36,595 bases of DNA from Actinomycetota bacterium (GCA_009885805.1 VFJZ01000021.1:1-36595); one strand, 5' to 3'. Shown: positions 1 through 36,595, numbered from the stretch's first letter. Notes: generated from the letters alone by a model not told the origin. Program-made: numbers and translations.

Positions 1-90
1 GAGCAAACCCGCATGGATCCTCGACACAAATGCGCCCAAATTGAGTCCACGGACACCTTATCTTCCGAAATCCGACCGCGCCGACACCCG

Positions 91-265
91 CAAACCCGCA
101 TGAATGCTAGGACTGGGGCGGAAGGATTCGAACCCTCGATCCCGGGATCAAAACCGGCCACGCCCACGTCTGTAACGTCACGAACCGTGCTGCAGAGCCA
201 TTCCCGGTGTCGCTCGGAGCTGCTCGTGCACGGCAGGTTGCGCCTACAAACGCGCCCTCGGCCTC
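91..265. repeat. Direct repeat, copy 1 (contains tRNA-Gln-like 3' end)
   Basis: This ~170-bp stretch recurs in the same orientation at 1278-1450. Both copies share the lead-in caaacccgcatg, the tRNA-like block, and a long following segment that includes tctgtaacgtcacgaacc and gagctgctcgtgcacggca. By eye the copies are about 85-90% identical, so the duplication is old. The pair brackets a DedA gene and an integrase remnant, as expected of an integrated segment between attachment-site-like repeats. The repeat is much longer than a minimal attachment core, so stacked insertions or a segmental duplication are alternatives. Confidence 0.8.
113..158 (-). other. tRNA-Gln 3'-half fragment, attachment-site-like
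   Basis: On the minus strand this reads as an anticodon-arm-like segment with loop TTTTGAT (anticodon TTG, Gln), a 4-nt variable loop, a T arm GAGGG-TTCGAAT-CCTTC, acceptor 3' strand CGCCCCA and discriminator G. The CGCCCCA-G ending is typical of bacterial tRNA-Gln. No D arm or 5' acceptor strand (TGGGGCG) lies upstream, and the anticodon stem is poorly paired, so this is not a working tRNA. 3' tRNA fragments of this kind are carried by elements that integrate into tRNA genes. Confidence 0.6.
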
Positions 266-333
266 CGCCGGTCGAAATTCGATCCACGGCAATGCGGCGG
301 ATCATCGAGTCGTTCTCGAGCGGGTGACCCCCA

Positions 334-930
334 TCACGGCGACGAACGCCGCCGTCGCCAGACGACGTATCCGAACAACGCGCAGGCGACTAGGCCGACG
401 ATGACCGCGGTCGAGATCGGCCCAACAGCGTCCGCGATGTCGGCGTACTGGGCCCCGAGCAGCAGACCGCCGGTGATCAGCATCGCGTTCCACAGCAGCG
501 ATCCGATCGCGGTCAGCGCGGTGAACCTGGCACGCGGCATGCCCACCAGCCCAGCGGGCAGCGACACAATGCTCCGCAGTCCAGGGACTAAACGGCCTCC
601 TAGCACGATCACCGCGCCGTAGCGCTCAAAGCGTCGTTCGCTGCGTTCCAGGGTCGCGGCATCGACGCGCAGGAGCTTTCCGTACCGCAGGATCAGCGGG
701 CGCCCACCTCGCCGCGCGACCTCGTACAAGATCAGGGCGCCCACGACCGAGCCGGCGGTCGCGGCCGCGAGCGCACCTAGGAAGTGCAGCTCGCCCTGTT
801 GCACCTGGTAGCCCGCGAAGGGCAAGATGACCTCGGAGGGAATCGGCGGAAAGAGGTTCTCCACGACGATCAGCGCGAAGAGCCCGGGGTAGCCGGCGCT
901 GATGATCAGGTCTTGAATGCGAAGTCCCAT
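334..930 (-). CDS. DedA-family (SNARE-associated) membrane protein
   Basis: Integral membrane protein of 198 residues, the usual DedA size (about 200). Near the N-terminus it has the family motif ENLFPPIPSEVILPFAGY, with the acidic and proline-rich re-entrant segment. In the middle it has GRLVPGLRSIVSLPAGLVGM, the conserved G-R-x-x-P-x-x-R segment. Four or more hydrophobic stretches follow and the protein ends in a basic tail (WRRRRSSP). DedA proteins sit in the cytoplasmic membrane; characterised members act in lipid-carrier recycling or membrane homeostasis. The ATG at 930 is the natural start because the motif begins about 24 residues later. The gene lies alone between the two direct repeats, so it may be cargo of the old inserted segment. 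Family assignment is firm; the specific role is unknown. Confidence 0.9.
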   Translation of the reverse strand: MGLRIQDLIISAGYPGLFALIVVENLFPPIPSEVILPFAGYQVQQGELHFLGALAAATAGSVVGALILYEVARRGGRPLILRYGKLLRVDAATLERSERRFERYGAVIVLGGRLVPGLRSIVSLPAGLVGMPRARFTALTAIGSLLWNAMLITGGLLLGAQYADIADAVGPISTAVIVGLVACALFGYVVWRRRRSSP

Positions 931-1041
931 TGGCAGTCAGACGCGCTACAGCGTCGAGGAGTTCGGACGACGCGCCGGCAGGCGATGAGGACAGCGCCGA
1001 ACCGAACTTCAGGGCCCGAGCTACGGCATACCTCCGAGTGA

Positions 1042-1266
1042 GGCACCGTATCCCATCTGCGCGACAAGTCGCCCAGCGGCGCGAGTCGCGCCGCACGCGT
1101 ACCGATGGGCATCTTGCAGGAGTGGATGGGCCACCGCGACCTCCAGACGACGCTGATCTACGCCGACTACGCGGAGTCGCCGCACGAGACGGCGATGGTC
1201 GACAACGCGTTCGTCGACGAACACGGATACGGCCCAGATACGGCCCCGGAGCCGGACCGCCCCTAG
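1042..1266 (+). pseudogene. Tyrosine recombinase (integrase) C-terminal remnant
   Basis: The frame reads VPMGILQEWMGHRDLQTTLI, then a YADYAE segment and a stop at 1264-1266. This is the classic C-terminal box of phage-type tyrosine recombinases: the LQEWMGH histidine, then the T-T-x-x-Y-A-D-Y tract with the nucleophilic tyrosine. Upstream, SHLRDKSPSGASRAARVP looks like a damaged version of the H-x-L-R-H-T-F-A-T box, and an in-frame stop at 1039 closes the frame. Only about 74 codons survive, with no N-terminal or core domain. It ends ~12 bp before direct-repeat copy 2, the usual place for an integrase next to its attachment site. It is a decayed integrase fragment. Confidence 0.8.
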
Positions 1267-1277
1267 GGCCGGTCGAG

Positions 1278-1450
1278 CAAACCCGCATGGCTACTAGGCT
1301 GGGGCGGAAGGATTCGAACCCTCGATCGCGGGACCAAAACCGGCCACGCCTACGTCTGTAACGTCACGAACCGTGCTGTAGAGCCATCCTCGGGATGCTC
1401 AGAGCTGCTCGTGCACGGCAGATTGCGCCCACAGACGCGCCCTTGGCGAA
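1278..1450. repeat. Direct repeat, copy 2 (contains tRNA-Gln-like 3' end)
   Basis: Second copy of the repeat at 91-265, same orientation and about 1.19 kb away. The 16 bases gagcaaacccgcatgg that open this copy also occur at bases 1-16, so repeat-related sequence may continue beyond the left edge of the window. The stretch 1451-1506 downstream holds no gene. Confidence 0.8.
1299..1344 (-). other. tRNA-Gln 3'-half fragment, second copy
   Basis: Same tRNA-Gln-like 3' half as at 113-158. Here the anticodon stem pairs better (GCCGG with CCCGC, one mismatch) around loop TTTTGGT. T arm GAGGG/CCTTC, acceptor strand CGCCCCA, then G-C-C, almost a G-CCA end. The 5' half is absent. This copy borders the integrase remnant and is the better candidate for the original attachment-site core. 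Confidence 0.6.
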
Positions 1451-1506
1451 ATCAGCCAGATTCAGCCCACCGGTCGCTGACGTCCCGGCCGGTCCCGTGA
1501 CGGACT

Positions 1507-2328
1507 CTATGGGGCGTCCAGGAGAATCGGCTTGGCGTAGCGTTCATCGACTGCCTGTGCCTTGATCAGAGCGTTGATTCGCGCCGCAAGCAAGGCGTCA
1601 TCGAGCAGAAGCGCCTCAGGCATTGGGCGGAACGCGGTGCCGAGCGCTAGGAGCGCATTCGGCGCAAGCGGGAGAAACGTCGCTTCCGCGAACTCGGGCG
1701 AATCAGCAACCTCGTCCTCCCAGACAACCGGCGCGTCGCATGTCTCGAGCACAGCACCGCCATCCAGTCGTCGCAGATGAAGCCAGGCTCCGCGACGGGC
1801 GATCGCCTCCCCAAGCGCCTGAGGGAGTCGGTTTCGTCTGAGCACCTCGATCATCTCCGCGCGGGTGAACTCGAACGGGCCGTCGGGCAGGGCGACACGC
1901 CGGCCGTCTCGAGTCAGTCCAGTGGAACCACGCACGTCCGTCACCTCGTCAAGGTCACCGAGCTCGCGGCGTGCGTTGAGGCTGTCTCCAACTCGCTGCA
2001 TCAGTCGACCCATGATCGGACCGCGCACGCTGAACCACCCCATGAAACGAGCCAAGCTCTCCCATTGGCGCGGTCCGAGCCTGCCGTTCTTCAACAACGC
2101 CCGCGTCGAGGTCGCCCCGTCGTCGTCGACACGCTGGAGCAGGCGATGCTCGATCGTGTCATCACGGCCACCATCGGCGAGAAAGGTCGTGTACCAGTCG
2201 ATCCGGGCACCGGTCAGACCGATCGGCCGCACGGCCACCGTACCGTCGCTCCCAAACATGCACAGGTCGTCGGAGTCACCGACCGCCCACTGTTTCAAGT
2301 ACCAGCGCGGAACGTAGTGCTGAATCAC
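1507..2328 (-). CDS. DUF4238-domain protein
   Basis: 273 residues opening with MIQHYVPRWYLKQW, the signature start of DUF4238 proteins (H-Y-V-P-x-x-Y-L). This supports the ATG at 2328 as the start. The rest is soluble and typical of the family: an acidic N-terminal half, a central FSVRGPIMGRLM helix, and a C-terminal part mentioning a polar 'FLPLAPN' strand. No membrane segment or signal peptide is visible. DUF4238 proteins have no established biochemical role; they are often found scattered in accessory DNA. The last ~65 codons are duplicated downstream at 2528-2727. The stretch 2329-2527 holds no gene that I can see. Confidence 0.85.
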   Translation of the reverse strand: MIQHYVPRWYLKQWAVGDSDDLCMFGSDGTVAVRPIGLTGARIDWYTTFLADGGRDDTIEHRLLQRVDDDGATSTRALLKNGRLGPRQWESLARFMGWFSVRGPIMGRLMQRVGDSLNARRELGDLDEVTDVRGSTGLTRDGRRVALPDGPFEFTRAEMIEVLRRNRLPQALGEAIARRGAWLHLRRLDGGAVLETCDAPVVWEDEVADSPEFAEATFLPLAPNALLALGTAFRPMPEALLLDDALLAARINALIKAQAVDERYAKPILLDAP

Positions 2329-2527
2329 GACCAGCAGGCTACTCCAACGCGTCGCTCGGCACCATTCAGCGCCCCCGCACAGCAGTGCCGCTACCCGCCC
2401 GCCTCAGCCGACAACCACGACCGGACCCCACTCATGACTTGACAACCCATAGAAGCATCGCCCTCGGCCGAACTCAGCCCGACTCGACTACGTTCGCTGA
2501 CGTCCTGCGCGACCCGGGCGTCGGACG

Positions 2528-2727
2528 TTAGGCGGCGTCCAGATGAAACGGCTTGCCATAGCGTTCGCCGACTGCCTGCGCCTTGATGAGAGCGTTGATT
2601 CGCGCTGCAAGCAAGGCGTCATCGAAGAGGAGCGCCTCGGGTATCGGCCGAAACGCAGTACCGAGCGCCAAGAGTGCATTCGGCGCAAGCGGGCGAAATG
2701 TCGCTTCCGCGAACTCGGGCGAGTCCG
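2528..2727 (-). pseudogene. Truncated duplicate of the DUF4238 gene 3' end
   Basis: On the minus strand this encodes a tail closely matching the last ~65 residues of the DUF4238 protein encoded at 1507-2328: SPEFAEATFRPLAPNALLAL, then EALLFDDALLAARINALIKA, ending in a stop at 2528-2530. DNA identity to 1507-1707 looks around 85%. Most changes are synonymous or conservative, which suggests the copy diverged while still selected or by gene conversion. Homology stops abruptly at about 2727, leaving no start codon. It is a non-functional fragment from tandem duplication and deletion, or from insertion of a second related gene. Confidence 0.85.
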
Positions 2728-2947
2728 AACGCGGAGCAGCAACTCATCCCTCACCGATAACGAGGTCGCGAGTGCTCTCTGTCGAGACCGTGGCGAAGGT
2801 CGTCGGCGCCTTCGGACTCGACGGAGATTCCATGCCGGAGAGGACTCGAGTGCCATACTCGTCCAACATCACGTGCATCAGCTTTCCACGTGTGCGCGTC
2901 CATGGGCCGATGAGCGAGCCGGAGATCGCCGGCTGAAGGCCTTCCCA

Positions 2948-3544
2948 GTGGTTTCCTACCGATCGAGACGATTCTTGTCGACAGCCGCCTACCTCATCGA
3001 CGACGCTCATGAATGGGTAGCGAAGTACCATCCATACCCAAGTCATCTCGTGCGGACGCTCGACTGGCTCGAGATCCTCGCCTCCGATGCGAGAGGACCG
3101 GTACGCCTCGCGGCGCTCCTCCACGACATCGAACGTGCGACCCCCGACCTCGACTCGCCGTTCGATGCCGCGTGCGACTGGCACCGCGATGCCTACATCG
3201 ACTACCACCAAGGGCGCTGCGCGGCCCATCTCACGGCGTGGATGACTGGTCGCGGAGCCACTCAGGAGGAAACCGTCGCGGCGGTGGCAATCGTCGCTGT
3301 CCACGAGCGCGGCGGTTGGCCCGACGCCGATCTCGTGCAGGCAGCCGACTCGCTCTCATTCATTGAGACGATGGTGCCCGTCTTCGTCGAATGGGTGGCG
3401 ACCGGTCGATCCAGTGCGCAGAGCGCACGCGCGAAGCTCGACCACATGTGGCACCGCATCCGCGTTCCGGAAGCCCGCGACCTCGGACGCGAGCTCTACG
3501 AGACAACACGCGGGAAACTCCCAGGTGTGATCACCGACTGGTGA
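2948..3544 (+). CDS. HD-domain hydrolase
   Basis: About 198 residues. The order of metal ligands fits the HD superfamily: His in PSHLVRTLDW, the His-Asp pair in RLAALLHDIERA, a later His in AVHERGGW, and the Asp in QAADSLSF. HD proteins are metal-dependent phosphohydrolases; the substrate cannot be read from the sequence. The frame is open far upstream, but the stretch before ~2940 runs antisense to the DUF4238 fragment and looks non-coding. I place the start at GTG 2948, which has GAAGG eight bases before it; TTG 2975 is an alternative. The gene faces the FGGY kinase gene tail-to-tail with a 15-bp gap. Confidence 0.7.
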   Translation: MVSYRSRRFLSTAAYLIDDAHEWVAKYHPYPSHLVRTLDWLEILASDARGPVRLAALLHDIERATPDLDSPFDAACDWHRDAYIDYHQGRCAAHLTAWMTGRGATQEETVAAVAIVAVHERGGWPDADLVQAADSLSFIETMVPVFVEWVATGRSSAQSARAKLDHMWHRIRVPEARDLGRELYETTRGKLPGVITDW

Positions 3545-3559
3545 GATTCGCAACGAACG

Positions 3560-5068
3560 CTAAGCCGGTGCTGGCTCGTCGGTCGTCGCAAGCGTACGCT
3601 CAAGCCGGTGGTAGGTTGCCGTCAACCCATCCCGGACATCGGCGTAGATCGGCATGAGCCGCCCGTAGAGCGCACTGGATGCTGGATCTGGTTCGACTGT
3701 TCCGATCGGGCGGGCACACGCGGCCACGGCCTCGTCGAGGTTGGCGAACGTTCTCGTACCGATGCCGGCGAGCATCGCAGCACCGAGCGCTGCGTCCCGC
3801 GAATCGAAGAGCTGGAGTGGGCGGTCGAGCACCGAGGCGAGGATCGAGCGCCACAGGGCGCTGCGGGAGCCTCCTCCTGTCAGTCGCAGCTCGATCGCCG
3901 GGCCAGCGAGTTGCTCGGCGGCGTCGAGGCACTCGCGCACCGAGAATGCGACCCCCTCGAGCACGGCACGTGCCAGATGCGCCCAACCGTGGCCGGCCTG
4001 GAGCCCGACGAAGCTGGCGCGCAAGTACGGATCCCAGTGCGGCGAGCGCTCACCCGAGAGATAGGGATGAAACACGACACCGCCCGCACCAGGAGGCACA
4101 CTGATGGCAGCGGCGTCAATCTCCTCGTACGTCGGCCGAGTCGATCCCGGGGAGATCTGATCACGGAACCACCGGATGCTCGCCGCAGCCGAACTGGTCG
4201 CCAGGCACGTATACCAGAGGTCATCTGCGACGTATGGATATGTCAGCGAGACGGCGGACGGCGCCGGGACTTGTGTGATGATATTCACTGTGCCGGATGT
4301 GGCGAGCTTCACGGCCGCGTGGCCAGGCCGACACGCACCAACGGCGAGGCTCTCTGCCGCGGTGTCGGATGTACCGACGACCACAGGAATGCCCACTGGC
4401 AACCCGAACGCAGCGGCAGCAGCAGCCGTCACAAAGCCGGCGACCGTGTGGGCTCCTCGGACGGTCGGAAGTGCTGCCGGCTCAAGCGGGATGAGAGCGC
4501 AAAGGGTCGGCGAGAATTTCCCACGGCGGGCGTCGTAGAGAAGCGTTCCCTGGGCATCGGCCGGATCGGTGAACTCGTCGCCGGTCAGCGCTCGGCGGAC
4601 GAAGTCCTTCGTGAAGACCACGCGCCGTGTGGACGTCAGGACTGCGGGCTCGTGGGTCGCGATCCACCGTAGCTGGGAGAGCGTCCAGGTCGGCGAAGGT
4701 CGGTGCATCCCGATCGAGAAGATCCGCGCGCCGTCGCTGCGCTGAAGGTCCTCGGCCTCGGCAGCACTGCGCGTGTCCGTCCACATGATCGCCGGGCGGA
4801 GAGCGCGTCCGCGCTCGTCCAGCAGTGCCGCGTTATGGGTAGAGGCAGTGAGCCCGACGGCGTCGACCCGTCTAACGACTTCGGAATCGAGGCGACGGAC
4901 CGCCATCACCGCGGCGGCCAGCCAGTCATCCGGATGCTGCTCCGCCCAGCCCGGGTGCGGACGACTGGTCGCGATCTCAACCGCGGCCGAGCAAAGCACC
5001 GTGCCGCTGGGGTCGACCACCACGGCCTTGCAGCTCCCCGTTCCAATGTCGACGCCGAGCAAACCCAT
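3560..5068 (-). CDS. FGGY-family carbohydrate kinase (xylulokinase-like)
   Basis: 502 residues, normal for an FGGY kinase. The N-terminal phosphate-binding motif is LLGVDIGTGSCKAVVVD. WAEQHPDDW and MWTDTRS match the substrate-side motifs of xylulokinase-like members. GTSDTAAESLAVG carries the likely catalytic Asp. LTGGGSRSALWRSILASVL is the C-terminal FGGY signature. The enzyme would use ATP to phosphorylate a pentulose, hexulose or polyol in the cytoplasm. It is the last gene of the minus-strand catabolic run, 41 bp after the regulator gene. It probably makes the phosphorylated intermediate cleaved by the aldolase encoded at 18524. The natural substrate is unknown. Confidence in the family is high. 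Confidence 0.92.
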   Translation of the reverse strand: MGLLGVDIGTGSCKAVVVDPSGTVLCSAAVEIATSRPHPGWAEQHPDDWLAAAVMAVRRLDSEVVRRVDAVGLTASTHNAALLDERGRALRPAIMWTDTRSAAEAEDLQRSDGARIFSIGMHRPSPTWTLSQLRWIATHEPAVLTSTRRVVFTKDFVRRALTGDEFTDPADAQGTLLYDARRGKFSPTLCALIPLEPAALPTVRGAHTVAGFVTAAAAAAFGLPVGIPVVVGTSDTAAESLAVGACRPGHAAVKLATSGTVNIITQVPAPSAVSLTYPYVADDLWYTCLATSSAAASIRWFRDQISPGSTRPTYEEIDAAAISVPPGAGGVVFHPYLSGERSPHWDPYLRASFVGLQAGHGWAHLARAVLEGVAFSVRECLDAAEQLAGPAIELRLTGGGSRSALWRSILASVLDRPLQLFDSRDAALGAAMLAGIGTRTFANLDEAVAACARPIGTVEPDPASSALYGRLMPIYADVRDGLTATYHRLERTLATTDEPAPA

Positions 5069-5109
5069 CGTCTAAAGATCCCGGCCCGGGTTTGACGCCG
5101 ATGCGGGCG

Positions 5110-5703
5110 TCAGAAGCTTCGCTTGGAGTTGACCCAGATGTACTCAGTCACCTGATCTTGCAGGGCATTCGCCATGCGGTGCGGCGTCGTCGACGGAAAC
5201 CAGACCGTGTCGCCTTCGTCGAGGAAGTAGATCTCGTCGCCGACCCAGACCTTCAGGCGACCGCGCAAGACGATCCCCCACTCCTCGCCCTCGTGCGAAA
5301 TAGCATCGGGGCCCATCGACGCTCCCGGGTCGTACCGGCCGAACAGGGGCTCGAGCTCCGAGTCATGCTCCGGCCCGAGCAGCTCGAATTCGATCCCGCG
5401 GCCCACCACCGGCTGGCGAATCCGGCGCCGTTTGTCCGACCTTACGACCCAGCCGGGATCGACGTCTGTCTCGGAGAAGAAGTACGTGAGGTTGACGTCC
5501 AGGGCCGTCGCGAGTCGCTTGAGCATGGTGATCGACGGCTCGACCTTCCCCCGCTCGACATCGGAAATTGTCGACGTCGAGACACCGGAGAGCGCCGCGA
5601 GTTGACGCATCGAGAATCGATGGAGGGTACGGAGGTCGCGAAGCTTCTCGGCGATGCCGTGCTCGTCGTGAAAGCCGTTGTTTTCTGCGTGAGCGGTCGT
5701 CAC
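5110..5703 (-). CDS. XRE-family regulator with C-terminal cupin (PuuR-like)
   Basis: 197 residues. An N-terminal XRE helix-turn-helix (IAEKLRDLRTLHRFSMRQLA, then SGVSTSTISDVERGKVEPS) covers about residues 18-75. A cupin_2 domain follows at about 115-190, with HEGEEWGIVLRGRLKVWVGD and STTPHRMAN. This architecture is that of small-molecule-sensing repressors such as PuuR, which controls putrescine use. That fits the Pot-type importer in the same run. I chose GTG 5703 (AAGG five bases upstream) because the longer frame to 5790 adds a Cys/Arg-rich stretch unlike the family. It is the best candidate for the protein binding the palindrome at 20663-20678 or the inverted repeat at 5764-5780. Confidence 0.88.
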   Translation of the reverse strand: MTTAHAENNGFHDEHGIAEKLRDLRTLHRFSMRQLAALSGVSTSTISDVERGKVEPSITMLKRLATALDVNLTYFFSETDVDPGWVVRSDKRRRIRQPVVGRGIEFELLGPEHDSELEPLFGRYDPGASMGPDAISHEGEEWGIVLRGRLKVWVGDEIYFLDEGDTVWFPSTTPHRMANALQDQVTEYIWVNSKRSF

Positions 5704-5763
5704 GATGCCTTGGCCCTCACTTAGCGTCCTTCCCCCCGAACAAAGCGTACAGGAGGCACGGTC

Positions 5764-5780
5764 CGGCAGCGTAGCTGCCG
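5764..5780. promoter_or_regulatory. Perfect inverted repeat upstream of the XRE-cupin gene
   Basis: CGGCAGC-GTA-GCTGCCG, with 7-bp arms and a 3-bp centre, lies 60 bp upstream of the regulator start and about 40 bp after the oxidoreductase stop. It could be an autoregulatory operator or an intercistronic RNA hairpin. No U-tract follows on the transcribed strand, so a classic terminator is unlikely. Confidence 0.45.
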
Positions 5781-5820
5781 ATCGGAACAACTCGCCCCGG
5801 GGCCGCGGGCACGCATCCGG

Positions 5821-6693
5821 TCACCCTTCCGACGCGGTCGACCCGACTTTCGGCGGTCCGGCAGCGACCACGCGCCGGTACTCGCTCAGCGAACCTGACG
5901 GAGGTGCCGCCTCGAGCCACCACGTGAGGCCAGCCGCCGCATACTGGCGGAACTGCTCGTCGAGGCCGGCTTCGACAAGCTGCTCCAGCTGCCCGGCGAG
6001 CACGATGTCGTATGGACATGAGCTGGTCCGGCGGCCGTCGATGAACTCGCGCATCTCAACGACCTCCTCCGGCGTGGCGACCCAGTCGGTGCCATTCGGA
6101 AAGACGCCATCCCAGCGCGCAGCTCTCTGAAATGGCCGTTGCCGCGGCCAATAGCCGGCAACCCAGATTGGGATGCGGGGCGTCTGGACAGGTGGAGGGA
6201 GGAACGTCCGCTCGGCGACCGTGTAGTGGGTGCCCTGGAACGAAAACGGCTCCCCGCTCCACAACCCGACGATGACCTCGAGCGCCTCGTCGAGCATCTC
6301 GGCACGTACCTTCGGGTCCGGGTCCTCGCCGAAGCCTGCGAACTCCTTCTCCGGCTGCCAACCAAGGCCGACCCCGAGCACGAGGCGGCCACCCGACAGC
6401 TGATCGAGCGTGACCGCCTCGCGAGCGACCTTCCACGGGCGCCGCCGGGCGAGCGGTGTTACGAGCGGCCCGAGCATGACCCGCTCGGTCGCCGCCGCGA
6501 CTGCCGCGAGGATGATCCATGGGTCGCCGACGGGCTGGACAGATGGCGTCTCCCAGAGGAGGTGATCCCACAGGAACACGCCTTCCCAGCCAGCACCCTC
6601 GGCCAGGACGGCGAGCTCTGCAACCGCCCGCGGATCGGCGTAATCGCCGAAGTTTGGAAGGTACAGGCCGAAGCGAATGCTGCTGTCGCTCAT
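5821..6693 (-). CDS. LLM-class (luciferase-like) flavin/F420 oxidoreductase
   Basis: 290 residues with a bacterial-luciferase-like TIM barrel. Visible landmarks are FGLYLPNFGDYADP at the start, GWEGVFLWDHLLW, the VMLGPLVTPLARRRPWKVA segment, and LDQLSGGRLVLGVGLGWQ, the diagnostic LLM motif before the flavin pocket. Actinobacterial relatives often use F420 rather than FMN; the sequence does not decide this. The start ATG overlaps the SDR stop codon (ATGA), so the two are translationally coupled. In this context it may oxidise or reduce a pathway intermediate, but no substrate can be named. Confidence 0.88.
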   Translation of the reverse strand: MSDSSIRFGLYLPNFGDYADPRAVAELAVLAEGAGWEGVFLWDHLLWETPSVQPVGDPWIILAAVAAATERVMLGPLVTPLARRRPWKVAREAVTLDQLSGGRLVLGVGLGWQPEKEFAGFGEDPDPKVRAEMLDEALEVIVGLWSGEPFSFQGTHYTVAERTFLPPPVQTPRIPIWVAGYWPRQRPFQRAARWDGVFPNGTDWVATPEEVVEMREFIDGRRTSSCPYDIVLAGQLEQLVEAGLDEQFRQYAAAGLTWWLEAAPPSGSLSEYRRVVAAGPPKVGSTASEG

Positions 6694-7454
6694 GGCATTG
6701 GCGCCATTGCGGTCTGGCCGCCGTCGACGAAGATCGTAGTCCCCGTGAGATAGTCGGGCGCATCAAGAGCGAGGTACTCGATGACGTTCGCGACTTCGTC
6801 TGGCTCGCCGACCCGACCGAGCATATTGAGTCGTGAAAGGGATTCCTGGGTCGCCGTCTGAAGAAAGTCGTCGACCATCGCGGTGTGCACCCAGCCGGGC
6901 GCAATCGCGTTGACGCGGACGCCGTCAGCGGCGAGGTCGAGCGCGAGTGACCTCGCGAGAGAGCTGACTCCCGCCTTTGCCGCGCTGTAGTGCGCCGACT
7001 CCGGCTCGGAAACCGGGCTGTTGACCGAGGAGATCAGGACCATCCGGCCCGCGCCGGCAGCCTTCATCACGCGCGCTGCAGCCGCGCCGACATACGCGAC
7101 GGAGTCGAGTGTTGTGCTCATGGTGCGGCGCCACGCGGCGGCGTCCATCTCGGTGATGGCCACTGGTTCGTAGATGCCGGCGCAATTGATGCAGACATCG
7201 AGCCCGCCGAACTCCTCGGACGCCGCCTGAACGAGGGCGTTCGCCGCAACGTCGTCCCCGGCGTCGGCCGGGTGGATGGCGATCACGGCGCCCGGCACCC
7301 GGGAACGGACAGCTGCGGCCGCCTCCTCGAGCACGGCGACGCGGCGGCCGGAAATCATGACATGCGCCCCACGGCGCGCGAGCCGCTCGGCTGCAGCGCG
7401 CCCCATGCCCGTCCCTCCGCCGACGATGAGAGCTCCGGTCGGTCGATCGGTCAT
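6690..7454 (-). CDS. SDR-family oxidoreductase
   Basis: 254 residues, a classical short-chain dehydrogenase. The nucleotide-binding loop is ALIVGGGTGMGRAAAERLA, with a G-x-x-x-G-x-G pattern. CINCAGIYE replaces the usual NNAG, LISSVNS holds the catalytic Ser, and YSAAKAG is the Tyr-x-x-x-Lys pair. It ends with YLTGTTIFVDGGQTA, the usual SDR tail. It oxidises or reduces a hydroxyl or keto group with NAD(P). It overlaps the oxidoreductase gene by 4 bp and follows the B12 mutase gene by 10 bp. It is not closely related to the other two SDRs here, which resemble each other, so it probably handles a different intermediate, perhaps the mutase product. Confidence 0.9.
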   Translation of the reverse strand: MTDRPTGALIVGGGTGMGRAAAERLARRGAHVMISGRRVAVLEEAAAAVRSRVPGAVIAIHPADAGDDVAANALVQAASEEFGGLDVCINCAGIYEPVAITEMDAAAWRRTMSTTLDSVAYVGAAAARVMKAAGAGRMVLISSVNSPVSEPESAHYSAAKAGVSSLARSLALDLAADGVRVNAIAPGWVHTAMVDDFLQTATQESLSRLNMLGRVGEPDEVANVIEYLALDAPDYLTGTTIFVDGGQTAMAPMP

Positions 7455-7464
7455 CTCCGCCTCC

Positions 7465-9216
7465 TTACGCGCGGTCTGCGACCGCCGGCCGGAGCCGTGC
7501 GATCATGTGTTCGAGAGTGGGACACGGCACCAGTCCATCGGCGGCGAGCCGTTCGGAGACGTCGACGCTGCGGCCACCGTCGACGTCCTCTGTGAGGCGG
7601 CCGCCAACGAAGAGCGGGGCCGTCAGGCCTCGCCGCGCAGCACGTGCGGCGAGGTCTCGACCCAGCGTGAGCGCCATGCCGTTGTACGTGCTGAGAGCGA
7701 CCGCATCGGCGGCCGTCTCCGCGGCGGCCTGGATGATCAGGTCGTTGTCGACGCTCGTACCGAGGTCGACGACGTTGGCGCCCAGCTCTCGGAGCACGTT
7801 GGCGACCACCCACAGTCCGTACTCGTGGATATCGCCGGACGCGACGACGATCGTCAGTCCGAGGAGATCCGGGCGCTCGTGGAGATTCGCGAGGACGCCG
7901 CTCTGTCTGTCGCGGAGGCGCCTGAGGGTGTCGGTCTCCGCGACCGGCTTGAAGCCGCGGGGGTAGGCGGTGTCGGGCTCGCCGGCGCCCCACATCTCCT
8001 CGATACGGGCGGCGCCGAGCCGACGGGTGGCAAGCAGGCACTGGAGCGGGTCGTTCGTGTCGACGCCGAGCTCCGTGAGGCCGGCCATCATCGCTGCCAG
8101 GACCGTGCGACCACCGCGCACGATCTCATCCCGAAGGGCGTGGGCTGGACGCCAGTCGACCAGGTGCAGCGCCTCTCGGGCGCGGCGTTCAGCCTCGTTG
8201 CCGATCTCAAGTGACTGGACGACATCCTCGATGGTGGGGATCCGGTGGGGTTCCGAGAGGGGCGTGGCGTGGACCGCCGCGCCGGTCGGGTGCGCTAGCT
8301 GGCTCGCGATCGTGAAGAAGACGTCGTTGGCGACGATCACGGCGCTGCGGTCGAACGAGTCTTCGAGACGGAGCGAGTTGGTGTCGCCGTGCACGAGGGA
8401 TGGTGGCACCTTCTCGGGATTGATCGCGTCCATCGCTAGGCCGTACGCGGCCTTAAGCGTCGGATCGGCGAATGTCGATCCGTAGCTCGGCGCGTGCGCG
8501 GCGCCGATCAGATGCGACGCGACGTGGTGGTGGAACATGCACCACGCTAGCGAGGTCGCGGCATCGTGAAACGTCGCGCAAAAGCCATCGTCGATGTACG
8601 AGTCTAGGACAACACCGTTGCCGCGATGCGCCGCGACGATGCCGATCGCCTCGACGGTCTGTGCCATTTGCTCAACGTCGTCGGAGACACCCGGATAGCC
8701 GTACGACATCTGCGCGAGGTTTCCGACATAGGAGATCCCGGCGCGGATCGCCGCCTCGGCGTTGACCACCGACGCAGGACTCCCCACTGCGTGGTCGTTC
8801 AGGATGCCCTGGACGTCGACCTCGGAACCGGTCCCGGCCCAGTCGGTTTCGCTCCAGAACATGATGCCGGTCTCCTCGATCGCCGACGCCCGCTGCGCCG
8901 GGGGCAGGCCCATGCGGCGGTCGGCGGTCAGCGAGACGCGATCGACCCTGAGGCCGCCACGATGGCGACACGCCGCTTCGATCTCGAGGAGTGCGTCGCG
9001 CGTCTCCGGCCAGGTCTTGAGGCCGAGGTTGATGTAGTACGTGATGGTGCCGTCGGCCTTCGCACGCTCTTTGTACTCCCGCTCTGACTGGACACCATGT
9101 CGGCGCTGGTAGCGGGTCGATCCAGCGGGGATGGCTCTTCCACGCTGCCACCCGCGTCTTGCCAGCATGCGGCCGTCGGGAAGTCCTTGCGGTAGCAGCG
9201 AATCGAAGTCAGGCAC
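7465..9216 (-). CDS. Adenosylcobalamin-dependent mutase, glutamate-mutase-like, with fused B12 domain
   Basis: 583 residues. The C-terminal ~130 residues form a cobalamin-binding domain: GDIHEYGLWVVANVLREL carries the D-x-H-x-x-G base-off/His-on motif at 462-467, with the lower-ligand His at 464. VALSTYNGMAL and LFVGGRL match the later B12-binding loops. The N-terminal ~440 residues are distantly glutamate-mutase-epsilon-like (TIM-barrel expected), for example SYVGNLAQMSYGYPG and FHDAATSLAWCMFHHH. In known glutamate mutases these parts are separate subunits (E/epsilon and S/sigma); here they are one chain. The product would catalyse a radical carbon-skeleton rearrangement. The gene overlaps the GlmL-type reactivase gene by 8 bp, strong support for a working B12 mutase. 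The substrate need not be glutamate given the sugar-like operon. The E-domain assignment is the weaker part. Confidence 0.78.
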   Translation of the reverse strand: MPDFDSLLPQGLPDGRMLARRGWQRGRAIPAGSTRYQRRHGVQSEREYKERAKADGTITYYINLGLKTWPETRDALLEIEAACRHRGGLRVDRVSLTADRRMGLPPAQRASAIEETGIMFWSETDWAGTGSEVDVQGILNDHAVGSPASVVNAEAAIRAGISYVGNLAQMSYGYPGVSDDVEQMAQTVEAIGIVAAHRGNGVVLDSYIDDGFCATFHDAATSLAWCMFHHHVASHLIGAAHAPSYGSTFADPTLKAAYGLAMDAINPEKVPPSLVHGDTNSLRLEDSFDRSAVIVANDVFFTIASQLAHPTGAAVHATPLSEPHRIPTIEDVVQSLEIGNEAERRAREALHLVDWRPAHALRDEIVRGGRTVLAAMMAGLTELGVDTNDPLQCLLATRRLGAARIEEMWGAGEPDTAYPRGFKPVAETDTLRRLRDRQSGVLANLHERPDLLGLTIVVASGDIHEYGLWVVANVLRELGANVVDLGTSVDNDLIIQAAAETAADAVALSTYNGMALTLGRDLAARAARRGLTAPLFVGGRLTEDVDGGRSVDVSERLAADGLVPCPTLEHMIARLRPAVADRA

Positions 9217-10522
9217 AGGTCATCACGTCGAGAGCGAGTTCGAGTTGCAGGAGGCGTGCGGCGCGGGCGCGATCGCCGGCGGCCGCGAGTAGCCCGGCGG
9301 CCGCGACGACGTACTGGGAGTCGACGCGGACGCGCGGATTCGTCGCAAGGAGGGCGTTGCGGTCTCGACCTCGTTGCCAGGCTCCGGCCGCGATGGCGAC
9401 GGGATCCTCGGCGTGCTCAAAGATTCCTCCAGTGGCGACGAACACGACCGCCGAGCGGAGGTCGCGACCGGTGGGACGCAGGCTGGCGCCACCCTCCTCG
9501 AGAGTTACGGCAAGCTGGCCGGCGTGTCGCTCGAGCGCGATGGTGATTGCAAGGCCGGCGAGCTCCGCATCGAGACGACGCTCGGTCGAATCCGTCGATA
9601 CGTCGGCTGGCTCCGCGACACGGCGGGCGGCTGCAACCACGAGTCGCTCCTCGTCCTCAGCCGCAACCAGGCCGGCATCGATCGACGCCTCGACGAGGGC
9701 AGCGGCGCTGCTCCGTAGCCCGAGGTCACCCTCGACGGTGCGCGTCATCCGTTCGGCCGGGACCGGCCCGGGGCGCCCCTCGCACATCGCGGAGTGGACG
9801 TCGGTCGTGGCGCCGCCGACATCGCACACCACCACCGAAGTCCCGAGGAGCGTCGAGAGGAGCTCCGTCGCGCTAAGCACGGCCGCCGGCGTAGGCATCC
9901 GGATGATCGGCTCGAGCGACGCGGCGTCGGGAAAGCGCCCGACGCGGATCACGTGGTCGGCGAAGAGACTTCTGATCGCAGCATTCGCGGGCGCGGCGGC
10001 GAGCAATCCGATCCGCGGCAGGACATTCGCAACGACGCGCACCAGCGGTGCACCGGCGAGCGCACGCGATGCTTCGTCCGCCGCGTCGGCGTTCGCGGCG
10101 ATCACCACAGCGGCGCCAAGCTGCAGGCGGCGCAGCGCGTGAGCGTTCTCGATCACGTTCTTTCGCTCGCCCCCGTCCGTCCCTCCCGTTAGCAGCACCA
10201 GGTCAGGCGCCGCATCGGTGAGGCTGGCTCCAAGATCGCGGTCGATGGCGCCGGCGATGGTCGCGACGACGCGCCCGCCCGAGCCGTGTGCGACTCGCCG
10301 CGCCGCCTCCACGGTGAGTCGCGACTCGAGTCCGACCACGGCGATCCTCAGACCACCGCCGGCGCTGGAGCATGCGTGGTCGAGAGTGTCGGCGTGGCTG
10401 TGCAACTCGGCAACGAGCCCTGGTTGGGACGTCGGAATCCGCGCGCGCCGGATCACGGCTCCGCGCTCGTCGACGACGGTCAGCTTCGCCCACGTGCTGC
10501 CAACATCGACGAGCGCGGCCAT
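9209..10522 (-). CDS. GlmL/MutL-family ATPase, mutase reactivase or chaperone
   Basis: About 437 residues of the ASKHA (actin/Hsp70) ATPase fold, GlmL type. AALVDVGSTWAKLTVVD is phosphate loop 1, VLLTGGTDGGERKN is a GlmL hallmark, and VVCDVGGATTDVHSAM is phosphate loop 2. GlmL-type proteins accompany glutamate mutase and its relatives and are thought to maintain or reactivate the B12 enzyme after loss of cofactor. I chose ATG 10522 over GTG 10531 because homologues begin right at this strand and GGAG lies 8 bases upstream. The gene lies just upstream of its presumed client on the mRNA. Confidence 0.85.
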   Translation of the reverse strand: MAALVDVGSTWAKLTVVDERGAVIRRARIPTSQPGLVAELHSHADTLDHACSSAGGGLRIAVVGLESRLTVEAARRVAHGSGGRVVATIAGAIDRDLGASLTDAAPDLVLLTGGTDGGERKNVIENAHALRRLQLGAAVVIAANADAADEASRALAGAPLVRVVANVLPRIGLLAAAPANAAIRSLFADHVIRVGRFPDAASLEPIIRMPTPAAVLSATELLSTLLGTSVVVCDVGGATTDVHSAMCEGRPGPVPAERMTRTVEGDLGLRSSAAALVEASIDAGLVAAEDEERLVVAAARRVAEPADVSTDSTERRLDAELAGLAITIALERHAGQLAVTLEEGGASLRPTGRDLRSAVVFVATGGIFEHAEDPVAIAAGAWQRGRDRNALLATNPRVRVDSQYVVAAAGLLAAAGDRARAARLLQLELALDVMTCA

Positions 10523-10527
10523 ACGGG

Positions 10528-11307
10528 TCACTCCATTACCATGCCGCCGGTGATGTTGACGGCCTGGCCGGTCATCTCGGAGGCGTCGTCCGATGCTAGG
10601 AAGAGGACGAGACGCGCGACGTGCTCGGGTTCCTGGAAGCGACCCATCGGGATGCCCGACAGCCAGCGCGCCTGGATCGAGGCCCTCGACTCGCCTGTCA
10701 TGGCCTCCTCCCAGGCGTACTCCCGCTCCATCATGTCGGTGTTCACAACGCCGGGGCAGACGCAGTTGATGCGGACGTGTGGTGCGACCTCGAGCGCGGC
10801 GCCCTTGGACAGCAGGATCACAGCGGCCTTCGACGCGCAGTAGTGCGTGAAGAGCCGGTAGCCGCGCTTGCCCGCCTGGCTGGCGACGTTCACGATCGCA
10901 CCGGACTTGCGCTCAAGCATGTGCGGTAGGACCGCGCGCATGCACAGGAACGTGCCCTTTGCGTTTACGTCGAGGTTCGAGTCCCAGTCCTCTTCGCTCA
11001 GTTCGATCAGGGGACGCATCGTGATGACGCCGGCATTGTTGATCAGATGGTCGACCTTCCCGTGCCTCTCGAGCGTGGTGGCAACCATCCTTTCGACGTC
11101 GGCGGCGCTCGTGACGTTGCAGTCGACCGCGCTGACCACGCCTCGCCCGCCGTCGATCTCCGAAGCGGTGGCCGCGGCCTTCTCGCCGTTCAGGTCAGCG
11201 AGCACGACGCTTGCTCCCTCGTCGACGAACGCCGAGGCGATCGCCCGACCCATGCCCTGAGCACCGCCCGTGACGATGACCGAGCGACCGTCAAACCTGT
11301 TACCCAT
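10528..11307 (-). CDS. SDR-family polyol/sugar dehydrogenase
   Basis: 259 residues. Cofactor loop VIVTGGAQGMGRAIASAF, NNAGVI, catalytic Ser in IVNVASQAGKRGY, and Tyr/Lys in HYCASKAAV. The tail MTGQAVNITGGMVME is nearly the same as that of the SDR encoded at 22112-22891 (SGEALNVSGGMVMD), and CVCPGVVNTDMMEREYAWEE parallels it too. The two are clear paralogues, and both resemble sorbitol/galactitol-type SDRs. The enzyme would interconvert a secondary alcohol and a ketone of a polyol or sugar acid. The start ATG 11307 has GAGGGG five bases upstream and lies 8 bp after the hydrolase stop; the open frame further upstream is antisense noise. Confidence 0.9.
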   Translation of the reverse strand: MGNRFDGRSVIVTGGAQGMGRAIASAFVDEGASVVLADLNGEKAAATASEIDGGRGVVSAVDCNVTSAADVERMVATTLERHGKVDHLINNAGVITMRPLIELSEEDWDSNLDVNAKGTFLCMRAVLPHMLERKSGAIVNVASQAGKRGYRLFTHYCASKAAVILLSKGAALEVAPHVRINCVCPGVVNTDMMEREYAWEEAMTGESRASIQARWLSGIPMGRFQEPEHVARLVLFLASDDASEMTGQAVNITGGMVME

Positions 11308-11315
11308 GGTGCCCC

Positions 11316-12173
11316 TCACGCCTTGTTCCAATGCTCGCGCACCTTGATCTCGACAGGCACCGTCTTGAGCTCCTCGATCGCCCCTGCCAGGTGCTCGGCG
11401 AAACGATCGAAGATGGCCTCGCCCTTCTCGGCGGTGGCACGCAACGGGTTGCCGATGACCCCGTCCTTGGCGAACTCGTTGTGATCCATCGGGAAGTAGA
11501 AGTACTCGTAGCCCCTGTACGCCGCGTCCCAGGCGCCGTCGTCCTTCGAGAAGCCCTCGGGCAGCCACTCCGGCGCCTTCGCCCGAGAGTTCTTCGCACG
11601 GTCCATCCGTACCAGTCGCTCGTCGTAGGCGAGCATGATCGAGGTCTCCTGCTCTGAGGCATGCCAGCCCGGGGTCTCCTCCGGCGGATTCTCCATCAGG
11701 TCCTCGATCAGGCCGAGGTAACGCTCGCCGTAGGGCTTAAACATTGCGATCAGCGCGCCGGTCTCGTACCGGAGCCGGCGCATGATCGGGTCGGTCACCT
11801 TGACGTTGGACGTGTGACCGTTGACGAAGATCAGCCGGTTGAAGCCATGATGGATGAGGCACTTCGAAAGGTCGTAGAGGACCTCGACGTACGTGCTGGC
11901 CCGCAGCGTGATCGTGCCCATGCCCGACTCGGGCTCTCGCAGATGCTGCGGTGAGTAACCGAGCCAGAGCGGCGGCGCGTACGGCACGTCGGCGATGGCC
12001 GCGGCCCGCTTGCAGACCTCGTGAGCATTGAAGACGTCCGTCCCGAGCGGGAGGTGGTCACCATGCATTTCGCACGAGCCGATCGGGACGAGGATGACAT
12101 CCGACTTGTCCAGAAACGCCCGGATGTCCGGCGGGGCGAGGTCGAGCAGGCAGTGCGAGGGCAGTTTGGTCAC
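11316..12173 (-). CDS. Creatininase-family hydrolase (candidate diketo-cyclitol ring opener)
   Basis: 285 residues. EMHGDHLPLGTD (E35, H37, D46), VNGHTSN (H120) and WHASEQETS (E174/E176) are the metal-binding motifs of the creatininase fold. Family members hydrolyse C-N bonds in cyclic amides, but a member is also known, as I recall, as the IolN hydrolase of Thermotoga inositol catabolism, which opens a diketo-inositol ring. The gene is followed upstream on the mRNA by a Gfo/Idh dehydrogenase and an IolM-like dehydrogenase. That neighbourhood favours ring opening of an oxidised cyclitol or lactone over creatinine use. The start overlaps the Gfo/Idh stop (ATGA). Family firm, reaction inferred. 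Confidence 0.9.
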   Translation of the reverse strand: MTKLPSHCLLDLAPPDIRAFLDKSDVILVPIGSCEMHGDHLPLGTDVFNAHEVCKRAAAIADVPYAPPLWLGYSPQHLREPESGMGTITLRASTYVEVLYDLSKCLIHHGFNRLIFVNGHTSNVKVTDPIMRRLRYETGALIAMFKPYGERYLGLIEDLMENPPEETPGWHASEQETSIMLAYDERLVRMDRAKNSRAKAPEWLPEGFSKDDGAWDAAYRGYEYFYFPMDHNEFAKDGVIGNPLRATAEKGEAIFDRFAEHLAGAIEELKTVPVEIKVREHWNKA

Positions 12174-13180
12174 GAAAGCTCCTTCCGACGATGATCGTCA
12201 GGTAGTGGGGTGTGATGGAGGGCGGCCGCTTCGACCATCTCGATCGCGCGGAGATTTCCGAGCGTGAAGGACTCGGACACGGTGGGCGGGGCAGTGCCGC
12301 GGATGGCTCTGCAGAGGTTCTCGATCTCGAGCTCGTAGCTGTTGCGGCCCGGGCAGAGGTGCTCCTCAACTGAGCCGTCGTCGCGGCGAACGTGCACCGC
12401 TTGTGGCGGCTTGTGCGCGTACCACGGCGTCGGGACGTCGAGGATGCCCGTGCTGCCGACCACCGTGAACCCGTAGCTGAGCGGCGAGCGGAGAGACACG
12501 TCGAACAGCCCGACGACGCCGGACGGGAAGGCGACGAGGCCATACGTGCGCTCGTCGACGCCGCCCGATGTGCGAACCTGATGGGCGAGCGCGCTGACGG
12601 GCTCTTCCCCGATCACGAGCCTCATGAACCCGAGGCAGTAACACCCGAGGTCGCGAAGTGCTCCGCCGCCGAGATCGGCCCGCAGCCGGATGTCGCTGCC
12701 GGGATCGCCGACCGTGAACGAGAACGACGTCCGCACGGCCTGGACATTGCCGATATCACCGGAGCCGATCAGGTCGAGCACCTTCGCGGTCTGCGGATGG
12801 TGCCGGTACATGAAGGCCTCCATCAGCACCCGGCCGTGCTCCCGCGCAGCGTCGAACAACTCAACGGCATCGGCCTCACGCACCGTCAACGGCTTCTCGC
12901 AGAGCACGTGCTTGCCGGCCCGCAGCGCAGCGAGTGTCCACTCCCGGTGCAGCGAGTTCGGCAGCGAGATGTAGACAGCGTCGACGCCAGGATCGGCCAG
13001 GAGCGCCTCGTACGAGCCGTGGGCGCACGGGATCCCCTTCTCCGCGGCGTAGCTCCTGGCGCGATCCGCCGTGCGGCTGGCGACCGCGACGAGCTCCGCA
13101 TCCGCGACCGCGGCGAAGCCCGGCAGCAGTTCGTCGTTGATCTGAGCCGTCGAGACGATGCCCCAACGAATCGGCGCCAC
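12170..13180 (-). CDS. Gfo/Idh/MocA-family dehydrogenase
   Basis: 336 residues. An N-terminal Rossmann domain (IRWGIVSTAQINDELLPGF), then VYISLPNSLHREWTLAALRA and GKHVLCEKPLTVREA. The E-K-P motif with the catalytic Lys is the family signature. A C-terminal alpha/beta domain follows, with LGGGALRDLGCYCLGF. It resembles the D-xylose 1-dehydrogenase and dihydrodiol-dehydrogenase branch (WGI-x-T-A) more than classical inositol 2-dehydrogenase (IolG). It probably oxidises a ring hydroxyl of a sugar or cyclitol with NAD(P). It sits between the creatininase-like and zinc-dehydrogenase genes, starting 1 bp after the latter's stop. Confidence 0.9.
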   Translation of the reverse strand: MAPIRWGIVSTAQINDELLPGFAAVADAELVAVASRTADRARSYAAEKGIPCAHGSYEALLADPGVDAVYISLPNSLHREWTLAALRAGKHVLCEKPLTVREADAVELFDAAREHGRVLMEAFMYRHHPQTAKVLDLIGSGDIGNVQAVRTSFSFTVGDPGSDIRLRADLGGGALRDLGCYCLGFMRLVIGEEPVSALAHQVRTSGGVDERTYGLVAFPSGVVGLFDVSLRSPLSYGFTVVGSTGILDVPTPWYAHKPPQAVHVRRDDGSVEEHLCPGRNSYELEIENLCRAIRGTAPPTVSESFTLGNLRAIEMVEAAALHHTPLPDDHRRKELS

Positions 13181-13181
13181 G

Positions 13182-14345
13182 TCACATCCCCGGCTTGATC
13201 AAAATCTTCCCGTCCTTGCGATCGCTGGTACCGGCGAGCGCCCTCACCATCGCGTCGAGACCGACGCGCTTCGTGACGGCATGCTCCATCTCGATCCGGC
13301 CCGAAGCCATGAGCGCGATCACGTTCGGGAAGTTCCATCCGCCGCAGTGCCCGACGGTGCCGTAGATGGCGGCGGCGGAGAGTTGGTGACGGATCAGGTT
13401 GAGCGTGGCCGGGCGGGCGTCCATGCCAACCACCGCGACCTTGGCGCCGACGCCGAGGCAGTCCTCAATCGACCCCATGACGGCCTGGAAGTTGCCCGAC
13501 GCCTCGACGATCATCGAAGCGCCGCGCCCGTGCGTGCGCTCGCGCACGACATCGGCCACGTTCTGCGCCATCGGGTCGACCGAGGCGTCCGCGCCGCACG
13601 CCTCGGCGAGAGCCCGCCGCTCCGGGACGGTCTCGGCGCAGACCACGGTCGACGCACCCGCTGCGCGCGCGAGCGCGCAAGCCGCCAGCCCGATCGGCCC
13701 GGCGCCGAACACGACCACGCCCCCGCCCGGCTTGAACCCCCCTGCGCGCGTGAACATACCCTCGTACACGACACTCGTGGGCTCGGACATCGACCCGATC
13801 TCGAGCGCCGTCTCGACATCGCTGTACCGCTCGAGCAGGGCATTCAGGCTCCAACAAGCCTTCTCCGGGACCTTCACGAACTCGGCGAACCCGCCGTCGA
13901 TAGTGAACCCGAGGTCCTCGATGTGAGCGCACTGGTTGGGATACCCGCCGCGGCATGCCACGCACGACCCGCACCACTGGATTTCCTCGACCGTGACGAG
14001 GTCTCCCTTCTTGAAGTCGGAGACTTCCGAGCCGATCTCGACGACCGTGCCGGCGAACTCATGCCCGCCGACGACAGGGCAGCGCATGTGGTACGGCAAC
14101 AGCATGTAGCCGAGGTCGTCGGTCTCGTACATGTGTACGTCCGACCCGCAGATGCCGCACGCGCCGACCTGGACGATCAGCTCCTTCGGGCCAGGTCCGG
14201 TAGGATCGGCGATCGTCGTCATCTCGATCTTGGGCGACCGGTAGACCTGGTTGGCGTTGACGGCCCACCGACGGGCGGCGTCCGCCGGATCGATCACGGC
14301 CTCGGGGCGCGGGGCCCACTCGGCATCGACCACGATGGCTTTCAT
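13182..14345 (-). CDS. Zinc-dependent dehydrogenase, scyllo-inosose 3-dehydrogenase-like
   Basis: 387 residues, medium-chain dehydrogenase. Catalytic zinc ligands are C66 in GACGICGSDVHM and H95/E96 in VVGGHEFAG; structural zinc cysteines are at 125, 128, 131 and 139. The Rossmann motif is VVFGAGPIGLAACALA. The long N-terminus MKAIVVDAEWAPRPE, the GSDVHMYETDDLGYMLLP stretch and WCGSCVACRGGYPNQCAHIE strongly recall the Thermotoga scyllo-inosose 3-dehydrogenase (IolM, TM0412) as I remember it. That enzyme makes a diketo-inositol from scyllo-inosose. Together with the adjacent creatininase-fold hydrolase gene this suggests cyclitol ring oxidation and opening. MDR family certain; IolM-like subgroup likely. 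Confidence 0.88.
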   Translation of the reverse strand: MKAIVVDAEWAPRPEAVIDPADAARRWAVNANQVYRSPKIEMTTIADPTGPGPKELIVQVGACGICGSDVHMYETDDLGYMLLPYHMRCPVVGGHEFAGTVVEIGSEVSDFKKGDLVTVEEIQWCGSCVACRGGYPNQCAHIEDLGFTIDGGFAEFVKVPEKACWSLNALLERYSDVETALEIGSMSEPTSVVYEGMFTRAGGFKPGGGVVVFGAGPIGLAACALARAAGASTVVCAETVPERRALAEACGADASVDPMAQNVADVVRERTHGRGASMIVEASGNFQAVMGSIEDCLGVGAKVAVVGMDARPATLNLIRHQLSAAAIYGTVGHCGGWNFPNVIALMASGRIEMEHAVTKRVGLDAMVRALAGTSDRKDGKILIKPGM

Positions 14346-14346
14346 G

Positions 14347-15225
14347 TCAGGGGGTCCTCTCGTAAGTCAGCGCAAGTACGTTGGTCTGAGCGGGCTGCTC
14401 GATAGGTGGGGCGCTCGTCGGCGCGTTGCGGCGATGTGGCCGCCAGCCGCTCAGCAGCACGGCGGCCAGCACGATCAGCACCAGTGACACCGCCGCGATG
14501 AGCGTAAAGACGGCGTTGACCTCGGGCGTGAACCCAAACCGCAACAGCGTCCACACGTGGACAGGGAGCGTGGGCTGCACGCCGCTAAGGAAGAAGGTTA
14601 CGGTGATCTCGTCGAACGAAAGCGTGAAGCCGAGTAGGCACGCGGCGATCACAGTCACGCGGATCGACGGTAGCGTCACGTGCCAGAACGTACGCAGTCG
14701 GCCGGCACCGCAGTCCATCGAGGCCTGCTCGAGGGACGGGTCGAGCTGGCGCAATCGGCTCAGGATCAGGAACATCACGATCGGCGCGATGAAGCTCATG
14801 TGACCGACGACGATCGTCGTGAAGCCAGGCGACACTCCGATGTACCGGAACATCATCAGCAGCGACAGGGCGAGCACCATGCCAGGCAGCACCGCCGGCA
14901 CCACGACCGCGGCGCTCAGGACGCCCTTGCCGCGGATCGCGACACGATCGAGGATCAGCGCCAAGACGGTTCCGAGCGTCGCCGCGAGGGCAACGGATAG
15001 CGCCGCGACCTTGAAGCTGTAGAGCAGAGCCTCACGCATTTGCACGTCGTTCGCGAGGTCCTCGTACCACACCGTCGTGAAGCCGCTGAACGGCAGCGTC
15101 TGGATGTCGGAATTGTTGAACGAGAACACGGCCGTGACCACGAGCGGCGCGTACAGAAAGACGTACACCACCGCCGCGCCGATCACGAACAGGCTCGACC
15201 AGGCCCGCGAGGCTACGCTAGTCAA
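14347..15225 (-). CDS. ABC transporter permease, PotC-type
   Basis: 292 residues with about six membrane segments, beginning LFVIGAAVVYVFLYAPLVV. The inner-membrane coupling motif is MDCGAGRLRTFWHVTLPSI (EAA-type loop). The start is TTG 15225, overlapping the other permease gene by 8 bp, with GGAGG six bases upstream. The open frame extends further, but those extra residues are arginine/serine-rich antisense-like sequence and the Shine-Dalgarno fixes the TTG. Spermidine/putrescine-type permeases (PotC) also carry many other organic solutes, so the substrate follows from the operon, not the family. Confidence 0.92.
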   Translation of the reverse strand: MTSVASRAWSSLFVIGAAVVYVFLYAPLVVTAVFSFNNSDIQTLPFSGFTTVWYEDLANDVQMREALLYSFKVAALSVALAATLGTVLALILDRVAIRGKGVLSAAVVVPAVLPGMVLALSLLMMFRYIGVSPGFTTIVVGHMSFIAPIVMFLILSRLRQLDPSLEQASMDCGAGRLRTFWHVTLPSIRVTVIAACLLGFTLSFDEITVTFFLSGVQPTLPVHVWTLLRFGFTPEVNAVFTLIAAVSLVLIVLAAVLLSGWRPHRRNAPTSAPPIEQPAQTNVLALTYERTP

Positions 15226-16123
15226 TGACGGCCTCCGTCCGGGCGAGGAGGGAGACGGCGCCGAGGAAGACGAATGACACCACGAGGATGACCATCGCGA
15301 TCGCGGCGCCGAGCGGCCAGTTGTTGGCCGTCCCGAACTCCTGCAGGATGATCGACCCGAGCATCGTCCCCTGGAGCCCGCCGACCAGGGCCGGCGTGAC
15401 GTAGTCGCCGAACGTGATGACGAACGCGATCGCGAACCCAATCACCGCCGCCGGGCGCGAGAGCGGCCAGATGATGTCGCGGAACGTCGACCACTCCGAC
15501 GCGCCGCAGTCACCGGCCGCATCGTAGAGCGCCGTCGGGAGGCGCTCGAGCGCCGTGAAGATCGACAGGAACACGTACGGGACGGCGACGTAAGTGAGCG
15601 TCAGGATGACGGTCACTTTCGAGTAAAGCAGCGCCTTGATCGGGTGATCGATGACGCCGGCCTGCTGCAGGAGTCCGTTCAGGACGCCCTTCTCGCCGAG
15701 GATGATCTTCCAGGCGAACACGCGCATCAGGTACGACACCCACAGCGGCACCACAACGAGCAGCGCGAGCGGCAGTTTGTACCGGCCGGCGCGCCGCACG
15801 ATCAGATAGGCGAGCGGGTACGCGATCGCGGTTGCGATCAGCGAGGCGGCGACGGCGATCAGGAACGTGCGCTGGAGCAGAGCGCGCACAACATTCGACT
15901 GCAGAGCCTGGCTGTAGTTCTTGGTCGTGAACTCCTGGATGATCGTGCCGAGGCCGTTCGTCCAAAAGCTGTAGAGGAGCATGATCGCGTTCGGGATCAG
16001 GACGATCAGCAGCACCCACAGCAGTGCCGGCGACGCCAGTCCCACACGGATCCCGGCCGCCTTGGCGCGCTCACCGAGCGGCTCCTCGATCGCCCCTCCA
16101 CTCCACTCGGAAGCGGCGCTCAT
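15218..16123 (-). CDS. ABC transporter permease, PotB-type
   Basis: 301 residues. A 30-residue cytoplasmic N-terminus, then [20 protein letters not shown] and five more hydrophobic segments. The EAA loop is [40 protein letters not shown] and [10 protein letters not shown] are typical of PotB-like permeases. The start overlaps the ATPase stop (ATGA) with GGAG upstream, so this is tightly coupled translation. It pairs with the PotC-type permease in the inner membrane. Confidence 0.93.
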
Positions 16124-17247
16124 GGCGCCTGCTCCGCTGGATCGACAACGACCACACAGGCCTCAGCCGGCCAGCCGACGCGGATGGGCGTCCCGGCTTC
16201 GAGCACGACGTTGGACGCCGCCTTCGCCAGCAGGGTCTGGCCGCTCACCTCGACGATCAGCTCTCGCTCTGAACCGAGGAAAATGGTCTCCCGCACGATG
16301 CCGTCGAAGGTGTTCGCGGCGCCTTCTGCCGCCTCCGCGAGCAGGATCGACTCGGGGCGGATGGACACCTTGAACTGCTCGGCCGCCGGTGTCGTCGCGA
16401 GCCGCAGGGCAAGCCCGCCGGCGCGCACCGCGCCGGTCGCGTCACGCTCCGCGTCAACCAGATTCGTCTTGCCAATGAAACTCGCGACGAAGGTCGTCTT
16501 CGGCCGGAAGTAGACCTCGTCGGGCGCGCCGGTCTGGTGAATTCGACCGTCGTGCATGACGGCCAGGCGGTCGGACATCGCGAGTGCCTCGCCCTGGTCG
16601 TGGGTGACGTACACGAACGTGATCCCGACCTCGCGCTGGAGGCGCTTCAGCATCAGCTGCATCGACTGGCGGAGCTTCAGGTCGAGCGCGCCGAGCGGTT
16701 CGTCGAGCAGCACCAGGGCGGGGCGCGAGATGAGGGCGCGCGCGAGCGCGACCCGCTGCCGCTGCCCGCCGGACAGCTGGTGCGGGAGGCGCCTCTCAAA
16801 CCCCGTCATACCAACGCGGTCGAGCGCCTCCGAGACCCTGCTAGCAGTCTCGGCCTTGCCGACGCTGCGGAACTTCAGGGGATAGGCAACATTGTCGGCG
16901 ACCCGCATGTGCGGGAACAGCGCGTAGTTCTGGAATACCGTGTTGACGTCGCGCTTGTACGGCGGCAGCTTCGTCACGTCGCGGCCCGCCAGGCGGACGC
17001 AGCCGACGGTCGGCCGCTCGAACCCGGCGATCATCCGCAACGTGGTCGTCTTGCCGCTGCCCGACGGGCCGAGGAGGGCGAAGAACTCGCCCTCCTCGAC
17101 CGTCAGGGTGACGTCGGCGACCGCGGCGTCGCGCGTATTCGGGTATACCTTGGAAACGCCGACGAGCTCGACGACGGAGCGACCCGATCGCGACACCCGG
17201 TCAGGCGGGACCAGGTCTCCAACCGGCGACCCGACATCTGGGCTCAT
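16120..17247 (-). CDS. ABC transporter ATP-binding protein, PotA-type
   Basis: 375 residues from the ATG at 17247. Walker [11 protein letters not shown]-loop [12 protein letters not shown], signature [15 protein letters not shown], Walker [13 protein letters not shown], and the H-loop [10 protein letters not shown]-terminal TOBE-type domain follows ([12 protein letters not shown]-like segment [17 protein letters not shown]). This is the domain order of carbohydrate/polyamine-type ATPases. GGAGG lies five bases before ATG 17247; the GTG 12 bases upstream (17259) overlaps that site and is unlikely. It powers the importer with the two permeases and the binding protein. Confidence 0.94.
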
Positions 17248-17265
17248 CGGTGCCTCCACGCTCGA

Positions 17266-18501
17266 CTATCCGATCCCGAGCTTGAATTCGTTCCAGGTGT
17301 CGAGGCGCTTCTGGAGGTCCTCGACGGCCTTGAAGAAGATCATCTTCGAGAAGAAGGCGTCACCCGCCTGTGTGTCGGGGATCTGCGTGATCTTCAGCTT
17401 GTCCGCGGAAAGCCCGGCCGCAACCGCTTCCGGGGACGTGGCCAGATCGAACGGCAGCACGCCGTTGTTGCCGGTCGCGCCCGCGAACCGAGCCTGGAAC
17501 GGCACTGCGATGCTGGCGTTGATCCACTCGTAGACGGCGTCGAGCTTCTTGGCGCCGGCCGCCTTGGTGATAGCGGCGTTGTCGCTCCAGGCCGGCGTGC
17601 CCTGGATTGGGACGGTCTGCTTGGCCTGGATGTTCTTAGCGTTCAGGTCGACGACGACCTGGATGATGTTCAGATAGCCGATCACGGCCTCACCGGACGC
17701 GAACTGGTTCACCTGGTCGTTGAATCCGGATGTGAGGCGCTTGACCTGCGGGCGCAGCTCGAACAGCTTCTGCCGGAACTGCTCGAACTGCGCGTCGTCG
17801 AGCTGGTACGGATCGGGGAAGCCGAGCGCCAGCGGGATCATCGGCTGAACCGAGGTCGGGTCGTCGAACACGGAGACGAGCCCCTTGTACTTCGGATCCC
17901 AGAGCTCATTCCAGTCGGTCGGCGTACCCGTGACCTTGTCAGTGATCCACACCAGTGGCTGGTTGCCCCAGTTGTAGAGGACGCCGTAGTTCTGGCCGCC
18001 GATGCTGGTCGCATCGCGCCACGGGAAGGCGCTTGAGATCGAGCTGAGGTTCGCGACCTTGGTCTCATCGACCGGGATCACGAGATCGGCATTGACGTAC
18101 TGGTCGAACCAGCCGGCCGTGGCGTACACGATGTCGTACGCGTCTGGCGCGGCCTGCGTCTTCGCGAACATCTCCGCCGGCGAGCCGACGTTGGTCACGT
18201 TGACCTTAACACCGCTCTGCTTCTCGAACTCGTCGAGCCAGGGCTGCTGGTGGTAGCCCTCCCACGTGAGGATGTTGATGGTCTCGCCCGCGGACGATCC
18301 GCCCGAAGATGTCGCACCTGCGGCAGCGGTCGTCGCGCCACCGGACGTGCTCGAACCGCTGTCACCGCCGCACGCGGCTGCGAGGACGCCTAGGGCTCCG
18401 AGGCCCGCGACGGTACCACCCGCCCGTGCCAGGAAGCGGCGTCGGCTCAGCGCAAGCTCGAGTGCGCTGACGCTGCGTGTGAAATTGCTGTCTTCGGTCA
18501 T
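17266..18501 (-). CDS. ABC solute-binding lipoprotein, PotD-type, with Tat-like signal
   Basis: 411 residues. The signal segment has a twin-arginine motif, SRRRFLARAGG (residues 19-29), then a hydrophobic stretch ending in lipobox LAAAC (C44). It is probably exported by Tat and lipid-anchored, common for actinobacterial binding proteins. A Gly/Ser/Thr/Ala-rich linker follows, then INILTWEGYHQQPWLDEFEK, matching PotD-type proteins, and DPKYKGLVSVFDDP. The ligand is unknown; PotD-type proteins bind polyamines or other small solutes. The start ATG 18501 has GGAGGAG just upstream. The gene follows a perfect hairpin sequence at the aldolase stop, which could raise binding-protein expression. Confidence 0.92.
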   Translation of the reverse strand: MTEDSNFTRSVSALELALSRRRFLARAGGTVAGLGALGVLAAACGGDSGSSTSGGATTAAAGATSSGGSSAGETINILTWEGYHQQPWLDEFEKQSGVKVNVTNVGSPAEMFAKTQAAPDAYDIVYATAGWFDQYVNADLVIPVDETKVANLSSISSAFPWRDATSIGGQNYGVLYNWGNQPLVWITDKVTGTPTDWNELWDPKYKGLVSVFDDPTSVQPMIPLALGFPDPYQLDDAQFEQFRQKLFELRPQVKRLTSGFNDQVNQFASGEAVIGYLNIIQVVVDLNAKNIQAKQTVPIQGTPAWSDNAAITKAAGAKKLDAVYEWINASIAVPFQARFAGATGNNGVLPFDLATSPEAVAAGLSADKLKITQIPDTQAGDAFFSKMIFFKAVEDLQKRLDTWNEFKLGIG

Positions 18502-18519
18502 TCCACTCCTCCTTCTCCC

Positions 18520-18538
18520 GCCGTCATGATGTGACGGC
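18520..18538 (-). promoter_or_regulatory. Intercistronic hairpin at the aldolase/binding-protein junction
   Basis: Perfect inverted repeat GCCGTCA-TGATG-TGACGGC, 7-bp arms and a 5-nt loop, spanning the aldolase stop codon and lying about 20 bp upstream of the solute-binding-protein start. Hairpins here often stabilise or process the mRNA and let binding protein outnumber the other subunits. No U-tract follows, so it is not a strong terminator. Confidence 0.55.
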
Positions 18539-19354
18539 CTGATCGAGTGCCTGATGCGCGTCATCTGGCGACACGCCATCTCGAACGACCGCGCAGATCG
18601 CGCGGGTCACACCCTCCGGATCCTCGCTCTGGAACACGTTGCGGCCAACGGAACACCCACACGCTCCGGCCTCGCGTGCCGCTGCGAGCTTGCGCAGGAG
18701 GTCGAGCAGCGACTCCTTCGAGCCGCCCGCAACCACGACTGGAACCGGAACGGATTCCACGATCTCGGCGAAGGTTTCCGCCGAGCCGGTCCAGTTCGAC
18801 TTGATCACGTCGGCGCCCAGCTCCGTGCACATGCGGGCGCTCCGCTTGAGGTACTCGACGCCCCAATCGTCGGCGAAGTTTGCCTCGCCGTAGTACGCGT
18901 TGGGGTACTCCGCCTCGGCGATGAACGGGATGCCGAGCCGGTCGCACTCCTCGCCGAGCCGTCCGGTGATGGCGATCACCTGAGCCTCGTTGCCCGGTGA
19001 AAAGGGCAGCAGCCCGACGATGCCGTCGGCTCCGAGCCGCGCCGCGTATTCGACGCTGGCGGTCGCGACCTCCTGGTACTTCGGCTCGCCGCGGCTCGCG
19101 GTGGCGGTGACCTTCAGGACGATGCCCAGCGATGGGTGCTCGCGGACGACTGGGACGACCGCGTGCGCAAGCCCAGTGCCGACGAACACGCAGCTCGCTC
19201 CGCCGGCCGCTGCGGCGCCGATCATCCGCGCGGGGTCTTCGATCCCTGGCATAACGGTCGGCGCGCTCGTGCCGTGCGAGAACGCGAACATCACCGACGT
19301 GCCAGTCGTGCCATCGATGATGCGCCGCAAGCGTAGTGCCTTACCCGTCTGCAT
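18524..19354 (-). CDS. DhnA/LsrF-type class I aldolase
   Basis: 276 residues, a TIM-barrel aldolase. The likely Schiff-base Lys is K185 in GADVIKSNWTGSAE. The phosphate-binding end is VPVVVAGGSKE and GACGCSVGRNVFQ, as in archaeal-type fructose-bisphosphate aldolase, LsrF and DhnA relatives. SVEYAARLGADGIVGLLPF and PFIAEAEYPNAYYGE fit the same family. It would cleave or form a carbon-carbon bond on a phosphorylated keto-sugar. The ATG 19354 start has AGGAG upstream and overlaps the UPF0261 gene by 14 bp. The longer open frame upstream lacks family sequence. The substrate may be a product of the FGGY kinase. Confidence 0.85.
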   Translation of the reverse strand: MQTGKALRLRRIIDGTTGTSVMFAFSHGTSAPTVMPGIEDPARMIGAAAAGGASCVFVGTGLAHAVVPVVREHPSLGIVLKVTATASRGEPKYQEVATASVEYAARLGADGIVGLLPFSPGNEAQVIAITGRLGEECDRLGIPFIAEAEYPNAYYGEANFADDWGVEYLKRSARMCTELGADVIKSNWTGSAETFAEIVESVPVPVVVAGGSKESLLDLLRKLAAAREAGACGCSVGRNVFQSEDPEGVTRAICAVVRDGVSPDDAHQALDQAVTS

Positions 19355-20645
19355 CCAGTGCTCCTGTCCTCGCGGCCATAGACTCCACGAGCGCCTCGTC
19401 CAGGTGGCGTGTGACCCGCTCCGCGAACACGTCGTCGTTGATGTGGGCGTCAACCAGATCGACCGGGATTCGGCCGTCAAGGCCCTCGATGAGGGCCCCT
19501 ACGAAGGCCGCGTCCGCCGCCTCGTCCCAGAACGCGCCGCCGGGCGAGTCGGGGATCGAGAGGCCGCCGAGCGGAACCACGATCCGGACGGGGCCGCGCG
19601 CCGCTAGTGCCTTGCGCGCGAACACGGCGCCCATATGCGCCATCTCATCTTGATCCAGGCGCACGAGCGTGAGCGCAGGGTTGTGCCGGTAGAGACGCTT
19701 GCCCGGATGCCGGGCGGCGGTCTCCGCGTAGGGCCCGCCGGTGAGCATGTCGATGCAGCCGGGGACGAGCACTTGCGGCAGCCCGACTCGGCCGGCGACC
19801 TCCATCCTGCGTGCGCCGGCACCCATCATCCCGCCGAACTCCTCACCTGAAAGCTCGGTGGTGGTGAAGTCGAGCACTCCCTCGACGGCGCCGTCGTCCA
19901 CGAGAGCCTCCATGGCTCTCCCGCCAACGCCGTTGGCGTGGAACACAATCAACTCGACGCCACGCGCCGCCATCGCCTCGCGGATCTTCATAACGGCTGG
20001 CGTGGTGTTGCCGTTCATCGTCGCGGCGATGCTGCGGCCGCTGTGGCTGAGGCGCGGCCCTTGCATGGCCCGCGCCATTCCAACGACGGCCCCGGCGGCC
20101 TGCCGGAACACCGCCTCGCTAAGGGCGTTGACGCCGACGATGTCGCAGACCGAGTGCATCACGGCGACATCGCGCGTACCGACGAACATCTCGAGCGTCC
20201 GGCGTCCCGACGCGAGCGGCGAGACCAGCACCTTGGGAAAGCCGACCGGCAAGGCCTGGAAGGCCGGAACGACGAGGCTGACGCCTGCCCCGCCGACGCA
20301 CAGCGCGCCCTGGATGCGGCCTGCCGCGAACAGCTCGAGGGTGACGACGCGAACGCCTTCGGCCATCCGCTCGAGCGCCTCGCCGCGGCTGGTGCTGAGT
20401 CCGAGCTCGGCCAGGCTTGTGCCAGCGGCCTTGGCCACCTCGTCGCGAGTAACGTCCGGCCGGGGCAGCGCCGGAACACCCGCGGTGCCCGAGTCGAGTA
20501 GACAGACGCGGGCGCCCTGGCGTTCGATCTCGGACGCAACAAAGCCGATTTCCGGCCCTTTCGTATCGAGCGTCCCGATCAACAGCACCTCTATGCCGGC
20601 ATCGGTCGGCATCGTGTCTGTACCGGCATGATCGACAGTATTCAT
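19341..20645 (-). CDS. Tm-1-like UPF0261 protein
   Basis: 434 residues. VLLIGTLDTKGPEIGFVASE is the hallmark opening of UPF0261/Tm-1-like ATP-binding proteins. MNGNTTPAVMKIREAM and FHANGVGGRAMEALVDDG are the other two signature blocks. Family members are often encoded with a TIM-barrel partner; here the following gene encodes a class I aldolase instead. The biochemical role of bacterial members is poorly defined. It is the first gene of the minus-strand run, so it heads the operon and faces the divergent dehydrogenase gene. ATG 20645 is used; the Met at 20612 is an alternative. No strong Shine-Dalgarno is seen before either. Confidence 0.88.
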   Translation of the reverse strand: MNTVDHAGTDTMPTDAGIEVLLIGTLDTKGPEIGFVASEIERQGARVCLLDSGTAGVPALPRPDVTRDEVAKAAGTSLAELGLSTSRGEALERMAEGVRVVTLELFAAGRIQGALCVGGAGVSLVVPAFQALPVGFPKVLVSPLASGRRTLEMFVGTRDVAVMHSVCDIVGVNALSEAVFRQAAGAVVGMARAMQGPRLSHSGRSIAATMNGNTTPAVMKIREAMAARGVELIVFHANGVGGRAMEALVDDGAVEGVLDFTTTELSGEEFGGMMGAGARRMEVAGRVGLPQVLVPGCIDMLTGGPYAETAARHPGKRLYRHNPALTLVRLDQDEMAHMGAVFARKALAARGPVRIVVPLGGLSIPDSPGGAFWDEAADAAFVGALIEGLDGRIPVDLVDAHINDDVFAERVTRHLDEALVESMAARTGALDADG

Positions 20646-20662
20646 ACGTTCGGCGCCATTTC

Positions 20663-20678
20663 GTACGAGTCATCGTAC
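20663..20678. promoter_or_regulatory. Palindromic operator candidate GTACGA-N4-TCGTAC
   Basis: Perfect inverted repeat with 6-bp arms around gtca, within the divergent promoter region. Its right half overlaps the minus-strand -10 box at 20672-20677, so a bound protein would block that promoter. The XRE-cupin regulator encoded at 5110-5703 is the natural candidate; this is inference. Confidence 0.6.
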
Positions 20679-20700
20679 ACAGGAGGTGCTCACCCTGCAA
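20672..20700 (-). promoter_or_regulatory. Promoter of the minus-strand catabolic operon
   Basis: -35 TTGCAG (20695-20700), a 17-bp spacer and -10 TACGAT (20672-20677), read on the minus strand. The predicted transcript start is near 20665, giving a 5' leader of about 20 nt to ATG 20645. Confidence 0.55.
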
Positions 20701-20721
20701 GCGCGCTCGGCAGTCGATCCC

Positions 20722-20751
20722 TTGAACACCCGAGTTGATATCGGCTAGTAT
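20722..20751 (+). promoter_or_regulatory. Promoter of the plus-strand catabolic operon
   Basis: -35 TTGAAC (20722-20727), an 18-bp spacer and -10 TAGTAT (20746-20751). The predicted start is near 20758, leaving a ~100-nt leader before ATG 20857. The leader contains no recognised riboswitch fold that I can see. Confidence 0.6.
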
Positions 20752-20856
20752 CTGGCCTCGCATGCCATGGTGCATTACGCGCCGGACGAGCAACCGGAGA
20801 TGCCGGACTGCGTCCGGGCAGGCGGACAGCACGAGTATCGTGCGAAGGAGGTCGAA

Positions 20857-21867
20857 ATGCGTGCTGCAGTGTTCGTGGGCGACGGTCGCGTGGAAGTCCA
20901 GACGAGGGCGGATCCGTCCATCGAGCGTCTCGACGACGTGCTCATCAAGATCGCCGCCAACGGGCTCTGCGGCTCCGACCTGCGCGCTCTCAGCGTGCCT
21001 CCCGAGATGCTGTACGACGTCGGTGTGACCGTCGGCCACGAGTTCTCCGGCACGATCGCCGAGGCTGGCCGCGAGAGCGAGCTTGCCGTTGGCGATCGCG
21101 TGATCGTCCATCCGAACATCTGGTGCCAGACGTGCTGGTACTGCCGCTCAGGCCACACCAACCTGTGCGACCGGTTCGTTCACATCGGGTCGATGCGCGA
21201 CGGCGGCGCCGCCGACTATTGCGTGACGCCGGGGCGCCTCGTCTATCGGATCCCGGACGACCTTCCGTTCGACCGTGCGGCGCTCGCCGAGCCGTTGGCA
21301 TGCGTCCTGAACGGAGCGATCCGCGCCCAGGCGCAGCCGGGAACCAGCGCAGTCGTGCTCGGTGCCGGGCCGATCGGGCTGCTCTACCTGATGCTCTTGA
21401 AGGCCGCCGGCGCGTCGCCCGTGATCGTGTCCGAGCCGTCTGCCGCCCGCGCCGAACAGGCACGCTCGTTTGGTGCCGACCTGGTGCTCGACCCGACCAG
21501 CCACGACCTGCCCGCCGAGGTGCGCGCGGCGACGGAGGGACGGGGGGCCGATGTCGCGATCGACGCGGTCGGCTCGCTGCTCGAGGACGGCCTGGCGTGC
21601 GTTCGGAAGGCCGGGCGCGTGCTCATCTTCGGCCTCAACGAGCGCGCGAAGGCGACCATCTCGCCAGCGGCGCTCGCCTACTCCGAGGCGAGCCTCGAAG
21701 GCGTCTACATCGCGAAAGGTACCTTCCCGCGCGCGATCCGCCTGCTGCAGCAGAACGAGCTGGGCTTCGATCGGCTGATCACGCACACGCTGGACCTGGC
21801 CGACTTCGACCAGGCGATCGACCTGCTGCGCTCGGGCGATGCCGGCAAGGTGCTGCTCACACCGTGA
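20857..21867 (+). CDS. Zinc-dependent alcohol dehydrogenase (MDR, sorbitol/threonine-dehydrogenase-like)
   Basis: 336 residues. Catalytic zinc ligands are C38 in ANGLCGSDLRAL and H61/E62 in VGHEFSG; structural zinc cysteines are at 90, 93, 96 and 104. The Rossmann motif is VVLGAGPIGLLYLMLL. It probably oxidises a polyol or sugar hydroxyl with NAD(P). It is distinct from the MDR encoded at 13182 and shorter at the N-terminus. The ATG 20857 start has AAGGAGG a few bases upstream; the earlier open frame is leader sequence. It opens the five-gene plus-strand operon and its stop overlaps the lipoyl-protein start (GTGA). Confidence 0.92.
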   Translation: MRAAVFVGDGRVEVQTRADPSIERLDDVLIKIAANGLCGSDLRALSVPPEMLYDVGVTVGHEFSGTIAEAGRESELAVGDRVIVHPNIWCQTCWYCRSGHTNLCDRFVHIGSMRDGGAADYCVTPGRLVYRIPDDLPFDRAALAEPLACVLNGAIRAQAQPGTSAVVLGAGPIGLLYLMLLKAAGASPVIVSEPSAARAEQARSFGADLVLDPTSHDLPAEVRAATEGRGADVAIDAVGSLLEDGLACVRKAGRVLIFGLNERAKATISPAALAYSEASLEGVYIAKGTFPRAIRLLQQNELGFDRLITHTLDLADFDQAIDLLRSGDAGKVLLTP

Positions 21868-22115
21868 ACCGCGATGTCCTGCTCCCAAAGTGGGGCGTCA
21901 CGATGCAGGAGGCGACGGTGCTCACCTGGTTCAAGATCGCCGGCGACGTCGTCGCAGCGGACGAAGTGATCGCCGTCGTCGAAACGGACAAGGTCAACGG
22001 CGAGATCCTGGCACCGTGGAGCGGGAGGATCGTCGAGCTCGTTGCCGCCGAGGGTGATGTCGTGCCGGTCGGCGGCCGCCTTGCCGTCCTCGACGTGGGC
22101 GAGGAGTTGCAGTGA
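21864..22115 (+). CDS. Stand-alone lipoyl-domain protein
   Basis: 83 residues, almost entirely one biotin/lipoyl attachment domain: VLLPKWGVTMQEATVLTWFK, then the lipoylation motif VVETDKVNGEI with Lys 43. The 3' part, SGRIVELVAAEGDVVPVGGR, completes the barrel. Normal E2 proteins of 2-oxoacid dehydrogenases add an E1/E3-binding domain and a ~230-residue acyltransferase; none is present and the stop at 22113 is clean. It may be a free lipoyl carrier for the E1 encoded downstream, reading acyl groups to an E2 elsewhere. GTG start overlaps the previous stop by 4 bp, and its own stop overlaps the next start by 4 bp. Confidence 0.9.
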   Translation: MNRDVLLPKWGVTMQEATVLTWFKIAGDVVAADEVIAVVETDKVNGEILAPWSGRIVELVAAEGDVVPVGGRLAVLDVGEELQ

Positions 22116-22891
22116 AGCGATTCGATGGCCGCGTGGTGCTCGTCACGGGTGCGGCGCGCGGCCTCGGCCGTGGCATCGCCGCCGCGTTCGCCGTGGAAGG
22201 TGCCCACCTCGTCCTCTGCGACGTGAACGGCGAGCTGCTTCAGGACACGGCCGACGAGCTCCGGGAGGCGGCGGCGGGATCGGTGATCGCACAGACCTGC
22301 GACGTGTCGTCGGCGACCGCGGTCGCCTCCCTTGTCGATCGGGCAACGGCCGAACTGGGCCGCATCGATCACCTCGTCAACAATGCTGGCACGATCACCA
22401 TCGCACCCTTCGTCGACGTCTCGGAATCGGAATGGCGTCGGGTGATCGACGTCAACCTGACCGGAGTCTTCCTTTGCACCCAGGCAGTCCTGCCGGGAAT
22501 GCTCCAACGACAATCAGGCTCGATCGTCAACATCGCGTCGCAAGCCGGCAAGCGACCCAATCGGTACATCTCCCACTACTGCGTCTCCAAGGCCGGCGTG
22601 ATCAGCTTGACGCAGAACGTCGCCCTCGAGGCCGCGCCGCATGTCCGCGTCAATTGCGTCTGCCCCGGGATCATCAACACCGAGCTCCAAGAGGACGAAT
22701 ACGCGGTGGTCGGCCGGCTGACGGGCAAGTCCCGAACCGAGATCCAGACGGAGTGGCTTGCATCGATGCCCCTCGGCCGTTTCCAGGAGGTGGAGGACGT
22801 GGCTGAAGCCGTCCTGTTCCTCGCGTCCGACGCTGCCGCGCATATCTCGGGGGAAGCCCTGAACGTCAGCGGCGGAATGGTCATGGACTAG
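22112..22891 (+). CDS. SDR-family polyol/sugar dehydrogenase, paralogue of the 10528 gene product
   Basis: 259 residues. VLVTGAARGLGRGIAAAFAV, NNAGTI, IVNIASQAGKRPNRY with the catalytic Ser, and HYCVSKAGV with Tyr/Lys. Tail HISGEALNVSGGMVMD. It is a clear paralogue of the SDR encoded at 10528-11307 on the opposite arm. The GTG start lies inside the preceding stop (GTGA). It probably oxidises a hydroxyl of the same compound class, perhaps making the 2-oxo compound used by the E1. Confidence 0.92.
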   Translation: MKRFDGRVVLVTGAARGLGRGIAAAFAVEGAHLVLCDVNGELLQDTADELREAAAGSVIAQTCDVSSATAVASLVDRATAELGRIDHLVNNAGTITIAPFVDVSESEWRRVIDVNLTGVFLCTQAVLPGMLQRQSGSIVNIASQAGKRPNRYISHYCVSKAGVISLTQNVALEAAPHVRVNCVCPGIINTELQEDEYAVVGRLTGKSRTEIQTEWLASMPLGRFQEVEDVAEAVLFLASDAAAHISGEALNVSGGMVMD

Positions 22892-22902
22892 AAGAAGCGG
22901 AG

Positions 22903-23883
22903 ATGACGAGAGACATGCAGCACCCGACGGAACTCCTCCTCCAGATGTACGCCGCGATGACGCGAATCCGCGCGTTTGAGGAGCAGATTGCCGCGCTCTT
23001 CCGGCAGGGTCGCCTTCCGGGATTCGTCCACCTCTACAGCGGCGAGGAGGCAGTGGCCGTCGGTGCGTGCAGCGCTCTCCGCCATGACGATCGGATCACG
23101 TCCACCCATCGCGGTCACGGCCACTTGATCGCCAAGGGCGCCGACCTGGATCGGATGATGGCCGAGCTCTTCGGCCGCCGCACCGGGTACTGCAAAGGCA
23201 AGGGCGGCTCGATGCACATCTCCGACATCTCGCTCGGCATCCTCGGAGCGAATGGGATCGTCGGCGGCGGGATGCCGATCGCCACCGGCGCGGGCCTGGC
23301 CGACTCCGTCCTCGGCCGCGACCTGGTCACGATCTGCTTCTTCGGCGACGGCGCCGCCAACCAGGGCGTCCTGCTCGAGTCGCTCAATCTCAGCGCGATC
23401 TGGTCCCTCCCCGTGATCTACCTCTGCGAGAACAACCAGTACACGGAGTGGATGCGTACGGAGTCCGTCACGGCGGGTCGCATCGCCGACCGCGCGATCC
23501 CGTTCGGGGTACCCGGCATCCAGGTCGACGGCAACGACGTCGAGGCGGTGTTCGACGTGGTCTCCGGAGCTGTCGCACGGGCGCGAAGCGGTGGCGGGCC
23601 AAGCCTCATCGAGGCGGCAACCTATCGGCACCACGCGCACAACGAGGGCGAGGAGGTGTTCTCCGGCGTCTACCGGCCGAAGGAGGAGATCGCTGCGTGG
23701 AAGGAGCGCGACCCGATCCGCCGGCTCCGCGCACGTCTCGTCGGTACCGATGCGTCGGCCACCGACCTCGATCGCCTCGATGCCGACGCGAAGGACGCCG
23801 TCGAGGCAGCCGTCGTATTCGCCGAGGCGAGCCCGTTCCCCGAGCCTCACGAGGCACTCGAAGACCTCTTCGCGAGGAGCTGA
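22903..23883 (+). CDS. TPP-dependent dehydrogenase E1, alpha subunit (acetoin/pyruvate type)
   Basis: 326 residues. The thiamine-pyrophosphate motif runs from FFGDGAANQGVLLESLNLSA to LPVIYLCENNQYTE (G-D-G ... N-N). GHGHLIAKGADLDRMMAELF and KGKGGSMHISD are the alpha-subunit hallmarks of the acetoin and pyruvate E1 branch. Such subunits decarboxylate 2-oxoacids or cleave diketones such as acetoin and transfer the acyl group to lipoate. A weak GGAG precedes the ATG. It is 11 bp after the SDR stop and 2 bp before the beta gene. Confidence 0.92.
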   Translation: MTRDMQHPTELLLQMYAAMTRIRAFEEQIAALFRQGRLPGFVHLYSGEEAVAVGACSALRHDDRITSTHRGHGHLIAKGADLDRMMAELFGRRTGYCKGKGGSMHISDISLGILGANGIVGGGMPIATGAGLADSVLGRDLVTICFFGDGAANQGVLLESLNLSAIWSLPVIYLCENNQYTEWMRTESVTAGRIADRAIPFGVPGIQVDGNDVEAVFDVVSGAVARARSGGGPSLIEAATYRHHAHNEGEEVFSGVYRPKEEIAAWKERDPIRRLRARLVGTDASATDLDRLDADAKDAVEAAVVFAEASPFPEPHEALEDLFARS

Positions 23884-23885
23884 AC

Positions 23886-24860
23886 ATGCGCACGATCTAC
23901 TTCACCGCAGCGATCCGGGAGGCCTTCGACGCCGCCATGGCCGAGGACCCGCGGGTCGTCGTGCTCGGCGAGGACGTCGACCGCAGCACGATCGGTTCCA
24001 CCAAGGGGTTGATCGAGACGTACGGGCCGTCCCGCGTCCGCAACACCCCCATCTCGGAGGCAACCTTCGTCGGCTCGTGCGTCGGCGCCGCAGCAGCCGG
24101 GCTGCGCCCCGTGGTCGACCTGATGTTCTCGAGCTTCTGCTACATCGCGATGGATCAGCTGGGAAACCAAGCGGCCCGGCTTCGGTACATGTCGGGCGGT
24201 CAGCTCGAGCTCCCTATCGTCTACCTCGCCGGCACGGGACCCTCGGGATCCGCCGCCGCCCAGCATTCGGAGAACCCGCACGCGATCCTCATGCACCTGT
24301 CAGGGCTGAAGGTCGTCTTCCCGAGCACGCCGTTCGACGCGAAGGGACTGTTGCTCGCGGCAATCAGGGATCCTGACCCGGTCGTCTTCCTGCTCGACTT
24401 AATGCTGGCGGGTCAGAAGGGTGAGGTTCCGGCCGAGCCGTTCGAGGTGCCGCTCGGCAAGGCGGCAGTCAGACGGGTCGGCGACGACGTCACGATCGTC
24501 GCGATCGGCTCATTGGTCGGCGAGTCCCTGATCGCAGCGGACGAGCTGGAGCGCGACGGAATCTCGGCCACCGTCATCGATCTCCGATCACTCGTGCCGC
24601 TCGACCTCGAGGCGGTTCTGGCGTCGGTTCGGCGCACCGGCCGGCTGGTCGTCGCCGACCCGGCGCGCCGCATGTGCGGCGCGGCCGGCCACATCGTCTC
24701 GGCCGTCGCGACGACGGCATGGGACGCGCTCAAGGCGCCACCTCAACTCGTCACGTGGCCAGACGTCCCGATGCCGTTCAGCCCGGTGCTCGAGCGGGCC
24801 GTGACGGTTCGCGCGGAGAACATCTCAGCCGCCGCTCGCGCGACGGTGGGTCGGATCTGA
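23886..24860 (+). CDS. TPP-dependent dehydrogenase E1, beta subunit
   Basis: 324 residues, transketolase-fold. AIREAFDAAMAEDPRVVVLG, GEDVDRS, NTPISEATFVGSCVGAAAAG with the conserved ISE glutamate, and FSSFCYIAMDQLGNQAA are the normal motifs of the beta subunit. The C-terminal transketolase domain includes VTIVAIGSLVGESL and VPLDLEAVLASVRRTGRLVV. It pairs with the alpha subunit at the complex core. No E2 catalytic or E3 (lipoamide dehydrogenase) gene follows; the next gene is convergent and belongs to the conjugation module. Confidence 0.93.
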   Translation: MRTIYFTAAIREAFDAAMAEDPRVVVLGEDVDRSTIGSTKGLIETYGPSRVRNTPISEATFVGSCVGAAAAGLRPVVDLMFSSFCYIAMDQLGNQAARLRYMSGGQLELPIVYLAGTGPSGSAAAQHSENPHAILMHLSGLKVVFPSTPFDAKGLLLAAIRDPDPVVFLLDLMLAGQKGEVPAEPFEVPLGKAAVRRVGDDVTIVAIGSLVGESLIAADELERDGISATVIDLRSLVPLDLEAVLASVRRTGRLVVADPARRMCGAAGHIVSAVATTAWDALKAPPQLVTWPDVPMPFSPVLERAVTVRAENISAAARATVGRI

Positions 24861-24873
24861 CCACGGCTTGGCG

Positions 24874-25512
24874 TTAGGCGCTCGACCGGCCGGCGTCGCT
24901 CTCCTGTGCGTGTGCCACCACGAGTTCCGCAAACCGCGCGAGCACGGGCGCGGCGGCACGCGACTGGGCGGCGAGCACGCCGGCTGCCGTCGAGGCGAAC
25001 CAGGCGGGGTCGACGCCGGCGTCGACCAGCTGGTCGATCTCGGACGAGTCGCGAAGGATGGCCTCGAGGACCGAACCGTCAAGCTCGAGATGCAGCTGCG
25101 TGCCCCAGGCGCGCGGCCCCACCCGGAAGATCGAACAACCGGGGCTCGCCCAGCGCGCGCCGTCGCCACGGGTGAGCTTCGGTCGGGTCATTCGGATTCC
25201 GCCCGCGACGATCGCCGTGAGGATCGCCCCTAACACGACCGTGGTCGCATAGAAACCCAGGGGCCCCGGCATCAGCGACCGGTCAGCCGGAGGCCACGCC
25301 GTCCCGGGATCGGTGAGATGACCCTGCAGCCGGCCGACGACGCCGGGCATGTCTCCGGCACCGGCCGCGGGCCAGGCTCCGCCGAAGACGCGTGCTGCGA
25401 CCGCGCCGACGCTCCAGAGAACGATGCTCACCACGGCGAGCGCTCCCATGAGCCACATCAGGAGCATCTCAAAGACACCTAGCGTCGACTCGTGTTGGCT
25501 GGATGCGTTCAC
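24874..25512 (-). CDS. Coupling-protein-like (VirD4/TraD N-terminal) membrane protein, ATPase absent
   Basis: 212 residues. Two hydrophobic segments near LLMWLMGALAVVSIVLWSVG and GFYATTVVLGAILTAIVAGG, separated by a PGVVGRLQGHLTDPGTAWPP stretch. This pattern, with GARWASP after the second segment, matches my recollection of the N-terminus of actinobacterial VirD4/TraD-type coupling proteins. In those, an ATPase of 400+ residues with a P-loop follows. Here the frame instead ends after ~95 unmatched residues, so the motor is missing. It may be a truncation at the island boundary or a specialised short version. The start GTG overlaps the hydrolase stop (GTGA). Confidence 0.6.
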   Translation of the reverse strand: MNASSQHESTLGVFEMLLMWLMGALAVVSIVLWSVGAVAARVFGGAWPAAGAGDMPGVVGRLQGHLTDPGTAWPPADRSLMPGPLGFYATTVVLGAILTAIVAGGIRMTRPKLTRGDGARWASPGCSIFRVGPRAWGTQLHLELDGSVLEAILRDSSEIDQLVDAGVDPAWFASTAAGVLAAQSRAAAPVLARFAELVVAHAQESDAGRSSA

Positions 25513-26603
25513 GCGAACGGACGTCCAACGCGGGCGTAGCGAACCCAGCCGACGAACCCGCGGTAGCTCGAGAACCGGCTGATTTGAACGTTCGACCCGG
25601 TGTGCGGTGCGTGGATGAAGACGTGATCGCCGAGATAGATGCCGACGTGATTCCACCCGCTGAAGAACACGAGATCGCCAGGCAGGAGCCCGCCGGGCGG
25701 GATCGTCGTGCCACGCGTTGCTCCCGCAGCCTTGGCGCCGTTCGCCCACTGCTCGACCGTCGTATCGCCGATATAGATGCCAGCGCCCTTGGCGAACGAC
25801 CAGCTCGTCAGGCTCGAACAGTCGAAGTACCCACGGCGCCCATCCCGCCCGACCGCCAGCCCGGGGACCTCGTTGCCCATCATCGTCGACGCCGCTGCGC
25901 CGTGATTTCCACCCCAGACGTACGGCGTCCCGAGATACTGCTTGGCCCACGCGCCGATGGCCCCTGCACCAATCTTGGCGCCACGCCACGCGCCGCGGTA
26001 GCTGTCCGCGCGCTGGAGCACGAGATCGACGTACCAGGCCGCGTGGTTGTAGGCGAGGAGCGCGCGCCCGTAGTCGCGCGGCGCGCCATTCGCGAGCAGT
26101 AGACGGGCCGCGCTCGCGATCGCGTCGGCCGGATTCCAGATGTCGGCGACTCCGTCAGCGTCACCGTCTGCCGCGTACCCTTGACCGTCGGCGACCGGCG
26201 CGATCGATACTCGCGTCTCTCCGAGGTGATGCCCGACAGCCCACGTCGACGGGAGGAACTGCATCGGCCCGACCGCACCGGCACCGTTGGCCGTGAATGG
26301 TCGGCACCCGTCGTCTCGGTTACGTCCGTGATCGCACTCGATCTTCCCCACCGCGGCGAGGATGGCCCAGTCGATCCCGGCCTCGGCTCCGGTCTGCTGG
26401 TAGAGGCGAAGGTAGTCGGCGGGGATATCCGCGAGAGCCACTGGCGATGCGCCGAAGTCACCTGATTGCGACGTGCCGACTGCGGCGACGACCGCGAGGA
26501 CGGGAAGCATGAACAGCGCCCCGACGGCCAGGAGAGCCGCGACCACGATCCGCGGGTGGCGAATCGCGACTCGCGTGCCGAGAGCCGCCGCCGGCGCCGC
26601 CAC
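25509..26603 (-). CDS. Bifunctional lytic transglycosylase + NlpC/P60 wall hydrolase (VirB1-like)
   Basis: 364 residues. An N-terminal membrane segment, IVVAALLAVGALFMLPVLAVV (residues 19-39). An SLT domain with catalytic Glu (E89) in GKIECDHG and GAVGPMQFLPSTW. An NlpC/P60 domain with Cys 262 in GYFDCSSLTSW, His 319 in NHVGIYLG and a likely His 331. Such enzymes cut peptidoglycan at conjugation sites. It sits in the middle of the type IV secretion operon, 1 bp after the VirB4-type stop. All catalytic residues are present. Confidence 0.92.
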   Translation of the reverse strand: MAAPAAALGTRVAIRHPRIVVAALLAVGALFMLPVLAVVAAVGTSQSGDFGASPVALADIPADYLRLYQQTGAEAGIDWAILAAVGKIECDHGRNRDDGCRPFTANGAGAVGPMQFLPSTWAVGHHLGETRVSIAPVADGQGYAADGDADGVADIWNPADAIASAARLLLANGAPRDYGRALLAYNHAAWYVDLVLQRADSYRGAWRGAKIGAGAIGAWAKQYLGTPYVWGGNHGAAASTMMGNEVPGLAVGRDGRRGYFDCSSLTSWSFAKGAGIYIGDTTVEQWANGAKAAGATRGTTIPPGGLLPGDLVFFSGWNHVGIYLGDHVFIHAPHTGSNVQISRFSSYRGFVGWVRYARVGRPFA

Positions 26604-26604
26604 C

Positions 26605-27864
26605 TTACACTCCTCGGCCGGACCGAACCATCCGGCCGTCCGTATCGCAGATCAATCGCTCTCGGTCCGAGAGGCGATGCAGCACGAGGAAGCTCCGAGT
26701 TCCAACTTTCCAAAGCGCCTCGCCGCGGGCCAGTTGCGGGAGAAGTTCGGCCTCGGTCGACGTGAGGCCCAGGCGCTCGCGCGCGAGCGCGACCTGATCC
26801 GGAGCCTGTGCGAACACGACCTTGGTCTCGGCGTCCGACAAGAGCCCCTCGGCAATGCGCGAGACACGGGAGCCTTGGTCCCCCGCGGCTGCCAGGTCTC
26901 CGATCCGATGCGTGACGACGATCGTCTGCGTGCCGTACGCCCGCGAGTGCTTCACGGCGTCGACCAGCGCCTCGGCCGCGGAGAGGTTCGCGAGAACGCG
27001 CCACGCCTCGTCGACGACGATGATCCGCTTCCGGTGGTCGACGTCGGTCTCCTCGGCCACCTGCGCAGCGATCCAGCTCATGGCGGCAGTCATCAGAATC
27101 GAGATCGCCGAGGAGTCGGCAACGGCCGACAGGTCGAGAACGACGAGCGGCGCGTCGAGCGAGACGCCGCTCGAGGTCGCGCCGTCGAACATTCCAGCCG
27201 CGTCGCCTTCGCAGAGTCGGTCGAGCGCGAGTGCCACCTCGCGCGCCTCGGTTAGCCAGTGGTCGCGCGACAGCCAGCGCTCCGCCCACGCCTCGGCGGG
27301 CGGATCGAGCAGGATCCGGACAACGAGGGGGAGCGTCGGGACGTCGTGCGCACGACGAACTGCGCGGAGTGCTTGAGCGAGGGCTGAATCCTCCGCGGGA
27401 CCGAGCGAACGACACAAGGTCGCCGCCGCAACGCCGCGGAGCGCGCGAAGCTCGACTTGCTCCTCGCCCGTCCGGCTATCGAGCGGGTTCAAGACCACAT
27501 CGCCACCTGGGCGCAGGCGAATCGGCAGTACGCCGATCGCTGCCGCGAGCTGGTCGTACTCCCCGCGCTTCGGGGACAGAACGACGGCGCGCCGACCAAA
27601 GACTCCGCACTGACGGTGGAGGTAGCTCTTCACGAACGCGCTCTTGCCTCGGCCGATCTCGCCCAGCACTACCGTCGCGGGGCCGGTCAGTATTCCGCGC
27701 TCGTAGAGGTCGAACGGGTCGAAGCAGAAGGCCGCTCCGGTGGCATCGCGCCCGAGGTAGACGCCTCGCCCTCCGAGCGCCGACGAGGCCTGGAACGGCA
27801 TCGCAGCGCGCAGGTGGGCTGTCGTCGAGTAGTGGGCGCCGCGCCGCGGTCGGCCCAATCTCAT
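26605..27864 (-). CDS. VirB4/TraC-type conjugation ATPase
   Basis: 419 residues. Walker A GEIGRGKS (68-75), Walker B IIVVDEAW (281-288), VVTHRIGDL near the C-terminus, and VVLSPKRGEYDQL after the P-loop. This is the VirB4 motor arrangement. It is shorter than Gram-negative VirB4 because the large N-terminal domain is missing; in actinobacterial systems an SCO6880-type protein may supply that function. The start overlaps the SCO6880-like stop by 4 bp. It would energise pilus assembly and DNA transfer. Confidence 0.9.
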   Translation of the reverse strand: MRLGRPRRGAHYSTTAHLRAAMPFQASSALGGRGVYLGRDATGAAFCFDPFDLYERGILTGPATVVLGEIGRGKSAFVKSYLHRQCGVFGRRAVVLSPKRGEYDQLAAAIGVLPIRLRPGGDVVLNPLDSRTGEEQVELRALRGVAAATLCRSLGPAEDSALAQALRAVRRAHDVPTLPLVVRILLDPPAEAWAERWLSRDHWLTEAREVALALDRLCEGDAAGMFDGATSSGVSLDAPLVVLDLSAVADSSAISILMTAAMSWIAAQVAEETDVDHRKRIIVVDEAWRVLANLSAAEALVDAVKHSRAYGTQTIVVTHRIGDLAAAGDQGSRVSRIAEGLLSDAETKVVFAQAPDQVALARERLGLTSTEAELLPQLARGEALWKVGTRSFLVLHRLSDRERLICDTDGRMVRSGRGV

Positions 27865-29369
27865 TCCAGGCCCCGACAGAGTCCGGGCAGCGTCGATGCG
27901 AGGGCGTCAAGCTGCTCCCCGACCAGGCGACGCAGCTCGAGGTTCGAGTGCTGCGCAGCCTGGACGACCTCGGCACACGCCGCCTCGAGTTCGTCGCGAG
28001 TCGCGCCGGCAACCGTGACGTGACCGGCAAACCGCATCAGCGCATGGCCGTCGGCGAGCTCTTGCTCACGCGTCATGACGTCATCTCGTCGCCGACGCTG
28101 CCGTGCGGTCTCGAGGAACCCGTGCTTCTCGCGGGTGAGCTGGTCTCCCTCTTCCTGCGTCATCGCGTTCTCGGCCTGCCGGTACGCGCGACTCGGCGCA
28201 ATCGGCTCGGCAACAACGCTGACGGCGCGCTGTGCGCCGGTCCGGTTCAGGAGCGGGGCGAGAAAGAGGCAGCCGACGTCGCGGAGCGGCCATCGTTGGA
28301 TCCAGAAGGTGGCGTGCCACGCCGAGTCGATACGGACGCAGTCCCAGTGCTCGTCGACGGCCATTGGCCCGGCGGCGTCGGGAGCGCAGCCCTCCTCCGC
28401 GCCGGCGGCCGCGAGCCGGGCGAGGTGCGGGCGCGCCGCCGGGTCGACGCCGTGTCGGATCGCCGCTGCAAGAAGACGAGGTGTGAGTGCGCCGACCGTA
28501 CCGATGCCGGCATCGGCGAGCGCGTGGGCGACGAGGCGGAGCTCATCGACGGCCACTGCCGCCGCGGCGAGGTCGAACGAGCCGATCGCCGTTTCGCGCT
28601 GCCGGATCTCCCGCCGCCGCCCTCGAGTATCGATCTGGGTCGAGACGAAGCACTCGTGTTCGAGTGCCGCTGCCGTCGATGAGTCGATCAGGTCCACGTA
28701 CGAGAGGACGGCCGCGCTGTCGAGCGGTGCCTGTCGATCCCGCTCCGCGGCAAAGAACGCAGCGATCTCATCGGCCTCGGCCGGCACGGTGCGCTCGGTC
28801 CACGCGATGCGTCGAACCGTGCCGGCCTCGCGGCCGAGGCTTCCGAGGACGTTGCCCCACGCGGCGACCCGCCGCTCCTGATCCGCATCCGCGAGGAGGG
28901 CGAACGACTCGGTCCGGACGACCATCGTGGCGCTTGCGGTTCCGAGCTTGTCGTCGATGAGGACGCCGACAGCGCCGCCACCATACGGCGCCGCCACGAT
29001 GCGAAGCCTCCCCCATGCTTCCGGCCCTGCCACCGGGCCGGCGGCCGCTTCGCCGTAGGAGCCGTCCCGCGGCTTGTGCCACGCCGTGCGCCCGCGCGCA
29101 CGGTCGACCTGGTGCGCGACGCCTAGCCGGACCCAATCGAGGACCGGCAGCCCTCGAATCGGGAGGAACGAGAGGGCAATGGCAGCGAGCAGCGGTAGGA
29201 AGGCGACCGGGGCGAAGGTCGCCGGCAGGGCATACATGGCTGCGAGCGTCATCCCCACGCCCGCGAGCGCGACGACACACTGCGACGTCCGCGCAGAGCC
29301 AACGACGCCAAGCGACTCCGCCCGCCCAAAGCGATACCGCGTTCGCTGTTCCCGATTCTGGTCAGTCAT
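27861..29369 (-). CDS. SCO6880-family conjugation protein
   Basis: 502 residues. A short N-terminus (RYRFGRAESLGVVG) then two closely spaced membrane segments at about 31-49 and 51-70, then IRGLPVLDWVRLGVAHQVDR, then a large soluble domain. This matches my recollection of SCO6880-like proteins of actinobacterial conjugation loci, thought to stand in for the VirB4 N-terminal/VirB3-type component. ATG 29369 overlaps the TrbL-like stop (ATGA). An open frame continuing to 29627 is Cys/Arg-rich and antisense-like. Confidence 0.85.
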   Translation of the reverse strand: MTDQNREQRTRYRFGRAESLGVVGSARTSQCVVALAGVGMTLAAMYALPATFAPVAFLPLLAAIALSFLPIRGLPVLDWVRLGVAHQVDRARGRTAWHKPRDGSYGEAAAGPVAGPEAWGRLRIVAAPYGGGAVGVLIDDKLGTASATMVVRTESFALLADADQERRVAAWGNVLGSLGREAGTVRRIAWTERTVPAEADEIAAFFAAERDRQAPLDSAAVLSYVDLIDSSTAAALEHECFVSTQIDTRGRRREIRQRETAIGSFDLAAAAVAVDELRLVAHALADAGIGTVGALTPRLLAAAIRHGVDPAARPHLARLAAAGAEEGCAPDAAGPMAVDEHWDCVRIDSAWHATFWIQRWPLRDVGCLFLAPLLNRTGAQRAVSVVAEPIAPSRAYRQAENAMTQEEGDQLTREKHGFLETARQRRRRDDVMTREQELADGHALMRFAGHVTVAGATRDELEAACAEVVQAAQHSNLELRRLVGEQLDALASTLPGLCRGLE

Positions 29370-30475
29370 CGCCCGCCTCCGGCGAGGCTCATGGGGCCTG
29401 CCAACGCCGATGGGGGACGTGGCGATGCGGCGCCCGGCGTCGAACTGGAGGCCGCAGATCGGCCGCGCATCCACCCAAGCTGGGATGCGGCGGCCTGTGC
29501 GGACTGCATGGTCGTCAGCGACTGCGAAGCGCTCCGAGCTGCCCCGCCAGTGGAGAGATTGCCGCGGACATGCACGGCCTCCTCGAGCAACGGCAGAAGC
29601 CGGTGAACGGTCATCGGCGCAAAGCACGCGACGGCGATGACGGCTGTTCCGACCAGCAGCCCCTCAAAGCGGTCAGAGGCGCCGGACTGAGTGGCGGCCG
29701 CGACGCCCATCGCGACGACGGCCACGATCACCAGCTTGGAGAGGATGATCGCAACGAGCAGCCGCGTAAGGCGTCGAACACCTCCGGCCGCCGCCGGCCA
29801 GATCATCATCGCGGCCATCAGCGGGAAGAAGCCGAGGAGCACGTACACGAGCGCGGCCCGGACGAGCAGCTCGATCCAGAGCACGAGCGCGCAGATCGCG
29901 CAGACGGACGAGATCAGGAAGACCACGAACGCGCTCGTGCCCGGCGCGGTCTGCAGCGCCAGCGCCATCTTGGCGCCGTACGCGCCCACGTCGCGGCCGC
30001 TCGCCTGGATCAGCCAGAGGCTCATCTGGTCGGTCGCGCCGAGCAGCATCCGCGTGACAGCGACGGCGGCGAACGTGAGCAACACGCTTCCCGGCACCGC
30101 AGCGACAACTCGGGCGAGCAGCCGCCCGTCCTGGTGGAGGACCGCCTGCAGAATGCCGAGGACGAGGCACGGTGCGCTCACGGCCATACCGATGAGCGCC
30201 ATCCGTCGATACGAGTCTGCGAACCACCCCTCGCCCGGCCGCGGATCGCTGGTCGCACTCATCGCGGTGAAGCACTTCTCCGCCAACCATCCGGCACCGT
30301 CGGCCACCCACGACGTGAGCGCGCGGATGCCGTCGCCAGCGACGCCCTGCGCAGCACTGGCGACGAGCCCCGTTCCCCAGTCCCAGACGTCACCGATCGG
30401 GCTCGCCTGAGCGGCGGGCACGACCGCCAGGAACGTCAGCGCGACGAGGGCTCGAAGGACCAGGCGCCGGTTCAT
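29366..30475 (-). CDS. VirB6/TrbL-like conjugation membrane protein
   Basis: 369 residues. A signal-like start, MNRRLVLRALVALTFLAVV, with a PAAQAS cleavage-like site near 24-26. Several membrane segments follow, for example MALIGMAVSAPCLVLGILQA, ALVYVLLGFFPLMAAMM and LLVAIILSKLVIVAVVAMGV. The C-terminus is hydrophilic and Ser/Ala-rich. Size and topology fit VirB6/TrbL. I chose ATG 30475 (1-bp overlap with the pilin-like stop) rather than upstream ATGs because the signal peptide starts there. Confidence 0.82.
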   Translation of the reverse strand: MNRRLVLRALVALTFLAVVPAAQASPIGDVWDWGTGLVASAAQGVAGDGIRALTSWVADGAGWLAEKCFTAMSATSDPRPGEGWFADSYRRMALIGMAVSAPCLVLGILQAVLHQDGRLLARVVAAVPGSVLLTFAAVAVTRMLLGATDQMSLWLIQASGRDVGAYGAKMALALQTAPGTSAFVVFLISSVCAICALVLWIELLVRAALVYVLLGFFPLMAAMMIWPAAAGGVRRLTRLLVAIILSKLVIVAVVAMGVAAATQSGASDRFEGLLVGTAVIAVACFAPMTVHRLLPLLEEAVHVRGNLSTGGAARSASQSLTTMQSAQAAASQLGWMRGRSAASSSTPGAASPRPPSALAGPMSLAGGGR

Positions 30476-30813
30476 CAGAAGCCCGTGCCGATGCTCCATG
30501 CCCACTCCAGCAGGCGGTTGGCAGCACCGAACGCGACAGTGCCCAGGAGGCTCAGGAACGCGCCGGACTTGAACCGATCGCGTAGGTGGACGTTGTGCGA
30601 GTGCCCGGCAATGCCGACTCCGGCGACTGAGATTAGGAACCCGAGCCCGGCGGCGATCAAGCCGATCGTCATGAACCCGCCGGCCAACCTCGCGAACTGG
30701 TCAGTGCCCGGAATCGAACCGTTCGGCTTGATGTCGGAGGGCCCGGCCGCGCGTGCGTTGGCCGCGGCGGCGAGGAAAGCGAGCACGCTGAGGCCGACCG
30801 TTGTCCGGCGCAT
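30475..30813 (-). CDS. Small membrane protein, DUF6112/VirB2-pilin-like
   Basis: 112 residues. N-terminal signal segment with ANARAAG cleavage-like site near residue 23. Two membrane segments follow, around LAGGFMTIGLIAAGLGFLIS and FLSLLGTVAFGAANRLLEW, with a GHSHNVHLRDRF loop. The loop resembles the conserved GSHSQN motif of DUF6112 proteins as I remember it. Length and topology match VirB2-type pilins. It is first in the conjugation operon, with GGAGA before ATG 30813. Confidence 0.75.
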   Translation of the reverse strand: MRRTTVGLSVLAFLAAAANARAAGPSDIKPNGSIPGTDQFARLAGGFMTIGLIAAGLGFLISVAGVGIAGHSHNVHLRDRFKSGAFLSLLGTVAFGAANRLLEWAWSIGTGF

Positions 30814-30855
30814 TCTCCGTCTCCCTGGTTGCTCGTAAGGCGGCCCGTCTGGCCG

Positions 30856-30870
30856 GCGAGGTTGCCTCGC
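30856..30870. promoter_or_regulatory. Inverted repeat in the conjugation-operon leader
   Basis: GCGAGG-TTG-CCTCGC, 6-bp arms, lies between the predicted minus-strand -10 box and the pilin-like start. It may be an operator for a linked HTH protein or an RNA hairpin. No biochemical support. Confidence 0.35.
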
Positions 30871-30879
30871 TAGCGCTCC

Positions 30880-30908
30880 ACCGTACTGCCTCAGATCCGA
30901 TTTTTCAA
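30880..30908 (-). promoter_or_regulatory. Promoter of the conjugation operon
   Basis: Minus-strand -35 TTGAAA (30903-30908), 17-bp spacer, -10 TACGGT (30880-30885). The -35 is near-consensus; it would drive 30813 down to 24874. Confidence 0.55.
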
Positions 30909-30922
30909 CTATCTACGACGAT

Positions 30923-30952
30923 TTGCGTTAACTAGACGCGGAGCGTCATACT
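30923..30952 (+). promoter_or_regulatory. Promoter of the HTH operon, probably leaderless
   Basis: -35 TTGCGT (30923-30928), 18-bp spacer, -10 CATACT (30947-30952). The predicted start falls at about 30959-30961, at or next to the ATG. No Shine-Dalgarno precedes that ATG, so a leaderless message is likely. Confidence 0.5.
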
Positions 30953-30960
30953 TCGGCCGC

Positions 30961-31392
30961 ATGGACGGGCCTGCTGACTCAACGCTTCCGGACGACGTCG
31001 TGCTCACCGTCGAGGAGGTCGCCGCCTTCCTGAAACTCGACGTTCAGACGGTTCGCGCACTTGCTCGGACGGGCGAGCTCCCGGCCGTCAAGCTCGGCAA
31101 GCAGTGGCGCTTCCGACGTGATCGGTTGCTCGCGGCTCTCGAGCCGGCGACCGCGGTCAGCTCCGTATCAGCGAATCAGGACCGTGACGGGCCGATCTCG
31201 CACGCTGAAGCCGCACAGCTGCTCGGCGTCACCGTACGAACCGTCGCGCGGATGATCAGCGACGGTCGGCTGGAAACGGTCGCATCGCCTACCGGCATTC
31301 GGCGCCTATCGCGGGCGAGCGTACTGGCGTATGGTGGCGCTTCGGCCGCAGCCAACGGGGGGACAGGCGGCAAATGGAGCACGACCCAGTAG
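30961..31392 (+). CDS. Tandem excisionase-type HTH protein (two domains)
   Basis: 143 residues with two MerR/excisionase-like HTH domains (HTH_17 type). The first covers about 15-58 (LTVEEVAAFLKLDVQTVRAL). The second covers about 79-125 (ISHAEAAQLLGVTVRTVARM). Each has the AA-x-x-L pattern with a basic wing (GKQWRFRRDRL; GIRRLSRASV). Such domains bind short asymmetric DNA sites, as in Xis proteins and plasmid regulators. The gene diverges from the conjugation operon, so it may control its promoter. The start is ATG 30961 with a likely leaderless transcript; a ribosome site is not visible. Confidence 0.85.
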   Translation: MDGPADSTLPDDVVLTVEEVAAFLKLDVQTVRALARTGELPAVKLGKQWRFRRDRLLAALEPATAVSSVSANQDRDGPISHAEAAQLLGVTVRTVARMISDGRLETVASPTGIRRLSRASVLAYGGASAAANGGTGGKWSTTQ

Positions 31393-32264
31393 CGAGCATC
31401 ACGCGCGAGGAAGCCGCTCGTCTCCTCGGCACGACTTCGCGCACGGTGTTCCGGATGGTGGCCGACGGCCGCCTGACGGCGGTCGAGACGCCCGAGGGGA
31501 AGCGAGTGCTGCTCGCTAGCGTGCTCAGCTTCGTCGATGTCCCGCGCGGGATCACGCAGAACGAGGCCGCGCGCCGTCTGGGCGTTGACGTCCGGACGAT
31601 CCGCCGGATGCTCGATGAGGGCCGGTTGTCGTCCTCGGTGACGCGATCAGGACGCCGAGGTGTCGACCCGGCGTCGATGCTCGCGCTTAGTGACACATCA
31701 GGACATGACAGAATCGGACAATCGGACATTTTGGATGACACGACCGGACATGCCGTCGAAGAACGTCATGACGCCTCAGGACGCCCCGCCCCGCGCGCAG
31801 GCGACGAGGAGTTCATCCGACTCGACGGCGAAGTGCGCCGCGAGGACTCGACCGCGGTCGCTACGCCACGACGACCGTCGCGACGCATGATGGTCATCCC
31901 ATTGGCGATTGCGGCGGCGGCCACGAGCGCGCTCGTCCTATCGCGTCATGGCGAGCACCGGGCGGCAACGACTGGCGCTCCATCCGTCACGGCATCAGCG
32001 GTCGGCGTCGACACGCCTCCGACCGCCGTTCCGACTGTACTGCCTCCCGCGCGTGTCGCCCCGGTGGTGACCACCGTCGAGGTGGCGTCGCTGCCCGCTC
32101 GCGAACGCGACAAGCCGCCCGCAGGCAGCCACCGAGTGCCCAACAAGAGCCAGCCGAAGAAGACGCACGTGACGGTCGTTCGTGCCAAGCCGGAGCCAAG
32201 GCCCGTGGATCCGAATCTCGCCGACTGCCTCGCGATCTACGGAGGGGAGGGCCTGTGCGGCTGA
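31374..32264 (+). CDS. Membrane-tethered tandem HTH protein
   Basis: 296 residues. Two excisionase-type HTH domains, about 10-52 (ITREEAARLLGTTSRTVFRM) and 60-104 (ITQNEAARRLGVDVRTIRRM). A polar acidic linker, then basic RRPSRRM and a single membrane helix at about 172-190 (MVIPLAIAAAATSALVLS). Then a Pro/Val-rich and basic extracellular tail ending in LADCLAIYGGEGLCG with two Cys. Tethered transcription factors of this type could sense the outside or a partner and release or hold DNA. The gene overlaps the previous one by 19 bp and the next by 10 bp. Family of the HTH parts is firm; the sensing idea is inference. Confidence 0.82.
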   Translation: MEHDPVASITREEAARLLGTTSRTVFRMVADGRLTAVETPEGKRVLLASVLSFVDVPRGITQNEAARRLGVDVRTIRRMLDEGRLSSSVTRSGRRGVDPASMLALSDTSGHDRIGQSDILDDTTGHAVEERHDASGRPAPRAGDEEFIRLDGEVRREDSTAVATPRRPSRRMMVIPLAIAAAATSALVLSRHGEHRAATTGAPSVTASAVGVDTPPTAVPTVLPPARVAPVVTTVEVASLPARERDKPPAGSHRVPNKSQPKKTHVTVVRAKPEPRPVDPNLADCLAIYGGEGLCG

Positions 32265-34189
32265 CGCGCCTGCTCCCACTTCTGATCCTTCTCGCACCCG
32301 CGCCGGCGATGGCCGGCACCTACTCCTTCGCGATGACTGAGGCGGACATCAGTGTCGGCGCTCTGGATCCCGGTAGTCATCCGGCCTTCTTTCGGTACCC
32401 GTCGGGCGTCCAGACTCGCGGCGCCGCCTTCCCGACTGGCGCCTTCGGCCAGACGCGGATCAGCCTTCCGAGCGGTTCGACGTTCCGCTCGCTCTCAGGG
32501 ACGCTCCGAACCATCGCGCCGTCGGCCGTACCGACCCTCGACGCCGGCATCCGCCTGATTCGCCCCGATGGTCAGAACGTGCTCGTCCTCGGCGACCAGA
32601 TCCTGCCGTTCGCCCACAGCTTTCCGTGGACGATGCCGGCCGGCTATGCCGCATCCGTGGTCCGGATCTCCCTCTTCGCGAAGGCAGCCGGCCGGTGCGA
32701 TACATGTACCGCTCGCGCGATCGAACTGAGCGGCCAGGTCGATGACGTCGCTGCACCATCGGCCGCGATCAGCTCGGCGCTCACGAACCATGTCGTCCGC
32801 GATCGCGTCGTCCCGATCTCGTGGTCCGCGGCCGACACCGGGGCCGGTCCCGGGAGCATCTATCCGAATATCGACGGCGCCCGCGGCGCTCCGGTACGGG
32901 CGGCGCCGGGTCCCAACCCGAGTCGACTGACCGGCCAATGGTCGGCAGGCGCGGCCACGATCAGCGGCGTCGCGAACCTGGCGCTTCCCGACGCCGACGG
33001 ACCGCACCGCATATGGATCGACGGGTTCGACGGAGTGGGCAACGGCGCCTCGAGCGCGGCCATCGCCGTCACCCTCGACCGACAGCCGCCTTCGATTCAG
33101 GTGACGACTCCGAGCGGTTGGTGCTCGGCCTCCTGCCCGGTCGCCATCCAGGCATCGGACACCTACGGCGTGCAGACGCTGACGGCCGACATCAACGGGA
33201 TACCGCTGGCATTGGGTCCCGCAGGTGGTGCAGCGACCGTCCAACGCCTCGTCGACGCTCGCGTGACCGGTATCCAGGGCGCGGCGACCATCCACGTCCG
33301 CGCTGTCGACGTTGCCGGCAACCTCCGGGAGAGCGCCGGAACGATCCTGATCGACTCGATCGCACCGATCCTCGAGACGATCGAGGCCGACCCCGTCACC
33401 CGCGTCGTCCGCGTCGGCGTCCGCGAGCTCAGCGGGATTCGCAGCGCCGACGTCTCGGTTGCCGGGGCGCGGGTAGGTCTCGCGGCATCGGCATCGCCGA
33501 CTCCGGTGCTCCGACGACTCGTGGGCACCGTTCCGACCGGCGTAGGAAGCCTCGAAGGCGCAGCCGGTTCGGTCACGATCGTCGACGACGCCGGCAACGC
33601 CGCGACGGCCAGTCTGGTCTTCCGCGTCCGCGCGACGATCGCGATCCGAGCGCGGCTTGGGACACGCCTGGTCGCCGGCGGCAAGTCGACGACGATCAGC
33701 GGGACGACGCTCTCCAACAGGAAGCCGATCGGCCTGCACGTCCTCATCACGCTCACGAACTCCCACTGGCCCGAGAAGACGAGGTCGTGGGCAGCGACCA
33801 GCAATCGGTCTGGTGCGTTCCGCATCAAGATCCGGCCGCGCCTTGGCGGGATCGTCACGGTCCGCTATGCCGGCAGCGAGACGCAGCGCGCTACGGTCAC
33901 CAGCCTGGGTCGGATCCGTGTCCGCCCGACGATCAAGGTGAAGATCACCCAGACGCGAACCGGGCTACGCGCGACGGGCGCCTTCCTGCCGAGTGGAGGG
34001 CCGCCGGCGCTGCTCATCTGGCAGGCACGACGCCCCGGCCGGCCGTGGCTGACGATCTGCCGCGATCAGGACACGATCCGCGTTTCTCCGAGCGGCAGCT
34101 TCCGGGGCCGGTGCCGCGTCGCTGGGCTCTCGCGAGCGATCCAGATCAGAGTCGCGTATCGGAGCGACACGACCGGAGCGTACGGGTAA
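32255..34189 (+). CDS. Secreted protein with Ig-like domains
   Basis: 644 residues with a signal peptide (LLPLLILLAPAPAMAG, cleavage near residue 21). Ig/Ig-like repeats follow: PISWSAADTGAG, DGPHRIWIDGFDGVGN, ATIHVRAVDVAGNLRES and SVTIVDDAGNAATASLVFRV, with linkers such as DRQPPSIQVTTPSG and DSIAPILETIEAD. Two cysteine pairs (for example RCDTC and WCSASC) could be disulfides. The C-terminal third has RLVAGGKSTTISGTTL and FRIKIRPRLGGIVTVRY, resembling repeats in secreted proteins of some actinobacteria. It has no catalytic motif and is probably a cell-surface or adhesion protein. GTG 32255 has GGAGGGGAGG just upstream. The gene is coupled to the tethered HTH gene. Confidence 0.78.
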   Translation: MRLTRLLPLLILLAPAPAMAGTYSFAMTEADISVGALDPGSHPAFFRYPSGVQTRGAAFPTGAFGQTRISLPSGSTFRSLSGTLRTIAPSAVPTLDAGIRLIRPDGQNVLVLGDQILPFAHSFPWTMPAGYAASVVRISLFAKAAGRCDTCTARAIELSGQVDDVAAPSAAISSALTNHVVRDRVVPISWSAADTGAGPGSIYPNIDGARGAPVRAAPGPNPSRLTGQWSAGAATISGVANLALPDADGPHRIWIDGFDGVGNGASSAAIAVTLDRQPPSIQVTTPSGWCSASCPVAIQASDTYGVQTLTADINGIPLALGPAGGAATVQRLVDARVTGIQGAATIHVRAVDVAGNLRESAGTILIDSIAPILETIEADPVTRVVRVGVRELSGIRSADVSVAGARVGLAASASPTPVLRRLVGTVPTGVGSLEGAAGSVTIVDDAGNAATASLVFRVRATIAIRARLGTRLVAGGKSTTISGTTLSNRKPIGLHVLITLTNSHWPEKTRSWAATSNRSGAFRIKIRPRLGGIVTVRYAGSETQRATVTSLGRIRVRPTIKVKITQTRTGLRATGAFLPSGGPPALLIWQARRPGRPWLTICRDQDTIRVSPSGSFRGRCRVAGLSRAIQIRVAYRSDTTGAYG

Positions 34190-34215
34190 GGCGGCGTCCG
34201 AGATCAAGCGAAGGC

Positions 34216-34230
34216 CGGCCGCGGCGGCCG
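34216..34230. terminator. GC-rich hairpin after the Ig-like gene
   Basis: CGGCCG-CGG-CGGCCG, 6-bp arms, 27 bp after the stop at 34189. No U-tract follows, so it is only a weak terminator candidate. Nothing else recognisable lies in 34190-34425. Confidence 0.3.
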
Positions 34231-34425
34231 AGTCGAGATGGATGCAGGGTGGGCTCAAGCCGCGTCGCTTCGGGTCGGCCTTCGGTGGCCGCCATAGCCG
34301 GCCCGCACGATCGTGACGGACGGAGCTGTTCACCCGCTCTCGCAGCCGCTACACCCCACGGGCAACCGCGTAGGCTGAGGTGGCCGCGGCGGCGCTTGGG
34401 ACCGGCGCAATCAGACTGAGCAACG

Positions 34426-35577
34426 ATGACCGACGAGAACGACCACATCGCAACGGGCCTAGATGCAGCTGGGCAACTGCTCCTCCAAGCCACCAAACAG
34501 GCGACAGTTGAAGATGCCGTGCATTGGCTCGCACAGGGGTGGAGGACTAGCGACGCCTCGCCGCACGAGCTCTTGCGCGCCCTGCTCGCGTCGGCCGAGT
34601 ATCCGGAGTCGGAGGCCGCGCTTCAGAGGCTCAGCCGGTCGGTTGCCAAGTCGGACGTCAGCAGTGCTCGGGTTCTCTTCGATCTCGACATCGTCGAGCG
34701 GCCAGAACAGTTCCGCGATGCCCTTGATCGCCTCGCTTCTCTCTGTGGCGATGGGAGCCTGCGCGCCGTGAACGCGCGCGACGTTAGAGCGGCGCAGCGA
34801 AAAGACTCCTTCACCATCGAAGCGCTCTGCTCCGTTGCTGGCCTCTCGTATCGCGACCTCTCCGACCGCGTCACGAACCTTCCGAGCAATCCTCGATCGG
34901 ATTGGGCTCCCTCCCAGATCCAAGCGGCGTTCGAGGTACTGGACGCGATTGTGCGCGGGACAGAGGCATCAGATCTTCCCGGCGCGACCCCGGCCCGGCC
35001 GCTTGAGCTCCTCCTCGGAGGCACCGGAACGGCCGCGACTGGTTGGGAAGCAGTTGAGGTTCGGCGCAGCGACGGCGTACCGTACGAGGTCTTGCTCGCA
35101 CAACGAGCAGCCGGCGGCGCGTGGCTCGCGCATCGGAACAGGACCAGCGCACGCGTACGCCAGGCTGTCGCAGACCAATTGGCGCGTGAACTCGAGACGT
35201 CCGGGATCACTTTCCTGCGCGCGACAGGCGCCGGAGGGCCGGACGCCGAGAAGAAGCTCATGGAAATCACCGGCTGTGGCAAGCAGATCGGCTTCGCAGT
35301 TCTGGATCCGCGAGGCCGGGCCAAGTATGGAATTGTGCTCGCGGTCGCCAATGACAGCGGGACCGCACGGAAGTCGGTCAGAGCATTGGCGCAAATGGAC
35401 AAGCCATCCGATCTACCGGTCGCCGTACTGGTGAGCGGGCCGGGATGGTCGATTCGGAACGAGCTTGCCGACCTCGCACGCGCGTTCGCGGGTCGGATCT
35501 ATGGTGACGTCGCCTTGAGCGAGCTCGTCGAAGACGTTACAAGGACGACGAACCTTACGGAGGGTAGTGCCCGATGA
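34426..35577 (+). CDS. Unknown protein encoded with the ParB-like gene
   Basis: 383 residues, soluble, no signal or membrane segment. The N-terminal ~130 residues are helical-looking and contain LLRALLASAEYPESEAALQR. The middle has TIEALCSVAGLSYRDLSDRV. The C-terminal half has RVRQAVADQLARELETSGIT, then GGPDAEKKLMEITGCGKQIG and LVSGPGWSIRNELADLARAF. The 250-330 region has an alternating charged pattern that could be a degraded or divergent PD-(D/E)xK-type nuclease core, but the E-x-K motif is not seen, so I do not call it one. It overlaps the ParB-like gene by 4 bp (ATGA), and the two probably act together. I do not recognise the family. Confidence 0.6.
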   Translation: MTDENDHIATGLDAAGQLLLQATKQATVEDAVHWLAQGWRTSDASPHELLRALLASAEYPESEAALQRLSRSVAKSDVSSARVLFDLDIVERPEQFRDALDRLASLCGDGSLRAVNARDVRAAQRKDSFTIEALCSVAGLSYRDLSDRVTNLPSNPRSDWAPSQIQAAFEVLDAIVRGTEASDLPGATPARPLELLLGGTGTAATGWEAVEVRRSDGVPYEVLLAQRAAGGAWLAHRNRTSARVRQAVADQLARELETSGITFLRATGAGGPDAEKKLMEITGCGKQIGFAVLDPRGRAKYGIVLAVANDSGTARKSVRALAQMDKPSDLPVAVLVSGPGWSIRNELADLARAFAGRIYGDVALSELVEDVTRTTNLTEGSAR

Positions 35578-36595
35578 CAGTAATGGCGGAGACAGCACGG
35601 CGAAAGGCCATTGACGACGCGCTGGCCCATCATGCAAAGGAGGCCGCTCCGCAGCGCGTTCGTTTGTCCGTCAAAGGATCACCCGAACTCCTGCCGGTCG
35701 TTCGACTACCCCTCACAGCAGTTGTCCTCAACCCGGATAGCCACCGCATTAAGGCACAGCTGGAATCGCATCCCGCGCTCGAGACCGTCCGCGACGATCC
35801 GTTCAGCGACGCCGCGCAGCAGGTCGTCCAGACTCTGCTCTCCGAGACCGAGGCGTTTGCCGAGCTTCGCGAGAATCTGCGCGAAGTGGGGCAGCAGGAC
35901 CATGGCGTCGTCACCCGCGCCGGGGTGCTGATTAACGCGAACACCCGGTGTGCTGCACTGCGGGAGATCGATCCGCACGGATATGTCGACGTCGCAGTGC
36001 TGCCGAGCAACGTAAACGAGAAGGAGCTCGCCCGACTCGAGCTCGAGCTCCAGGTGCAAAAGACCTACAAGCGCGACTACTCCTTCACGAACGAGCTGAT
36101 CTTCATCAACGAGCTGAAGGAGGAATTCGAATACAGCGACCAGGACGCGGCACGAGCGCTGAACTGGGCAGCTTCCTCGAACGACAAGGCGCTCGCAGAC
36201 GGGGTCAAGCGTGTGCGCCAGGCGACGCGCCTCCTCGGGCACATGCGGGCACTGCAGCAGCGAAGCGAAGGCAAGATCCCGTTGACCTTCTTCGACGATA
36301 AGCGGCAGATGCTCATCGACCTCGACGACCACTACGAGAACCTCGTGAAGGCTGACCCCGATGGGGCGGAGGAGGTCCGCGAGGCTCGTCTCCTTGGAAT
36401 CCTCACGGAGGGTAAGTATCGAGATCTGCGTCAGATGGACAAGGAAGGGATCGAGGAATACTTGATCCCGGCACTACGGGACTCCGAGTTCCTTGGAGAG
36501 ATCGTTGAATCCACGTTCGATGCCTCCGGCGCGCAGGGACAGGGCGACACGCCTGGTCTCGACGCACTGCTGCCAGACGAGGACGAGGACGATGA
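35574..36595 (+). CDS. ParB/Srx-superfamily protein (partial, runs off the window)
   Basis: At least 340 residues, with no stop before the window ends. The N-terminal part has VRLPLTAVVLNPDSHRIKAQ, then RENLREVGQQDHGVVTRAGV and LINANTRCAALREI, the pattern of a ParB-like domain (the G-x-x-x-x-G-N-x-R box, here with Ala in place of the Gly). The rest is rich in charged residues (KIPLTFFDDKRQMLIDLDDH) and ends acidic (LPDEDEDD), perhaps near the true end. The ParB/Srx superfamily includes partition proteins, nucleases and regulators in defence or plasmid loci. ATG 35574 sits on the previous stop, with a GGAGGG upstream. It is likely part of an operon continuing to the right. Confidence 0.72.
   Translation, partial: MTVMAETARRKAIDDALAHHAKEAAPQRVRLSVKGSPELLPVVRLPLTAVVLNPDSHRIKAQLESHPALETVRDDPFSDAAQQVVQTLLSETEAFAELRENLREVGQQDHGVVTRAGVLINANTRCAALREIDPHGYVDVAVLPSNVNEKELARLELELQVQKTYKRDYSFTNELIFINELKEEFEYSDQDAARALNWAASSNDKALADGVKRVRQATRLLGHMRALQQRSEGKIPLTFFDDKRQMLIDLDDHYENLVKADPDGAEEVREARLLGILTEGKYRDLRQMDKEGIEEYLIPALRDSEFLGEIVESTFDASGAQGQGDTPGLDALLPDEDEDD

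Follow-up and report, generated by a model that had tools for sequence, protein, structure and literature searches.

Gene content of the operon

The window (the whole stretch of DNA analysed, 36,595 nucleotides; GCA_009885805.1, VFJZ01000021.1:1-36595) is the entire contig C38 of an Actinomycetota genome of 3.56 Mb in 101 contigs. The host bacterium is a relative of Solirubrobacter. Between 20645 and 3560, the minus strand carries a single series of genes that overlap or stand a short way apart, in the order UPF0261, DeoC/LacD, PotD-A-B-C, IolM-type, GFO/MocA, creatininase-family, SDR2, GlmL, mutase, SDR1, LLM, HTH-cupin and FGGY. Genes marked "resident" in the following list are those that we read below as a resident polyol cluster.

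19341..20645, minus strand: UPF0261 (Tm-1-like) protein (resident)
18524..19354, minus strand: DeoC/LacD-family aldolase (resident)
14347..18501, minus strand: PotC, PotB, PotA and PotD, polyamine-type ABC importer
13182..14345, minus strand: IolM-type (scyllo-inosose 3-dehydrogenase) Zn-ADH; NF041097, 520 bits against a cut-off of 450 (resident)
12170..13180, minus strand: GFO/IDH/MocA dehydrogenase (resident)
11316..12173, minus strand: creatininase-family hydrolase, weakly like IolN (3-dehydro-scyllo-inosose hydrolase) (resident)
10528..11307, minus strand: short-chain dehydrogenase SDR2, upstream of GlmL
9209..10531, minus strand: GlmL/MutL-family ATPase, presumed reactivase (PF13941 and TIGR01319)
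7465..9216, minus strand: fused AdoCbl mutase, 583 residues, predicted from domain match and model
6690..7454, minus strand: short-chain dehydrogenase SDR1, directly downstream of the mutase
5821..6693, minus strand: luciferase-like (LLM) oxidoreductase (resident)
5110..5790, minus strand: HTH-cupin regulator, PuuR-like (resident)
3560..5068, minus strand: FGGY sugar kinase

The importer, kinase, aldolase and dehydrogenases that a first-pass annotation of this DNA had named as neighbours of the mutase are all present. A canonical IolD-type inositol pathway was considered and dropped, as TIGR04377 matched only below its cut-off and the genome encodes no IolD above it. An Rfam scan of the window returned no RNA family, and hence no known cobalamin riboswitch.

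Domains and predicted fold of the mutase

Residues 456-541 of the predicted mutase match the Pfam B12-binding domain (PF02310, E = 1.4e-13). Within it, residues 460-470 read SGDIHEYGLWV and contain the motif D462-I-H464-E-Y-G467, just as the first-pass annotation had described. The B12 domains of MetH and MtaC likewise match this domain, and its score lies under the NCBIfam cut-off for the GlmS equivalog. Residues 1-440 match no Pfam or NCBIfam family. The MM_CoA_mutase family is absent among the Pfam and NCBIfam matches of the protein, the helical cap domain of corrinoid methyltransferases (PF02607) is absent among its Pfam matches, and the PF06368 profile (Met_asp_mut_E) has no match either in the mutase or in the whole genome.

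An AF2 model computed from 13 relatives (pLDDT 87.8, pTM 0.90) was compared with solved structures. Residues 12-440 of the model form a GlmE-like TIM barrel, with GlmE itself as the best match (Z 28.0, 3.6 Å over 367 residues; 11-12% identity in the structural match), followed by lysine 5,6-aminomutase (Z 25.6), ornithine aminomutase (20.8) and methylmalonyl-CoA mutase (about 20). Residues 450-582 form a GlmS-like B12 Rossmann domain (GlmS: Z 17.1, 2.3 Å over 128 residues, 27% identity). The predicted fold thus agrees with the earlier description of the first ~440 residues as glutamate-mutase-E-like, despite the lack of a Pfam or NCBIfam match. A profile search of the barrel against GlmE, proposed together with that description, did not bring out the relationship: HHalign of the mutase with three GlmE sequences under several settings was not significant (E values of about 0.02-0.05, probability near 2%). 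Its two top-scoring fragments run in the same order as in GlmE and place E322 on Glu330 and N63 on Arg66, in a weak alignment. Our residue mapping combines such weak profile alignments with the order of the strands and, since sequence comparison gives no significant homology between the barrel and GlmE, the residue correspondences given below for the barrel are tentative.

The GlmL partner

The gene that precedes the mutase on the mRNA, previously read as encoding a GlmL-type ATPase, proved to be one. Its product matches MutL (PF13941) over its full length (E = 8e-101, 338 bits, cut-off 27) and exceeds the cut-off of the NCBIfam GlmL-family subfamily TIGR01319 (212.8 bits against 204.05), and it falls below that of the methylaspartate-mutase GlmL equivalog NF040745 (298.9 bits against 475). 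The gene shares 8 bp with the mutase gene and 4 bp with SDR2; position 10522 is an alternative start. It is the only MutL-family gene in the genome, which also encodes a PduO-type adenosyltransferase (PF01923) and a paralog of the mutase on contig C86 (L023). Because this sole MutL-family gene stands in a genome without a PF06368-type GlmE, no plausible client remains for GlmL other than the mutase or the C86 paralog. The distance matrices of GlmL and mutase are correlated across loci (Mantel r = 0.85, 0 of 2000 permutations), a correlation for which shared ancestry and species history partly account.

Distribution and phylogeny of the family

Relatives of the mutase comprise at least 34 distinct sequences with 31-58% identity. 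Members were found in 12 of 349 genomes of the same class, in 3 of 326 genomes in a phylum search and in 9 plasmid records; an alignment search of named genome contigs gave 29 loci, and a single-protein search of these contigs with the mutase gave no match. The family extends over Actinomycetota, Pseudomonadota, Chloroflexota and Bacillota, its hosts being Actinomycetota, Alphaproteobacteria, Rhizobiales plasmids and one metagenome-assembled genome (MAG) each of Acidiferrobacteraceae, Chloroflexota and Clostridiales, where placement from single MAG contigs is possibly wrong. Existing annotations mostly call these proteins "cobalamin-dependent protein" or "hypothetical protein".

In a maximum-likelihood tree, the mutase groups with the loci L016 and L017 (100/100) inside a monophyletic clade of 17 rows (100/100), in 16 of which GlmL adjoins the mutase; in the exception (L021), the contig stops right past the mutase. 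The other clades (Solirubrobacter and relatives, Rhizobiales plasmids, and L041) have no GlmL beside the mutase, some of their flanks being short. His464 and E322 are present in all 34 relatives, and invariant or near-invariant positions of the family comprise H464, E322, D141, D210, G211, T279, R325, T116, G117, N512 and G513. The DxHxxG motif is degenerate (G to A or V) in many members of the GlmL-free clades and in part of the GlmL-bearing clade. Judging from this degeneracy and from the lack of a neighbouring GlmL in the other clades, the function may differ in part of the family.

Synteny and modularity

The nearest orthologs of the mutase (L016/L017, the same places as L028/L029) retain most of its immediate surroundings: mutase (55-58% identity), GlmL (40%), SDR1 (50-53%, adjoining the Pot genes), SDR2 (38%) and PotDABC (45-59%). 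In place of the sugar genes, these loci carry a thiolase, a pseudo-glutamine synthetase, a gamma-glutamyl-ligase-like enzyme and a PuuD-like C26 hydrolase, and their neighbours also include a CoA-transferase and HyuA / HyuB-acetone-carboxylase-gamma (ketone-carboxylase-like) genes. Elsewhere in the GlmL-bearing clade, an SDR commonly stands just before the mutase and GlmL after it, Pot-type, Dpp-type or amino-acid permeases lie near, and class III aminotransferases recur. The first-pass annotation had suggested looking for Pot-type importers next to the pair of fused gene and GlmL, and this arrangement was indeed found in the orthologs; Pot-type importers also adjoin the mutase at several alphaproteobacterial loci. 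Among more distant relatives, the neighbours are permeases for amino acids, aminotransferases of class III, or importers of the Dpp, Liv or Pot type.

The converse arrangement occurs in genome G346, whose contig L100 carries nearly all of the polyol genes (IolM 65% identity, DeoC 60%, HTH-cupin 54%, PotD/C/B/A 55-61%, LLM 50%, GFO 49%, UPF0261 50%, creatininase 70%, SDR2 65%, ADH 52%) and lacks mutase, GlmL and SDR1. Nor does the mutase have a match in the whole G346 genome, which is 87% complete, so the absence is not absolute. The recurrent companions of the mutase are therefore GlmL and an SDR, joined in many cases by a Pot-type importer. The polyol genes, with orthologs lacking them and G346 having them without a mutase, are not tied to it, although they share one operon here. 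Given the G346 cluster, the most fitting reading of the operon in the window is that an SDR1-mutase-GlmL cassette has been inserted into a resident cluster of polyol/cyclitol type. The setting in a sugar/polyol operon, as first annotated, thus holds for this genome and not for the mutase in general.

Predicted active site

In glutamate mutase, R66 and R149 grip the glycyl part of the substrate, while the acrylate carboxylate is held by R100 and the amine by E171 (PMC9545868). None of the 34 relatives has an Arg anywhere in the strand segment of R149. The precise register of the alignment is not certain here, but this absence applies to the segment as a whole. In place of R66 the relatives have N, H or Q, and the segment corresponding to the E171 loop contains no conserved Glu. 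In 27 of 32 relatives, an Arg is retained near R100 and is a possible counterpart in this tentative alignment. The strand that carries R149 in GlmE instead holds the invariant D141. The glutamate-binding site thus appears to have been lost in the family, as far as the alignments indicate.

The aminomutases bind PLP through a lysine, Lys144 in the Rossmann domain of lysine 5,6-aminomutase (5,6-LAM) and Lys629 with the same job in ornithine aminomutase (OAM) (PMC3958899). Residues 450-583 of the mutase contain no lysine, and none is conserved across the B12 domain of the family, so an aldimine of the aminomutase type cannot form there. One catalytic feature may be retained. E322 is the probable counterpart of Glu330 of glutamate mutase (GM), Glu338 of OAM and Glu370 of methylmalonyl-CoA mutase (MCM), which have a documented role in contacting the ribose (PMC4413051, PMC3958899); in this enzyme class, such a glutamate is the electrostatic trigger of Co-C cleavage (PMC4413051). 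With two of the three claw arginines and E171 lacking counterparts and no PLP lysine, the protein is unlikely to be either a glutamate mutase or a PLP aminomutase.

Discussion

We consider it likely that the gene encodes an AdoCbl-dependent radical mutase that unites a GlmE-type barrel and a GlmS-type B12 domain in one chain and that belongs to a cassette within a catabolic operon. Several known systems come close. GlmES of Clostridium cochlearium (1cb7, 1i9c, 6h9e) shares the barrel (Z 28), the DxHxxG B12 domain, a GlmL-family ATPase and, apparently, the Glu330-type residue, and a natural E-S fusion of an ordinary glutamate (methylaspartate) mutase would account for the best matches of both domains and for the GlmL partner. 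Such a fusion is nevertheless very improbable: R66, R149 and E171 are without counterpart in 34 relatives, PF06368 does not match, and both GlmS and GlmL miss their equivalog cut-offs. GlmES also differs in having two subunits, in its barrel, with which there is no significant sequence match, and in lacking the SDR and Pot-type importer as neighbours. In its working, the protein would resemble a GlmES/GlmL system joined into a single chain, but as it fails the sequence-family as well as the active-site tests, we do not file it as a glutamate mutase. For a PLP- and B12-dependent aminomutase of the lysine 5,6 / ornithine 4,5 type speak the second-best fold match, the amine-type neighbours of the relatives, a shared barrel and B12 Rossmann domain (OraE is likewise a barrel-Rossmann chain) and the GlmL-related genes known from ornithine degradation (NF040744). 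The missing equivalent of Lys144/Lys629 makes this reading hardly credible, and no gene for a small OraS-like subunit was seen beside the mutase. Methylmalonyl-CoA mutase resembles the protein in carrying barrel and B12 Rossmann domain in that order in one chain and in the position of the probable catalytic Glu; it differs in family (no MM_CoA_mutase match), in its chaperone (the G-protein MeaB/MMAA instead of GlmL) and in its longer chain. A corrinoid methyltransferase, with barrel and B12 domain as in methionine synthase or the MtxBC systems, might be suspected from the matches to MetH and MtaC, yet the PF02607 cap is absent, the barrel is nearest to mutases and the partner belongs to the GlmL family, all of which renders this assignment exceedingly improbable.

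The remaining alternatives concern the reaction. The first-pass annotation had proposed a carbon-skeleton mutase acting on a sugar-derived acid, and one may picture a sugar- or cyclitol-derived acid supplied by the neighbouring dehydrogenases, creatininase-family hydrolase and aldolase. All genes do lie in a single minus-strand run, IolM exceeds its curated cut-off, and the GFO/MocA and creatininase-family genes resemble the ring-opening order IolG-IolM-IolN of the Thermotoga-type myo-inositol pathway. That pathway, however, has no place for a B12 mutase, no IolO was identified, and the creatininase-family gene scores 91 bits against the IolN model, under the cut-off of 245. The sugar genes are missing from the loci of the nearest orthologs, which retain mutase, GlmL, SDRs and importer, G346 has the sugar genes without the mutase, and distant relatives stand among genes for amino-acid permeases, aminotransferases and other importers. 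A sugar-acid substrate is therefore unlikely. The same surroundings of the relatives (Pot, class III aminotransferase, gamma-glutamyl-ligase-like, PuuD-like) hint at amine or amino-acid substrates and could fit an AdoCbl eliminase of the amino-alcohol ammonia-lyase or diol-dehydratase type, in which the migrating group leaves as ammonia or water and the SDR takes the resulting aldehyde or ketone; the invariant D141, in the strand of GlmE R149, would suit a cationic group. Known eliminases, however, have another B12-binding architecture and other reactivases, and the closest matches in fold are mutases whose Rossmann domain carries DxHxxG, so that we regard an eliminase as quite unlikely.

Returning to the AdoCbl radical mutase, the scheme that we infer is the following. 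AdoCbl would be bound base-off with His464 as the lower ligand, and entry of the substrate into the barrel would be followed by closure of the B12 domain. E322 would hold the adenosyl ribose and assist Co-C homolysis; the 5'-deoxyadenosyl radical would then abstract a hydrogen from the substrate, which is unlikely to be glutamate or a PLP adduct, and a neighbouring group would migrate to the next carbon. GlmL may remove damaged cobalamin at the expense of ATP, SDR1 may oxidize or reduce the substrate or product of the mutase, and the Pot-type importer may take up the parent compound. SDR1, mutase and GlmL would thereby form an add-on to the resident cyclitol/polyol-type operon that probably opens an otherwise unusable skeleton.

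A literature search found, in the papers that it covered, no description of a fused GlmL-associated mutase or of an inositol-linked B12 mutase, in keeping with the earlier remark that no such described pathway was known. Only few AdoCbl mutase reactions are known. The mutase, which lacks the glutamate-gripping residues, is accompanied by its ATPase and belongs to an unnamed family found in several phyla, probably performs a so far undescribed B12 radical rearrangement; what is new is a mutase family on a known catalytic platform, and possibly its reaction. As to the substrate, the neighbours of the relatives lean towards amine- or amino-acid-like compounds and the window itself towards polyols, so we make no confident choice. 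On balance, we lean somewhat towards an undescribed AdoCbl radical reaction on an imported, probably amine- or polyol-like compound, before or after oxidation by an SDR, which would bring branched or blocked skeletons into ordinary catabolism; the SDR-mutase-GlmL cassette would, in three or more phyla, move from one operon to another unrelated one. Members of the GlmL-free clades occur in cultured Solirubrobacter, Shinella, Phyllobacterium and Neorhizobium, where genetics is feasible. If our reading is true, this family, whose active site is conserved but not of the glutamate type, and which has a dedicated reactivase and a dehydrogenase and an importer as repeated neighbours, would add a reaction to those known for AdoCbl mutases and would point to unmapped catabolic routes.

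Further members of the mutase family

The source genome carries a second mutase-family gene, and further variants occur elsewhere:

L023 (G000:C86), 9741-11441: mutase-family paralog in the same genome as the window mutase
L041 (Clostridiales MAG contig), 1-612 and 1191-2966: a tandem pair of mutase-family genes

The paralog (35-37% identity) has no adjoining GlmL gene, and its neighbours encode a Dpp-type importer, a Rieske oxygenase, a P450 and a PALP enzyme. L041 is the family member that diverges most from the other mutases; the first gene of its pair is incomplete, being truncated at the contig end. In the Rhizobiales plasmid clade (L071-L075), R100 is replaced by W and E115 by G; GlmL is absent, and a P5C-reductase-like oxidoreductase and an importer for branched-chain amino acids or amino acids usually lie nearby. 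These plasmid-borne enzymes possibly act on a different substrate.

Neighbouring genes and related loci

Three further gene groups were recorded:

Window, 20767-24860 (+): divergent operon
Window, 24874-30813 (-): NlpC/P60 and TraG-like ATPase genes; the genes around them carry no annotation
L016, 12776-15216: adjacent genes for a glutamine-synthetase-like ligase and a degenerate GS-like protein

The divergent operon encodes a Zn-alcohol dehydrogenase, a free-standing lipoyl-domain protein of 83 aa, an SDR and the E1 alpha/beta components of a dehydrogenase of the 2-oxo-acid or acetoin type; no gene for an E2 acyltransferase adjoins these. On the Neorhizobium plasmid L072, too, there are E1 alpha/beta homologs (41-45%) close to the mutase gene. 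The minus-strand genes that follow probably belong to a conjugative or integrative element adjoining the catabolic cluster. The L016 pair, from one of the closest orthologous clusters, is kept in two genomes, and its degenerate member matches only over ~50 C-terminal residues.

At three loci in other genomes (L101, L102, L103), the counterpart of the window's creatininase-family gene directly adjoins a UPF0261 gene while most other genes of the window cluster are missing, and the two proteins may therefore act together in a joint function.
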